Of a stretch of 64,000 nt of DNA, positions 1-64,000 are shown piece after piece. Within the stretch, counting starts at the first letter, position 1, and each line of letters opens with the position of its first letter. The stretch lies in assembly GCA_928724745.1 (NCBI GenBank), contig CAKMXJ010000015.1, forward strand, positions 597,208 to 661,207, given 5' to 3'. Made by a program: the position numbers and the translations under genes. This stretch comes from Anthracocystis setariae. Its lineage: Eukaryota > Basidiomycota > Ustilaginomycetes > Ustilaginales > Ustilaginaceae. The notes below the pieces were generated by a model. The model had not been told where the DNA came from. It searched no databases and saw only the letters and a list, made by a program, of their open reading frames with translations.

Positions 1-1914
1 CGTGCGCTCTACACCATTCGCTATGCAAACGCTTCCTCGGCACAGCTGGACCAAACGTCCTTCCGTCCCTCCAGACCATCCGGCCCTCCAGAGACTGTCA
101 TCGACATCCACGAATCCGCCCTAGCAAGCACCAACGTCCGACCAAGCCGACCATCGGATCTCGACCGCGCAGTCCAAGCGCTTCGCAACGATGTATCCGA
201 GTGGATCTTCCGCCACATCCTCACCACCTCCGTCGTTCTCTCTTCTCTTCAGTGTCTCGGCGATTATTTCTTGCATCGCAACGGTCCCTATATCCTCTCA
301 TTATTGCAAGAGGTGGAGACCATGAGGAAGAACAAGCTCTACCGTGCCAGATCAGCCGCCGCCAGCGTGATCCGATCGAGTGATCTCGAGCTTTCCCTGA
401 GGAGGGCGACCGTGGGCACTTGGGCCGAGGAAGATCCTTCGTTGCAACGGTTGCGGTTCGTGCTGCCAAAAGGAGGTTATCGTCCGAGCTTGGCTGGTGC
501 TAGGGTTGCCAAGCCGCGAGGAATGGCGGACGCTACGGACGCGACACAGGCACCAGCTTCAGTGGGTACCGGCGCCGGGCTGGGATCAGCGAGGTTTGAC
601 GACTACCTCATAGGCGTGCCAGCTCAACTCCATTACACTGCCGTATTCCCACTTGACCTCTTCCTCTCGCCATCCGATCTCGCTGCATACTCGCGCATCT
701 TTTCCTACCTCATCGCCATCAAGAAGGTTCAATCTCGCGTGCTTGACGTCTGGATCGCACTCAGCAAGAATCAGCGCGGAAGGAGAAAGTTCACAGGTAC
801 GGGAGAAGGTGGAGTGGATTCGCAAGAAGAGCTGCAGCGGAAAAGGCTTTTGAGGAGCAGCTGGGGGATAGTGAGGAGTATGAAGTGGTTCTTGGATACG
901 CTTTTGGGTCACTTCCAGACCGATATCATCGATGCGCAGTTTGGTGGCATGTTGGACAAGCTCAAAGCCACCGTGACGGAACCTGCGCAGGTGGGGGTGG
1001 CAAGGAGCATGAGCAGGGTTCGAAAGGATTCCGAGCAAAGAGCCGTGTCCTCCCCAGTAGCCTCGGTGGCGCTGAGCGAGGCGTATGGCGAGGAAGGAAG
1101 ACAACGAGCGATTAGTGGATCTACGGTTGGGCTGTCTCGTCCGCCGAACTTTGTCGGAGGTGGTGCAGAGAGGGTTCCTAGAAGGCTCGCTTTTCCCGTG
1201 TCTGGTCCAGCTTCGTCCTCGTATGCACCTGCTGTGGCCGGCCGAGCTGGACGAAGGTTCGTCTCCTCCTCCACTCGTCCCGACTCGATCATCGATGGCG
1301 CAGACACGGTGCGTCTTGATGGAACCGAAGGTGTATCTGGGGAAGTTGATTCAGTGCTCGACTTTGCTTCGCTACGGGCATCCCACGCTGCCTTCCTTGC
1401 ATTTGTCCAAGACGGCCTGCTGCTTTCCTCGCCCACCGCGTCTAGCTTGGTGCGTTGCGTGCTGGAGATCTGCAACCGATTTGTGGGGATCATCGAACGG
1501 TGGGGGGGCGATGTACTGCCTCCTCTGCTTGGCGAATCTTGTTCTACCTCGACCATGCAAATTTCTGTCGAGGATCGACAGCGTGTGGTTGATGCGACCT
1601 CGGCGGAATTTGCGGGTGAACTCTCGCGCTTCTTCAAGCTGCTCTCGAGCTCTTCGAGTGGATCTTTCAATGCAAATGCGTCGGCCGCTGCAGCCGCGGA
1701 TGAGAGTGGGTTCGCATCGCTCTCGATCTCGGTAGCGCAATTGAATCTCGGCAGTAGGGATGCCAAGATGGACGTGAGTGCCAGCTTGGGTTCGGCGAGG
1801 AAACATTTAGAGCAGTTGCTGTTGCGACTTGACTACAGTGGCTTCTTTGCAGAGCAGGTGCACAGGGAGAGGGTGGCTAACAAGGTCAGATTGGATCAGA
1901 GTCTGGCTGCTTAG
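1..1914 (+). CDS. gamma-tubulin complex component, GCP4-like (5' partial)
   Basis: The reading frame is open from the first base of the window, so the start codon lies upstream and only the C-terminal ~637 residues are present. It should be a spindle-pole-body protein that binds gamma-tubulin and helps nucleate microtubules. Seen: the GCP-type FLHRNGPYILSLLQE segment near the start, LHYTAVFPLDLFLSPSDLAAY followed by FSYLIAIKKVQSRVLDVW, then MKWFLDTLLGHFQTDIIDAQF, and near the C-terminus LRASHAAFLAFVQDGLLL and CNRFVGIIERWGG. These match the order of the GCP C-terminal helical domain, and the KVQ/VQ and VDN-like segments resemble GCP4 more than GCP2 or GCP3. A Ser/Ala-rich insertion of about 140 residues splits the domain. 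It ends 171 bp from the convergent ALG6 gene. The family call is firm; the GCP4 subtype is an inference. Confidence 0.8.
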   Translation, partial: RALYTIRYANASSAQLDQTSFRPSRPSGPPETVIDIHESALASTNVRPSRPSDLDRAVQALRNDVSEWIFRHILTTSVVLSSLQCLGDYFLHRNGPYILSLLQEVETMRKNKLYRARSAAASVIRSSDLELSLRRATVGTWAEEDPSLQRLRFVLPKGGYRPSLAGARVAKPRGMADATDATQAPASVGTGAGLGSARFDDYLIGVPAQLHYTAVFPLDLFLSPSDLAAYSRIFSYLIAIKKVQSRVLDVWIALSKNQRGRRKFTGTGEGGVDSQEELQRKRLLRSSWGIVRSMKWFLDTLLGHFQTDIIDAQFGGMLDKLKATVTEPAQVGVARSMSRVRKDSEQRAVSSPVASVALSEAYGEEGRQRAISGSTVGLSRPPNFVGGGAERVPRRLAFPVSGPASSSYAPAVAGRAGRRFVSSSTRPDSIIDGADTVRLDGTEGVSGEVDSVLDFASLRASHAAFLAFVQDGLLLSSPTASSLVRCVLEICNRFVGIIERWGGDVLPPLLGESCSTSTMQISVEDRQRVVDATSAEFAGELSRFFKLLSSSSSGSFNANASAAAAADESGFASLSISVAQLNLGSRDAKMDVSASLGSARKHLEQLLLRLDYSGFFAEQVHRERVANKVRLDQSLAA

Positions 1915-2085
1915 TCGACGTAGTTCGGAAGAAATGTCGAGGTGAGGTTCAGATTTGGATCGTCTTTGATATACAGTAAGCACTTGAATCCGAGCTAGGC
2001 TCTTATGCGCGCTGCCATGGCAATGGTTGCATTACAGCACAGTCCGATGCGGCATGGTGTGCGATGGTGTGTGGGTACGACTTGT

Positions 2086-5000
2086 CTACGACGACTTTGA
2101 TCCCTTCTTAGTGGATTTGGCTTTGAATGAAAGAGTCAACCCGTTTGCAAACGCCACCTGAATCTGCCTTATCAGTGCCCAAACAAAGACGATCCCGAAA
2201 CACGGCGTGGTCAACAAGACATTCAACACCGGGTAGATATCGGGATACCTTGCCCACACTTTTGCCTGCAAACCCGGCAATGCCCATGGCGCCACCAGCT
2301 CGGCAGCGTGCAGTGCCACTGCGCCCAGATACGACAGCGTGCTCAGCCGACGCAAGAACGATGCGCCAGGCTTCAACGCCGCGCTGACACTCGCCAACGC
2401 ACTGAACGAGATACAGAGATTGCCGATCAACCAGTTCCACATCAGCGTCAGCACAACGTACTGCAGAGATTGACCATCCTTGTTGAGCAGAGGATAAAGT
2501 GAGAACGTGGCGATGTTGTTGAACCAGACTGCCCATTCCCAATCGCGCGCGGACGTGACGTTGCCGCCCCAAGTGTCGCCCTTGGCGCCGAGCATGAGCG
2601 TCATGGGCAGCAGCGGGAGCAGGATCGACTTCTCGTGCACTTGGAAGCCGAACAGGAAGAAGGCGCACGACACGCTCACCAGGCCGTAAGGTAGCATCTG
2701 CGCTGCTGGCGAGGGTAGAGTGGAAGCGACCGGACGTGATGCGTGGACATGGTAGTCCGAGTCGTGCGAAATGATAGGCATACGGTCTGTGACTTCGCCA
2801 ACATGACTGATACGACCGGAGATGGACTTGGAAACCGAGCCGGCGAGGAGAGACTCGATTTCCGAGCGCGCAGGTCCACCAGCCGTCGAGCCGACAACGG
2901 AAGGCGGGCGACGGCTGCGCACAGCGGTAGATTTTTGCGAAGCGACCGTGGGAGATCGGATGCTTGCTCCAACGCTCACTCCGGTAGCCGCCTTTTCTTG
3001 CTTGACTGCACCTGATGTCACGATATCCTGTTCCACCATCATTTCCATCTTTGCGGTCTGACTCGCAGCCCAGAAAAGCAAGCAGCATCCGGGCAAGATG
3101 GCCGCCAACGTCACCAACAGGCTGACCCTTGCCAACGCAGCGGGTTCCATCATGTTCCTAAGTTTGAACCTCTGTGGCAGCGGCAAGACTGTCAGGAAGC
3201 ACCATACGTTGGAGACCTTGTCCTCGAACAGACCACGGGCGAGGGGGAAGATGCGGAAAACAAGCTGACCGATCTGCTCCAAGCTGGTCAGCCAAGGCGA
3301 GAAGACAACACCAAACGTGATGACGACGGAGAGACCTAGACCGATGAACAGGCTGAGACCGCGTTCCGGACTGTTGACCGCTAGACCGATGCAGCGCCCA
3401 AGCATGACGGCGAACACGGCAGGTGCGTAGTAGAGAGCCATCTGCTTGAACGAGAGGCTGAGGCAGAAGAAGACGGCGGCAACCACGTACTCGTAGCTGA
3501 GGTGACGGGAGAGATCGGCGACTGCTTCGCTTCGAGCGCGTGCGGTTGCGGTTGCCTTGGCGGATGCATCGGGGTTGGGCAACGTCGTGTAGAGAAGAGC
3601 AAAGCAAGCGGCGCTCAGACCGAGCATGATGCTGTTGTACTGAAAGTGACCATGGTCGATCAGGACCAGGGCGGGTTGCAAAAGGATCGAAACAAGTGCG
3701 ATGGCTTGGGTGCGCTTGCCTCGACCCTCAAGCTTGCGCGAGACGAACAGCATGACGGCGGGGAGATAGAAGAGCACGTCGCCGGCGACAACAGTTGCCC
3801 TCATAAAGACCGCCGTGGCGGCATCCTCGTTTCCGCGTGAGGTCTCGAATGCGAAGCCGGCAGCTGTTGATGGGAAGAGGCGGCTTGCATATCCACACGC
3901 TAAGCTGACCCAGGCAGTAAGGGGTGGGTAGTCGAGTCCCCAGTATTTCAAGTCGTAGAAATACCACTGAGATGTGGGCAGAGCAAGTGTCAATTCGATC
4001 CAATGGCGCTGTGCCTCAAAGTCGCCGTGGACTGGTTCGACACCTTTGCCACTCCAGCCACCCCTCGCGATGGTCCAACGGACCAAAAAGGCTGTGAGCA
4101 AGATGAAGGGTAAGATAAGAGCCTTTAGTTGGTCCTTAGCTAGCGAGCGAATGAGGCGACGGATTGGTGTGTCTGCTTGGGTACCCAGGCCAGAAAGCGC
4201 ATAGAGGTGACGCAGAGCTGGCGGTAGAGGTGTTTGGGCCGAGGTTGCTTGGCGATGGGATGTGGATGGCTTGTCCGGCGATAAAAGGCGAGCAAGCGAG
4301 TCCGAGTTGGCAGTGTCGTTGCGTCTGCGCCTTGGTCCCTTGGATGTGAGCGACTCTGTGGTGAATGTGGCTGGGATCGCTGGCAGAGGTGGAAGAGGCG
4401 CTTGTATTGAAGTTGGTCGCGAGGTAGCCTTGAGTGAGCTCCTGCGTCGTCGGCGTGTTGGTTGCTCGGCGCCGGCATCACGCTCGGGAGGTGGAGCGAC
4501 GGAAATGTCAGCCGAGGATTGGACACCTGACTTGGCTCTCCATTCCTCAATGGTGTCGATGGTGCGACTTTCAGCCTCTTTGTTGAGCTCGCGGGATGCC
4601 GTGAAGGCGGGATGATCGGGTGAGAGCGATGAGAAGCCACTGTGGTCGCGTGTGTATGCAGATGCACCGATGCGTGCTCTGCTTCGAGGCGATTCGGGAC
4701 CGGCACTGAGCACGCCTGCGCTGAGACCCGATGTAGAGCCATTTTGATGACGTCGAGGCCGAGTGCCGGCTTCGCTCAGGGCACCTGAATGTGCGAGACG
4801 TTGGCGATCGTTTGAAGAAGGAAGCAATCCAAGACTAGGCGAGGTTCGGAGTGCGGCAGGATTGTGTGCAGTCCGAAGCCAATCTTCGAGGTCTACACCG
4901 GATGGGCGAGGAGCTACGGTGCTCGAGTTGTAACGTGGACGTGATTGGTTGTTTTGTTGGTGAGCGGAAGCTTGAGCTGAGGGAGCAAGCTGCCTGGATG

Positions 5001-5649
5001 TAGGGGCGGCTGCGGAGTGATTGCTGGGTGGATAAGTGGATCGACTTGGGCGGGCAGGCACTTGGTGTTGGCTGGTGGTGAGCGCGCCATAGCGTGCGTT
5101 GGCGGCAAAGAGGGGTGGAGGAAGAAGGCTGCTACCGAGGGAAGAGTAGGAATCCTTGCGAGCTCTTGTGCGCTTGGACTGACCTAGGAGCAAGCCTATT
5201 GCTTCGTGCTCATCTGCATCAATGCGTTGTGAAGATATGCGCGTGGCTGATGAGGAAGGGTCTTGTTGAAGCACGTGGCGTGATGGAGGTGGAGAGGCGC
5301 CACGGATTGGTTGATTGGCGGTGGAAGGTGTAGCAGGCAGCTGACGGGAGGACGAAGATGGTCTCAAGGCTGAGGGAGATGGGTTGGTAGGTTTGGAAAC
5401 GGAGCCAGGAGGATTGCGTTTGTGACTCGAGTGTTTGCTGTGTGGTGCCAGGGTAGAATGAGAAGGATGAATCGGAATGGCATGTTGATCGAGCTCTGTG
5501 AGCTTTGGCTCGGTGTTGAGCTCGCTCTGTTGTTGGATCCATTTGGCGGTGAGATGGGCATCGTCGTCCGGTGGGTTGGTGACGCGTTTGCTTGGGGAGG
5601 ATAGAAGCATGTCAGGCCTCTCGTCCCAAGAGGTGAAAGCGTGCGACAT
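2086..5649 (-). CDS. ALG6: dolichyl-P-Glc:Man9GlcNAc2-PP-dolichol alpha-1,3-glucosyltransferase (ALG6)
   Basis: Multi-spanning ER membrane enzyme (GT57) that adds the first glucose to the lipid-linked N-glycan precursor. The conserved part runs from about residue 510 to the C-terminus: first membrane segment FILLTAFLVRWTIA, lumenal GDFEAQRHWIE, YWGLDYPPLTAW, and DHGHFQYNSIMLGL. The GHFQYN form points to ALG6 rather than ALG8. FQVHEKSILLPLLP follows a ~100-residue hydrophilic loop. The start is the first ATG of the frame (M49 of the open frame; upstream codons lack ATG), giving 1187 aa, about twice the usual ~550. The surplus is a ~500-residue Ser/Pro/Gln-rich N-terminal extension without recognisable domains. 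No intron is needed to read it, but a downstream start or a fusion cannot be excluded. It is divergent from the eL43 gene and convergent with the GCP gene. Confidence 0.85.
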   Translation of the reverse strand: MSHAFTSWDERPDMLLSSPSKRVTNPPDDDAHLTAKWIQQQSELNTEPKLTELDQHAIPIHPSHSTLAPHSKHSSHKRNPPGSVSKPTNPSPSALRPSSSSRQLPATPSTANQPIRGASPPPSRHVLQQDPSSSATRISSQRIDADEHEAIGLLLGQSKRTRARKDSYSSLGSSLLPPPLFAANARYGALTTSQHQVPARPSRSTYPPSNHSAAAPTSRQLAPSAQASAHQQNNQSRPRYNSSTVAPRPSGVDLEDWLRTAHNPAALRTSPSLGLLPSSNDRQRLAHSGALSEAGTRPRRHQNGSTSGLSAGVLSAGPESPRSRARIGASAYTRDHSGFSSLSPDHPAFTASRELNKEAESRTIDTIEEWRAKSGVQSSADISVAPPPERDAGAEQPTRRRRRSSLKATSRPTSIQAPLPPLPAIPATFTTESLTSKGPRRRRNDTANSDSLARLLSPDKPSTSHRQATSAQTPLPPALRHLYALSGLGTQADTPIRRLIRSLAKDQLKALILPFILLTAFLVRWTIARGGWSGKGVEPVHGDFEAQRHWIELTLALPTSQWYFYDLKYWGLDYPPLTAWVSLACGYASRLFPSTAAGFAFETSRGNEDAATAVFMRATVVAGDVLFYLPAVMLFVSRKLEGRGKRTQAIALVSILLQPALVLIDHGHFQYNSIMLGLSAACFALLYTTLPNPDASAKATATARARSEAVADLSRHLSYEYVVAAVFFCLSLSFKQMALYYAPAVFAVMLGRCIGLAVNSPERGLSLFIGLGLSVVITFGVVFSPWLTSLEQIGQLVFRIFPLARGLFEDKVSNVWCFLTVLPLPQRFKLRNMMEPAALARVSLLVTLAAILPGCCLLFWAASQTAKMEMMVEQDIVTSGAVKQEKAATGVSVGASIRSPTVASQKSTAVRSRRPPSVVGSTAGGPARSEIESLLAGSVSKSISGRISHVGEVTDRMPIISHDSDYHVHASRPVASTLPSPAAQMLPYGLVSVSCAFFLFGFQVHEKSILLPLLPMTLMLGAKGDTWGGNVTSARDWEWAVWFNNIATFSLYPLLNKDGQSLQYVVLTLMWNWLIGNLCISFSALASVSAALKPGASFLRRLSTLSYLGAVALHAAELVAPWALPGLQAKVWARYPDIYPVLNVLLTTPCFGIVFVWALIRQIQVAFANGLTLSFKAKSTKKGSKSS

Positions 5650-6632
5650 GATGAGAGCAGCGAGCAAGTTGGCCGAGGTGATAGCTGCAGCCGACCAAGC
5701 GTTACAAGGTCGAACTTGCGCACATGGAGGCGATGAGATGCCAAGTGAGTGTGATCGTGACTCGTGAGGATAGAGATGACGAAACGATGCCAATGCGCAA
5801 GGTTGTACAAGGTCAAGAGCAAGGTCAAGAGCAAGAGCAACAAGAATGCATTCGATTGCACAGCAATGTGGAACGTGGCAACGTGGAGAAAAGTGTTGCT
5901 TGGCTCAAGCGCACCCACACCAACTCACATATCCCCATCCATCATCATCATCATCACCACAACCACCACCACCAACACCACCACCAACACACGGCCTTGC
6001 CGGCAATGTTTTCGTCGCGTCGAGCCGGTGCCTTGTTCGGTTCCATCTGAATTGTTTCCCGCTTCAATCTGTGAGATCGACTTTAAAAATTGCGTTCAAG
6101 TGTCAAATTCTGTCGTCTCGACTGTCTCTGATCCAATCGCAATCGTGACCCGATGCGGTAGCTCGTCCTGAACAAAACTGTGTCGGATCCGAACCAAAAT
6201 TCAAAAGTTCCCACGATCAATATCGCCAGCATAATTCGGTCGCGTTCTTGAGGCTTTCGACTTTTTGAGATCGGTGAAACAAATTCCAACATCCCAACCG
6301 CAGTCTCGGGGCGAGAATCTTGAGTGGGAAAAAAAAAAAAATCGTAATAGCAGAGACAGTATCACGAATATGTCCAGCTTCAGAGCCATTTATTGATTGC
6401 CCATCATGCGTGCTCGGGCTGCTGCTGCTGCTGCTGGCTAGCCGCGGTGAGAAGGTCGTCTGAGTGACAAAGCGCGCAGCTGCCAGAAATTCTTGAATCC
6501 GAGTCGAGACGACCTTCCGAGTGTCTGTTACAGCCTGCGTGAGCCAAGCAGGGTGTGGATCAGTGGGATTCAAGCTCGTCGCCATCCGCATCCCTTCTCT
6601 CTAGACCAACCTCACACATACACAAAGTCAAG
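5650..6632. other. divergent intergenic region between ALG6 and eL43
   Basis: About 980 bp serving both promoters. It holds a CAT/CAC trinucleotide-like stretch at 5940-5992, an A-run at 6330-6342 and a short CTG repeat at 6421-6437. The last 40 bp before the eL43 ATG are pyrimidine-rich with CTCACACATACACAAAGTC, typical of ribosomal protein leaders. No gene seen. Confidence 0.6.
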
Positions 6633-7971
6633 ATGGTAAGTACATCCCAGCAGCAACAACGACAACGGCACCGGCTACATCGACAGTGACGACATCCACA
6701 CATATCACGCCAAACTCAGTCGGCTTGGAGCGTCATCATCTCTCGCACCTGCACATTCAACAAATGACCGGCTACGAATTCAGGTATTTGTTCCTACACA
6801 CCAAGCAATGACGGCAGATGGAACGAATGGATATGGCTCGCATTCAAGTTTGTCGAACCAACGCTACCGAGCCTCGTTGTCAAATGGTGGACCATAAGTG
6901 CTTGCGGAAAGGCAGGTGTGAGAGGAGAGCTGGCTCAAATGTGTCACACCTTCACAAACATGATAATATCGGCTGGCAGGTTCGGGTCATGGTAAACTGT
7001 CATCTTGGCAGATACCATCGATGTTCTGATCGACTCGGGTCACTCCTCTGCCCATGACATATCGGGCTTCGCACGCGACGACCAATCACCATCTCGACCT
7101 TCAGCACCATGTCATTGTCCAGGTTCGACTCTTTGTGCCTTTTCTTCAGCAGCAACGGCCACGCTTAGCAATTATGGTCGACAACCGTTCCACCAGCCAC
7201 AAACACAACACTCGATATCGCAGCACTGTTTGATTGCATGCCGTTGCTCGTTCGTTGACAATCAGCCGCCTCACAACAACTCGGGACATGTGGACTAATA
7301 CATCCACAAATCATCTTGCTACACATCAACAGTCGAAGCGCACCGTCAAGGTTGGAATCACCGGAAAGTACGGTACCCGTTACGGTGCCTCGCTGCGTCG
7401 TCAGATCAAGAAGATCGAAATCTCGCAGCACTCCAAGTACACTTGCACCTTCTGCGGCAAGGACTCGGTCAAGCGCAAGGCTGTCGGTATCTGGGAGTGC
7501 CGCGCCTGCAAAAAGGTCATGGCTGGTGGTGCTTGGACCCTCAGCACCTCGGCTGCTGCCACCGTCCGATCGTAAGTATTTCCGCTTCTAACCAGCAGCA
7601 CACAACAGACAAGAGCGTTTAGCTCGAGGAACCAAAGGAACAAACAACCCAAGACAGAAGCAATGGACGTTTCCATGTCTGCAGTCATCAAGACCTCGGG
7701 ATCAGCATGCCGAGACAAGATGAGGATGATTGGCAGGTTACATCTGGATGCTCATGGAAGATCATGATCCAACTTGGTGCCAGCCTCGGAAGAATCTCGC
7801 TTGGATGCCATGCACAAAACAGGAGACGGGCATCTACGTTGTGCTCGCTCTCTATCCCTTGTCTCCCTCCGCCTACAAGTCGGGACCTATTCGCTGACAA
7901 TCCTCTCAATCTTTTGTCCCCTTTTCCATCATAGTACCATCCGACGTCTCCGTGAGCTCACCGAGGCCTAA
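6633..7971 (+). CDS. RPL43: 60S ribosomal protein eL43 (L37a), three exons
   Basis: Component of the large cytosolic ribosomal subunit. Exons by inspection: 6633-6635 (ATG alone), 7333-7571, 7935-7971; introns 6636-7332 (697 bp, gtaagt...cag) and 7572-7934 (363 bp, gtaagt...tag). The joined product is 92 aa, exactly the family length. It starts [19 protein letters not shown], carries the C4 zinc motif CTFCGKDS...CRACKK with the conserved [10 protein letters not shown] between the cysteine pairs, and ends in RRLRELTEA. The first exon is only the start codon, so the reading frame depends wholly on correct removal of an unusually long first intron. The intronic reading frames of 60-100 codons are not supported as genes. 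I looked for an intronic box C/D snoRNA and found only degenerate boxes. Confidence 0.93.
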
Positions 7972-9186
7972 GCGGTTCCATTTTCCACGCTTAGATCTCT
8001 TTCCGTGTTCTCGCTCTTTCATCGTCGTCAGATAAGTTTCGTTCGCTTCTCGCATCCAAAGCGACTTGTACACAAGTTTTCATAACATCCTCCATGCATT
8101 TGCGTTACCATACAAACGCGCATCTCACCCACCCAACCCAACCCAACCCAAAAATACTGGACATCATGGCGTGCATCCACGTTCCTGATATGCTTGGCAA
8201 TACTAATCCTTCATTCATGAGATCCGGCAGCAAAGCTGCAGCTGCAGCTGCAGCCGCCCGTGCTTGCTGATCTTACAGCTGCGATGCAAACCTTTGTCCG
8301 TCCTGCGCAAACGACACGGGTGCGAGTTGGACTGCTTGCTCCTGACTGTGCGCCTACAAATAGGCCTGGTCCAGGTCCATAGGATTGGTTCTAATATGAT
8401 GTTGACCATGTCATAATCCAGACGTTGAGTCACGTCCTGCAGAAGATTTGACCATCACGGGGCGAATCTCGAGCTGATCGAGGCAAGAGTAGACCGATTC
8501 ATGATCGATGCCCCGAATCCAAAGTTGCAGCGAGCGAATCAGACCAATGTCCGACACAGTTGGGGCCGCCATACGGAGCGCCAACATCAGCGCTAACGGT
8601 GAGTAGACCGCGATGGGTTAGCGGATTTTCACCATCTTGGACACGGCGCAAGGCGGGGGCGGCATGATTGTCCTTCTCGGCAGCCTTTTGAACAAGCGAG
8701 GTGTGCGTCTTGTTGCGATTTTTTGACTTGCCAAGCGACATGACCACCGCGCATGCTGAATCCGTATGACAGCAGCGAGAGAATAATAATCTCGTCGGCG
8801 TAACAGATTCAGAAAAGTGATTCGATGCGCTGCCATCGACAATTCCACTCACACAATCTCAAACAAGTCTCAAGGTCAGATTTGCGCGCAGCTCGGACAA
8901 GAGTGTTCCGCGATGCACGACAATACTTTCCTTCCAGTACAGATCTGGTTCCGGCGATTGACTTTAAACGCATTTGGAATGCCGGCAGCTGAGTTATGCC
9001 AACAAGTGGTGTTTTTTGTATAGCCGATGGTTCTACCAAGAAAGAATACTTTACTTTATAAGCAGATACCTTTTTTTTGTTTACACGAAAACGTCCTTAG
9101 ACAGCTTTCCCACAACGCTCCGAACGACTTGGTCGATCAGGCTGTCAAGCTATTATAATAGTGTAGTTGGCCCGACAAGGCGAAAC
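7972..9186. other. intergenic region upstream of the amidase
   Basis: About 1.2 kb. It contains a short CCCAACCCAACCCAACCCAA repeat near 8131-8150, an alternating GCTGCAGCTGCAGCTGCAG word near 8237, and a TATA-like CTTTATAAG at about 9051, some 130 bp before the chosen amidase start. A minus-strand frame of 80 codons (8499-8741) is open, but I recognise no family. No supported gene. Confidence 0.5.
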
Positions 9187-11085
9187 ATGCTCACGATTTC
9201 TACTCGCTCCACTGCAAAGCAACTCGACAAACACCAACGCGCATCAAAACCCGACCGTAGCTATTTCACCGACATGCCCAGACTCATCACATCCAGTCTG
9301 CTAATCGTGCTGCTGGCCTCGGCGCTGGTCTACTTGCGAGGCGCACATACCATCAACCCTTCCGACTTGCTCGCATTCACCTCTTCGCAAAAGCTCCCTC
9401 CATACTACTCCGAACGTGACCCTGGCTTGCCAGCGTATCCTGACTTACTCGACGCAACCATCGATGAGCTCCACCTGGGGCTTACACAGAACCATTTCAC
9501 CAGCGTCGACCTTGTCTCAGCCTACCTAGCTAGGATCCAAGAGGTGAACCGTGCCGGGCCAGGTCTGCGAGCTGTGATTGAAACCTCGCCCGTGGCGTTG
9601 CGCGAGGCTGCTCGCTTGGACCAAGAATGGCGAGCAGGCAAGGTCAGAGGTGCGCTGCATGGCATTCCAATTCTGGTCAAGGACAATGTGGCGACCGACG
9701 CCGAGCTTGGCATGAACACCACTACCGGTAGTTATGCTCTGTTGAACTCGATTGTTCCCGGCGACAGCCCAAGCATCGCCAGCTTGAGGAAGGCCGGAGC
9801 GGTAGTGATCGGCAAGGCAAATATGAGCGTCTGGGCCCAAGCCAGAGGAATGTTGAATCAGACGCAGGGATATAGTCCCAGAGGAGGATTCGGCACCTCT
9901 GCCTACTGGCCCGGCGGAAACCCCTGCTCAAGCAGCAGTGGTAGCGCCGTCGGTGTTGCTGCTGGCTTGGCTGCCGCTTCGGTTGGCAGTCAGACAAGTG
10001 GCAGCATCATTTGCCCCGCAAGCTACAACAACATCGTCGGTATCAAGCCCACAGTAGGGCTCATTAGTCGCAGCGGCATGATCCCGATCAGTGCCACTCA
10101 GGATTCGGCTGGGCCGTTTGCAAAGACGGTCAAGGATGTCGCTCTCATGCTCACCGCTATGGCGCACAGAGGCAGCGACCAAGGCGACAAGGCAACTTGG
10201 ACGCAACCACGCCAAGTTACGAAGGGCATCGATTACGCGGCGGCGAAACACTTTCACCAGAAATCGGACAAGCCGTTGAAGGGCAAGCGTTTGGGCTACA
10301 CAGGACAAGGGTTCTTTGCCAATCAAACGTTGCAAGGTTGGGACGATTCCGTGAGCCAAGCCTACTTGCACTCGATCAAAGTGCTCAGCGATTTGGGAGC
10401 CGAAATGGTCGAGGTCACGCTGGACTGCATCGGAAGCGAGACGGAACCGTCAAAGACGGCATGCTTCAACGCTTCGGATGTTTCTCAAAACGCACTATGG
10501 CAGACTGAGATGCGTACCGGAATGCAAGCCTACATTGCCGGCTTGAAGCAAGTCCCTTCGGCGGTGTACGACCTTGGAGGTATCATCTACTTTGGCCTCT
10601 CTCATCCACACTTGGAGCTTGCCGACAACCAGACGGATCAAGGCTACCTGATCCAGGCATTGCACACCCGACCCAATGCGACAGTCGATGAATACCGAGA
10701 GCACGGATTCAGAATAGCAAGGCAGATGGGTATCGATGGTGCGCTACACAAGTACAGAGTCGAGGCCATCGTATCGCCCGCAGGTGAGGCGTTCCCGTTG
10801 TACGCCATCGCAGACAGAGCCCAGTATCCTGTGATCGGAGTTCCGATGGGCTTCTACGCAAACGATACCCAAGTGGGCGACAAATTCCCCTACTTCCCCT
10901 TCCCCAACGCTCCCACAGGGATCTGCTTCACCAGCAGCAAATGGACCGAGCCACTGCTGCTCGAGATCGCACATGCTTACGAACAGGCAACCCAGGTCAG
11001 GCAGAAAAGGAAGCCGTTCGATGGTGCCAGAGCCAAGAGCCAGATCAGATCCATTGTCAAGCTCGACGCGCCGGAAGCACGGTAG
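9187..11085 (+). CDS. amidase-signature family hydrolase with N-terminal membrane anchor or signal peptide
   Basis: Hydrolyses an amide or related bond; substrate unknown. Single exon, 632 aa from the first ATG after a TATA-like box. An alternative in-frame ATG at 9274 would place the hydrophobic stretch (TSSLLIVLLASALVYL) at the very N-terminus as a signal peptide; from 9187 it reads as a type II anchor. Amidase-signature features: lysine in GIPILVKDNVA (K165), Ser-rich loop PCSSSSGSA (cis-Ser around S250), and TSGSIICPAS with the likely nucleophile S273. The usual GGSIR arginine is replaced by Ile-Cys, but the Ser-Ser-Lys set is intact, so it is probably active. The C-terminal half has PVIGVPMGF, expected of this family. 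It is most like the secreted or vacuolar fungal amidases related to GatA. Confidence 0.85.
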   Translation: MLTISTRSTAKQLDKHQRASKPDRSYFTDMPRLITSSLLIVLLASALVYLRGAHTINPSDLLAFTSSQKLPPYYSERDPGLPAYPDLLDATIDELHLGLTQNHFTSVDLVSAYLARIQEVNRAGPGLRAVIETSPVALREAARLDQEWRAGKVRGALHGIPILVKDNVATDAELGMNTTTGSYALLNSIVPGDSPSIASLRKAGAVVIGKANMSVWAQARGMLNQTQGYSPRGGFGTSAYWPGGNPCSSSSGSAVGVAAGLAAASVGSQTSGSIICPASYNNIVGIKPTVGLISRSGMIPISATQDSAGPFAKTVKDVALMLTAMAHRGSDQGDKATWTQPRQVTKGIDYAAAKHFHQKSDKPLKGKRLGYTGQGFFANQTLQGWDDSVSQAYLHSIKVLSDLGAEMVEVTLDCIGSETEPSKTACFNASDVSQNALWQTEMRTGMQAYIAGLKQVPSAVYDLGGIIYFGLSHPHLELADNQTDQGYLIQALHTRPNATVDEYREHGFRIARQMGIDGALHKYRVEAIVSPAGEAFPLYAIADRAQYPVIGVPMGFYANDTQVGDKFPYFPFPNAPTGICFTSSKWTEPLLLEIAHAYEQATQVRQKRKPFDGARAKSQIRSIVKLDAPEAR

Positions 11086-11305
11086 AAGTCACCAAGATGC
11101 ACTGATTATGATGGCGATGGATAGAAATACAATCTGCAAACCAGACGTTTCGACTCGGGTGGAAGCAGAGAGGAGTGACAACGATTCCGTAACGGATAGG
11201 GGTATGATGCAAGCCGAGCCAGGAACAAGATGTGCCGATATGTTGGAAGAGAGGAAGAGGAGGGAAATGCAAAAGTTGGTTTTGGCTGGCAGAGCTGCCG
11301 AGTGA

Positions 11306-12376
11306 TTACAGAACGATATCGCGCAAGTTGTTGGTGAGGATGATGTCCGTGACGCTGGCCATGACGATTTTGAGCAGTGAGACATCGGTTGCGTTGGTGA
11401 AGCTGGGATAGATCTCCTTGGTGGGCGATCTGTTCAACCTGCAGAAGCGGGCCTTGAAGTAGGTCCTGGCGGCGTTGAAATCCTGATCGTCGCCGTCGTA
11501 GTCAGGAAAGTACTGCTTGATGCTTGAATAGGCGATCTTCTGCCGAAAGACATCGACTTTGTTGAGAAAGAGGATCATGGAGGTGCGAGTGAACCACTTT
11601 GAGTTGCAGATGGAGTCGAAGAGCATGAGCGCCTCTTGCATCTGGTTGGAGTCCTTGTCTTCGACGAGGCAAGAGTCGTATCCGGAAAGAGCGACGCAAA
11701 AGAGGACAGCGGTGACGTTTTCAAAGCAATGGATCCATTTTCTGCGTTCGGAACGTTGGCCGCCTACGTCAAAGATGCGATAGACGCGGTCTTGGAGCGG
11801 GAAAGTGGTTTCGATGATGCCGGTGGTTTTATTGCGACAGCGTAAGATGTCGGATTCGGTAGGAGAGTAGTCGGTGCTGAAGAGGCGGTCAAGGTCGGCG
11901 TAGTAGTAAGACATGTTGTCTGGCACCGCCGCTTGGTTGCCTCTCCGATAGACGAATTGGACGCCTGGGTCGCTCCAGAGATCCTTGAGAGCAACGAGGT
12001 AGTCGGCTGGAAATGGCTCGTCTTCCGAGATGTCAGGGTACGAGACAAAGAGCGCGAGATGATCGACGTTGTCGTGGTTCTGGAAATCCACGGCCCAATC
12101 CTCCATGACATCAAGGATGATCTTCATGCCTTGGACGAGGTTGAGAAAGACCAGTCGTCGGAAATTCTCGCGCTCCTCTGCGGTGAAGGGAATGTGGTGA
12201 ATGATGCGCATCGACTTGAGGATGGTGGATTTTCCACTCTCCCCGGCACCCAAGAGAAGCAGCTTGACTTCTCTGGCAAGGTCCTTTTCATCTTCTTTGA
12301 TTTGACGATCGAGTGCTTTTGACCGGCTGTATTCTGGCGGATGTTGCGTCTGCTCGGCAGACATGCATGCACCCAT
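11306..12376 (-). CDS. gpa2: heterotrimeric G protein alpha subunit, Gpa2-type
   Basis: GTP-binding signalling subunit acting at the plasma membrane below seven-helix receptors. It is 356 aa from the only sensible ATG; codons upstream in frame lack ATG. The N-terminus MGACMSAEQ offers Gly2 for myristoylation and Cys4 for palmitoylation. G1 is GAGESGKSTILKSM; switch I is RCRNKTTGIIET with the catalytic Arg and the Mg-binding Thr; switch II is DVGGQRSERRKW with the catalytic Gln; NKVD and TNATD are the guanine-specificity motifs. The C-terminus NNLRDIVL lacks the cysteine at position -4, so it would not be a pertussis-toxin substrate. Among smut G-alpha paralogues it resembles what I recall of Gpa2, but that assignment is from memory. 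Single exon; its neighbour the amidase is convergent, 220 bp away. Confidence 0.9.
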   Translation of the reverse strand: MGACMSAEQTQHPPEYSRSKALDRQIKEDEKDLAREVKLLLLGAGESGKSTILKSMRIIHHIPFTAEERENFRRLVFLNLVQGMKIILDVMEDWAVDFQNHDNVDHLALFVSYPDISEDEPFPADYLVALKDLWSDPGVQFVYRRGNQAAVPDNMSYYYADLDRLFSTDYSPTESDILRCRNKTTGIIETTFPLQDRVYRIFDVGGQRSERRKWIHCFENVTAVLFCVALSGYDSCLVEDKDSNQMQEALMLFDSICNSKWFTRTSMILFLNKVDVFRQKIAYSSIKQYFPDYDGDDQDFNAARTYFKARFCRLNRSPTKEIYPSFTNATDVSLLKIVMASVTDIILTNNLRDIVL

Positions 12377-13254
12377 GTTAGTACAGCAGCGTTTGGTCGG
12401 ATGCTCCGACAAGCGTGTGCCCTATGTATGCTCGAATCGGGACGTCCGGGTCAGTTGATGCGGTATGCCGTTCAGTCGGTCGAAATCCGAGGCTGATGCG
12501 GCGTCTTATCCTCTGCGATTGAGAGTTTGCGCCACCAACACTCAGAGGCCCAATTCTTAGCGAGGCGGACGGTGGATGGGCCCGTGACGGCGCGAGAGGT
12601 GACAAGGAGCAGTACAGAGTGAAGCGGTGGATGATCGAGGGGAAGAGGCAAGTCGTCAACGAGGAGAGACCTTGTTCTATAACATGCTGAACTGCCTGCA
12701 CTGCACATGTTCGGTGCCGTAGCGTACTGCACTGTGCAATCCGCCACTGTATCGCTCCGACAGTTGGACCCGTAAACAGTACCGTACACTTTTTAGAGTA
12801 TGGCCATAGCCAAGTAAGAGTGATTTCATGCGGCCCGGTTTTGACAGGCGCTACACAAATGCACGAAAGCGCCGGATTCGAACAATGAGGGGCTTTTTTT
12901 TTCCCTTTCCTTTCCTTCTTTAAAATTAAAATTAAAATTAAAAGAACAGTACGTGGTCATGATGTCTCTACGTCTTGTTCTTCGTCCCATTTGGCTCTCC
13001 CCAGCCTGCGCCAACCCAGCCAACCTGAATTGAAGGAGGCAGCGGAGGCAGCGGAGGCAGGGAAGACCGCCCGAAGAAGACTCTGGCTGGGCCCCAACGA
13101 GAAATTGCCAAGACGACACAGTTGCTGTGGCAGAAACTCATCGGGGTCGCAGAGTGGAGTTGTGGCTTGCGGTTTGTGGCTTGTTCACGCGCAGCTCAAC
13201 GAGGCCGTTCCCAAAAGCAGACCTCAACAAGCTCCTCCCTTCTGACCAGAAACG

Positions 13255-13285
<31 letters not shown>

Positions 13286-14693
13286 CAAGACAAGACAAGA
13301 CAAGACAAGACAAGACAAGACAAGACAAGACTTGACTTTACGTGGATATGACAAGCGGCTCGCCTTGGCGTATCTTTGCCTGAGCGAGCGTACGAAGTAC
13401 AATCGCCCGTAATCTCTACACCTATCAAGCTCTAGTCCGATGCGACCGGGTCGGCAGGTCTCGGTGTGTGCGAGACGTTTAAACTACAGTAAATTCAAAT
13501 CCGCATGATCCACTGTACCCTTGACGTCTGATACAGTACCGCTACAGCTGCCAACGAGTGTTACTGCCTCCCTGCCGCACCTATCTCGAGATTGTACGAT
13601 CACAAAAATTGCCATCGCCTTCTGGGCTCGGTTTTCGCTTGGCGGTTGAGAGTTGGGAACAAGCGCTCACATTGTAGAAGCAGAGCCAGCGGGTCATAAA
13701 GGCGGCCTGGGATGATGAGCATCGCGCGCTGAGGTCAACGGTGAACATCCGAAGTCAGTCGGCAAACGCATCGTCCCAAATCACTCGGCTACACCCTTCC
13801 ATGCTCGTCCTTGTGTGTCAGGATCCCACGCTGTTTACTTTACCAACAAAGGGACCTCAGTTTCTTTTGTTCTTTTCGCAACGAGGTTGGCCGACCAAGC
13901 TTCGCGGATGGTGCCGATCAGTCGCAGGTTGCTGGCGTTGCAAACTCGAATCAACCTCGCTTCATTCCAAGTGTTGGGCATGGTCGATTGACGCAGTGGT
14001 GGTCACCTGGTGGCCCAGTTAGAATCCTACTAGCCAAGCTGTGTTGACAGATTTGCGTGGCAACCTTGCGCGACAATTGTCTTTGTCAGGCTTTCACGAT
14101 CACCTCGAGCCTAGCTGCCCATACCGCCAAAATTCGGGCACTAGGCTCGATACAAACCCGTACCAGTGCAGATCGCGTTGTGAGCACAGACACAGATCAA
14201 GTTCTGAAAGGCGTCGGGCAAGGCTAGTCTCTCGATTTCACTTTATCCGACTTAGCAAGCCTGTTTCTACGATGCAAGTGGCTAAAGTCAGCCGCTTCGC
14301 CCTCGATAAGATCACGTTGCAGGGCATTGTGTAACTGGGCAACAATAATAGGAGTGGCAATTCGGGCCGGCATGCCTTGCGTCGTGGTCAAGATGATGGC
14401 CAACCGACTCAATCTTCTTGGTACAGTCGAATTTGTGCTGTAGGGACGCGGTGAGCTTGATCGATCTGATGTGGCCTAAGTCGAAAAGAGCTCACATAAG
14501 CTTGACGATCTTACATGGTAAAGAGTGCAAAATTTGATTCGGTCCCGATTGGCTCAAAATTTGGAAGCTCGACGCTGCTTTCTTCTTGAGCCCAATCCAG
14601 ACTTTCGATACTCGCATCCTCATCCCGTGATCGTCTCTCAACTTGCACTCCTCCATCTAGCTGCTGTGTAGAATTGTGGATGGATCCATAATC
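12377..14693. other. 2.3-kb intergenic region between gpa2 and MRPL4
   Basis: Divergent promoters. Visible: ATTAAA-type pentamer repeats at about 12921-12942, an AGGCAGCGG triplication around 13036-13060, a long A-run plus GACAA array (separate entry), and several CACTGTAC/TACAGTA words (12727, 13513, 13532). The open frames here lack family features and host-like codon use. No gene called. Confidence 0.5.
13255..13330. repeat. A29 tract followed by a GACAA pentamer array
   Basis: Twenty-nine consecutive A residues (13255-13283) pass directly into about nine and a half copies of GACAA (13284-13330). The poly-A plus microsatellite layout could be the tail of an old retroposed insertion, but no body of a LINE or SINE is recognisable on either side. 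Slippage-prone. Confidence 0.85.
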
Positions 14694-15529
14694 ATGGCGA
14701 CCACAAACGCTATCACCCGCCTCTCGCACGCCTTGCCCACGCCTTTCGCCCGCACCTTCTCTTCTACTTCGTACGCTGCTCAGGCGCCTGTCCCTAAACG
14801 CACCAAACCCGCCTCGCAGTCGCAACCGTTCCTGCCGCCAACACCAAAAACTCAGCTTGAACAGATCAGGCAATACCCAGCACATCCTCTGCTTCAGTTC
14901 TTTCGCAAACATCGCTACGAAGTTACCGACAAGGCGCTAGGTGGTCCCGCTGTCGTTGAGGAGAAGAGCAAGGATGGTGTTTCGACTAGCAAGTACTATG
15001 TCCATCTGCCGGAATCCGTGCAGGTTTTCGACCTGGGTAAAGATGCGAGCAGTAGGGCGTGGCTTGCTGCCGAGTTGAGGCTCAAGAGCTCCAAAGATTT
15101 GCATACCTTGTGGTATGTGCTCTTGATGGAGCGCAACAGGTTGGCGACGGCGTGGGAGGAATTGAAGCGTGTAGGTGCTCGTCAAGCGGCCGGCATTTGG
15201 TCGGAGAATCTTAGTCACAAGAATCATCGAGTAAGTAGACACGCTTGACCCGAGCATGTATCCCGCCTCTTTTTGGCGGAAACTGGTTACTGATTGAACC
15301 CGCTCATGCTCTCTTCTTTGCCCCATAGGTTCGCAAGTCCATGGCTCGCATCAAGTTTGTTCTCAACGAGCGTCGTCTTGCTTTGATCGAGGCTCAGCAG
15401 CAGGTGCGAGCGCCTGAGCCCGCGCTTGCACATCGTCAGCCCGGCAGCTTGTTCGAGGAATCGTCCACCGAGCAATCCACCACCGAGCAAACGGCACAGT
15501 CGTCGGCAGCCGATCTTGCTTCGTCTTGA
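14694..15529 (+). CDS. MRPL4: mitochondrial large-subunit ribosomal protein uL29m (MRPL4/MRP-L47)
   Basis: Component of the mitochondrial ribosome near the exit tunnel. Exons 14694-15230 and 15329-15529, with one 98-bp intron (gtaagt...atag) in phase 0. The product is 245 aa. The N-terminus ([20 protein letters not shown]) is rich in Arg, Ser and Ala without acidic residues, as expected of a mitochondrial presequence. The family core is plain: [20 protein letters not shown] then [20 protein letters not shown], and across the splice [19 protein letters not shown]. The intron position is confirmed by this junction. The Ala/Ser/Thr-rich C-terminal tail is not conserved. The reading frame opens with an in-frame GTG six codons earlier, but the ATG at 14694 is the natural start. 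Confidence 0.9.
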
Positions 15530-16140
15530 GCTGTCTTTCCGTGAACGCGCATGTTCATTTGCGTACCCGTACCTATCACCATCTCTGTAATTCTATCATT
15601 GGCTTCAACCTTGCCAAGCAGCTCCATCATCGGTCAAGCGGGTCAGCCGACTACATGTGATGAGTCGCTCTTTCTTCAAATGTTCAGATTCCAGGTGTCA
15701 ACCCATGTTACTTCCGAGGTTAAGCACAAGCTCATTGTAGGCAAGCAAATGATCAAACGGGAACAACATGCATATCTGGAAAATGACGCCGCCTTCTTTC
15801 GATATTTCGGGGTGTCTTTTGGGAGTGTGTAGCTAACATTTACTTGGTTGATGCAGCTTATGGAATAGCGGAAGGAAACAAACGTGTTGATGGTACAATT
15901 GCAGTAATGTTGAAGAGGAGAAGATGCCGATGCAGTTGGTGTGTGTTTTGAGCTGGAGCTAGACCGTAAATCACACGAGGATCTGCGCTGTGATAATGTC
16001 GACTTCGAAAGAAGACGCGAAAGCTCGTCGACATTGCCAGGTTCGAGCGTGACCACGGTACGAGTCCATGATGAAAAGAAACTGCTGCACGGCCAAGGCG
16101 AGCTGGGAAAGTGCTGGTCGAAAGGAACAAGAGAGAGAGT
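15530..16140. other. intergenic region between convergent MRPL4 and RPS24
   Basis: About 610 bp of 3' flank shared by two convergent genes. It is AT-richer than the genes, with no recognisable gene or notable repeat. TGTAG/TTTGT words near 15825 may belong to the MRPL4 transcript end. Confidence 0.4.
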
Positions 16141-17410
16141 TTACTTCTTCTTGGCAGCCTCGCTGGCCTTGGTCTTCTTGGTACCACGGACCTTCTTGGC
16201 ACGGTTCTTGCGCTCCTTGCGCAGCTTGCGCGAAGCCTTCTCGGTCTTCTGGGCGAGGCCGATGCGCACGAGACGGTGCTTGGGCTCGAACTTCATCGAG
16301 TCACGCGAGTCGTAGATGAGAGCGAAACCAGTGGAGCGTCCACCACCGAAGGCAGTTCGCATGCCGAAAACGACGCACTGCTCCTTGGGGGTCTTGTACA
16401 TCTCGGAGAGCTTCTCGGAGAGCTCAGCCTTGGAGACGTTAGGGCGGGCAGGGTGGATGACATCCAGAACCATCTGCTTCCTCTGAAGCAGACGGTTGGT
16501 GATAAACTTGCGCGTGCGCAGGGTGACGGGCGAAGTGGAGTCCTACAGAAAGAAAGCGAAGCATTGGGGGAACCGAAAGAGAACAAGATTGTCAGTTCAC
16601 ATGGTTGAATGTCAGGAGGGGGGCAGGGATGGGTCCGTTGACTGCATTATAGACAATTCTAACCCTGCTGCTGCAACCGAAAAGTGGCGATTTGGCAATA
16701 TGCGGTCGAGTTAAACCGAAGAGCAACGGATGCTTGGTAGACGATAAAAATTGGGTGATGAGAATGCGTTCGTGGCCGTGTTGAATGTCAAACACCTTCT
16801 GCTGGTCCAGCACAGACGCCTGCTCGCGCCGACAAGACAGCTCAAGCACTGAACCTGGTTGCTTTGATCTGTTTCCACTGTGTCGAGATCCCTGCATTAT
16901 GCTGCTGCGCCAATGCAGCCAAGCTTCTCCAGTGTAGCCATGATGCGTTTACGTTTGCCCAACATCTTCGAATTGCTGACTTGGTCTCAATCCAAATGCT
17001 GGAGTGCATGCACGACATCGCGTAGAGACACGATGCCCGCAGACACCACGTCGAAGCTGATGCTCGAGCAAATCGTCTCCATCATTGGTTGAGGATGGCA
17101 TGCATGACCTGTGGCACCCAGCTTATCACCACGCCGAATCAGACGCAATGCCGCCATGTTTGTACTGCTCTATCGCTGTCGAACCTGTCGTTGGATGATG
17201 GTGATCGCTAATCTGAGGTTTCCATGGTTGTCGAGATGTGGCTGTCTGAGATATCCAATATGAGGACTTGCACTTCTGGTCGCAGACATGTCGACGTATT
17301 CCGGTTTGTCGGTGAGGCGATGTGATAGCAGCAGCAGCAGCAGCAGCAGAGTTGTATTGTCGATGATGCGGTCGGGTCGGCTGTATGTGTAGTAAGGGCG
17401 TACTCACCAT
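16141..17410 (-). CDS. RPS24: 40S ribosomal protein eS24, two exons
   Basis: Component of the small cytosolic ribosomal subunit. Exon 1 is the start codon alone (17408-17410), followed by GTGAGT; exon 2 is 16141-16542, preceded by CTGTAG. The 865-bp intron is long for a smut. The joined product is 134 aa, the normal size for eS24: [75 protein letters not shown], and the Lys/Arg-rich tail ending in KKK. I chose the ATG at 17408 because it is the only upstream minus-strand ATG directly followed by a consensus donor, and the joined frame reproduces the family N-terminus. The split after ATG parallels the eL43 gene in this window. Confidence 0.9.
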
Positions 17411-17619
17411 CTTGACGAATTCTTGGTGGTAACGAAGAAGAGTAAAGGATAGTGTCAAGCCCAAAGCTACCGGCAGCACACACTCACGTCCAATTGACTT
17501 GACCTGCTCACGGCTGCCCAATCATGGCTTCGTCGAGACTCTCACAGTGAGAGACTTTCGTCGCCTCTGGCAGTCACACTTGCTTCCTCGAGCCTTCTTC
17601 CAACATGCTTGCTGGACGC

Positions 17620-17651
<32 letters not shown>

Positions 17652-18095
17652 TTCTCACATTCTCTCCCAGCCGCTCTCTACCCTCATCAACATCTGAAGC
17701 TGCACATTCTCAGTCCTGTCCGTGAGCAGTCCGTCGTGAATACACAGGAATAAATTGGCTTGTATTGGATTACAAACTTGAAATACGAGCTGAGCTTATC
17801 GTTTAAAATCTTGGTTTTTACGCGCCCAAATTCTGGAAAGCGTGGGAATTTTTTCATTGTACCACTACACGCTCTGAGCTGGATACAAGACTTGGTTTTT
17901 TTCCGACTGGAAGAATCGATCGGGCTTGAAACAGAAGTACAACTCGATCTTGATCAAGGCACCGCCTCCACGTGTTCGGAACACGGGGAGGAGCATCCGA
18001 TGCACAATCAGACAGGCAAACCAAATGCAACGTCACTTGAACCCTGCTCCGCCCCAGCACCGAACCGATGTTGGCACAGACTTGCTTCTGAAAGA
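17411..18095. other. divergent intergenic region between RPS24 and USB1
   Basis: Promoter space for both genes. It contains a TC dinucleotide array at about 17620-17650. An in-frame ATG at 18000 upstream of USB1 could extend that protein, but family similarity begins only at 18096. No separate gene. Confidence 0.4.
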
Positions 18096-19413
18096 ATGAG
18101 CGGAGCCCTTTCTGGGTTGTCTGTCTACGCAGACTCTGACTCCGACTTCGACGCAGACCTCGAGCACGCCGCCATTCTCCAACCATTGGACCCGAAGTTG
18201 TTCGTTTCTGACAACAACACGGCTGCTGTCCCGGCCTTAGCGCATCGAGATAGGGCGACATCATCGAAATTGAAACGGTGAGCTTGTTCCTCTTCCAGCC
18301 TTATAGAGATCAGCACTGTGCTCCACAAGAAATGCTGAACTTTGCGTGATGCTACCTCCTGTCTCTGTTTGCATCATGGAAGAAAGTTGCCGCCTCTCGA
18401 AGCAGACACTCTGCAACCACTCAATATCGATGCATCGAGCAAGTCCGAGCTAAGCGATAGTTCCAAGAAAGTCGCTCGTGGTGACTGGCTCTGCTATTGC
18501 TATGTAGAAGGTATGACCTGGATTTGAAACTGCAAAGGTCAAGTAGCTGCCAGAGTCATCTGACTGAGATTCCCCTCATCAGTTCCTATTGATCGAGCCT
18601 TGGCCATGTGTATACAAGACGGTCATGAATACCTTCAGAGAAAACTTGGAGCAATACACTCCTTGATCGATCTTCAAGGCTCAGATATAACTCGGGACGA
18701 TACAAAGGAGGCACATGCTTCGAAGAGCCCTTCTGCCAACTGCCTCCACATCTCTCTCACCCGGCCATTCACCGTCCGGGGCCACGAGAAGGACGAGTAC
18801 ATCAGAATCGCTTCACGAGAGGTGCTCAGATCGACAAACGAGCTTGGAAGGTAAGTTTGAGACTGACCAGTGCCCATGCAAAGTACATGTCGGCTGGAGA
18901 AAGAAGCTGACTTTCAAGAGCGACCCGTTCGACTCCCTTTCAGACCAACCTTCTCTTTCTCGCGATTCTCGTGTCTCGCAAATGACGATGCATCGAAGCA
19001 CTTCATGGTGCTGGAAGTCGGTTCCGGTCGCGAAACGGTAGGTCTGCAGGCTCAATCGGGCCTATTCACATCGTACAAGATTCCGATATCTGACGACCTC
19101 AGCTTCCTTGTCTCGACAGTTTCACAAGCTCTCATCATCCCTTAGCTCAGAACTCCGACGTGCCTTTCGGGCGAAATCCTACTATGACGAGGCTCGTTTC
19201 CACGCAAGTACAGCCTACCTATCAACGTCAACCCGGTCTGGTGATCAGCCCAAGACGAACGCCACATCAGACGCGGATCTCGGTTTGTGCTTCAATCAAC
19301 TCGTCACCGAGGTTGAGCGCAAGTGGGGGTCCCAGCTACGGAAACATTCTGCAATGTGGGCCACGCGCGTTGGGATTCAAGCTGGTAGCCAAGTCGCTTT
19401 TGTAGATCTCTGA
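18096..19413 (+). CDS. USB1: U6 snRNA 3'-5' phosphodiesterase USB1, five exons
   Basis: Nuclear exoribonuclease of the 2H phosphoesterase family that trims the oligo-U tail of U6 snRNA. Exons by hand: 18096-18277, 18383-18510, 18583-18850, 18944-19037, 19120-19413 (321 aa); introns of 105, 72, 93, 82 bp with GTGAGC, GTATGA, GTAAGT, GTAGGT donors and ...AG acceptors. Both catalytic HxS/T motifs are present: LHISLTRPF in exon 3 and ARFHASTAYL in exon 5. Other family landmarks are the N-terminal SVYADSDSD, RKLPPL, FSFSRFSCLANDDASKHFMVLEVGSG, AKSYYDEARFH, and VGIQAGSQVAFVDL at the C-terminus. The exon 4 acceptor (CCCTTTCAG) was chosen over a nearer AAG because the latter would leave a 33-bp intron and a surplus segment absent from the family. 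The exon 2 acceptor (GGAAG) is weak. Confidence 0.88.
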
Positions 19414-19587
19414 CTCTTGCACATCGTCAGACCTATTGTATACCCCAAGAGTTGACTGGTATGCATAACCGAGAAGCCCGCACATCAGAAAAAAAAAAAA
19501 AAACGATTTCGCGATAGCACGGGTCAGTGCGATGGACCAACTGTGCAGTATATATACGCAATATTCATGCAAACTGCCATCATTGGA

Positions 19588-19696
19588 TCCGAATTAGTTT
19601 AGTGGCTATGACGGCGCCTTGTCATCTACGGTGGCATCCCAAGTGTTCTCCGCGCATAATACGGCGCAGACCCGGGTTCAATTCCCGGATTCGGAG
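19588..19696 (+). tRNA. tRNA-Asp(GUC) with a 37-nt intron
   Basis: A cloverleaf can be drawn by hand. Acceptor stem TCCGAAT (19588-19594) pairs with ATTCGGA (19689-19695), discriminator G. The D arm starts TAGTTTAGTGG (A box). Anticodon stem GCGCC (19614-19618) pairs with GGCGC (19663-19667), with anticodon GTC at 19621-19623 followed by A37. The T arm CCGGG-TTCAATT-CCCGG (19672-19688) contains the B box. The intron, 19625-19661, sits at the canonical place one base 3' of the anticodon. A T5 run at 19710-19714 is a good Pol III terminator. It lies between USB1 and the crk1 3' end; open reading frames crossing it are artefacts. Confidence 0.95.
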
Positions 19697-20136
19697 TTCT
19701 TCGGCGAAATTTTTCCTCCTTTTTTCCCTTTTTTTTCGCACTCATTTTCTGGCTAAATACTTCGTCCATCACCACGATACTGTTGTTCTCGGACCTATTG
19801 TGCTCGGTCTCGCAAGGACTGTCGACAAAGATGCGAAGTCGAGCTGATAAGCGCGTGCAGAGGGTGACCTCGAGAAACACAGTCATGATAACAGGTGTCG
19901 GATAGGTTGAATCTTTGATTGACTGGCTGATGCGTTCTTGGGAAGCCTGGCTAGTGGACAGACACAGTACTGCCGCCCTGGTCAACTTGACAGCCTGCCC
20001 CAAAAGAAAACACTCGCACGTCAGATGCATAGAGACACACGTTCCGACACTCGACAGTATCATTCAAGGAGGGTGGTATTGGTAAGCGCAGGTATGCACG
20101 ACAGGACAGATTATGCAAGAAACAAGAGTGAAAGCC

Positions 20137-20186
<50 letters not shown>

Positions 20187-20295
20187 TAAAAAAGAAGGAT
20201 GCGAAAGAGAGAGAGAGAGAATAACACCGAAGGGTGGTGTAAAGAGGAGAGAGAGATTGCATCTACCTCAGCGAGCATGCAAGGACTTATTATGT
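19697..20295. repeat. tRNA/crk1 3' flank with a long GA dinucleotide array
   Basis: Downstream of the tRNA terminator and of the crk1 stop. A GA array runs from about 20143 to 20180, with shorter GAGAGA blocks to 20255; it lies just beyond the crk1 3' end and may be transcribed in its UTR as CU repeats. No gene seen. Confidence 0.7.
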
Positions 20296-23200
20296 TCAGC
20301 TTTGTGGTAGAGGGCCAGAGGGCCTAGTCTGAGCATACAACATGTTTGTCGTCTTATCAATCGCTGGCACATCGATGGATGCTGCGATCGATGAGAAGGG
20401 CGGCAATGTGGTGCCATGGCCGGCGTTGCCAGCTGGAACGTGGAAGATCGGGTTGATGTGATGTTGGCTGGTAGGACCCTGGTGAGGATGGAATGCTGGC
20501 GGATTGCCATCGCCAGTGTCACCTCGATGACCTCCATGATGCAAGCTCTGGTGCAGAGGTGGTAGCTGGTAGTTGGGATGATAGCCTGTCGATGGGGTTA
20601 CGGGTCCACCGTGAGAATAGGGATGGAAGCGAGGAATACCGCTAGCGTGATGCAAGGGCGAGGCTGAGCCCTGTCGATGCGCTGATGCAGACGAGGCGCG
20701 ACTGTTGGCACGACTCTGGCGGCTCACGGATTGACGCGTGCCTACAACATGGGCAGGGCCTGGAGATACGTTGCCCGGTGTGCGCGTTCGTGCCTCAGCC
20801 GCGGTCATTTTCTCCATGTTGGTAATGAGCTGGTGGTCCAGAGAGCTAATCGAGCGTGTCTCGGAGCTGCGATGAGACTCGAGCGAGGGAGCAAAGCGGC
20901 GCTGGTCGACGAGCGACGGGGCCGAGGCGAGCGAAGAAGAAGAGCTGGCTCGCTGGATATGATGCGCCTGCGCAAGGTGTTGTCCAGTGCCTGGTCCAGG
21001 GTCACTGTCACCTGTCTGATAAGACTGCATCGAGGCTCGTCTTGGACCCACCGCGTCCTCGAAGCTGGACATGGAATGATCGTCGTCATGCTCTCGCCTG
21101 CGTGCTTTGTTGGATCGGCTATACCTCGTGGCGCCGACGCCGCGCCATGCCATGTTGCCAGAAACAGCAGGGTTGACTGCCATGCCATAATCAGGTCCAA
21201 GACCATGGATGGGCGCCGGAAGTGGAGATCGAGGGAACTCGCCGGAAGCCAAGCTGGGCATCGACGGCGAGAGCTGCGATCCAGGTGCTGCAGGCTGTTT
21301 ACCTCTTGCTTTCTCACTGGGGCTAGATCGGTACGGCTCATCGGCCTGGATTGTGCCGGACAGCCATTCGACGGGATCTTTGCTGTTGCTGGAGGCCAAA
21401 AGCTGATTGCGCTTCTGCATGACAGCGCGAGCCCGGTCTCGAGCCGCCTTCTGTTGAGCCTCACGCCTGGCCTTTTCGGCCTCCCGAGCCGCCTTTTCAG
21501 CTTCCTTCTTTGCCTTCTTGGGATCCAACGGTGCCTTTGCGGGTATCTCGCTGACTTGACCAGAAGCGATCGAATGCTCGGCCGCGATACGTTGTGCCGG
21601 AGTGGGCTCCGTGGGAGCTCTGGCTTCTTGGTATAAATGCGAACTTGGACCGTTGACCATCATACTACCAGCTTGCATGCCATTGGAGGGCACGCGGGCA
21701 GCATGAGAGTTGCCAGCTGCCAAGTTTTGAGACGTTGCGCTGCCGCCAGCGACAGTTCCACTGCTGCCACTTCCTCCAAAGACGGACGAGATATTGAGAC
21801 CCCAGCCCTTGCTCCTACGCTTTTCCCTGTCACGAGAGCCGATGGTTTCGTTGCTAGCGTTGGAGTGATTCTTCTGGGAGAGGTCCCCAGAGGAAGTGGT
21901 GCCGGGCAATGGAGCCTGGGTGCCGGCACCAAGATATGGAATCAATGTAGCAGAGCGAGCGGCGTGTTGGTGATCATAGGCTGCAGCGGCTTCGTGATCG
22001 TAGGCTGGATGTTGGCCAGGACCTTGACGATACTGTCGCCGGTACTGCTCGTATTGGTGCGCCTGCAGAGCCTGACCATGTCTGTAATCCATCGGCGTTA
22101 ACGTGGATTCGGTCATCTGCGCGTCCGATGGAAGCATGGAGGCATTGGCTAGAACGACGGTAGCATCCGGCGAGGGAGCATGTGAAGAAGGAGCCTCGTG
22201 ATGCGCTACGCTACTTTGCGCATAGACGGACGCGGAGTCGGGGAAAGCTGGGTATGCGGAGAGGGAGGCGGTCCTGGCCATGCAGGCTGTGGGAGAAACC
22301 CACTGAACTTCTGCGACATCTTCCTGCATGGGAGAGATAGGCGAGATGTGCACATTTGCGGCGGCAGGTGGCGCTGGACCGGAGCCGTTGGATTGGACAG
22401 GAGGACGCCCGTTGACCATGATCATGTTGGATCCGTCTGGATTGCGGAGCGTTGCCAATGGCTTGAGATTGGGCTCGGCGGCGCCGAATGGAGGCTTTGC
22501 ATGTGCTGACAATGGCGTCGAGTGGGATGGCGGAATGGGTCGCGATGCGTTCTGTTGCGGGCGAAGAGGCACGGTTGCGCTGACGACGGACTTAGCCTGC
22601 GGCGGACGCAAGCGTGGCGCGTCGATCTGCATGTACTGGTGCTGAAGACAATCTTTGCTGGTGAGCCTCACGTTTGGATCGTATCGAAGGAGATCCTGAA
22701 TGCAATCGACCAGGCTTGTTGGTATGCGATCGGAAAAGAGACGCGAGAACTTGAGAGGCTTGCAGATTGGGAACTGGAAGCCCACGGATCTAGCCATGCG
22801 AATGCCCTTGTCCCACGGACCACCACCGTTGCGTCTCTGGCGCGAATCGTGGCCATAGCTGTGACTCGGGTCGCCAAGCACCTCGCAAATCTGGAGGACT
22901 TGGTCGACCTCGCTGTGACCGGGAAAGAGGGGCTTGAGGTTGACGAGCTCGGCAAGGATGGTGCCAAGGGCCCACATGTCGACGGGACTGCTGTAGTCGC
23001 GGGAGCGCAGAAGCACTTCTGGAGCGCGGTACCATCGTGTAGATACGTATTCGGTATACGGTGGTTTGCTGTTTGTCTCACGAGCCAGACCAAAGTCTGC
23101 CAGCTTGACGATGACGAGCACATCCTTTTCTGGAGGCGCACCGGGTTGGAGTGGAGGATAGTCTGCGAGACCGGTGGTGGTGATGAGCAAGTTTTCGGGT

Positions 23201-23922
23201 TTCATGTCGCGATGGAAGTAGCCATGCTGGTGGATATGATCGAGACCCAAGACGATCTGTTCGTAGATGGAAGCAACGAGACCGGCGGCAAGTGGACGGC
23301 CTTTGCGGGACTTTGTGAGCTGGTAGAGGTTGCCCTCCATGCATTCAAAGACGAAATGGAGCTCCTTGGTGTTGGGCATGAGAAAGGCATCGTAGAGGGG
23401 GATGATGTTGGGATGCGGTGGTATGGTGAGGAGCGATTTGAGCTCTTTGAGTTTCATGCATTCGTGCCAGTTGGGAAAAGGCTTTTTCATCTTTTTGATG
23501 GCGACGAGTCGCTTGCCAATGTATTCGGGGCGAGTTGTTGGATGCTGCATTGGGGAAAGCATGGTGCCGCTTGGAAGAGGACTTTTCCAGTCGGCAAGGC
23601 AGACGGTGCCGAAGGAGCCATCGCCGACATCTTTGATGACGGTAAAATCGCGGGGGCCTTCTCGCATGAGCGATGCGGCAGTGGTTGGCAGAGCATCGTG
23701 TGACGGTGGGAGGGAGTTGGGATGAGAGGGCGCTGTTGGTGCGGATGGAGCTGGAACGGAATACGGACCGGGAAGCCCATCGTTGGGGCCCCTGTGCACG
23801 TCGGCAGCCGGCAAAGCGCCAGAGGAGCCGGCCATGTTGGTGTGAAAGCCAAGCGGACGATAGAATTGGTCGTGCTGCGCAGAAGCGAGGGGAAGATTGG
23901 TGCTAGAAGCTACCTGTGCCAT
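20296..23922 (-). CDS. crk1: RCK-family serine/threonine kinase Crk1 (Ime2/MAK-related, TEY activation loop)
   Basis: Cytoplasmic/nuclear kinase of the Ime2/MAK/ICK group; in Ustilago maydis the orthologue works with the pheromone MAPK pathway in morphogenesis, mating and virulence. 1208 aa, single exon, ATG at 23922. Kinase domain residues ~92-431: glycine loop GDGSFGTV (100-107), VAIKKMK with the catalytic Lys about 143, HRDMKPEN (237-244), DFGLA (276-280), the dual-phosphorylation motif TEY (290-292), STRWYRAPEVLLR, and a CDK-like APE-to-helix-G region. The lysine loop carries an insertion (SPLPSGTMLSPMQHPTTRPEY). About 780 low-complexity residues follow, rich in Ser, Ala, His and Gln, with one charged coiled-coil-like stretch (AKKEAEKAAREAEKARREAQ). 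The long tail is expected for Crk1. Orthology is by domain architecture and TEY. Confidence 0.9.
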   Translation of the reverse strand: MAQVASSTNLPLASAQHDQFYRPLGFHTNMAGSSGALPAADVHRGPNDGLPGPYSVPAPSAPTAPSHPNSLPPSHDALPTTAASLMREGPRDFTVIKDVGDGSFGTVCLADWKSPLPSGTMLSPMQHPTTRPEYIGKRLVAIKKMKKPFPNWHECMKLKELKSLLTIPPHPNIIPLYDAFLMPNTKELHFVFECMEGNLYQLTKSRKGRPLAAGLVASIYEQIVLGLDHIHQHGYFHRDMKPENLLITTTGLADYPPLQPGAPPEKDVLVIVKLADFGLARETNSKPPYTEYVSTRWYRAPEVLLRSRDYSSPVDMWALGTILAELVNLKPLFPGHSEVDQVLQICEVLGDPSHSYGHDSRQRRNGGGPWDKGIRMARSVGFQFPICKPLKFSRLFSDRIPTSLVDCIQDLLRYDPNVRLTSKDCLQHQYMQIDAPRLRPPQAKSVVSATVPLRPQQNASRPIPPSHSTPLSAHAKPPFGAAEPNLKPLATLRNPDGSNMIMVNGRPPVQSNGSGPAPPAAANVHISPISPMQEDVAEVQWVSPTACMARTASLSAYPAFPDSASVYAQSSVAHHEAPSSHAPSPDATVVLANASMLPSDAQMTESTLTPMDYRHGQALQAHQYEQYRRQYRQGPGQHPAYDHEAAAAYDHQHAARSATLIPYLGAGTQAPLPGTTSSGDLSQKNHSNASNETIGSRDREKRRSKGWGLNISSVFGGSGSSGTVAGGSATSQNLAAGNSHAARVPSNGMQAGSMMVNGPSSHLYQEARAPTEPTPAQRIAAEHSIASGQVSEIPAKAPLDPKKAKKEAEKAAREAEKARREAQQKAARDRARAVMQKRNQLLASSNSKDPVEWLSGTIQADEPYRSSPSEKARGKQPAAPGSQLSPSMPSLASGEFPRSPLPAPIHGLGPDYGMAVNPAVSGNMAWRGVGATRYSRSNKARRREHDDDHSMSSFEDAVGPRRASMQSYQTGDSDPGPGTGQHLAQAHHIQRASSSSSLASAPSLVDQRRFAPSLESHRSSETRSISSLDHQLITNMEKMTAAEARTRTPGNVSPGPAHVVGTRQSVSRQSRANSRASSASAHRQGSASPLHHASGIPRFHPYSHGGPVTPSTGYHPNYQLPPLHQSLHHGGHRGDTGDGNPPAFHPHQGPTSQHHINPIFHVPAGNAGHGTTLPPFSSIAASIDVPAIDKTTNMLYAQTRPSGPLPQS

Positions 23923-25017
23923 CGCTTAGCTCCGAGCGGTGCGTAAAGGCATGGTCGAGCGCGAGGAGACGTGCGTGCGAGTTGAGTGAGCTAACCAGCA
24001 GACAGGCAGACAAACACGGGCGGTTGGCGGATGGTGAGTCGATAAGATGGCGATAAGGTCGAGTCAAGCCTGTGAGGACGAGGCGGTGGTGTGTGGATGA
24101 TGGAATGCGGAGCGAAAGATTGCAAGTCACGTGTGCTTGCCGGGATGTTGCCGAGTGATTTGCTGGAAGGATGGTATGAACGGCAGCTAAGTCGGAAAGA
24201 GAGACGAGTTGCGACTGCACTTGTGTTACGGGCGGCGCACTAAACGAGCTGGCCAGCAAAGAAGGCCAAGAGACGGTCGGCGAGTCCGGGAGAATGCGGC
24301 TGGGACGAGGCAGCAGATGCAATCAAGTGAGATCGGTGGCAGGCAGCGGAGTTGCCGAAGAAGAAAGCAGCAGCAGCAGTAGCAGCGGATGAGATGATGT
24401 TTGAGGTGGTATCGGAACACACGAAGCTGTGAAAGAGAGAGAGGGTATTGTGAGATGTGCGAAATGCAAAGGGGGACCAAGCGCGTGCGAGCGAGCGAAA
24501 GAATGCCAACGCAAAGAGGGTGGCGAGCGTGGCGAGCGTGCCGTGTGAGGTGTGAGCGACAAAGCGAGAGCGGGCGTGAGATGGATGCGGATTGCGCTCA
24601 CAGCGGGTGTGGAGAGTCGAGGAGGGCGACGACGACGACGAGAAGATGGACGACGAAAACAAAGTAACGCTTATGTGGGTGTACTGTGCTGTGCTGTGCT
24701 GTACTGTGCTGTAGTGTGGTGTGCTTTGCTTTGTGCGGTTGCGGGTTGCGAGTTTTCGGCGTTGCCGTCACTAGAGTAGTAGTGTAGTGTGCCAACCAGT
24801 GCAGTGCGAAATGCGAAATGTGAAGCGTCCAAAAATGCCACCACCGTCTGTGCAGTCGACAGAAAGCGTGGCACAGAGCCACAGAGAGTGTGCCAGGCGG
24901 GGCAGGTGCAAAAAAGCGTATTGTAGTACGTAGTGCGTAGTTAGTGCGCGAGCGTATGTGCTTGTGTTTCTGCCCTTTGTGCGTGTTAAGTGTGTCTCAA
25001 CGCCGCCTACGCGATGC

Positions 25018-25053
<36 letters not shown>

Positions 25054-26989
25054 GCAGGCAATCACAGAGCGGCCGCACATTCAACTGTGACGGCGTCAAA
25101 TTGAAAAATATAAATAAAAATAAAATAAAATAAAAAAGGAAGGAGAAATTCATGTGTGGGCTTTATGGTGGGTGGAAAAGTCGAAACGCTGCCTACCCAA
25201 TCAGCCAAACACAGCAAAGCAACGAGTCTCGCCAGGCGCCCATTCAGCTTCCCCCATCCGCTCTTGGTTGGAACGAGGCGCCAATTTGAACCGCTCACAG
25301 AGTACTTGACATGTGCACACAGTCCAGCATTGCCATATGTCACTCGTAATATACAGTATCCAGCCACTCTGTCGCTTACAATGGACAAAACTCTCCTCTC
25401 GCCTCTCTCTGCAGTGCTCTCTTGTGCCGATCCATTCAACACTCCAGATAGATACTCAAGGCATGTGCCCGTATGAGCCTGGCCAAATTACTCAAGTCTG
25501 GACGAATGACTCGTACTGTCAGCCATGGCATGCCAAATTGTCACGGTCGTTACAACGCAGCCTTGAAAATCGCCACCGCCAAGATATACATACCCCTTTG
25601 GACGGGCCAGCTGTCATGGATCCGCAAAGGCTTGGCGGATCATACCATACTGTTCTGTTCTGTAGTATACAGTGTTTGAACACACCACGGCTGTTGTTTG
25701 ATTCGCAACGCTACAGGATCTCGAGTCCAACTTGTGCCTACTAGACACTGCCTTGGTCCTATCTTTTAGTGCAAGTCTTGGATTGGACAGTAACTTGACC
25801 AGCATATATAACATCTGCGATTCTCGTCTTGAGACTACTGCTCTTGGCTTGCTTGCTGGCTTGCTTGCTTGCGAGACTTTGGGACATCTCTTGGCCATGT
25901 GTGAGATGCCGCCGTAGCGCAAACCACCCCCCTGCCCCCTTAGCCTCGCTTGATCCAAGTACAGTGCCGTGTGCTGAACAGGCTCGGCTTCAGCGCGCCT
26001 TTCTCGACTCGACTCCACCCCACCTCAACCCTTACGGTACTGAACCGGTACCGTACTGTACTGTACTGTACTGTACTGTTTAGCTCGCCGAGTGTACGGC
26101 CGGATCCACTTTATCTCTGGCGCCCCTTTGCGCTCTGTGTCTGGTGGCTGTCTTCAGGCTGATTCAAGTACCGGCGGCTATCGAGCTTCGAGCCTATTCA
26201 TATCAGCACGATCCGCTAGCTCATCAGCATCGAAATTAAATGTGTCCCTCTGAATAGTAGGCTTAACATTATTGTTCGATTTGCCTGGGCCGAATCGAAG
26301 AAAAGAAGATCGATTTTCACTTTTTGAGCGAGTACCTCCTCCACCTTTTTCGAGGCTTAGTCGGTAGCATAGAGTGCAGTCAAAAAGACCGATGCACCGC
26401 CATGTGTGTGGGTGAAGTTGATCCGAAATACCACCGAACCTAGCCTTTTCTCGCCTTTTTCTCGCCTTTTTTTTTCCCCTTTCTTTAGATGCTCGGCTGC
26501 TGTCTGCCTGTTTACCGCGTTCTGCAGTGCAGTTACATTGCTTTCTTTTTTTTTTTTTTTTTTTTTGCTTTCTTGATTCTTGGATTTTTGTTTCTTTTTG
26601 GTTGGGTAGCCGAGAATCATGTTTCGAGGCAAAGATCAATTATCAGCGAATCGATATGAAATCAAAATCAAGCAGCTTGGTAGGTCACGCTGCGCTTGGT
26701 CCATGGCATCTTTGAATCAAAGCACTGGACTGTATTGCTCTGTTCGGCTTCATCCCGACCACTCACACTTTTTCCCTCCATCTTCTGACACAGCCTGCAC
26801 AATCCGGCGAGCTGCTCTCTCTTCATCTGCGCTCTCATCTCGCAAGCCTTTCTCACGTCAGTTTCTGCGTCCCGAATCGGCGCCTCGGATTGGCCAGCCT
26901 GATCACAGCCGTGCTGGGCCAATTCCCTTACTACCGCAGACGACCTCATCAGACTACCTCCCATCGCACCACGCATACCAACTCCAACG
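23923..26989. other. 3-kb divergent intergenic region between crk1 and pfk1
   Basis: No gene recognised. Landmarks: short GTGCT-type tandem words at 24686-24725, a CA dinucleotide array at 25022-25050, an AATAAA-rich stretch at 25103-25135, CTTGCTGG triplication near 25847-25870, CTGTA pentamers at 26050-26078 preceded by GGTACCGTACTG, and a T21 run at 26546-26566. The size suggests long regulated upstream regions or 5' UTRs, particularly for crk1. The 500 bp before pfk1 are pyrimidine-rich. Confidence 0.5.
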
Positions 26990-29569
26990 ATGCCTCCCTT
27001 CGCGCCTGCCGTGCGTGCCGACAACACCTTTGCCTCCAAGTTTGCTTTTGCTGCTAACCACGATGCAGCTCAACCCAGAAGGCTCGCTGTCATGACCTCG
27101 GGCGGTGACTCCGCCGGTATGAATGCCGCCGTTCGTTCCGTCATCAAGATGGCCATCGTTCGCGGATGTGAGGCCTTCGTCATCCGAGAAGGCTGGGAGG
27201 GTCTCGTTCGCGGCAATCACTCGCCAGGCAACACGCCTGCACACACCCCTTCCATCAGCAGAAATACCTCCACTTTCTTCGACACATCCGACATCAAGCC
27301 CAACCCGAGCGAGGCCCATCCTGACCAACAACAAATCGGCTTCGTCCCAACCTACGGAGAGGGTGAACTGCTGCGCGAAGGTGTAGGAGAGGCGCAGGAG
27401 CTCGGTCTCAGAGGTCGATACATCATTCGCGTTGGATGGGACGACGTTCGTGGCTGGATGGACCAAGGAGGAACCCTCATCGGCACTGCACGTTCCAAAA
27501 CTTTCCGTACGCCCGAGGGTCGCGAGCAAGCTGCCTACAATCTCATCATCAACGGCATCGATGCTCTTGCCGTTTGCGGAGGTGATGGCAGTCTCACCGG
27601 TGCCGACAAGCTCCGTGCCGAGTGGCCCGACCTTGTCGCTTCGCTCAAGGCCAAGAGCAGGATCACCGAACAACAGGCAACAAAGTACGCCCATCTCAAC
27701 ATCGTCGGCTTAGTAGGCTCAATCGACAACGACATGGCCACCACCGACATCACCATCGGCGCTTCCACCGCCTTGCAACGCATCTGCGAAGCCGTCGACT
27801 CCATCTCGTCCACCGCCGCATCCCACTCTCGTGCTTTCGTCGTCGAAGTCATGGGCAGACATTGTGGTTGGCTTGCCCTCATGGCCGGTATCGCTACTGG
27901 TGCCGACTACGTCTTCATTCCCGAGCGTCCACCTCAAGGCCAGGAGTGGCACTCCGAGATGTGCGAAGTGCTTCAGAAGCACAGAGACCTCGGAAAGCGC
28001 AAGTCCATCGTCATTGTTGCCGAAGGCGCCATCGACCGCGAGCTCAATGTCATTACTCCCGACATGATCAAGAACGTCCTCTCCGACGACCTTGGTCTCG
28101 ATACCCGAGTCACCACTCTCGGCCATACCCAGCGCGGTGGCAAGCCTGATGCAAACGACCGAATCCTCGCCACTCTACAGGGTATCGAGGCCGTCGATGC
28201 TGTGCTCGAGGCCACGCCCGACACTCCCTCCTACGTCATCGGCATCAGCGAGAACAAGATCACTCGCATCCCTCTCATGTACGCTGTTGAGCAGACACAA
28301 AAAGTAGCCAAACTCATCGAGTCCAAGGACTTTGACGGTGCCCTGGCACTCCGTGACCCCGAATTTGCAGAAGGGCTTCGTGCCTTCAAATACATCAGTC
28401 AGATCACCGACGACGAAATGCTCCCGGAGAACAAGCGCCTCAGGATGGGTGTCATCCACGTCGGTGCTCCTGCTGGTGGTATGAACGCCGCGACTCGCAC
28501 AGCTGTGCGATACTGTCTCGCCAAGGGTCATGACGCCGTCGTCATCTACAACGGTTTCCCCGGTCTTCTTGAAGACAACGTCTCGACCCTCAACTGGCTG
28601 CGTGTCGATAACTGGGCCACAAGAGGCGGTTCCGAGCTCGGCGTCAACCGTCATCTGCCTGATATCGACCTTGGCGCCGTTGCCGCCAAGTTGCAAGAGC
28701 ACAAGATCGAGAGCTTGCTCATCGTTGGTGGGTTCGAAGCCTTCAGCTCGGTCAAGATCCTCAACGACAACCGTGACCGATACCCCGCCTTCCGCATCCC
28801 CATCGTCGGTCTTCCAGCGACCATCTCCAACAACGTGCCGATGAACGAGTTCTCGCTTGGATCCGATACTTCGCTCAACGCCTTGGTCGATGCTTGCGAC
28901 GCCGTAAAACAGTCGGCGTCCGCTTCACGAAACCGCGTCTTCGTGGTCGAGACTCAAGGAGGCAAGTGTGGCTACATTGCCGTCATGGGCGCTCTTGCCG
29001 CCGGAGCCGTGCTCGTCTACACGCCCGAGTTCGGCATTGGATTGCAGCAGCTAGGTCAAGATGTTGCTTTCCTCAAAAAGCGCTTCATGTTGGATGTCAA
29101 GGGCAAGTCCGAAGGCCGTCTGGTCATCCGCAACGAAAAGGCTTCGGATGTCTTCACCACCGAGGTCATCACTAAAATTCTCAAGGAAGAGGGCAACAGC
29201 CTCTTCGATGCGCGATCCGCCAGTCTTGGCCACACGCTCCAGGGTGGTGTGCCTTCGCCGTTGGACCGTGTTCGTGCCACTCGTCTGGCACTCAAATGCT
29301 GCGAGTTCCTCGAGGCCGTTGCCCTCAAGCAACGCAGCTTCCACTCATCTGCCTCTTCCAAGGTGAGCCTCGGTGCATCTGACAAGACCTATTCGGACGA
29401 CACAGCAGTCATGATCACCATTCAAGGATCCACCATCTGCTTTACATCCGCCACCGAGATGGCCAAGAACGCTGACATGAAGAACAGGCGGGGCAAGACT
29501 GCATGGTGGCACGAGCACAAGGCGCTTGTAGAGCTACTTGGTGGTCGCACCGCCCTCGGTCATTTGTAA
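26990..29569 (+). CDS. pfk1: ATP-dependent 6-phosphofructokinase
   Basis: Glycolytic enzyme converting fructose 6-phosphate and ATP to fructose 1,6-bisphosphate. 859 aa, single exon, with the tandem-duplicated architecture of eukaryotic PFK. The catalytic N-half has the ATP loop MTSGGDSAGMNAAVRSV (~35-51), CGGDGSLTGAD, the catalytic-base segment GSIDNDMATTDITIG, MGRHCGWLAL and GHTQRGG. The regulatory C-half begins around residue 480 with HVGAPAGGMNAATR, then GLPATISNNVP and VETQGGKCGYIA. It lacks the ~200-residue N-terminal domain of budding-yeast subunits and is close to the compact filamentous-fungal form. It is the only PFK visible here. The convergent cyclase gene begins 145 bp beyond its stop. 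Codon use is strongly biased to C-ending codons, as expected of a highly expressed gene. Confidence 0.95.
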   Translation: MPPFAPAVRADNTFASKFAFAANHDAAQPRRLAVMTSGGDSAGMNAAVRSVIKMAIVRGCEAFVIREGWEGLVRGNHSPGNTPAHTPSISRNTSTFFDTSDIKPNPSEAHPDQQQIGFVPTYGEGELLREGVGEAQELGLRGRYIIRVGWDDVRGWMDQGGTLIGTARSKTFRTPEGREQAAYNLIINGIDALAVCGGDGSLTGADKLRAEWPDLVASLKAKSRITEQQATKYAHLNIVGLVGSIDNDMATTDITIGASTALQRICEAVDSISSTAASHSRAFVVEVMGRHCGWLALMAGIATGADYVFIPERPPQGQEWHSEMCEVLQKHRDLGKRKSIVIVAEGAIDRELNVITPDMIKNVLSDDLGLDTRVTTLGHTQRGGKPDANDRILATLQGIEAVDAVLEATPDTPSYVIGISENKITRIPLMYAVEQTQKVAKLIESKDFDGALALRDPEFAEGLRAFKYISQITDDEMLPENKRLRMGVIHVGAPAGGMNAATRTAVRYCLAKGHDAVVIYNGFPGLLEDNVSTLNWLRVDNWATRGGSELGVNRHLPDIDLGAVAAKLQEHKIESLLIVGGFEAFSSVKILNDNRDRYPAFRIPIVGLPATISNNVPMNEFSLGSDTSLNALVDACDAVKQSASASRNRVFVVETQGGKCGYIAVMGALAAGAVLVYTPEFGIGLQQLGQDVAFLKKRFMLDVKGKSEGRLVIRNEKASDVFTTEVITKILKEEGNSLFDARSASLGHTLQGGVPSPLDRVRATRLALKCCEFLEAVALKQRSFHSSASSKVSLGASDKTYSDDTAVMITIQGSTICFTSATEMAKNADMKNRRGKTAWWHEHKALVELLGGRTALGHL

Positions 29570-29714
29570 GATAGGCGTAGTACGAAAACGGCGTAACCTT
29601 TGTTTGTCTGAGATTCTACACTGAGGACTGGAGACGGCGGTCAGGAATGACGGCTTTGAATGGGAAGGTGGCAGCAAAATCTTGCCACGACCAGCTGAGC
29701 GGTCCAACAGCTGT

Positions 29715-30932
29715 TCAGAAGATGCAGATGGCATTGGGAGACGATGCAATGCCACCTTTGACTGTTGTGGGTTCAAGCCAAGGAAAGTACATCAGTATCC
29801 TGAGAAAACCAGTTGGGCTGAACAGCTCGTTGGTAGACACTTACCGCGGAGTGGGGCTGAAGTGAGGAAGAAAGTCCAACGCTGGTGCTTGTGGCATGCT
29901 TCGGACAGTCGCTCAAGATCGAAAAGCTCTCCGATGGGGCAACCATACATGGGAAGGAGCCACTCGTGAAGCCACAAATCTGACCAAGGACAAAGGTCCG
30001 ATCATAAGATGCAGAAGATTTCCAGTGTCAGCGAGTCTAGTACCTGATTGCGTTTCTGATGACTCGGGATGCTACTAACCTTGGTGGGGTCCGAATTCAA
30101 ATGACATGTTGTCACTGGCGACAGCTGCAAAGTGGCAGTTCCACAGCCAGCGCTTGACCTCCTCGGTTGCCTCGATACCTGGGAAGTTGTCGTTCTCGAT
30201 GAAACCTTTGATCTTTTCGTGCTCTGATGCTTGCTCGAACCATCGAACGACTCCTGTCCTCAACAGCAAGATGTCTCCGGCGCGAAGCTCGGTTTTTTGC
30301 CATTCGAGTACTTGCTTGATCTGTGACAGAGGGATCGGGTATGACGAGTTACCAGCCGGCAGTGGTTCCGACTTGGTGGATTCCCACCAGTGAACCCAGT
30401 CGACCAGCACGCCGCGACCGGCGATGCCGCCAGTGAGACACCAAACGTCCATACTGTTCTTGCTGGCCTTGTCGATGGCGCCAGAGTGCAGGTCGTCGTG
30501 CTTCAAGCCGTTGTAGTACAATCCAGTGGCTTGGTGCGCAAAGTGGTTGAAGCCGTCCCACTGAGAGGAGGTCTGGGTGTTGAGGTTGACTTCGTCGTCA
30601 GTGGCATAGACACCAAGCTTCTTTTTGAGATCAACAAGCTCGTGATGGAAGTGCTTGCGCTTGTTGGCAGGTACATCGACGCTGTCAAGACCCCAGTCGA
30701 TCTGTACACGGTCTCCGGTGCGGATGTTCTCCTGAGCCGCCTGAGCGACCACTTCAGGTGTGAGGAGATTCAGGCAGCCGAGCTGATCGTCTCGACCCCA
30801 GACGTTCCAGGCACAGCCGTGAGGCATGCCGGGAACTTCGGGGATGTTATCAAAGTCCGGCACGTCGCTTGCTGGGAAGGAACCTCCCATAGCAGTACCC
30901 TGTCTCTTGACAGAAGATGCGATGACGGTCAT
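29715..30932 (-). CDS. cyclase/kynurenine-formamidase-like metal-dependent hydrolase, three exons
   Basis: Member of the putative cyclase family (PF04199 type), metal-dependent hydrolases acting on small cyclic or amide substrates; the substrate here is unknown. Exons in coding order: 30080-30932, 29845-29979, 29715-29761; introns of 100 bp (GTTAGT donor) and 83 bp (GTAAGT donor). The joined protein is 344 aa. Seen: GCAWNVWGRDDQLGCLNLLTP near the N-terminus, the metal-site region SSQWDGFNHFAHQ, GGIAGRGVLVDW, AGDILLLRTG, and after the first splice PHQ-D-LWLHEWLLPMYGCP and IGELFDLERLSEAC. The short last exon supplies KGGIASSPNAICIF, the usual family C-terminus, which confirms both junctions. 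Fungal members have this WDG.NHF form in place of the bacterial HxGTHxD motif. Confidence 0.87.
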
Positions 30933-31687
30933 TGTTCGAGTAGGGATCAATGGACGGTGGTCAAGAACGAGTTGTGACACGGAGTGGACAATTCGAGATG
31001 ATGGTGGACGGTCGGAAAGCACTAGCACAACAAGAACAGAGAAACGAGTAGAGCGGATAGTTTATCATCATGGAGCTGGCTTTAGTGGCATGCTGAACCT
31101 GGTGCTTGTTCTTCGATGCACAGTGTGCATCAACTATTATGGTAACAACCAAGTTTACAGAACTTGGAAATGCGGAGCGGAGTGAAATTAAGGCGCATTT
31201 TGCGGAGCTCCCCCACTTCTTTTCGGTCAGCGTGGGGAGACGCTTCAGCAGATGGCTTCAGCAGATGGCTTAATTCATTTGGGTGAGCTGCCTTTGCCAT
31301 GCCCGCCGTTGCAGCACATTTCGAGCCATTGGTGATGCAATTCACCGACCTGCAGGCGAATATCGGCATTTCATGACTTCAGAGAGCAATCAAAAAATTA
31401 TCCAAATGAAGAGATTTCGCACATCCACGGTGCAACCTGTGATTGATGATAGGCTCGTCGTTGCACAGCGAACGCACCACCAACAAGTAGGCGTCACTGA
31501 CGTAGATAACAACACAGGACAGGAGAGAATGTATTGATTAAGCGGGTATGCGTATGCGAAACGAAAGTATGGATATACTCTTTCTCGAGGGGTTCGCAAG
31601 AGCACGGCTGTGGTTACGGCAACCCCGATTTGAGAACAAACGAAACGACCGAAATGGGAAAGATGGGTGGAATCGTGCCAATCACGT
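30933..31687. other. intergenic region between the cyclase 5' end and the channel 3' end
   Basis: About 750 bp. A direct repeat CTTCAGCAGATGG occurs twice in tandem at about 31241-31268. No gene seen; it holds the cyclase promoter and the 3' flank of the next gene. Confidence 0.4.
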
Positions 31688-34336
31688 TTAGACCAGCGGT
31701 TCACCGGGGGGCTCATAGGCGTCAGTCTCGACCTGGCCCTTCTCGGTGACCGAGGTGTGATCGTAAGTGGCGTCGAGGCCTGCCTTACGAGCAGAGGCGA
31801 CACCGGCACGACCAATGCCGAACTTGTCGTTGGGCAGCCAGATGGGCTTTTGCTCACCAGTCAGCGAAGGGTGGTAGAAGGCCGATTCCTGTTCTTCGGT
31901 CATGCCTTCTGGTAACTTCTTGCCGGCTTTGCTGGGGTCGACCGTGTACTCGTTGCCGTCGGTGCTGCCTTTGAGCGCTGGGGCCGCTTCGACACTCGAG
32001 CTGCCTTGAGCCTTCTTCTCGTTGAAGGCGGTCTCGCCGGAACCACGACCGTTCTCGAGCTGGGCCTCGCCCCCACCGGCAACCGTCAGGGAAAGAGGAA
32101 GGGCCGTCTCGAGCTGTCGGAAGGAGTCGTTGAGGAAATAGTGGAACCCGACAACGATGACGATCAAGACGACCATGAAGGCGCCCTCGGGAATCGCCGA
32201 CTGCGTCTTGTTTCCAGCAGCGTCCACCGATTGAGCAAGGAAGAAGATGGCGGTCAGCATGACCATTTCGACGTAGAGACCGGCAAAGAGGTGGCGGATG
32301 GCCTTGCCAAAGAAGAGACCCGAGGTCTCATTAGCGGGCTTGGTGTCGTAGACGTAGAGGAAGAGGTACTTGTAGCCGAGGAAGAAGAGGAAGAAGGTGA
32401 AAGCGACGAAGCCGTTGATGATAGGTGCGATGACGACGTAGCCGGTTCCGATAACGGTGATGAGCGTCATCGATGGGAACAGTGTACCCCAAGACGGTCC
32501 GCCAGTGTCATGGTCGATGTGCCAAACCTTACGAGGTGTAGATGCCAGCAAAAACTTCTTGACGTAGTAGACGGCCAGGCTCGAAATCTGGGCGAACAAC
32601 GCAGCCGCACCCGAAAGACCCTGAAGGGCGATAAAGCTGAGGAAGAAGAGCGAACCCTTGGGAATAGCCTCGGCAAGTAGACCAGGGAAGGAGGCAGGCG
32701 ACTCAGCAACCTGAGTGACGTAGGTAGCAATCTGACCGGCGTTGGCCGAAATCAAGGTAAGGAAGAGGAAGTTCTGCACGATCTGGAAGGCAGCAAAACG
32801 GGTCTGCAAGTCGAGCTCGATGCCGCTGCGAGTGGGGACACCGCTAAGGCGCGAAAGCAGACGGAGAAAGATGGGAAGCAGCAAGTTGAGCACGGCGAGC
32901 ATGACGGTAGGCAGGATACCCTGAATGATACCAACAACGACGCTGGGAATGTCGTCGAGCCAATGGAGGAAGGGAACGTTCTTGGCAAGACCCTTGACGT
33001 TGGAGATGATACCGACGAATGCGACAGGGACGGCCCAAAAGATGATGAGGGCAATGGTGATTGCCCAGCCGATCGCGGTGCGAATCTTGCGCTCATAGGG
33101 ATTCATGTTCATGTTAGCCCAAACAACGTCGTCAGGGTGGGCCTCGACGTATCGGTTGGTCATGCGGTAGGGCTCGTGGTGTGCCTGCGACTTGGCAGCC
33201 ATGTGGGCGGCAGACTGGAGGTTGAAAAGGATGAAGGCACTGCTCTGGGGAGGGTAGTTCTTGTAGTCGACGGCGATCTCGGAGCGCTTGCTGTCGATCT
33301 CCTTGTTCAGACGAGCAATCTCTTCACGGCACCAGTGGATGGTGTCGACCTTCTCGCCCATGCAAGGGAGCTTGCCGAGCCGATGAGTGGGACGCTTCTT
33401 CTTGGGCACGTACTGATCGGCGATTTCGGCGTCGATTTCGAGATCAGCGTCGGGAAGCGAGCCGCTAGCGTCCTGGGCTTTGCCCTTCTTGACGAGCTTG
33501 TATGCGGTTTTAATGAGACTGGTCTCGGCAGCCTCGAGCTTGTTGCACCACTTGTCGCGCTCGTCCGAAAGGTCGGGAAGATCCTTGAGGTTGCGGTTGA
33601 GCCAGATCTTGGCCACTCCGCCGGGGAGCTGCGAGTACATTGCGCGAAGCTTCTTCTCGCTAAGGAGCTCGTCGGGGATGCCAGTAATCAAGACAGTCCT
33701 TGCTTGGGCAGACGAGGAGTGCTGAGGCGAGATGAGGAACTGCTGACGAAGCTTGACAAACTTGGCCATACGAGAACGGATGTTGTACAGCAACCAGAGG
33801 GTGAAGACCCACTGGAGCAAGAGCGGAGCAACATAGCGCTTTTGCTGCTGAGCGGAATCGCCGACTTTGCTAAGAATGAAGCGGTTGAAGCCGTCTCCAT
33901 CTCCGGTGGTGTTAGCACCGTAGGTCGGCATGAGGACAATCCAGCTGAGAATCCAGATAGGGACAAACACCCAGAGCATCATCTCCAAATACTCTACAAA
34001 CATGTAGGCATCCAATCCGTTCTTCTCGAGGATGGTGGAGGTGGGGGTCTTGAGCCAAACGGGCAGCCATCCGAAGAGCGACTGTGGCAGAGGCTGAATC
34101 TGCTCCTCGGGGACAACGAGATAAGTACGGGGCGCATAGACGCGCTTGAAGCGGGGACGAGCGAGAAGGAAGACGACGAAGAGGATAGCAAAGATGATGG
34201 CGTTAAGCACGATGGATGAGATGACGGTCGAGGTAGATGCGCCATTTTGAGTGGCTTTCTGGGCGGCGACGTGCTGCACGAGCAAAGCGGCCAACACCAG
34301 CTTGGCCGAACCAGAGACAAGGTTGAACGGCGGCAT
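31688..34336 (-). CDS. CSC1/OSCA-type mechanosensitive cation channel (RSN1/PHM7 family)
   Basis: Plasma-membrane or secretory-pathway protein of the TMEM16-like OSCA/TMEM63/CSC1 superfamily, hyperosmolality- or stretch-gated cation channels. 882 aa, single exon. Architecture: N-terminal hydrophobic segment that may be a signal anchor (LVLAALLVQHVAA), TM segments IVLNAIIFAILFVVFLLA and MMLWVFVPIWILSWIVLM, then a cytosolic RRM-like domain beginning ARTVLITGIPDELLSEKKLR with PSSAFILF-type content, and after NPYERKIR the block of about eight membrane helices including ISANAGQIATYV and PRKVWHID. The C-terminal ~120 residues are hydrophilic and charged. The closest named relatives are yeast Rsn1 and Csc1; paralogue identity is not resolved here. 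Long open frames on the opposite strand are codon-bias shadows. Confidence 0.88.
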   Translation of the reverse strand: MPPFNLVSGSAKLVLAALLVQHVAAQKATQNGASTSTVISSIVLNAIIFAILFVVFLLARPRFKRVYAPRTYLVVPEEQIQPLPQSLFGWLPVWLKTPTSTILEKNGLDAYMFVEYLEMMLWVFVPIWILSWIVLMPTYGANTTGDGDGFNRFILSKVGDSAQQQKRYVAPLLLQWVFTLWLLYNIRSRMAKFVKLRQQFLISPQHSSSAQARTVLITGIPDELLSEKKLRAMYSQLPGGVAKIWLNRNLKDLPDLSDERDKWCNKLEAAETSLIKTAYKLVKKGKAQDASGSLPDADLEIDAEIADQYVPKKKRPTHRLGKLPCMGEKVDTIHWCREEIARLNKEIDSKRSEIAVDYKNYPPQSSAFILFNLQSAAHMAAKSQAHHEPYRMTNRYVEAHPDDVVWANMNMNPYERKIRTAIGWAITIALIIFWAVPVAFVGIISNVKGLAKNVPFLHWLDDIPSVVVGIIQGILPTVMLAVLNLLLPIFLRLLSRLSGVPTRSGIELDLQTRFAAFQIVQNFLFLTLISANAGQIATYVTQVAESPASFPGLLAEAIPKGSLFFLSFIALQGLSGAAALFAQISSLAVYYVKKFLLASTPRKVWHIDHDTGGPSWGTLFPSMTLITVIGTGYVVIAPIINGFVAFTFFLFFLGYKYLFLYVYDTKPANETSGLFFGKAIRHLFAGLYVEMVMLTAIFFLAQSVDAAGNKTQSAIPEGAFMVVLIVIVVGFHYFLNDSFRQLETALPLSLTVAGGGEAQLENGRGSGETAFNEKKAQGSSSVEAAPALKGSTDGNEYTVDPSKAGKKLPEGMTEEQESAFYHPSLTGEQKPIWLPNDKFGIGRAGVASARKAGLDATYDHTSVTEKGQVETDAYEPPGEPLV

Positions 34337-37300
34337 GTTGCAGGGTCGCGAAGACGTCTTAGCGGTAGACTCGCTAACGACGTAGGTGGAAAGTGGAAGG
34401 TAAAATGAGGTGGCGATGTGACCGGGGCTAAAAAGAGACGATAGCTCAAAGGTTGACAGCTGATTCTTATATGCCCGTCGAGTGTGACAAAATTTGGCAA
34501 AATGCGCGATGAGGACAACTGGATGGGCAAATCTTGCTCAGGCTTTTGGCCTGCAAATTGACAGTATCGAGTAGCGTCTGCAGCAGTGCTGGGGCGAGAG
34601 GTGAAAGAGGCAGAAACGCAAGCAGGCGGGATTGAACGCAAATCGTGGCGGTACATTGAGATGTAGGCTTGGCCGCTGCTCATCATCATGGTTTGTCACT
34701 TTGTCACTTTAGATTCGGCAGAGCGACAGGAGCACGAGTTTGGTGCTACAGTACTGTGACAGTAGCGAGACAGTTGTTCTAGTTTATTTTCGTTTCATCC
34801 TTTAACTAGTTTATAATTTATTTTATTTTTTTCCCCGCCACAACCAGGTTATCATGTATGATGTAGGCGGCTCGCCGACAAGTGCTTGGGAGCTAGCACC
34901 ACTGCAGGTGCACGGGATCCGAGCAAGTTGTACATGACGCTTGGGCACAACTCCGAGCAATTCGCTCTCTTCTTTTTCCCTGTTCTGAACCCGTCGCCTC
35001 GCCTCGCTTCGCTTCCCCCCCGGCCTTGCATTGCATTGCCTTGCCTTGTCTTTTCTTTGCTTCGTCTCAACTTGCTTTGCCAACCTATCGCCTTGTTTCA
35101 ACTGCATTTGACTCCTTTCAAATCGAAAAAACCCCCCTTTCCGTTCCTTGTCCCCAACTAGCGTGACGTGTGGGTGGGAACAGTGAAGTCATGGCGATGG
35201 CAAGGAACTCAAGCATCGCTGCTATACGCGCGCTTCTCTGCATTTGGAGACGGGCTTGCTTGCAATCAGACTTTTTGTCGCTGGCTAGCCGACATCTTGG
35301 GAACACACATGCCCACACAATGCCTCGGACAGTTCCCGGAATGATTGTTCTCGCTTTGGCTTCGTACATTTCCTAGACTAGGACAGCACTGTAGACTGTA
35401 TGATTTTGCCCATTTAATTTTTCTTTTTCTTTTCTTTTTGGATTGTTGTCTCTTCATTCCAATATGGACGGGGAGGACGGGGTTGGGAATGTCGGATCAA
35501 TTAAAATTACCCTATTACGCCCTTCGGCCACTAAAGAGAACTCCGAGCCAGGCAAGCACCGCCATCTCCAATCAAATCCATGCCACGCTGCAACGTACAC
35601 CGCAGAAATGCGGCAGCGGATCGCACTTTGAAAAACTTGTTGCGGCGCTGCTGCTCGAGCAGCTTTCACGTCCGGCCCTATTCCCTCTCTCTCTTTGATC
35701 TGTACAAGCGTTTCAGCAGCACAACAACGCTTCACGGTGTCTCAATGTCTTGCTGGTTACCGCCTGCTGATCGCTGTATGACACTGCACCGTGAATATCA
35801 GCAAAGCACCGTACCGTACTGTATATGGTACAGTACAGTACGGCCCATTTTTGGTTCGAAAAACCACGTTGTCTCGAGCATAGAAACAAGATGGACAATT
35901 CTGGAAGTAGTGTGCAACGCGCTTTCCCTGTCGACTCGGCAAGCCTAGTGAGTGCGATCTTGTATACATTGCAGCTTAAGACCGTTTGTTGCAGAGCGGA
36001 GACTTCTTCTCTCGTCTCACTTGCTGGTGCCATTGCTGGTGCCAGATCCAGTACCTTGACACTGATCCATGGTGCCCCAATTTGTCAGGGTACTACACTG
36101 TACCGCATCGTGCTGTTCTCTTGAGATGGTCACACACAGATAAGCGATCAGAGGCCAGTAGTTGCTTTCCAAACGAATTTGGTTCGGCTAAAGATTTGCT
36201 CTTTTGGTTTCTTCTTGCGCATTCTTTGCAGCCTCCGCTGCATCAGCGTGCATTTTCGAGTCGGCGTGCCTGCACGGATCTACAAAGCAGAAACAGCCAT
36301 GACGACTTCAAATGCACCCGGCATTCCGACCGTCCTGTGGCAGGTACAGCACACTTCCAAGGCAACAACAAAAATGAAGAAATTAAAAAAATATATAATT
36401 TTGGATCCATTCCTTTTCTCGAGTCGTAGCAGTGGTGATTGTAGCAACCGAATTGGCCTGGATCGAGCCGAGTTCAGCCTACCCTCGTATGCAGTACCAG
36501 CTTGTTCTGTAGCTCCGCCAACTTGATGGCCCCCGGGCCTGGATTTTGCAGTACTACTGCTCTGCATTTCAACGCCTAATGGTCCCCGTCTCCTCTCCGC
36601 CCCCGAGGCCTGGAACGTCAGGTTGGGGCTGCCGAGCAAACTGCTGTACAGTGGAGCAGTACAACTTCTGGTTCGATGTGATCTGCTGTTCCGACACCAG
36701 GCAAAGAGTGCAACCCCGTCAATCGTCCTTGAACATCCCCGTCGGATGATTGCGGCAAAGTTGGAACAGTTGCTACAGCCCAGCAAACATCGTTGATCGT
36801 CAACAGTCCAATAGAGTAAGTACATCGAGATTCGAGCTACTTTCAGACGGCAATCACCCCTTCCTGCAGCCGACTTGCTCGCTTGGGGCCCATATTTCAG
36901 CGCCGTTCCCCACCTGATGGCCTGCCCCTCATCTTATCAACGCACACCTGTTTCACGTGATAGTGGGTGGAAGCGAGCACGGTCGTTCAGGGTCTGAGCC
37001 TGGAACGCATCGAGCTTGCCAGTTTGGACGAGTCCTCTAAACCCTTTTCGGGCGTCTGCGACATCTAGCTTCGAGTCAAAGAGGCGAGTACAGCTAAGTT
37101 GCCTTTCATTTCCGCAAAGCCGACAAAGCAAGCCACCCGGGAAACCCAGTCCAGGCAATTGTGGTTATGAGTCTGGAGTATTAGATTCCGCTCTGGTTCT
37201 AACTTGGAGGGACTGGACACAATCGCATCGTAAATCAGGTTTGAGATCCATCCTGGCAGATGTGTGGGGGTCGCAACGAAGCAATGACAATCAAGCTCGA

Positions 37301-37428
37301 CCGACCATATGCGGCAGAGCAGAATTGACAGGATCGCCCTAGAAAGTACGAAGGGCGAGGGGCAGAGCGTCAGGAAGGCCAAGTCACTGCATCAGCGGCA
37401 CCAAGTAAAGCCGGACTTTGGACTGTAC
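34337..37428. other. 3.1-kb gene-free interval between the channel and the polygalacturonase
   Basis: No gene recognised on either strand. Features seen: CTTTGTCACTTTGTCACTTT near 34695, CGCCTCGCCTCGCTTCGC and TTGCATTGCATTGCCTTGCC pyrimidine words at 34994-35050, a perfect inverted repeat at 35814-35843 (separate entry), and several TACTGTA-type words (34745, 35817, 36090). The open frames of 100-180 codons have no family features. Confidence 0.5.
35814..35843. repeat. perfect 10-bp inverted repeat around a TACTGTA-type core
   Basis: CCGTACTGTA (35814-35823) and TACAGTACGG (35834-35843) are exact reverse complements separated by ten bases. The spacer itself contains GGTACAG, so three overlapping half sites are present. 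It could be an operator or a hairpin; no transcription unit is adjacent. Confidence 0.8.
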
Positions 37429-38505
37429 CTAGCAGTGGATTCCAGAGGGCGCGTTTTCGCATGTGGTAGTCTGCTGTCCACCTGTCATCGAAACATCCGA
37501 CCATCTCCAATCAGTGCACGATCCTGAACCACAAAGCACATAGACCGGCGTGGCGTTAGGCAGCACCGAACCTTGGATCCCGCTCAACGTGACATTGGAG
37601 ATCTCGACTCCATTCGTCGGCTGTCCCGTTGGACCCCCATTCAAGTAATCTTGTTGAACGTCGATCCCATACTTGGAGATGCCGGACATGTGGATGTTCG
37701 AATAGGTAATGTTGCTCACTGTGCCTGTTGCGCCCGATACCGTCTTGATTCGAATCGCGTTCAAGCTATCGACTACCTCGATGTTTTTGATCACCACGCC
37801 GCTCACGATGTTGTCTTTGCGCCTGCCAACGCTGCCAATCGACAGTCCGTGTCCTCCAGAGCAGTAGCTGTTCGCGAAGACAACGTCCGTACCCGAGTTG
37901 ATGGCGATGCAGTCATCCTGGTTGTGCACATTGGCGTTATAAATGTAGACCCCTGTCGAGGATCCTACATCGAACGCATCCGTGTTGTGGGCCCCCTTTG
38001 TGCCCCCTTCGGAGTTATCCATGGTCAAGTTGTCGATCGTGAGGTCATTGCAGCCATTGATACTGAATGCCTGCACAGGCGTGTTCTTGACGCTAAGGTT
38101 TCTGATCAAGCTGTTCTGAAGCTTGTGCGCCGCAAAGAACTTTGGCTTAGAAATACCCCCGTTGCCCCCCTGGCCATCCCACCATTGAGCACCTCCGCCA
38201 TCGATTACTGAGTCGGCAGTCCCCAAGACCTCAATGTTGTCGCCGGACACAGAGATTAGTGGCCCTTTCCATGCCTCGAAACCGAAGGTCGTCGTTCCTG
38301 AAAATACCACCTTGGTTCCGGTGTTGAGGTTGGTCAGATCTAGAGTCTCGCCTGCCGGAACCTTGATGTTGGACAAAGTGATCGTGCTGCACGAATTCTT
38401 GCCATCTTGAACGCTTGCAACATCAGTGAATGTGCAACTAGACCCAACTGCACCTACGGTCGCGTGGGCCACCACGAAGCTCGCGAGCAGGACTAATCGA
38501 ATCAT
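37429..38505 (-). CDS. secreted endopolygalacturonase (GH28)
   Basis: Extracellular pectinase hydrolysing alpha-1,4 bonds in polygalacturonan, a plant cell-wall-degrading enzyme. 358 aa, single exon; start at the first ATG (38505), which gives a clean signal peptide MIRLVLLASFVVAHATVGAV. The right-handed beta-helix shows all GH28 catalytic blocks in order: HNTDAFDV (NTD), NQDDCIAI (DD), GGHGLSIGSVG (GHG) and IRIKT (RIK). Cysteines include the C-terminal CGSGSCTDW and TTCENAPSGIHC pairs typical of fungal endo-enzymes, and the sequence has a few N-glycosylation sequons (NLS, NLT, NIT, NVT, NAT). Smuts carry few pectinases, so this is a likely pathogenesis-associated gene. Endo rather than exo action is inferred from length and the DQ.D/GHG context. 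Confidence 0.93.
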   Translation of the reverse strand: MIRLVLLASFVVAHATVGAVGSSCTFTDVASVQDGKNSCSTITLSNIKVPAGETLDLTNLNTGTKVVFSGTTTFGFEAWKGPLISVSGDNIEVLGTADSVIDGGGAQWWDGQGGNGGISKPKFFAAHKLQNSLIRNLSVKNTPVQAFSINGCNDLTIDNLTMDNSEGGTKGAHNTDAFDVGSSTGVYIYNANVHNQDDCIAINSGTDVVFANSYCSGGHGLSIGSVGRRKDNIVSGVVIKNIEVVDSLNAIRIKTVSGATGTVSNITYSNIHMSGISKYGIDVQQDYLNGGPTGQPTNGVEISNVTLSGIQGSVLPNATPVYVLCGSGSCTDWRWSDVSMTGGQQTTTCENAPSGIHC

Positions 38506-40295
38506 GTTGTCAAGGAGAGCAGATGTCCGTGTGATAGTTAGGGCTGGAGGATGTCTATGGACACTTTGACCCACCGCAGCATCTCTTCCTCTTCTTTTGG
38601 TTCTTATATGTCACCGAGACAATGTCGCGATGACACCTCAATACAAAGACTCAGTGCCCGAGACGCTCGAAGTCAGCGGTGCTAGCTAGATGGCTTCACA
38701 CAAGCTCTGGAACGTCACTACCATGCCTGTCGGAATACCGATCTCCACGGTGAGAGGCAACAGTCGCACGCAATCGATGCGAGTACCTGATCCGGGCTGC
38801 GTGTGGATAGGTTGAATCCGAGCCATGAGGTTTCATGTACCTCTTCTGCATCGAACTCATGACTGCAGGGTTCGGAACAGTCGAGGACTGCGAGAACGTG
38901 TACTTGCCATCGTATCACCCTGCCCACACCGAGAGCTGACCAGGTCAGGAAAGCACTTCGGTGGGCGACGGCTACTCGGACAGACACAAACATCAAATTT
39001 GCAAGGTGCAGAGTTTGCCGGATTCCTGCAACCTGATCTGATACCCCGGTCGCGGAGCCCAGGCCATTTTCATCGAGCATAGGGCTGGTCAAATGCTGCA
39101 TGCGATCTAGAATTCAGTGTTGCTACCTTAGTGTTGCTGACTTCGATAGGAACCCTGATGGATCATGCCATCTCGTCAAAAGAGAACTCAATCGCCGCTG
39201 TAATCGGATCGCGAGTCGCGGTTCAGGGTTCAGACATATCTTGTTAGAAATATCAATACGCCGACTTTTCTTTCTCGGTCGACAATAGCGTCGGCCGGAC
39301 TTTCAATCGCGTCATGTTAAGCAATTCCAGTTTCTGGGTTGCGTCACATGAGAAAGTTTTTCGTTCTAGTTTTTCACTCCCAAAAGTATCCCTATAGCGT
39401 AGCCTCGACAGTATAAATGACCACCCAGGTCTTCTTGTCTTGTAGAATAGTCTCCTCATCCACAAATATACTCAAGACTGCGTCGAGGTCGCCACATCTT
39501 TTTGACAATTGTGCGAGTACTTCGACTCGACTACTGCCCCGAACAAAAAGGATAATTAATTCTTTTATATCTGTCTAAGAGTCAGCCGACGGCAATCTTA
39601 TTATAAAAAGGAGCTGCCCGCAAGCAGATCCCGGCTACAACGGTGAAGCCGCAGCGAACCTTGCCACGCTCTCATCGGTCTGCCAGTCTTCTCAGCAATC
39701 AAACGTGAGGAATCGGAATTCACTGACAAGATCATTCATGACGTCTCACACGATTTCTCCAAAAGACCTAAAATTTTGAAGTGCAAGTGGCGTCAGGGAT
39801 GCGATCGCATGGCAGTCTGCCAACTTTCCAGTCCATCCAGGACGATTCGAGATGACTTGGTGGCGGTCGACTCGATAGTGACAACAAGGCGGTTGCCGGT
39901 CTTACGAGCATCGCACGAACCTTCATCCGTCAACCGCACCAACTATCTCTTGTCACCCGAATAGGAGCCGATTTGCGGGCAAAGACGACAACAGAGAGCG
40001 GATGCAGGCATGACCCAACATCTTGGTCAATGTCCAAACAGATTTTACTCGAGAAGTGGGACGGAAGTCGCCGGTCTTGCCGAGCAGCACTCGCGGACCA
40101 AAGAGCACACACTTTTGCGTGCTTCTCCTGCCACAGATATTAGTGCATAAGGCATGAATCGAAGAGCTCTCCTGCTGTTTGCAAAGAGACGGGGTATATT
40201 GCAACAGAAACACATGCCGTCTTACGACATCTACGGAGAACGTGCAGGCCACCAACAGGGAGCAAAATGTAAAAGAGTGAGTGAGATGGGCCGGC
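38506..40295. other. 1.8-kb intergenic region upstream of the polygalacturonase
   Basis: No gene recognised. The segment 39240-39620 is AT-richer, with TAATTAATTC near 39552 and ATATC words. It presumably contains the regulatory region of the polygalacturonase gene (minus strand) and the 3' flank of the TLC gene. Confidence 0.4.
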
Positions 40296-42032
40296 CTACT
40301 CAAAGACTACAAAGTCACGCCGCGCCACCTCCATTCGCCTACGGATTTGACCGACGATGCGTCGTCGACGCCCACCCTGAGCGTCTTGATCTACGGGAAA
40401 TTCGCGGATCTCGTAGTCCTGTCCAAGAAAATCGGCAGGAAGAAATTTGATGAGTGAGCTGAAATCGAGCGATAGGAGGGTCCTGTCGATTCCCGAGGGT
40501 CGGAAATCGCCGGCGCCGGCAATCGCACCGTCAGCAAAAGTGCCATCGTTGAGCCCATCAGCATTGCGACCGTTGATCGCGGTCCTGACCGCACGCAACA
40601 CTGCACGGCGAACTCGCGAGCGCTGTGCTTGGAGATAGCGACGCGCATGGGATTCCGACCTTGTTGACTGTGCGGTCGTGGAGGAAATCGAATCCGTGTC
40701 AGCTTCTTCGTACTCGTCAGAGGAGGATGAGTCGTCCGTGGCGAAACCCGATAGTCGCGCAGCAGAGCTCAATCCGTGGGGGCGGACGCCAGCTTCCTCC
40801 TCGAATTGCCGTCGCCAGCTGGCAGGCGCACTCAGCCAAACCTTGCGCACTGCATCGGCGACAAGCCGGCGAGCGCGATCGCTAGCTTCGGCAGGCGAAC
40901 GAATAGCTAGAAAAGGCTCTACATCGTTGGGTCCAGCTCCATCAGGCGCCACAGGAGCCGTAAACACCGAGTTGGAATTGATGTATTTGGAGTTCAGGGT
41001 CTTGGTCATGAGAGGGTGATTCATCGCATGGTCTGAATCTTTGCGCTGACCTCTACTTTGTTTGGGCATAAGGAGGTTGACGGGAGGTCGAGCTACAGCT
41101 GCCGCACGGGCAAAGGCTGCATGAACGGGGCCTGTAGCGCCAAAATTGGCGGTGGCGTGTGTGGCACCACCACCGGGTGTCATCGCGGGTGTGTTGACGG
41201 CGCTGCTGGTGTCTGGAGCCGGCAAGCCGTTGAAGAGTTGACCGGTAGCTGAGGCGAGCGATTCCTTCTCCTTGGTAACCTGAGCAGCCTCGAGCTTCCT
41301 CTTGTGGATTCTTCGACGGACACTGCAAATGCATTTGTATCCCCACCAAACGTGCATAGGGTAGGTAGCCATTAGACTGATGGTAGGCCCCCAACTGCCA
41401 TCAACGCCGGGAGCGTTACGGCCGTGCTTGGTTCCGCTACTGAAGAGCAGGGCAAGGTGATAGAATACGCGTGTGGCAAAAAAAGTGACGGTAAACGCCA
41501 TGTTGGAGCGGAGGGGAGGATGGATTGAGGCGACACCCATGATCAGTGTGGGCAGCTCGAAGATAGCTGCAGCTGCTGCGAGGTGCGACCATCCCTTGTG
41601 GACCCAGAAAGAGAACAAGAATGTGTAGGCGATATGGTGAATCCAGCCAGAGGAGAGGTTGATGAGATGGCGATAGTAGATGGAACCGAGGGTCAAGTCT
41701 GACACGAGATACGCTACGAAGAAAGCGGCAAGAGGTTCTGCAACAGTCTTTGTGCGTGGGCGCAGAGAGTGAAGATCAAAACCGCCCAGAACCAGATCGT
41801 ACAAATACGGTAAGCTAGCAACGCACATTACGAAGCTGGCAAGGGTGGTGAGGATCCAGCATCGCTTCTTGAGCATCTCTTTGCTGTCACCCCTTAGCCA
41901 CGAGAGGGATAGTCCATGGAAAATGGTGTGTTGAACGACGAGGGATGCGTAAAAGATATAAAGGAGTCGAGACGAGGCCAAGGCGGAGCCCTCGGGCAAG
42001 ACAAAGCGATCCGAGAACACGAACTGCGACAT
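40296..42032 (-). CDS. TLC-domain multi-spanning membrane protein
   Basis: Integral membrane protein of the TRAM-LAG-CLN8 fold, 578 aa, single exon. Residues ~20-240 hold about six hydrophobic helices: YIFYASLVVQHTIFHG, CWILTTLASFVMCVASLPYL, PLAAFFVAYLVSDLTLGSIYY, then the TLC hallmark GWIHHIAYTFLFSFWVHKGW, ELPTLIMGVASI and NMAFTVTFFATRVFYHLALLF. This arrangement resembles TLCD4/TMEM56-type proteins more than ceramide synthases, since the Lag1 motif is not evident. The rest (~340 residues) is a hydrophilic, Ser/Asp-rich C-terminal extension with an acidic run (DDSSSSDEYEEADTDS). Function unknown; lipid sensing or transfer is a family-level guess. The extension is open in frame and shows host-like codon use, so it is probably real. 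Confidence 0.82.
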   Translation of the reverse strand: MSQFVFSDRFVLPEGSALASSRLLYIFYASLVVQHTIFHGLSLSWLRGDSKEMLKKRCWILTTLASFVMCVASLPYLYDLVLGGFDLHSLRPRTKTVAEPLAAFFVAYLVSDLTLGSIYYRHLINLSSGWIHHIAYTFLFSFWVHKGWSHLAAAAAIFELPTLIMGVASIHPPLRSNMAFTVTFFATRVFYHLALLFSSGTKHGRNAPGVDGSWGPTISLMATYPMHVWWGYKCICSVRRRIHKRKLEAAQVTKEKESLASATGQLFNGLPAPDTSSAVNTPAMTPGGGATHATANFGATGPVHAAFARAAAVARPPVNLLMPKQSRGQRKDSDHAMNHPLMTKTLNSKYINSNSVFTAPVAPDGAGPNDVEPFLAIRSPAEASDRARRLVADAVRKVWLSAPASWRRQFEEEAGVRPHGLSSAARLSGFATDDSSSSDEYEEADTDSISSTTAQSTRSESHARRYLQAQRSRVRRAVLRAVRTAINGRNADGLNDGTFADGAIAGAGDFRPSGIDRTLLSLDFSSLIKFLPADFLGQDYEIREFPVDQDAQGGRRRRIVGQIRRRMEVARRDFVVFE

Positions 42033-43016
42033 TGCGGCTTGTCGATGCAGGCTGAGTTGATCGTGTGAAACTGTCGAGGTGTGGCGGCCGTAAAAATCTT
42101 GGACGAAAGCCTGCGAGGCGCGAGGCCCTATCTGATCACGAAAAAGTTGGCCGCTTGCGAACTGTACGAGGGTATATGGGTGGGAGTCTGAGGATATCTA
42201 AGGTGGAGGAGGTGTGTGGTGATCACAGTGGCGTTGAGAGAGGAAGCTGTCAACTGTCAAGGCCAGGTTGTGGGAGTCGAGGACAAAACACTGTGGCCTG
42301 GAGGAACAGAATTTGGATGCGAAATCTGTGTCAAGTGTCAAGCGCGAATGCGAACGTGGACAGGTGTGAGCGTGTGTGTGTGTCTCAATCCATGCCGGCA
42401 CTCGGCGTTACGTCGGGCAAGCGCCAGCAACAAAAGGATGCCACCCTACAGCTTAAATTTTCCAGCCATTTTCCCCCTCTCCACAATAACAAAGGCGGCA
42501 CGGCGTCAGTCACGTCGCTCTCAACGGGCTACTGTATCTGTATTAGTGGCACGTTCTCAGGGTCCAATGCGTCATGCCCTCTTTCTTGCCTTGCTGTTCT
42601 TTGAGGAATTTGCACGCTTGGTCAATGAATCGGTACCTCGATCTCTTCCATGTCTTCCAACCCTTTTTGAGTACTGGTGATCAGATCAGGCTGGTGGAAT
42701 TACGTTGGCTGACAATACCAGGCAGCGGCAGAGCTCCAATCCCTTCATGCAGATACAGCAATGGCTTGGTTGCACACCGGATCCATCAGTGTCAAAGCAA
42801 CTTGGTTCCTGTATCTCGGACCAGCAGGCTCGGGTCATGTGAGTATCAGAGAAATAGCTCAAACATTAGCACAGTCACGCGAGGAACGCAGCCCTGGAAT
42901 GGGTGCCGGCGCGGTCACAAAACAAGACGATGGGATCAGAGCAAAGGATGATGGTATTTCGTCGGAGATATAAGTCCAAGCAAGGCAAGTTTCAATTTTT
43001 CTTTTTCGACGTACGG
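42033..43016. other. intergenic region between TLC gene 5' end and ALDH 3' end
   Basis: About 980 bp; both neighbouring genes lie on the minus strand. Contains the TLC promoter, with GTGAGCGTGTGTGTGTGTC near 42366. No gene seen. Confidence 0.4.
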
Positions 43017-44510
43017 CTAGAGCGGGGCAGGGACGCTGAGGTTGACGTGGACCGCCTTGACATTGGTGTAGTTGGCAAGAGCGTACTCGCCAAGCTCTCG
43101 GCCAATACCAGAAGCCTTGTAACCGCCGAAAGGAACCTGAGGGTTGAGCTGGTTGTAGTTGTTGACCCAAACGGTGCCGGCCTTGAGCTTGTGTGCGGTC
43201 TCGAGCGCACGGCTAATATCGCGGCTGAAGACCGCAGCAGCAAGGCCGTACATCGAGTCGTTGGCGATGCGGATGAGGTCCTTCTCGTCCTTGAATTTGG
43301 TAACAACAACGACGGGGCCAAAGATCTCCTCCTTGGCAATCTTGGCATCGTGGGGCACGTCGGTGAAGATGGTGGGCTCGATGAAGTAACCCTCGTCGCC
43401 CTTGCGGACACCGCCAAGGTGGAGGTTGCCGTCCTTCTTACCGGACTCGATGTACTCCATGATACGGTCGTATTGGAGCTGAGACACCTGAGGACCTTGG
43501 AAGGTGTTGGCGGCGAAGGGGTCACCAACCGGGAGCGCCTTGCAGTGGGCGGTCATCTTCTCCATGAAGGCGTCATAAATGTCCTCCTCGACGTAGATAC
43601 GCGAACCGGCACAGCAGCACTGACCGTGGTTGAACATGATGCCGAAGGCAGACCACTTGACAGCCTGGTCGAGGTCGGCGTCCTTGAAGATGATGTTGGG
43701 CGACTTGCCGCCGAGCTCGAGGGTGACCTTCTTGAGGTTGGTCGAGGCAGCAGCCTTCATGATGTTGCGGCCGACAAGCGTGGAACCGGTGAAGGCGACC
43801 TTGTCAATGTCCATGTGCTGCGAGATGGCGGCACCGGCGACGGGACCGAAACCAGAGATGACGTTGACGACACCAGGAGGGAAGCCAGCCTCAACAATGA
43901 GTTCGCACATCTTGATGGCGGAGAGAGGAGTTTGCTCGGCGGTCTTGAGTACGATGGTGTTACCGGTGGCAAGCGCGGGTCCAAGCTTCCAGGCAAACAT
44001 GAGCAGAGGGAAGTTCCAAGGAATGATCTGACCACAAACACCGATAGGCTCGTGTCGAGTGTAGTTGAGACGCTTGTTGTCGACTTCGATGACCTTTCCG
44101 TGGTTCTTGTCAGCCCAACCACCGTAGTAACGGAGGTTGGCGGCAACAGCAGCAACGTCGAAACCCTTGGCAATGGAGAAAGCCTTACCGTTGTCGAGCG
44201 ACTCGATGGCAGCAAGTTCGTCAATGTTCTTCTCGACAAGGTCGGCGAGCTTCATGAGCAGCTTGCCACGAGCATCACCGGGAGTGTTTTCACCCCAGAC
44301 GGTCTCGAAGGCGTGACGTGCAGCCTTGACGGCAGCGTCGACATCCTTGGCGGAAGCCTCGGCGACTTGGCCGATCTCCTTACCAGTCGAAGGGTTGATG
44401 GTGGCAAAAGTCTTTCCGTCGAGAGCAGGAACAAACTTGTTGTTAATGAACAGGTCCGCCTGAACGGTGGACTTGATGCCGTTAGGGAGGTCAAGCTGAA
44501 GAGTCGGCAT
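43017..44510 (-). CDS. NAD(P)+-dependent aldehyde dehydrogenase (ALDH1/2 class; Iad1-like candidate)
   Basis: Oxidises aldehydes to acids in the cytosol. 497 aa, single exon, full-length class 1/2 ALDH: VCGQIIPWNFPLLMFAWKLG, the Rossmann loop FTGSTLVGRNIM, the general-base motif LELGGKSPNIIF, catalytic cysteine in NHGQCCCAGSRIYVEE (Cys-Cys-Cys), KEEIFGPVVVV, and the C-terminal FGGYKASGIGRELGEYAL. There is no mitochondrial presequence. In U. maydis a protein of this type and length is known as an indole-3-acetaldehyde dehydrogenase (Iad1); orthology is plausible but unproved here, as fungal ALDHs have several close paralogues. It is strongly codon-biased, suggesting high expression. A 538-codon open frame lies on the opposite strand and is treated as a shadow. 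Confidence 0.93.
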   Translation of the reverse strand: MPTLQLDLPNGIKSTVQADLFINNKFVPALDGKTFATINPSTGKEIGQVAEASAKDVDAAVKAARHAFETVWGENTPGDARGKLLMKLADLVEKNIDELAAIESLDNGKAFSIAKGFDVAAVAANLRYYGGWADKNHGKVIEVDNKRLNYTRHEPIGVCGQIIPWNFPLLMFAWKLGPALATGNTIVLKTAEQTPLSAIKMCELIVEAGFPPGVVNVISGFGPVAGAAISQHMDIDKVAFTGSTLVGRNIMKAAASTNLKKVTLELGGKSPNIIFKDADLDQAVKWSAFGIMFNHGQCCCAGSRIYVEEDIYDAFMEKMTAHCKALPVGDPFAANTFQGPQVSQLQYDRIMEYIESGKKDGNLHLGGVRKGDEGYFIEPTIFTDVPHDAKIAKEEIFGPVVVVTKFKDEKDLIRIANDSMYGLAAAVFSRDISRALETAHKLKAGTVWVNNYNQLNPQVPFGGYKASGIGRELGEYALANYTNVKAVHVNLSVPAPL

Positions 44511-46539
44511 GTTGGATGATCTGGGTCGAGTCGATGGCGGGTGAGGTGAAATGTGATCGATGGAAACAGAACAGGGATCTTCGAACGGAGTCGGGCAGCA
44601 CGTGTGCCTGGACGTAGATTCTCTCAGTTTATATACGGCACAAGCAGAATGCCGCTTTTTGGCGCGCGCGGGGTAAGAAGTTGCTCAACCAGACGGCAGC
44701 GACCGCAGCTCCACGTCTGAATACGGATGGCATCTGACGAGTGAGAGCGAGCGACGAAGCGATTGGAGAGAGCCAAATGGGGGGGTTGCGGCAGCTGCTG
44801 CTTGGTCGGCGCGGTCGGGCCAAAAGTCAGCGACGCGTGGAATGTCGGTCAAGAGCCGCATTATAATATGTGGAGTGCTCGAAACAAAAAAAAAAAAAAA
44901 AAAGGAAGGTGGGCGACTGCCTGGCTTCACACAAAGCAGAAGAGCAGAAGCCGTGGCAGCAGTGGCGGCGGGCACTTCCGCCAAGCTCATCCCCACTCGC
45001 TGTTCTTCCTGACCGACTATACAGTACAGGACAGTAGTCTGACTGGCTGACGCGGAAACACAACACACCGAAACGAACGGGCCAACATTATTATGATCGT
45101 TTGCCTTTTGTGGCTGTCGCAGAGACAATTGACTCGACCGTCAGTGCACCGTGCTCGTCGAGGCGGTCCAATTCTCGCCCGCCAACACGGCTTCTCCGAC
45201 CTTGACGGTCATGCGCTCACATCACAACCCCCTTTTGCCATGTCTGTGTCACCGCTGTCATACCAGAGTCGATCCTGACACGCAACTTTTCGCCTTTTCC
45301 TTGCCTTCAGGCTCTGAGCTTTATGGCGCGATCAGGCTACGCTCCCGTTGCTCGAGCTGCTTGTGCCATGCTACTTGCGCACTGAGAGGCACGGCGAGAC
45401 TCCCTCAGTTGCACGTCCAAACCCTTCCCATAGAAATCATGTGTGAGCGCGTGTCTGCCGCAACTTGCAAACCCCGAAAGCCTCTGTCGCGATCCGGCTA
45501 AACATCGCCCCTCCATTGTCGCTGTTTCTTCAGCATGGCTCTCTGTTGCATCTGCGTGCAAGTACATCGCTACAGAACAATGTTGATCGTCTCCACACGC
45601 TTGAATCGACATTTCCCAGTTTCACACAACTTTGCCGGTGAATGAGCATCATGATGATTCCAGCTCGATGCGTAGTCGTGGCCGGTTGTTGGCATGGTCT
45701 TGCGCGCTGCTTCGAGCGCTCTTCATCTGTCTCGTCATCCTCAAGGCTATGCAATTTCAAAACGAACCGTGTTCAGCCAAGTTGCTCCGGCCTTCGCATA
45801 ATTGTAACCGTGGGGTCACGCGGTGTTGACCGCAAGCGATTTTCCCCCACACTAGCCGATGTGCTCGAGCGTGTGCTACTGTATTGTTCTGCCGCCTCGA
45901 AACATAGTCGCGGCCGATCACCACTCAGAACCTCCCAGCTCCAGTTTAGCTTCTCCGCATCTTTGTCCCGCTTCGTATACGGCTATTACAACGCTAGATT
46001 TGCTTCACCTAACCGGCATATGGATCGGATCGGATAGAATTGATGGTATGCGAGAATTGCTTCCAGAGACAAAGAAGCACAATTTGACAATGCCACATCT
46101 TTATTCACATTCCCTTGCGCGGGCATGAATTTGCCGTTCTCGGGCTAATGTCAAGATCACACCTGATGCGAGCTTGCCGTCAACTGAGACTGCCAATGCA
46201 CTGCTTGGCTGCTCGACAGTCCAAACCGGTTCCAAGGCGTGAAAAACAGGCTCGACATGAAAGGCGGCAGCTAGCCGCAATTCACCTTCCCCCGATTGAC
46301 TCTTGTCACTTGTCGGTGCCCTGGTCCCCGCTTGGCTTGTTTCTGCTGTTGCTCTACACGCGCTTTCAGAGTACGCGACGATCAGACAAGCTTAGCACCC
46401 GTTGCAGGTTCCGAGATGCGCTTTAACATGACAGAAAAATTCATTCCAAAGGTGATCTGTGATCCACCGAACAAAAATGGTGGAGCGCTTGGGAAGCTTT
46501 TTTTATGTAAGACGTGTTAGATTCGTGCGTTGTCTGTGC
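44511..46539. other. 2-kb interval between the ALDH gene and the retrotransposon
   Basis: It contains the ALDH promoter (TTTATATACGG near 44628), an A-run at 44886-44902, TATACAGTACAGGACAGTAG around 45019, and no recognisable gene. It marks the transition from the housekeeping block to the mobile-element-rich part of the window. Confidence 0.4.
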
Positions 46540-46544
46540 ACGGG
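46540..46544. repeat. 5-bp target-site duplication, left copy (ACGGG)
   Basis: ACGGG immediately precedes the left LTR and is repeated exactly after the right LTR at 54359-54363, the length typical for Ty1/copia integrases. Confidence 0.92.
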
Positions 46545-47343
46545 TGTAAAATTATAGCAAATGAGAAATGACGGCCTTACGGCAAAGCCAAAAGGGATAA
46601 GTAGTTACTTCTGACTTTTGAGCGTGACTTACGGAAGTAGGCGTCGGGTGATCAACCCCGACGTCGGGTTCTGACAAACTGCGGGTTTGTTAGAATCCCG
46701 GAAGTCTTAGGATTACCGAGCGTTATCTTTGTTGTTATATCAAAGATCCACGTCTGGTTTCGTACGCTCACGTCGTTTCGCAGAGGTTAGGAAGCTCGAA
46801 TGAGAAATACTGTGAGTACTCGACAATTGCTCGACGAGTTGTCGGAGAGAAGGTATGATAAGAGTAAATGGGGAAAAGATTCGATGGAATTCCAAGACCA
46901 TTAACGGGGCATGACAATACGGTGCTTATATACACAACTGACTAGCTCGGATGCTTGTACATGGGAGCTCTTGGTGATTCGTTACAAGAAGTATCACATT
47001 TACGGCGTGGTCTTCTTGCTTCGTTACCAGTGAGCGACTCCGTCGATGAGGGCGTGGTCCCGAGGTCGGATTGAGAGGTTCCGTTGTGGATCTTTGTGAT
47101 ATGCCCGGATATGGTGAACCCGACCTCGGGTTTGGAGTAATGTCTTGCGTCGTGTGTCTCGAACGGTGGGTCTTGGACGCGTGTATGAGTTTCCGGCGAA
47201 TTTCCATAACTGCGGTCGTGTTTGTCCGGATCCGGAATAAATCGCTAGTCCGCATGCGGATGGCAGAACCCGACGTCGGGTTCTGGGCCGAAGGGTGAAA
47301 TGCTCTAAGTGTGAGGCGACATGAAGAACCCTAGATTCTAACA
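46545..47343 (-). repeat. 3' LTR of the copia element (799 bp)
   Basis: It begins TGTAAAATTATAGC and ends GATTCTAACA on the plus strand, giving TGT...ACA termini. Compared by eye with 53560-54358 I see no difference, and frames crossing it translate identically in both copies. It carries palindromes at 46657, 47119 (one mismatch) and 47269. Confidence 0.95.
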
Positions 47344-47352
47344 GTCCCCCGC
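47344..47352 (-). other. polypurine tract of the copia element
   Basis: On the minus strand GCGGGGGAC directly abuts the 3' LTR, the expected site of plus-strand DNA priming. The same nine bases lie next to the LTR of the diverged relative at 57563-57571, which supports a functional role. Confidence 0.6.
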
Positions 47353-47423
47353 GCCGAGCACTTCACACACTTCGGGCACACACAACACTAAGTGACAAGG
47401 GAACGTGGAATTTGCAACTGGTC

Positions 47424-48938
47424 TTAAGGACCCGAGACGTTTGAACCAGAAGCGCGAACGAACCTGTTTCGAGGACCAGGGGCTTCGCGCTTATCGACAA
47501 GCTCTTCGGCCTGGCCAAGGAGCTTGATAAAGTAGGAGGGATCCCACCTCTTGGGGGTGGGCTTCCCGGTACGTGATGCTACGATCGCATCAAGGCAAAT
47601 CTCCTTGGCTTCGTTGAGCTTGCCTCGGAGTTCGTCAATTGTGACTATCCTTTTCGTTCTCTTGCCTTCGTATCCAAGTCCACGGCAGGGCTTGGAGATC
47701 ACTACGCAGTGATCGCAAGACCTGCGGTCGGGTTCTCGCTTCTTGCCTGATTGAGTGATTCCGGCGCCGAATGTGCAATGAACTCCGATGAGTTGGCACT
47801 CTTGACATCCGGGGTTTGCGACCACTAAGCCGGGGTGTAGTGGTTGGTCGAGGGAGAGGAAGTGTCGACGCGTGCTTAGCACAACTCCGGCCGGGACAAC
47901 GAATCGCTTCTGCTTGGAGAGAGGTACCCCGGGAGTGATTGGCCCCGACCACGCCAGGTGCGAGGGAAGGGGGTATTCCAAGGATCCGCCACCGGGTTGT
48001 GCTTGGTCGTCTTGATGGTTGACTTCGGCGTTCGCAGCAGCAGTTGCGGCGGCACCAACTACACGGCGACGGGAGGCAGACGTTGACGCCTCGGCGAGCT
48101 CGATTGCCCTAACGGGGTTGGAATGACGAGCGGGGGTGCTTCGTCTCTCTTGCTCGTCGTTGTCTTCCTGGTCGAAGCTTGGGTCCAGCTCGAAGTCCCC
48201 ATCGACGAGGGAATCGTCCAAATACAGAAAGAGGGCTCGCCCGTCGGTGGGTTCACTCTCTCCTGTGGTTGATGCCGCCGGCCTCAGCGTAGGGAGCGGT
48301 CGGCTGCGGAGGCGTAACGGGCGTACGGCCTCATTGTGCTCGGATCGGATTGGTTGGGCGTTGTTTGAGCCAGATGGCTCATTGTCTTGATTTGCCATGT
48401 CTTCGTCGACAGAGGGCTCGGCGTTGGTGAGAGGTGGGCCCTGGCACGTTGGTGGCAGGGGCTGGTCGTCGATTTCCATGGCCTCTTCTTGGCCCTGTGA
48501 GGGGGAGGCGTGAGTGTCGGTTGAGTTTGTTGGAGGGGTATTGTCGTTATCGTTGGCAACGCTGGCGACGGGGTAGGCATTTTCGTTGGCTGTGTTGGCT
48601 GTGTTAGCGGCTCTCCTTCGCCTGGCTTCGCTTGCCTTGGCGAGAGCGTTCTTCTTGGCCTGGGAAAGTCGTTTCCCCATCGTTTCTTGAGGAATGGTGT
48701 CGGTTGTGGTGGTGGTGAGAGAGGTATGAGGGCGGAGAGTGTGAGAGAGCGTACTGAGGGTTCTTTCTTCGATCCGCGCTTCTATCCCAATCCTTTGTTT
48801 GGTAATGCTTTGTTCGTTCTGTTCCGCAGTTGGCGCAGCATGTAGTAAGGGCCAGACGTCGGGTCTTATGACCCGATAGGGAGTATTGTCGGATGCGCCG
48901 CGTTTCATCTCGGTGGATGTGATTGCGCAATGTGACAT
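47424..48938 (-). CDS. accessory retrotransposon gene: acidic protein with Zn2Cys6-like cysteine pattern
   Basis: 504 aa from the first ATG; starts at M11 or M87 (48680, MGKRLSQAKKNALAKASEAR) are equally possible, and the first ATG overlaps a TATA-like word. Not part of a standard copia element. From the N-terminus: a Lys/Arg-rich stretch (~88-110), a low-complexity Asn/Thr/Ser region, an acidic hydrophobic segment LFLYLDDSLVDGDFELDPSF (~236-255) resembling transcriptional activation domains, then cysteines at 378, 381, 388, 408, 411 and 418 spaced CX2CX6CX19CX2CX6C, followed by RGLGYEGKRTKR. This is the spacing of fungal Zn2Cys6 clusters with a long middle loop, but the usual basic residues between Cys2 and Cys3 are missing (QLIGVH). 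All six cysteines persist in a diverged copy at 57.6-58.25 kb. A DNA-binding regulator is an inference. Confidence 0.7.
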   Translation of the reverse strand: MSHCAITSTEMKRGASDNTPYRVIRPDVWPLLHAAPTAEQNEQSITKQRIGIEARIEERTLSTLSHTLRPHTSLTTTTTDTIPQETMGKRLSQAKKNALAKASEARRRRAANTANTANENAYPVASVANDNDNTPPTNSTDTHASPSQGQEEAMEIDDQPLPPTCQGPPLTNAEPSVDEDMANQDNEPSGSNNAQPIRSEHNEAVRPLRLRSRPLPTLRPAASTTGESEPTDGRALFLYLDDSLVDGDFELDPSFDQEDNDEQERRSTPARHSNPVRAIELAEASTSASRRRVVGAAATAAANAEVNHQDDQAQPGGGSLEYPLPSHLAWSGPITPGVPLSKQKRFVVPAGVVLSTRRHFLSLDQPLHPGLVVANPGCQECQLIGVHCTFGAGITQSGKKREPDRRSCDHCVVISKPCRGLGYEGKRTKRIVTIDELRGKLNEAKEICLDAIVASRTGKPTPKRWDPSYFIKLLGQAEELVDKREAPGPRNRFVRASGSNVSGP

Positions 48939-49247
48939 ATAAATGACTGTGGTGTTAGCGGTAATTTATTTGTAATTTTTGTTATCCGGTATCGAATTTT
49001 GAGTTTTTGTGCTGAATATGAAGTCCCGACGTCGGGTTCTATGGTCCAATAGGTATTGCTGTATCTTGGGTTGCATGTTCATGCAGGGTCCAATTATTTT
49101 GTTGGCTTTTATTTTCGGTGTTGGTCTTGTTCGGATATTTTTCGTGTTGTTTTGATGTTTTTCAGGGAAAACGCGTCGGGTCAAATTTGTACATGTACGG
49201 ATCTTGATGATTAATCTGTGGAAAAGGAAATCCGTCGTCGGGTTTTC

Positions 49248-52200
49248 TTAGTTCGTGGGAAGTATGTGAAGGTTCTCGCGGTTGGCTTGAACCTTGTTCT
49301 TTTCCAATGCCTTAGTTAGAATGTCTGCCAGTTGGTTCGTTGTCGAGACTGGCTTTACGATCAGTAATCCTTCTGCTTGGTATGATCGGGTAATGTGATA
49401 CTTGAGGCAAAAATGCTTGGTTTGGTTGTGGAACTTGGGTTCCTTAGCAAGTTCGATGGCCGCGCGGTTATCCACCATGAGTTGTGTCGGGTTCTTGACT
49501 TTTAGGCCGAGTTCTTCGACCAGCCAGCGGCACCATGTGATTTCCTTTGCTGCTTCAGCCATAGCTACATATTCGGCGTATGTTGTAGAGTCCGTGATGA
49601 TGGACTGTAGCTTAGAAATCCAGCTGTATGGCATAGTATTGACCGTGTTGACAATTCCCGACGTTGATCTCAAAGTCAGTGTGTCCCCCGCGTGATCTGC
49701 GTCGGTGAATGTTTGAAGTAGGGACCCGAAATCAAGGTTCATGTCGTGGATTGGAAACCCGACGGCGGGTTTATATTCCAGACCGTGGGTTTCTGTTCCC
49801 TTGAGGTAACGTAACAAGTGCTTCGCCTGAACCATAGCATTGGAATGCGGGTTTGCAAGTTCGCGGCTGAGTCTCTGTACAGCATAACTGATATCAGGTC
49901 TCGTGCATGTCGCAATGTAGAGGATTTGGCCGACGATGCTCCTATACTTGGAATGTTCTGATGAGGAGAGGAGGTCCCCTTCTGCTATGTTGGCACTTGG
50001 GTTGAGCGGAGTGTGTACGATGTTGGCAGATTCGAGCCCGTAAGTCAGAAGGAGTCGTCGGATGTAGCTGGTTTGGGACAAGTGTATGGAGTCCGGCGAT
50101 TGTTTCACTTGAATGCCTAGAATGTAGTCAAGCTGTTCTCCACCCGTCATCTTGAAGTGCTTCCTGAGGTCGTTCATTACGCTTTCGGCGAGGGGTTTAG
50201 AGCGAGCGAAGATGAGTATGTCATCCACGTAGAGTGTGAGGACGAGCGGGTGAGTTTCGGACCCCAACGTCGGGTTTTTGATGTAGAGCGCGGAATCGTG
50301 GTTACTGCGCTTGAAACCCATTCCTCGCAAAGTCGAGTCCGCCTTTTGGTACCAAGTACGACCAGCTTGTTTGAGGCCGTAAAGCGATTTGTTTAACTTG
50401 CAAAGCAGACCCGGGGTGTGAGGATCTGCGTCGGGTTCTCGAGGCGGCGGTCGCATGTATATATCTTTGTCAATTTCGCCATTGAGGTAGGCGGTTTCGA
50501 CATCCATTTGGTAGATAGTCAATCCAATCTGTAGACTTAGGATCATGAGCAGGCGGAGTGTCGCTAGCTTCACAACGGGTGCGAAGGTTTCGTCGTAGTC
50601 TATGCCGTGTTTCTGTGCAAATCCTTGTGCTACCAAGCGAGCTTTGTACTTGTCGATGGTTCCGTCGCTTTTTTGTTTGATCTTGAAGACCCATCGACTT
50701 CCGATGACGTTTGCGTCCTTAGGAGGGGTCACAAGGTTCCAGGTGTTGTTGTCCTTGTGCGACGCAAGTTCTTTGTTCACGGCCTGTTTCCATAATTCCC
50801 AGTCGGGTCTTTGGAAAGCCTGAGTGATTGTTCGTGGTTCGTCGTCGAGTAGCCCGATTGGGTCCGAATCATCCAATCCCGACGTCGGTTTTTCGACCGC
50901 GTCGGTTTCTTCGAGGGCTGCGAGCGCGTCCAGGCGTGGTGAGCCTGGTGGTGAACCAGGTGGAGTCTGGATCCCTGCCGCTCTCTCTTCTGGGGTAAGG
51001 TAGGGCCAACTGTTTGAGTCTTCCGATGTGTTCTGTTGTAGTTCGGCGCTTTGATGATTTGACTGGGGGGGAGTATCGATTTCCTTCGTCATTGTGTTAA
51101 TTCTGGGCGGGTCCGCGAACCCGACGTCGGGTTTCGCAAACCGCACTGAACTTTCGGTATCATGCGAGAAGGGGAAGGTCCCCTCGTCGAATGTTGCGTG
51201 GACCGTTGTTATATATCGATCTTCGGCCACGTTGAATAGCTTGAAGGCCTTCGTCCCTGCAGCGATGCCGACGTAGACACATGCCAGTGCGCGGGGTTCC
51301 AATTTGTCCCTTCTTTCTTCCGGAACGTGTGCCCATGCAGCACATCCGAACGTTCGAGCGAGGGAGAAGTCAGGTGTAATGGAACGCAACAGTTGGGTCG
51401 GGATCTTCATCCCGGCGCCCTTCGTTGGGAATCGGTTATTGAGGTAGACCGCGTGGAGGAAAGCGTCTCCCCACATATGGTATGGTGAGGATGATTGGAT
51501 CATCATACAACGAGCCAGGTCGAACAGGGTGCGATTCATTCGTTCTGCGACCCCGTTCTGTTCTGGCGTGTATGGAGCGGTGTGCTCGTGGATGATCCCA
51601 TTTCCTCGAAGTAGCTCTGCAAGTTCCTTACTCGTGTACTCGCCTCCGTTATCCGACCTGATCCTTTTAATCGACTGGCCGGTTTGCTTCTCCATCATAG
51701 TTTTGTATTCCAAGAAGTGGCCGTACACCTCACTCTTCCTTGTGAGTAGGAAAGCGACGGTGAATCTTGAGAAATCGTCGATGAATGTAACAGCGTAACG
51801 GTGGCCTTGGGGAGTTTCATCAGGCATTGGACCTACGACGTCGGTATGCACAAGTTCCAGGGGTTTTGTGGAACCCGACGTCGTGTTTCGAGAAAACGGC
51901 TGTTTATGCGATTTTCCGATCTGGCATGTCTCACACTTTGCGGGTGTGCGTGGGTTGAGAATTACTTGAGGGACGACCTTCGCAATCTCTTCCAGGCGTG
52001 CTTGACCAGGATGGCCAAGGCGTTTATGCCAGTTCGTGGTGTTGGCCTCGTGTTCGGCCGCCATTCCGGCAAAGTCGGTGCCGACTTGATCGACGTACGT
52101 GAGGGGTCCAATATGGACACCTCTGCATGTGATTCTGCCATCCGTCGTGCGAGCGACTGTCTCGCGATCGTTTGTCACAATTTCCACCTTCTTCCTCATT

Positions 52201-53555
52201 ACTCCTGTGGACAGGAGGTTGACGCCGAAGGATGGTATGTATGCCACGTTCGACAGTGTGATCTTGTTCGTTTTTCCTCGTCCGATATTGACTTCGAGGT
52301 CCACTGTGCCGAGTCCTTCGATTTTGACCGGAACTTCGTTTGCTACCCAGATGGGTCGCATTGACACGCCTAGTTTGAGGTCCCGGAATAGAGTCTTGTT
52401 ACAACAGATGTGTCGACTGGCACCCGAGTCCATTAACCACATTGTTGACCGCGGATGTGTGAACTCACTGGCGGAGTAGACGTTGTCACGCCCGGGTTCA
52501 CCAGTTTTGGCGTTCGGTTGAGAACCCGACGTCGGGTTCTTGGGTTTCGGGCATTTGTTCGCATAGTGCCCCTTTTCTTGACAATTGAAGCAAGTGATCT
52601 TCTCGATTGGCGTTTTCGGCTTCGTCTTGGGGTTTCGCTTCGGGTTTCGTTGACCCTTCCATTTGTTTTCTTGTCCGGCGTAGTATGCCGATGACCCGAC
52701 CCGGGTTCGCTGGTGCATGCCCTGAACGTTGATGCCAAGGCGCAATTCCTCGCTTCGCAGGCGAGTAACGATGTTGTCGAGCTCGACCTTCTCATTAATG
52801 ACGGCACTCTTGACAACCAGGGTCTCGACTTCGTTGTCGCCCCTTCGGACGATCATTTCGCTTGTCTCTCGGCGTGCTCGGTAGATCTCCTCGATTTGTG
52901 CTTGGATGTTATCATATTCCTTGCGGAGACCCTTCATTAGTACGCTGTACTTCTTGTTGAAGCTAATTGTAATGCCTGCCATGGTCAGCTGGTCTGACAG
53001 TTCGGTGATTCGGCTGACGAATCCGTCGATGGTTCGTCTATCTTGCTTGAGACTGTTGAGCTCCGTCTCCATTTCCTTGAGTTGCCATTTCATGGCTTTA
53101 GCGAATCGTTCCTCGAGGGTTTTCCAGATTGTGTGTGCGTCTTCAAGGTCCGCAATAGTGTGTTTAATTTCACTAGAGAGACTGCTTCGTAGCATGCCGC
53201 AAGCGGTAAAGTTGGCGTTAATCCACTCTCCGTGCTTGGGGTCAGAGGCTTCAGGCCGGGGTAGAGTCCCCTTAATGATTCCATAGATTCGAGCACCCTT
53301 TTGCATGAGAATGTCGATGCATTGGTCCTTCCATTGGTAATAGTCGCGTGCCTGTGTCAATTTCGGCAATCCGGGGGAATTATGCGGGACCCCGTCGATG
53401 GATTGCATGATTTCTTTGGTGTATTCGGAACCCGTCGTCGGGTTCGGTAAATTTCTTTCGGTGTTTTCGGGTTCTCCGGTGATCGAATTGACTCGAGAGC
53501 GGGATCGAGTATTCAAGTATATATCATTCGAGTTTCCAGCAGGCTTTGGGCTCAT
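49248..53555 (-). CDS. Gag-Pol polyprotein of the copia element
   Basis: 1435 aa in a single frame with no frameshift between gag and pol. Domains in order: Gag-like helical region (~45-280), CCHC zinc knuckle CFNCQEKGHYANKC (322-335), aspartic protease WLMDSGASRHI (Asp376), integrase with H510/H515/C541/C544 zinc site and the D572, D635 (RSDNGGEY), E671 triad spaced D-D35-E, reverse transcriptase (~945-1190) with YVDD at 1109-1112, RNase H with D1285 (FTDADHAG), E1328-type YAEYVA and VDNRAA. All catalytic residues are present. The ATG lies four bases inside the 5' LTR boundary, within the primer-binding site. CCCGACGTCGGG words in the frame are read as Pro-Asp-Val-Gly or similar (for example AKPDVGFADPP). 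Gag and Pol amounts must be set by processing or splicing, since no stop separates them. Confidence 0.95.
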   Translation of the reverse strand: MSPKPAGNSNDIYLNTRSRSRVNSITGEPENTERNLPNPTTGSEYTKEIMQSIDGVPHNSPGLPKLTQARDYYQWKDQCIDILMQKGARIYGIIKGTLPRPEASDPKHGEWINANFTACGMLRSSLSSEIKHTIADLEDAHTIWKTLEERFAKAMKWQLKEMETELNSLKQDRRTIDGFVSRITELSDQLTMAGITISFNKKYSVLMKGLRKEYDNIQAQIEEIYRARRETSEMIVRRGDNEVETLVVKSAVINEKVELDNIVTRLRSEELRLGINVQGMHQRTRVGSSAYYAGQENKWKGQRNPKRNPKTKPKTPIEKITCFNCQEKGHYANKCPKPKNPTSGSQPNAKTGEPGRDNVYSASEFTHPRSTMWLMDSGASRHICCNKTLFRDLKLGVSMRPIWVANEVPVKIEGLGTVDLEVNIGRGKTNKITLSNVAYIPSFGVNLLSTGVMRKKVEIVTNDRETVARTTDGRITCRGVHIGPLTYVDQVGTDFAGMAAEHEANTTNWHKRLGHPGQARLEEIAKVVPQVILNPRTPAKCETCQIGKSHKQPFSRNTTSGSTKPLELVHTDVVGPMPDETPQGHRYAVTFIDDFSRFTVAFLLTRKSEVYGHFLEYKTMMEKQTGQSIKRIRSDNGGEYTSKELAELLRGNGIIHEHTAPYTPEQNGVAERMNRTLFDLARCMMIQSSSPYHMWGDAFLHAVYLNNRFPTKGAGMKIPTQLLRSITPDFSLARTFGCAAWAHVPEERRDKLEPRALACVYVGIAAGTKAFKLFNVAEDRYITTVHATFDEGTFPFSHDTESSVRFAKPDVGFADPPRINTMTKEIDTPPQSNHQSAELQQNTSEDSNSWPYLTPEERAAGIQTPPGSPPGSPRLDALAALEETDAVEKPTSGLDDSDPIGLLDDEPRTITQAFQRPDWELWKQAVNKELASHKDNNTWNLVTPPKDANVIGSRWVFKIKQKSDGTIDKYKARLVAQGFAQKHGIDYDETFAPVVKLATLRLLMILSLQIGLTIYQMDVETAYLNGEIDKDIYMRPPPREPDADPHTPGLLCKLNKSLYGLKQAGRTWYQKADSTLRGMGFKRSNHDSALYIKNPTLGSETHPLVLTLYVDDILIFARSKPLAESVMNDLRKHFKMTGGEQLDYILGIQVKQSPDSIHLSQTSYIRRLLLTYGLESANIVHTPLNPSANIAEGDLLSSSEHSKYRSIVGQILYIATCTRPDISYAVQRLSRELANPHSNAMVQAKHLLRYLKGTETHGLEYKPAVGFPIHDMNLDFGSLLQTFTDADHAGDTLTLRSTSGIVNTVNTMPYSWISKLQSIITDSTTYAEYVAMAEAAKEITWCRWLVEELGLKVKNPTQLMVDNRAAIELAKEPKFHNQTKHFCLKYHITRSYQAEGLLIVKPVSTTNQLADILTKALEKNKVQANRENLHILPTN

Positions 53556-53559
53556 AACC
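53548..53559 (-). other. primer-binding site, half-tRNA type (initiator tRNA-Met anticodon arm)
   Basis: Directly after the 5' LTR the minus strand reads GGTTATGAGCCC. This is complementary to the anticodon region of initiator tRNA-Met (GGGCTCATAACC), not to a tRNA 3' end. The same arrangement is known from Drosophila copia, which is primed by the cleaved 5' half of initiator tRNA. Its ATG is the start codon of Gag-Pol. Confidence 0.75.
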
Positions 53560-53939
53560 TGTAAAATTATAGCAAATGAGAAATGACGGCCTTACGGCAA
53601 AGCCAAAAGGGATAAGTAGTTACTTCTGACTTTTGAGCGTGACTTACGGAAGTAGGCGTCGGGTGATCAACCCCGACGTCGGGTTCTGACAAACTGCGGG
53701 TTTGTTAGAATCCCGGAAGTCTTAGGATTACCGAGCGTTATCTTTGTTGTTATATCAAAGATCCACGTCTGGTTTCGTACGCTCACGTCGTTTCGCAGAG
53801 GTTAGGAAGCTCGAATGAGAAATACTGTGAGTACTCGACAATTGCTCGACGAGTTGTCGGAGAGAAGGTATGATAAGAGTAAATGGGGAAAAGATTCGAT
53901 GGAATTCCAAGACCATTAACGGGGCATGACAATACGGTG

Positions 53940-53947
53940 CTTATATA
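53940..53947 (-). promoter_or_regulatory. TATA box of the copia 5' LTR
   Basis: TATATAAG on the minus strand, placed about 385 bp from the internal end of the LTR. In the diverged LTR the corresponding word is TACATAAG, an altered box. Confidence 0.55.
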
Positions 53948-54283
53948 CACAACTGACTAGCTCGGATGCTTGTACATGGGAGCTCTTGGTGATTCGTTAC
54001 AAGAAGTATCACATTTACGGCGTGGTCTTCTTGCTTCGTTACCAGTGAGCGACTCCGTCGATGAGGGCGTGGTCCCGAGGTCGGATTGAGAGGTTCCGTT
54101 GTGGATCTTTGTGATATGCCCGGATATGGTGAACCCGACCTCGGGTTTGGAGTAATGTCTTGCGTCGTGTGTCTCGAACGGTGGGTCTTGGACGCGTGTA
54201 TGAGTTTCCGGCGAATTTCCATAACTGCGGTCGTGTTTGTCCGGATCCGGAATAAATCGCTAGTCCGCATGCGGATGGCAGAA

Positions 54284-54295
54284 CCCGACGTCGGG
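54284..54295. promoter_or_regulatory. CCG-ACGT-CGG palindrome upstream of the LTR TATA box
   Basis: A perfect 12-bp palindrome, CCCGACGTCGGG, within AGAACCCGACGTCGGGTTCT. With the near-copy at 54134-54145 it lies 190-340 bp upstream of the TATA box, a typical upstream-activator position. Everted CCG-N4-CGG repeats are known targets of Zn2Cys6 regulators such as yeast Leu3. Binding here is untested. Confidence 0.4.
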
Positions 54296-54358
54296 TTCTG
54301 GGCCGAAGGGTGAAATGCTCTAAGTGTGAGGCGACATGAAGAACCCTAGATTCTAACA

Positions 54359-54363
54359 ACGGG
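54359..54363. repeat. 5-bp target-site duplication, right copy (ACGGG)
   Basis: Exact repeat of 46540-46544; the empty site would have read GCACGGGTGTGTG. Confidence 0.92.
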
Positions 54364-55535
54364 TGTGTGTAAGATTAAAAATTGAAACTGTGGCTTGGTG
54401 GCAAGGCCAAGACAGTGTTAGATCTCAGAGATCCAAAAGTCATGTTGCACTCAGATTACCTCACTTGACAGCACTAAACATGCAAGCTTGCTTGTTTGAT
54501 CACAACAAGATTAGGATAAAACTCTTGTGTTACACATGCACATATAAAAAAGGGTTGGGCCTCCCTTTTACCTGAGTATTGTTGGAAATCTGATACCAAT
54601 TTCCGTCATCTCTTCTATGCAACAAAGCAAAAGTCTAACATGCCGCCTCAACTAAGGGCACCTTGCCAGCAAGGTGCCATTCTCGACATTGTCACTTCCA
54701 CTCCATGATCCACAGACTCATATTTGGTGATTCCCATGGTCCCAACGTCCAACATGTTGGGGACGCCAAGGGACCTAGACTTACAGCATTCCAGGGGGAG
54801 TCTGGACTCGACCTTGATGGCAAGGTTCCAGACTCAACGGTAACTCACAGGGAACGCCAGCAAGCTATTTGAGATACCCCGCAAGGTTGCATCCCTTGAT
54901 GTTGAGGTGACCACAACCTCAAGTCAATGCCCCATAGATCATGTATGAAGTCTGTATGGCAAACATCAACAGTCAGAAGAACATTTTGTAGTTCCTGTTA
55001 AAACGTACAACTCGTCTGATCACTATTTCATGGTGAGCGGACGTCGGAGTTTGATTGTGAACACGTAAGGACGCGTGTTTACCATGATCCTTGGTTTTAC
55101 TTCAAACTACGACCTTGAGGGTGTGTTCGTAATCACTAAGTAGTTGTTAATCTTCTTTGGCGGCAAAGCCTGCACGAGTGGGTTGAGAATAACAACGCTT
55201 GTCCTGGTGGGCGCTGTAGGCTAGGAAGCTTGGTAGGTTACCATGTGAGAGACAAACACGCAAGCCTGCGTGTTGGTATACTTGGTTGTATGTTAGGAGC
55301 ACACTTTGTTAGTTGATGATTCAATAGATTTCCGATTACCAAACGGCAGAATGCAACTTCTATATATACATATGGTGTGAGCTAACATATACGGCTAAGT
55401 GACGACCATCGTCGCTGTAGCCTTACTCCAGAAGGTCCCATTGACCGACAAGTGTTCCTTGCTAGACACGCAACTTTGAGTGTCTTTCCTCCTTGTTGAG
55501 GACATCACTGTATGTCTTGTTTGTTGCTCTTAGGG
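54364..55535. other. gene-free accessory stretch with a cluster of hairpins
   Basis: 1.2 kb without a coding region. Hairpins: GGCACCTTGC-CA-GCAAGGTGCC (54657-54678, ten perfect pairs), a two-part hairpin at 54798-54835 (GAGTCTGGA/TCCAGACTC around ACCTTG/CAAGGT), TTGAGGT/ACCTCAA at 54902-54922, and GGAAAT/ATTTCC near 54583-54603. TGTTGGAAATCTGATACC at 54580 looks like an LTR start containing a reversed TGGTATCA word, and TATATATA near 55362 could be an LTR promoter, but no matching end or target duplication was found. It may be an old solo LTR. Confidence 0.4.
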
Positions 55536-56761
55536 TTCTAATGCTTATCCCCAGGTGGGCAGCTCGCATCTGGCCCTCTGGAAGACGGTCCATTTGAAAT
55601 CTGAGACGCGTCTGTATTCATCTGGCAAGACAGTCCAATACAAATTGGAAGACGGTCCAATATAAATTGGAAGACGGTCCAATATAAATTGGAAGACGGT
55701 CCAATACAAATTCAACTTTTTTGAGCGTGCTGAGCAGGGAAGACGGTCTACTACAAATGGAAGATGGTCCACTACAAATCCAAGACGGTCTGCTACAACT
55801 GGAAGACGGTCCACTACAAATCCAAGACGGTCCACTACAACCAGAAGACGGTCTGCTACAACTGGAAGACGGTCCACTACAAAGCCAAGACGGTCCACTA
55901 CAAATGGAAGATGGTCTACTACAAATCCAAGACGGTCTGCTACAACTGGAAGATGGTCCACTACAAATCCAAGACGGTCTACTACAAATCCAAGGCGGTC
56001 TGCTACAAAAAGAAGACGGTCCACTACAAAGCAACAATTTGGAGACGGTCCACTACAATTGCAAGACGGTCTACTAGAACTGGAAGATGGTCTGCTTCAA
56101 CAGTGAAGATGGTCAGCTTCAACAGCAAGACGGTCCACTACAAAAGCTTTGATATTTGCAACACTGTTGCATTCCTTTTTTTGACAACCGCTCATCATAC
56201 TCAATCAACATGTTGCAGATCACCTGCCCCATATGCAACTATGCCTATGCCGCAAGCAACATGACCAACCACTTGCGCAAGGCTCACAATGGCATAGCTG
56301 TCAGTGCAGAGGCAGCGGCAGCTGCAGGACTTGTAGCATGTGCTTGCGGACAAGTTGTGAAGAATGTGGCAGCACTCCGCAAGCATCAAGGCATCCGCAA
56401 ATGTCAAGGTGCAGCAACTCAATCAAGTCAGGCTCAACCTACGCCTGCACCAGCACCAGCAGCATCAGCACCAGCAGCAACAACAACAACAACTACAACA
56501 ATATCAGCATCAGCAGTCTCTCAAGATGCGGTAACTCAAGATGCGGTGAGTCCAGAGCTTGCAACTGCGCCTGCGGCAGAAGAGCAACCTGCCGACCCTT
56601 TCCTTGCCGTGTTGGATCCAGCAATTCTGGCAGAGGAGGATTCAATTGAATTGAATTCTGATTCAAATTCAGAGGCTAGCGTGGAGAGCTCAGAGGATTT
56701 TCCCCTGACGCTTGTGGAGGACAACTTGGATGTGGTCTTTGCAGAGGCAGAGGCTGAGGCT
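55536..56761 (+). repeat. first copy of a duplicated segment (minisatellite plus gene 5' part)
   Basis: From TTCTAATGCTTATCCCC the sequence matches 58251-59570: leader, short 22-bp repeats GACGGTCCAATATAAATTG (55621-55710), about nineteen 21-bp units of the type AAGACGGTCCACTACAAATCC (about 55739-56147), and the start of the zinc-finger gene. The copies differ at many positions and in repeat number. The 21-bp unit contains no stop in several frames, so open frames across the array are not evidence of genes. Confidence 0.85.
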
Positions 56762-56776
56762 TGTGAAAGGAAATAG
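56210..56776 (+). pseudogene. truncated copy of the zinc-finger gene, cut by an LTR
   Basis: It begins MLQITCPICNYAY and runs parallel to the intact 944-aa gene for ~184 codons through the C2H2-like finger, the CXC...H...C segment and the start of the acidic region. At 56762 it runs into an LTR and stops after five foreign codons (tag at 56774). The copies differ at roughly one in six residues in the first 65, several of them in or next to the finger, so this is not a fresh duplicate. The remaining ~760 codons are missing. Confidence 0.8.
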
Positions 56777-57562
56777 GGTGGGAAATTACGGCCTTACGGC
56801 AAAGTGAAGAGTAAATGGTTAATTATGGCTTTTGAGCGTGACTTACGGAAGTAGGCGTTGGGTGATCAACCCCGATGTTGGGTTCTGACAAACTGCGGGT
56901 TTGTTAGAATTCCGGAAGCCTTAAGTTATCCAAACGTTGTCTTTGTTATTATTCCAAAGACTTCACGTCGGGTTACAGACGTTCACGTTATTTTGCAGAG
57001 GTTAGGAAGCTTGAATGAGGAATATTATGAGTACTCGACAATTACTCGATGAGTTGTTGGAGAGAAGGTATGGTGAGAGTAAATAGGGGAAAGATTCGAT
57101 GTATTCCAAGAGCACTAACGGGTCAAGATGAGGGAGCGCTTATGTACACGTTGAGACTACTAGAGGACGCCTTCCAGCGTCCGTACTAAGCATTCCTTGA
57201 CGAATGCCGCAATGTCCATAGCGTGGTCCTCTTACTCGATTGTATGAGGTTTTCTCACCTTCGTGTGGTGCGTATCTTGGTCGGGTCTGAGCACTTTGGA
57301 TTTTCCTTTTTATGACGCATCCGGAATTATCATAACCCGACCGCGGGTTTTGAGATGATGTTTCGAACCTTTTGTCTTGGACCGAGTGTCTTGATTGCGT
57401 ATGTGGGTTTTGGGTGGTTTTTTGTGAAGAGCATCGTGGTTGTCCAAATCCGGCTGAAGACGCAAGCCCGCACGCAAGTTGCAAAACCCGACGTCGGGTT
57501 TTGTGGCCCGATGGTGAAATGTTCTAAGTGAGAGACGGAATATGGAACTCTGCGTTCCAACA
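56762..57562 (-). repeat. diverged copia LTR (801 bp)
   Basis: TGTGAAAGG...TTCCAACA. It shares long blocks with the intact LTR, such as GAGCGTGACTTACGGAAGTAGG and ACAAACTGCGGGTTTGTTAG. It keeps an exact CCCGACGTCGGG at 57487-57498 although its TATA word has changed to TACATAAG. Confidence 0.85.
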
Positions 57563-57641
57563 GTCCCCCGCGTCGAACACTTCACACACATCAGGCACAG
57601 TCAATTATTTTGCAGCAGGGTAATGGAATTCACAACGGGTC

Positions 57642-58250
57642 TTAAGGACCCAAAGTACTAGAGCTAGACGCTTGGGCGAACCTGTTTCGAGGGCCGGGAG
57701 CCTCGCGTTTCTCAATGAGTTCTTTGACCTGCCCCAGGATTTTGATGAAGAACAAAGGGTCCCACTTCTTCGGGGGTGGCTTCCCTGTTCTCGTGGCTAC
57801 AATTGTGTTAAGGCATACCTCCTTGGCTTCGTCAACTCTGCCTCAGAGTTCCTCAACAAGCATCATTTTCCTGGTTTTCTTACCTTTGTACCCTAGTCCT
57901 CGACATGGCTTTGAGATTACCATGCAATGATCGCAAGACCCGCAGGCGGGGTCTCGCTTCTTCCCTTGGTGATTGACCCCGGCGCCAAAGGAGCAATGTA
58001 CGCCAATGAGCTCACACTCTTGGCAGCCGGGTGTCATGATCACGAGGCCGTGATGAGGAGTTTGGCCCAGCGGAGTAAAGTGCCTTCGTGAGTTCAGCAC
58101 TACTCCCGCTGGGACAACGAAGCGCTTCTGCTTCGATAGTGGAACACCTGGGGTGAGCGCCCCCGACCATGCCAGGTGCGAGGGGAGGGGGTGTTCGATC
58201 GATCCGCCAGCCGGTTGAACTTCATCCGCCTCTGTGTTTGCCTCAGAGGC
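57642..58250 (-). pseudogene. 5'-truncated copy of the accessory Zn2Cys6-like gene with a nonsense codon
   Basis: It is homologous to residues ~300-504 of the intact accessory protein. All six cysteines and their spacing are kept (CQECELIGVHC ... CDHCMVISKPC), as are KQKRFVVPAGVVL and GKPPPKKWDP. A TGA at 57843-57845 replaces the Arg codon of the ELRGK segment, so the last ~65 codons are cut off. The 5' part is missing beyond 58250. The retained C-terminal reading frame shows the C-terminal block is a family feature, not noise. Confidence 0.8.
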
Positions 58251-59027
58251 TTCTAATGCTTATCCCCAGGTGGGCAGCTCGCGTCTGGCCCTCTGGAAGA
58301 CGGTCCATTTGAAAATTGGAACACGGTCCAATTGAATTGTGAGACGCGTCTGTATTCATCTGGCAAGACGGTCCAATACAAATTGGAAGACGGTCCAATA
58401 CAAATTCAACTTTTTTGAGCGTGCTGAGCAGGGAAGACGGTCTACTACAAATCCAAGACGGTCCACTACAAGTCCAAGACGGTCTACTACAAATGGAAGA
58501 CGGTCTACTACAACTCCAAGACGGTCTACTACAAATGGAAGACGGTCTACTACAACTCCAAGACGGTCTACTACAAATGGAAGACGGTCCACTACAAATC
58601 CAAGACGGTCTGCTACAAATGGAAGACGGTCCACTACAAATGGAAGACGGTCCACTACAAATCCAAGACAGTCTGCTACAAATGGAAGACGGTCCACTAC
58701 AAATCCAAGACGGTCCACTACAAATCCAAGACGGTCCACTACAAATCCAAGACGGTCTGCTACAAATCCAAGACGGTCAACTACAAGTCCAAGACGGTCT
58801 GCTACAACTGGAAGACGGTCCACTACAAATCCAAGACGGTCTGCTACAATTGGAAGACGGTCAACTACAACACTACAATTTGGAGACGGTCCACTACAAT
58901 TGCAAGGCGGTCTACTAGAACTGGAAGACGGTCAGCTTCAACAGCAAGACGGTCCACTACAAAAGCTTTGATATTTGCAACACCGTTGCATTCCTTTTTT
59001 GACAACCGCTCATCATACTCAATCAAC
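58251..59027 (+). repeat. second copy of the leader and 21-bp minisatellite upstream of the intact gene
   Basis: After the shared leader (TTCTAATGCTTATCCCCAGG) come about 25 units of a 21-bp repeat (about 58434-58965), core GACGGTCYRCTACAA with alternating AATCC, AATGG and ACTGG/ACTCC tails, ending ~60 bp before the gene's ATG. The array lies in the promoter or 5' leader of the 944-aa gene, as in the truncated copy. Several frames stay open across it because the unit length is a multiple of three. Confidence 0.85.
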
Positions 59028-61862
59028 ATGTCGCAGATCACCTGCCCCGTATGCAACTATGCCTATGCCGCAAGCAACATCACCAACCACTTGCGCAAGG
59101 CTCACAGCGGTGTGCCTGTCAGTCCAGAGGCAGCGGCAGCTGCTGGACTTGTAGCATGTACTTGCGGACAAGTTGTGATGAATGCAGCAGCACTCCTCAA
59201 GCATCAAGGCATCCGCAAATGTCAAGGTGCAGCAACTCAATCAAGTCAGGCTCAACCTACGCCTGCATCAGCACCGGCAGCATCAGCACCAGCAGCAACG
59301 ACAACAACAACAACAGCAGCAGCAGTCTCTCAAGATGCGGTAACTCAAGATGCGGTGAGTCCAGAGCTTGCAACTGCGCCTGTGGCAGAAGAGCAACCTG
59401 CCGACCCTTTCCTTGCCGTGTTGGATCCAGCAATTCTAGCAGAGGAGGATTCAATTGAATTGAATTCTGATTCAAATTCAGAGGTTAGCGTGGAGAGCTC
59501 AGAGGATTTTCCCCTGACGCTTGTGGAGGACAACTTGGATGTGGTCTTTGCAGAGGCAGAGGCTGAGGCTGAGGTGGAAGCGGCAGCAGAATTGGGAGAG
59601 GAGGCAGACGGAGAGACTGAGCTAGTGCCAGCACTGGAGCCAGAGGCTGAAGAAATGGAAAATATTTTCCAGCCTGACGCGTCCTCTGGTGAAGTGCCGG
59701 ATCCTTTCCCCATTCCGTCTCTGGAGCAGCAGGTGGAGGAATTGGAGGACCCGTCAGATGAAGAGGCAGAGGGGGAGACACTGCCGCAGCTGCCAGCACC
59801 TGTGCCAGAGCAGCCGGAGCAACAGCAACAGCAGCCAGAGTTGCGGTTGGAGGAAGTGGAGGACATGCCGGTGGACGGCATTGTGGTCTTGCTCCCAGCA
59901 ATGGATCTGGATGACATGGAGCCAGCAGCACCACCGCCTGTAAGCCTGCTTGACAGTGCTAGGCAGCAGGAGCGGGCAACCTTGCCGCCCATTCCAGCTC
60001 TCAACCCGGTGACTGACTGGAATGGCTGTGTGGAGTACGATGTGGACTCATTTGCGGTGACCATCTCTCCCACAGACCTGCTGCGCATCTACCCTGCTGG
60101 CTGCTACCTGAGCTTGTGCAGCTACTCCCCTGATTTCAAGGACGCTGAGCTGTTCAATCATTGGGTGTACTTTGCCGAGCTCAAGGTTAATTTCCGCTTT
60201 GAGCCACGCTTCAAGCTGCCGCTCATTGCACACCTGCAGCAGCCTCCACAGCGTGCCATCCTCATTCCCTCTGAGCACGCCACAGTGCTCACCTATGGAG
60301 AGCTGCGTGTGGATGTGGGCATCATGGTGGAAGCATTGCAGGACATTGGCTGCCAGAGCATCCGCATGGGAGCTTACGGCATCAAGGTGCCCATTGACCG
60401 CTTCCTGGATCCAGCCATGCTCAGTGAGCACCCTTTGCGTAATGCCAATGTCTTTGACATTGGCTGCACAGTGGACACAGGCTGCATCACGCTCATTGCG
60501 CCCAAGTCCAAAAAGGGGAAATACAAGCAGTACCCTATGGCGCTGCGCGTGGGCAGAGGCTTTGGCAGCGTGGAATTGAAGTGGAAATCCAGACCGGATG
60601 GGATTTCTCATTTCAAAGGGTATCCCAAGCTCACGCATCTGCTCAAAGCAGGAGCTGCAGGCGCTGGACAGGCAGGCCAGCCTATGAGCATCAAGATTGT
60701 GCAGGACCGCATTGCCAGGCTGCAGAGCTGGAGGGACCGCATTGTCAACACAGCTCCAGAGGTGGGAAGTGGAGTACGCCTGGAGGTTACGGTACAGGCC
60801 CCCACCATGCAGGCAGCCAGGGACATTGCTGTGGCCAGCAAATTCTTGGACCACCGGCACTTGTTCACTGCAGCAGCAGGGGATCAGCAGCTCCTCACGC
60901 ACACAATCACCAAGGCAGCCATGTTTGCAGACCTGAATGCGTTGCTTGCATTGGCAGAGGAGAAGCAGATCTTCCGTGGTTGCCACTCAAAGGCATCCTC
61001 TCAGCTGCAGCGGCAGGCCGTCATTGACCTGTACAATGCCATGGGCTGGCATCCTGGCAGGAGACCTACGGCATTGGACAGTCCAACTGCGTGGTGGGCT
61101 AGCTCTGATGCAGCTCTGGACATTGCACAGGAGCTGGAGCACTTCAACACTACAGTTGGCACACGTAGCCTGTTCACACATGTGCAGCTTCATGTGCAGT
61201 GCCAAGGCTGCCACCGTGTGGGCACCTACACGCTGTGTGGAGGTGCAAATCAATTCCGTGTCCGGTGCAGCCAATGCCGGAATTCACTTGGCGCTCAGAA
61301 ATTCTGTTCCCACATTGCCACGCTGGCAACACGCAATCAGCTGGGAGTCAACATCCGTGCACTGGTGGTGGATCCTGCACGCATGGTCTTTGCACCAGTA
61401 CCGGAGGATAATCCTGTGCGGCAGCTCAGTCAACGCAGGGAGCTGGCAGGTCTCTGCCGTACCACTGGCTTTGCAGAACTACGGGACTCACTGATGGAGT
61501 GCCTCACTTTCCTGCTGGAGGACCGGCGTGGTAATCCAGACCCGGTGGAGATCAGGGAGCAAGCAGTGGCATGGCTGGCAGAGAACAGGCAGGCGGTGGA
61601 GAACCACTTGGGCACACGGAGCAGAGTTGCAGGATACACGCTACTGGAGAAGCTGGCAGAACGGTATGGAGAGTTGACCAAGCAGGAGGAGGTGCTGCTG
61701 CTGCACGGTGTAGCTGGAGCATTCAATGTCAGCATCGGACACATTCAGCTGTCACGGAAGTTGTATTCTTGCCAGGTCATCCCGGTTGGCAGCTCTGGCC
61801 CGTACCTTGGTGTAGTCAAGTTGGATAGCGGTGCCTATGAAATTGTAGTCCATTCACGTTGA
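59028..61862 (+). CDS. unrecognised 944-aa protein with N-terminal C2H2-like finger and C-terminal zinc ribbon
   Basis: I do not recognise this family. Start at the first ATG after the minisatellite. Residues 6-26 form a C2H2-like finger (CPVC-x11-H-x4-H, ITNHLRKAH), followed by CTCGQVV...KHQGIRKC (44-65), possibly a second zinc site. About 90-320 is Glu/Ala/Pro-rich low complexity. From ~335 a globular region of 600 residues follows, with DWNGCVEYDVDSFAVTI, VTVQAPTMQAARDIAVASK, AMGWHPGRRP and a zinc ribbon CQGC...C...CSQC (C725, C728, C737, C747, C750). I find no DDE, tyrosine-recombinase, helicase or RT signature by eye. Codons favour CTG/TTG for Leu and GCA for Ala, unlike the host genes in the first 45 kb. 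The truncated second copy, the repeat array and the LTR-rich setting suggest a mobile-element protein. Confidence 0.75.
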   Translation: MSQITCPVCNYAYAASNITNHLRKAHSGVPVSPEAAAAAGLVACTCGQVVMNAAALLKHQGIRKCQGAATQSSQAQPTPASAPAASAPAATTTTTTAAAVSQDAVTQDAVSPELATAPVAEEQPADPFLAVLDPAILAEEDSIELNSDSNSEVSVESSEDFPLTLVEDNLDVVFAEAEAEAEVEAAAELGEEADGETELVPALEPEAEEMENIFQPDASSGEVPDPFPIPSLEQQVEELEDPSDEEAEGETLPQLPAPVPEQPEQQQQQPELRLEEVEDMPVDGIVVLLPAMDLDDMEPAAPPPVSLLDSARQQERATLPPIPALNPVTDWNGCVEYDVDSFAVTISPTDLLRIYPAGCYLSLCSYSPDFKDAELFNHWVYFAELKVNFRFEPRFKLPLIAHLQQPPQRAILIPSEHATVLTYGELRVDVGIMVEALQDIGCQSIRMGAYGIKVPIDRFLDPAMLSEHPLRNANVFDIGCTVDTGCITLIAPKSKKGKYKQYPMALRVGRGFGSVELKWKSRPDGISHFKGYPKLTHLLKAGAAGAGQAGQPMSIKIVQDRIARLQSWRDRIVNTAPEVGSGVRLEVTVQAPTMQAARDIAVASKFLDHRHLFTAAAGDQQLLTHTITKAAMFADLNALLALAEEKQIFRGCHSKASSQLQRQAVIDLYNAMGWHPGRRPTALDSPTAWWASSDAALDIAQELEHFNTTVGTRSLFTHVQLHVQCQGCHRVGTYTLCGGANQFRVRCSQCRNSLGAQKFCSHIATLATRNQLGVNIRALVVDPARMVFAPVPEDNPVRQLSQRRELAGLCRTTGFAELRDSLMECLTFLLEDRRGNPDPVEIREQAVAWLAENRQAVENHLGTRSRVAGYTLLEKLAERYGELTKQEEVLLLHGVAGAFNVSIGHIQLSRKLYSCQVIPVGSSGPYLGVVKLDSGAYEIVVHSR

Positions 61863-62462
61863 TTTTGTGTTCCCAATTTTTGCTGTGATTTTGGGATGTG
61901 ATTTTGGATTGCTTTTCTTGAATGCGGTGAAGGATTTAAGTACGTGTGGTGAGCTGAATGGATTAGCGGTGAGCAATGGTGAGAGAAATTGGTTGATGTA
62001 CGGTAAAGGAGACCAGACCGGCAACAAGAGTGCTATTAGCTCAGTGGTTGATCTCCTCGGAGTCATTGAGAACCATTTATGGAAAAGGGGCTGGCCTTGA
62101 CGGGCTGGGCACCAGGTTCGAATCCCAAGGGGGGTTTGAATTTCTGGTGTTGCCGCATTGTACGCAATGTTAATCCTCCGCCACACCGAGCTATAACAGT
62201 CAGCAATTTGACCTGGGCGGATGTGCGCTCTCACTAAATGTTGATGCATTCCTTGTTTTTTGCTTGTCAGAGACACATCACCAGGCTTTGAACACGTGCC
62301 ACCAGACTTTGAACACGTGCCACTCCACTTTGGAAAACACAGGACACTAGACTCTGAGATCAAATTGGAAACACGGGATTAACACTGAGACACGGAATGA
62401 ACACTGAGACACGGAATGAACACTGAGACACGGAATGAACGCTGAGACATGGAATGAACTAA
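61863..62462. other. convergent spacer with Pol III-like boxes and tandem repeats
   Basis: A-box-like TAGCTCAGTGG (62037-62047) and a perfect B box GGTTCGAATCC (62115-62125) lie 78 bp apart on the plus strand, as in a tRNA, but acceptor and T stems do not pair, so this is a tRNA relic or tRNA-derived short element. Next, CTTTGAACACGTGCCAC occurs twice (62284-62325) and a 19-bp unit ACACTGAGACACGGAATGA about four times (62381-62460), running up to the stop of the next gene. No coding region. Confidence 0.55.
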
Positions 62463-63728
62463 CTACTGAGGCAGTGGCTGGAACAGCTGCCAGGCATCCA
62501 GGCACTGTTGACGGTAGGCCTGCTTGACCTCTTCAGGTGTGTCACAGGCCCGGCCGCCATAGCCATCCCACTTGGCCACATCACTGGACATGAACATGGT
62601 CATGCTTCCCCGAGTCTCTCCTTCCAGAATAGGAGAGTTGAAGTGGTGCAGCACATGGGAGGGGAAGAAGCAGAGTGCACCGGGGGGAAAGTCAAGGCTG
62701 ACCTTGGCCTCTGCAAAGCTGATCTGCAGCTCGGTGTAGTCACCGTAGCTAAAGACACCAGCAAGCCCTTGCAGGTAGTCACGCCTGTCCCTGTGTGGCA
62801 AGCTGTACGCCTGGCCTTCCTGGTTGATGGCAAGGGAAGGGAAGCAGGGCGCCCACAGGAAGGCACCGTGGGGCCTGTAGTGGTGGGAGGCTCCGATGTG
62901 CATGTGGTGGCTTGCGTGCTCAGGGAAGCACTCGAAGAACTTGGTGTTGCAGTACTCCCGTAGCGCTTTGATGTGCCTATTCCTGAGGAACTTGATCATA
63001 GGCCTGTAGTTCCTTACAAAGCGTTCATTAAAGTAGGGCTTGTCCATGTGGGCCGTGTCTTGTCCGCTGAGCATGAGATGAAATGTGAAGAAGTCTCCAC
63101 GCAGAGACTCTACTGGCGCTCCGGCTGACTTGGGCAGCGCTGCTTGAAGGCGTCTGAACTCCTGGTACATGGCGTCAAACTCTGGCGAGTCTGGCTTCTT
63201 GATGATGCTGGCGTAATGGAGTCCGTTGCAGTCGACAAGGTGGACCGTGTCTTCCTGACCCTCGAAGGTGACCGATTGGAATCCTGTGGTGTCTGCAGGG
63301 ACGCTGAGCTTGGGCAGCTGGTATTCCTTGTTGAAGAAGGCCTTGAGATCGAGCTGATTGGTAGCTACAACTCTGGCGGTGTGGTTGTGGAGCTTTGCCT
63401 GCTTTGCCGCTCTTCCTTGGTCTCTTGCTTGGTCCCAACCTATGAAGAGATCAGACTGAGGAGTGTACTGGCTAACAAGGCACTTGGATTGCTTTTTAGG
63501 GGCCTTTGAAGCGTCAAGCTTGGCTACATCTTTGGCTAACTTGAGTGTGTCAGCACTGGGGGTGTACTGAGGCAAATTGGGGGCGTGGTACTTTGCCAAA
63601 TTTTCTCTAAGTTTGCTGAGATCTCCCTTGACCATTTCTTCTGCTTTCTTCCTTTCCTTCTCGCTTCCAAAGCCTCTAGAGCGTGTGCTGTGGTCCTTAG
63701 GCCTCCACTGGCTGGTCAGGAGCACCAT
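62463..63728 (-). CDS. 2-oxoglutarate/Fe(II) dioxygenase-like protein (TET/JBP-type possible)
   Basis: 421 aa, single exon, first ATG at 63728. The C-terminal half looks like a double-stranded beta-helix oxygenase: SLPHRDRRD gives HxD (H312, D314), followed by LAGVFSYGDYTELQISF, SLDFPPGALCFFPSHVLHHF with the distal metal His (361 or 362), and ETRGSMTMF with R373 eleven residues on, where the 2-oxoglutarate-binding Arg is expected. Fungal TET/JBP proteins, known to travel with transposons in basidiomycetes, have this general layout; prolyl-hydroxylase-like relatives are the alternative. The N-terminal ~130 residues are basic and unrecognised. It is convergent with the 944-aa gene and shares its CTG- and CCA-leaning codon choice. 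A role in modifying nucleic acid is an inference from family resemblance only. Confidence 0.6.
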   Translation of the reverse strand: MVLLTSQWRPKDHSTRSRGFGSEKERKKAEEMVKGDLSKLRENLAKYHAPNLPQYTPSADTLKLAKDVAKLDASKAPKKQSKCLVSQYTPQSDLFIGWDQARDQGRAAKQAKLHNHTARVVATNQLDLKAFFNKEYQLPKLSVPADTTGFQSVTFEGQEDTVHLVDCNGLHYASIIKKPDSPEFDAMYQEFRRLQAALPKSAGAPVESLRGDFFTFHLMLSGQDTAHMDKPYFNERFVRNYRPMIKFLRNRHIKALREYCNTKFFECFPEHASHHMHIGASHHYRPHGAFLWAPCFPSLAINQEGQAYSLPHRDRRDYLQGLAGVFSYGDYTELQISFAEAKVSLDFPPGALCFFPSHVLHHFNSPILEGETRGSMTMFMSSDVAKWDGYGGRACDTPEEVKQAYRQQCLDAWQLFQPLPQ

Positions 63729-64000
63729 AATGATGGAAAAACCAAAAAAATTGGTAAAAAAACCACCAAAGTGAAAACAAAAATGACAACACTGCGGATT
63801 CTTGATGTGCTACAGCTCCGTCGATTTTAGGCGTTGTAGGGCTATATACCAGCAGTGTGTACCCGGAGTCTCGTGTCTGTAGAGCTCTCCAGTGATGAGC
63901 AACAAGTGGGTAAAGTTAAAAATCAGCAACAAATCCAAAAAATTAGCAAAGGCAAATCGCTTCCGGATCTCAATACTAACTATATTGATGTGTCTTGATT
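63729..64000. other. upstream region of the oxygenase-like gene
   Basis: It holds the minus-strand promoter. The only strong TATA-like word is GGTATATAGC (minus strand, about 63840-63849), some 115 bp upstream of the ATG. The remainder is AT-rich with repeated AAAAATCAGCAACAAATCC-like words. No further gene begins before the window ends. Confidence 0.4.

Follow-up and report, generated by a model that had tools for sequence, protein, structure and literature searches.

A copia retrotransposon family of Anthracocystis setariae carries a scattered, family-specific palindrome that its own accessory protein may read

The window, which is the whole 64,000-nucleotide stretch of DNA from Anthracocystis setariae that was analysed, contained a copia retrotransposon (family A) on the reverse strand. 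Its 5′ LTR (53560..54358) and 3′ LTR (46545..47343) were identical over 799 bp, and the 5-bp target duplication ACGGG was present on both sides. The LTRs enclosed an intact gag-pol ORF of the copia type (49248..53555, reverse strand, 1435 aa), with Pfam matches to RVT_2, rve, Retrotran_gag_2 and a zinc knuckle, among others. In this single pol, rve (residues 563–664) preceded RVT_2 (936–1184), which is the Ty1/copia order. A piece of the reverse transcriptase (RT) had no relative among viral contigs. The element also comprised an accessory gene (47424..48938, reverse strand, ORF of 504 aa) with a six-cysteine cluster (47685..47807, reverse strand, residues 378–418), and its product is the candidate reader of the palindromes described here. 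An older, decayed relative, consisting of an LTR and the 3′ part of the accessory gene, was located at 56779..58100 on the same strand.

The family-A 12-mer CCCGACGTCGGG occurred in seven exact copies in the element, all at the positions given in the earlier note: 46657 and 47269 in the 3′ LTR, 49025..49036 in the gap between pol and the accessory gene, 51120..51131 and 52525..52536 within pol, the latter after the zinc knuckle, and 53672 and 54284 in the 5′ LTR. They represented five independent sites, since 46657/53672 and 47269/54284 are pairs from the identical LTRs. The near-copies that had been mentioned amounted to eight sites with one mismatch, of which 47119 and 54134 were likewise an LTR pair; the others were at 48852..48863 (within the beginning of the listed accessory ORF), 49758..49769, 50263..50274, 50878..50889 and 51874..51885 in pol, and 53431..53442 close to the pol start. 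The decayed relative held an eighth exact copy at 57487 and decayed sites at 56871 and 57336. Before the first exact copy (1..46656), no copy with up to two mismatches was found, in agreement with the earlier observation. The exact copies at 51120 and 52525 confirmed that the palindrome lies inside the coding frame, and the one at 49025 indeed preceded the accessory ORF. Two copies had been placed upstream of the LTR TATA box; relative to the TATA-like box at sense position 412, one exact copy was upstream, but the second upstream copy had one mismatch, and the remaining exact LTR copy was downstream.

Across the genome (21.47 Mb), the 12-mer was counted 138 times, compared with 4 for the reversed word, and with up to one mismatch the counts were 321 and 56. 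Eight of the exact copies were in the window, 110 in 20 examined family-A regions and 20 elsewhere; one of these 20 (L001) was inspected and lay inside an open reading frame that had no similarity to the LTR. Thus, the motif was concentrated in family A rather than equally common outside it. Comparison of family-A copies showed that the conserved word is longer than the 12-mer (AACCCGACGTCGGGTT), with the halves AACCCGAC and GTCGGGTT on either side of the centre. Conservation among copies held on average, with a mean divergence of 0.056 in the word versus 0.105 in the flanks, but not at every site: two of 13 sites, both in pol, varied more than their flanks, and several further sites were not extreme.

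Three more copia groups in the genome encoded accessory homologues and carried different scattered palindromes, so that each of the four accessory-bearing groups had its own enriched word. The word of family B had the halves AACACGCAAC and GTTGCGTGTT, that of family C the halves AACATTCAGT and ACTGAATGTT, and that of group D, which was weaker, the halves TACCGAC and GTCGGTA. The words were derived from two of eight accessory loci in B, three of 14 in C and three of 17 in D, as grouped by the author, using a motif model with a fixed number of sites; a soft motif fit was unsuccessful on group D. The B word was found 80 times genome-wide and its reversed form never; the C word was found 66 times and its reversed form once. 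Fitted site scores were 27–30 bits for A–C and 18–19 bits for D, against about 11 bits for shuffles, and profile matches were nearly exclusive to the family of each word. A family-specific motif, concentrated in its own copies and differing between relatives, was therefore present in A, B and C. The case of D was weaker: its genome count at two mismatches was 178 versus 159, and its sites showed little positional agreement with family A. Genome counts, enrichment and profile matches led us to reject chance or base composition as the source of the words. Accessory homologues were matched at 76 places, and 30 of the 81 RT matches had no accessory match within 4.5 kb; some of these were A–C copies (e.g., C11:5343 in L032). 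The apparent tie between the word array and the accessory gene is an association among the accessory-bearing groups.

Families A, B and C held different words at three common positions of pol, two of which were exact to the base, and word positions in the LTRs were likewise shared between families. In the pol alignment, the A site at 51874 (column 670) had B and C sites within one column, and those at 50878 (column 1024.67) and 50263 (column 1232.67) coincided to the base with B and C words. The site at 49758 (column 1401) had B and C counterparts at 1407.67, and the column of the exact site at 51120 (column 922) also had a site of D and a weak one of B. Under the three shared sites, none of 18 protein columns was identical in A, B and C, compared with 50 of 86 in the flanks; the word was exchanged although pol was 65–71% identical. 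Strong sites within pol numbered 6–7 in A and 4–6 in B and C. The peptides of pol sites sharing a frame were NPTSG in A, HATLRV-like in B and HSVLNV-like in C. Tests at 33 positions, with 22, 26 and 22 distinct sites, showed the left and right halves to vary independently, as is the case for a dimer on DNA; the lowest permutation values for half-matching were 0.06 in C, 0.08 in A and 0.11 in B, from a small sample of partly dependent sites.

The six cysteines of the accessory protein were invariant in six proteins of groups A–D and formed two C-X2-C-X6-C halves, the pattern of Zn2Cys6 proteins. Leu3 is a fungal Zn2Cys6 regulator with symmetric sites, and the earlier note had assigned the palindrome to the Leu3 class. 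The cysteine halves, the symmetric sites and the CCG-N4-CGG of the A word fit this label, and the D word also contained CCG-N4-CGG. However, the B and C words had no CGG triplet, and the Pfam Zn_clus score of the family-A protein was 12.3 bits, below the cut-off of 21 (8.3 and 9.0 bits, or no match, in the B–D proteins). In addition, the loop from the third to the fourth cysteine had 16–19 residues, whereas the canonical Zn2Cys6 loop between the halves has about 5–12. The accessory protein diverged faster than pol, with 35 versus 65% identity between A and B and 32 versus 66% between A and C. The predicted structure, based on two window sequences, had a mean pLDDT of 36.8 and was set aside. 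No relative was detected in a protein collection with the accessory protein (7995 scored candidates) or with six aligned homologues (7994 scored), which says little, as the homologues of its own genome were missing too and the collection is probably poor in fungal proteins. A PDB sequence search gave three matches with E of 0.88–4.3, which were taken as chance.

Here, we propose on balance that the palindromes form a binding-site array that allows a copia family to recognise chromosomal copies of itself, with the accessory protein as the likeliest reader; that this protein reads the palindromes at all seems rather likely to us. The idea of a self-recognition system, raised before, gained from the finding that each of four groups has its own word, while the Zn2Cys6 label attached to it became weaker. 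In the four groups, accessory proteins and words diverged together. The zinc-cluster-like protein would bind the two half-sites as a dimer, each protein on the chromosomal copies of its own family, in a co-evolving system. It would probably act as an activator or anti-silencing factor. More loosely, and at somewhat less than even odds, binding along the whole element might shield the copies from host silencing in the manner of VANC, with the LTR and pre-accessory sites additionally serving as its promoter sites. Host C5-methyltransferase domains were present at three loci, together with one Piwi domain.

Several other readings of the sites were considered. The sites might be read by host transcription or insulator-like factors, with the accessory protein doing something else. 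Host factors have been suggested for the palindromic, mostly CGG-CCG boxes of plant Sirevirus LTRs (PMC2829016), and the LTR and pre-accessory sites sit where promoters are expected; but one host would have to provide a separate factor for each family, and the strong sites inside pol (6–7 in A, 4–6 in B and C) speak against this reading, which we regard as unlikely. The words could instead work at the RNA level, where hairpins or self-pairing loops would serve dimerisation or packaging. Being self-complementary, each word could fold into a stem closed by a short loop, and all of the sites should be included somewhere in the transcribed RNA of the element. The half-to-half matching was no higher than independence predicts, which disfavours this role and makes it quite improbable.

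The sites could also mark centromeric or other special chromatin, much as a CENP-B box does; HobS is a centromeric copia element of smuts. A landmark role would agree with the frequent clustering of copies (e.g., C36:431–462 kb and C32:641–685 kb) and with a centromeric copia element reported from another fungus (PMC10817607). Words that differ by family are ill-suited to a common landmark, and other copies, including that of the window, are located elsewhere, so that such a function appears very unlikely. Even less credit is given to short mobile or template-switched repeats spreading within the element without a reader: the one word common to all sites of a family is what copying would give, but three sites fall on equivalent codons of the three families (A–C) and are not extra insertions, and the family-wide words persist over divergent LTRs. 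Peptide selection, for example on protease sites, was rejected as the origin of the repeated word. Several pol sites do agree in frame and peptide; however, identical words also occur in LTRs and non-coding gaps, A and B use more than one frame, and one site is inside the RT domain.

Recognition of the family's own copies by the accessory protein has its closest parallel in the VANC/VANDAL system of Arabidopsis, in which a fast-evolving, element-encoded anti-silencing protein is paired with a dense, short, family-specific motif (PMC5735166, PMC10398659). As here, related families have different motifs, and the host has DNA methylation (PMC5735166, PMC10398659). VANDAL is a DNA transposon (PMC5735166), whereas the present element is an LTR retrotransposon, and the VANDAL motifs lie mainly in non-coding tandem repeats in one orientation (PMC5735166, PMC10398659). 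The words described here are isolated palindromes with hundreds of bases between them, and many lie in pol at family-shared positions. A tandem-repeat origin as in VANDAL was rejected, as no closely spaced direct-repeat family contained the word. The Pfam search revealed no VANC-like domain in the accessory proteins, which appear unrelated to VANC as far as Pfam domains show. Many palindromes, mostly with a CGG-CCG core, occur in the LTRs of Sirevirus copia elements (PMC2829016). Besides those in the LTR, some elements have them where the envelope gene begins, and the excerpted account mentions no partner protein (PMC2829016); in the present element the words extend across the LTR, pol and the gap, and differ by family. 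The titles and abstract openings listed by searches of open-licence literature included no report of such an array.

We consider the chances about even that each family carries an address word at ~14–18 sites in each element, some of them on the same pol codons in different families, with its own fast-evolving zinc-cluster reader, and that a change in reader specificity leads to rewriting of the word throughout the element, overriding the protein sequence there. Such a system, encoded by a retrotransposon, would provide sequence-specific self-recognition, probably for anti-silencing, in which protein and word switch in concert. If so, sequence-specific self-recognition, known from the plant VANDAL DNA transposons, would have arisen in LTR retrotransposons too, and could force DNA words onto coding sequence at matching codons across families. 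With several natural protein/word pairs available within a single genome, the joint change in specificity of a DNA-binding protein and at least a dozen of its sites would then be testable.

The copia element in the window lies on the minus strand, with its 5′ LTR at 54358–53560, gag-pol at 53555–49248, the accessory gene at 48938–47424 and the 3′ LTR at 47343–46545. The two LTRs are identical (799 bp), which indicates a young insertion, and the target duplication is ACGGG (5 bp). In 13 further two-LTR copies (L013, L017–L019, L021, L023, L024, L026, L033, L034, L036–L038), compared across detected blocks of 604–889 bp, six LTR pairs were identical and seven had 1–8 differing positions. Transitions accounted for 21 of the 22 differences, in line with cytosine deamination and with the 91% transitions given for U. 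hordei LTR elements in one report (PMC9603552).

All seven exact copies of the palindrome CCCGACGTCGGG located in the earlier note were present; they represent five independent sites, because two recur in both identical LTRs. An eighth (57487) lay inside a decayed relative. Two more perfect 12-bp palindromes, TCCGGATCCGGA and TCCGCATGCGGA, at 47225 and 47249 (and at 54240 and 54264), lie close to the LTR site at 47269. Across the 21.47-Mb genome (36 contigs), the exact word occurred 138 times vs. 4 for the reversed word, and 321 vs. 56 times with up to one mismatch. Of the 138 exact copies, 8 fell in the window and 110 in the 20 regions fetched for this family, 118 together. One of the remaining 20 was examined; it sits inside an open reading frame that shows no similarity to the LTR (L001).

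The accessory protein had at least 76 matches in the genome, which came down to 61 places after merging; by identity, these form four groups: A, the window family (22 places, about 48–100% by piece), B (8 places, 33–35%), C (14 places, 39–43%) and D (17 places, 34–41%). We fetched 20 A, two B (L033, L036), three C (L034, L037, L038) and three D (L035, L039, L040) regions, and the exact A word was absent from all eight B, C and D regions. Word counts (three copies of A, two of B and one each of C and D) gave every group its own enriched word. Palindromic fits seeded from these counts yielded gAACCCGAC|GTCGGGTTc (A), AACACGCAAc|gTTGCGTGTT (B), cAACAtTCagT|ActGAaTGTTg (C) and TAcCGac|gtCGgTA (D). 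The fitted sites averaged 27.2 and 27.9 bits in A, 30.5 and 26.6 in B, 28.7 and 28.9 in C, and 18.0 and 18.6 in D, whereas shuffled elements under the same fit averaged 10.6–11.1, with maxima up to 13.1. When the fit was seeded solely by the near-palindromes of each sequence, the scores were 26.1, 29.0, 26.7 and 18.5 for A–D, and 11.5–14.6 for eight 5.4-kb window chunks outside the element, which provided fewer seeds (3–14 vs. 12–20). With up to one mismatch, the B word was found 80 times in the genome vs. 0 for its reversed form and the C word 66 times vs. 1; D is the weak case, since its counts at up to two mismatches were 178 vs. 159.

The words were specific to their families. The threshold was the top score reached within 46.5 kb of host DNA. 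At this level, the A profile recovered 14 sites from both A copies tested and none from the six copies of B, C and D. The B profile found 18 sites in both B copies, 5 and 4 in the C copies and none in A or D. The C profile found 17 and 18 in its own copies, 8 and 4 in those of B, 1 and 2 in those of A and none in D, and the D profile found 14 in both D copies plus a single site in one A copy and another in one C copy. These counts are circular for the training copy, so that the second copy of each family serves as the test, of limited independence for C and for D, where the two copies are ~97% identical in Pol. At element position 5440 of the B copy L033, the site CAACACTCAACGTTGAGTGTTG has C-like outer halves and a B-like centre, and may represent a transitional form between the B and C words.

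Different words occupied the same coding positions. Pol identity is 65–71% among A, B and C, and 45–47% between D and the others. Site centres at Pol alignment columns 1024.67 and 1232.67 were common to A, B and C to the base, and those at 669.67/670.67 lay within one column of each other. B and C agreed exactly at 669.67 and 1407.67, with an A site about six codons before the latter, and the site at 922.0 was common to A and D, and weakly B. Strong sites coincided within about one column in 4/7 (A–B), 3/7 (A–C), 4/6 (B–C) and 2/7 (A–D) cases; random placement over pol matched this in 0, 1, 0 and 101 of 20,000 trials, respectively, a null that overstates the surprise somewhat because it does not confine sites to tolerant stretches. 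Under the three shared sites, none of the 18 ungapped columns was identical in A, B and C, vs. 50 of 86 in the flanks; 818 of 1387 were identical elsewhere in Pol. Translated, the words read NPTSG (A), HATLRV (B) and HSVLNV (C), and the polyproteins show nearly these residues there; more than one reading frame was used in A and in B.

Outside pol, LTR sites lay at 79, 240, 451, 660 and 807 in B and at 79, 216, 451, 665 and 861 in C, two of five agreeing exactly and three within 5 bp (23 and 229 per 100,000 random trials, or 12 and 57 per 20,000 with minimum spacing kept). This agreement came despite an identity between B and C of 44.0% over LTR plus leader (45.5% when aligned pairwise), near the 42.7% of a shuffled pair. 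Two or three sites surrounded the pol–accessory gap in each of A, B and C. The accessory coding region held one site and a one-mismatch copy (48852) in the window element, none in B (L033) or C (L034), and 0 and 3 in two D copies.

Among A copies, the word was on average better conserved than its flanks. Across 13 sites taken from the window copy, each with 3–28 aligned stretches, mean divergence was 0.056 in the 16-bp word vs. 0.105 in the flanks, and the word was the less divergent at 11 sites by this comparison; only a few sites (70, 220, 1829 and 3234) stood out against flanking 16-bp windows. Two pol sites (3476 and 4091), where the window copy itself deviates from the word, exceeded their flanks in divergence; the site in the accessory gene (6633) equalled its flank. 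The pol-less fragments L014 and L028 retained four and five A-type sites. Among the distinct sites of A (22), B (26) and C (22), the two half-sites matched no more often than expected under independence; across the 33 positions tested, the lowest permutation values were 0.06 (C), 0.08 (A) and 0.11 (B). In this small test, a protein dimer on DNA fits better than an RNA stem.

In six accessory proteins from groups A–D, six cysteines were invariant (C-X2-C-X6-C-X16-19-C-X2-C-X6-C), immediately preceded by RF..PAG (window residues 345–351). The pattern resembles a Zn2Cys6 cluster; its loop is longer than the canonical one, and Pfam Zn_clus scored below cut-off. No relatives were found in PDB or in the searched protein collection, which likely holds few fungal proteins. 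Identity of A to B, C and D was 35, 32 and 26% for this protein and 65, 66 and 47% for Pol, showing that it diverges the faster of the two.

Next to the window element, the B word occurred with one mismatch each at 55256 and 55466 (C14:652463 and 652673), pointing to a B-family LTR relic. Tandem arrays of 21–22-bp units at 55578–56144 and about 58356–58900 were each followed by a related ORF (56156–56776 and 58968–61862, the latter 964 aa) that begins ITCPVCNYAYAASN.TNHLRKAH and is zinc-finger-like; array and ORF form a duplicated module near the contig end. Accessory-bearing copies of several families bunch on some contigs (C36:431–462 kb, C32:641–685 kb and others), possibly in centromeric or other heterochromatin.

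Palindromic boxes are known from Sireviruses, where they are mostly CGG-CCG and lie in the LTR and, in some elements, also at the envelope gene start (PMC2829016). Another likeness is VANC, the anti-silencing protein of Arabidopsis VANDAL transposons, which is described as transposon-encoded and as binding a family-specific motif, its own copies losing methylation (PMC5735166; PMC10398659). The family-specific motif is common to both systems, and the accessory protein would be the binder here. However, VANDAL motifs are described as lying mainly in non-coding tandem repeats (PMC5735166), whereas many of our sites lie inside pol. In searches of the open-licence literature, we found no report of matching coding positions with exchanged palindromes, nor of a retrotransposon-encoded reader of such palindromes.

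The array, its family specificity, the positions held in common and the exchange of words at them were observed directly. The accessory protein of each family probably reads that family's own word. Word fits and profiles rest on copia groups bearing the accessory gene, and 30 of 81 RT matches had no accessory match within 4.5 kb, some of them A–C copies. The genome encodes silencing-related domains, with C5-methyltransferase at three loci and one Piwi. Together with the VANC analogy and a layout that extends over pol as well as the promoters, these suggest that binding all along the element may counter silencing. A close alternative, of the same general idea, is that the accessory protein is a plain self-activator of the LTR and accessory promoters.
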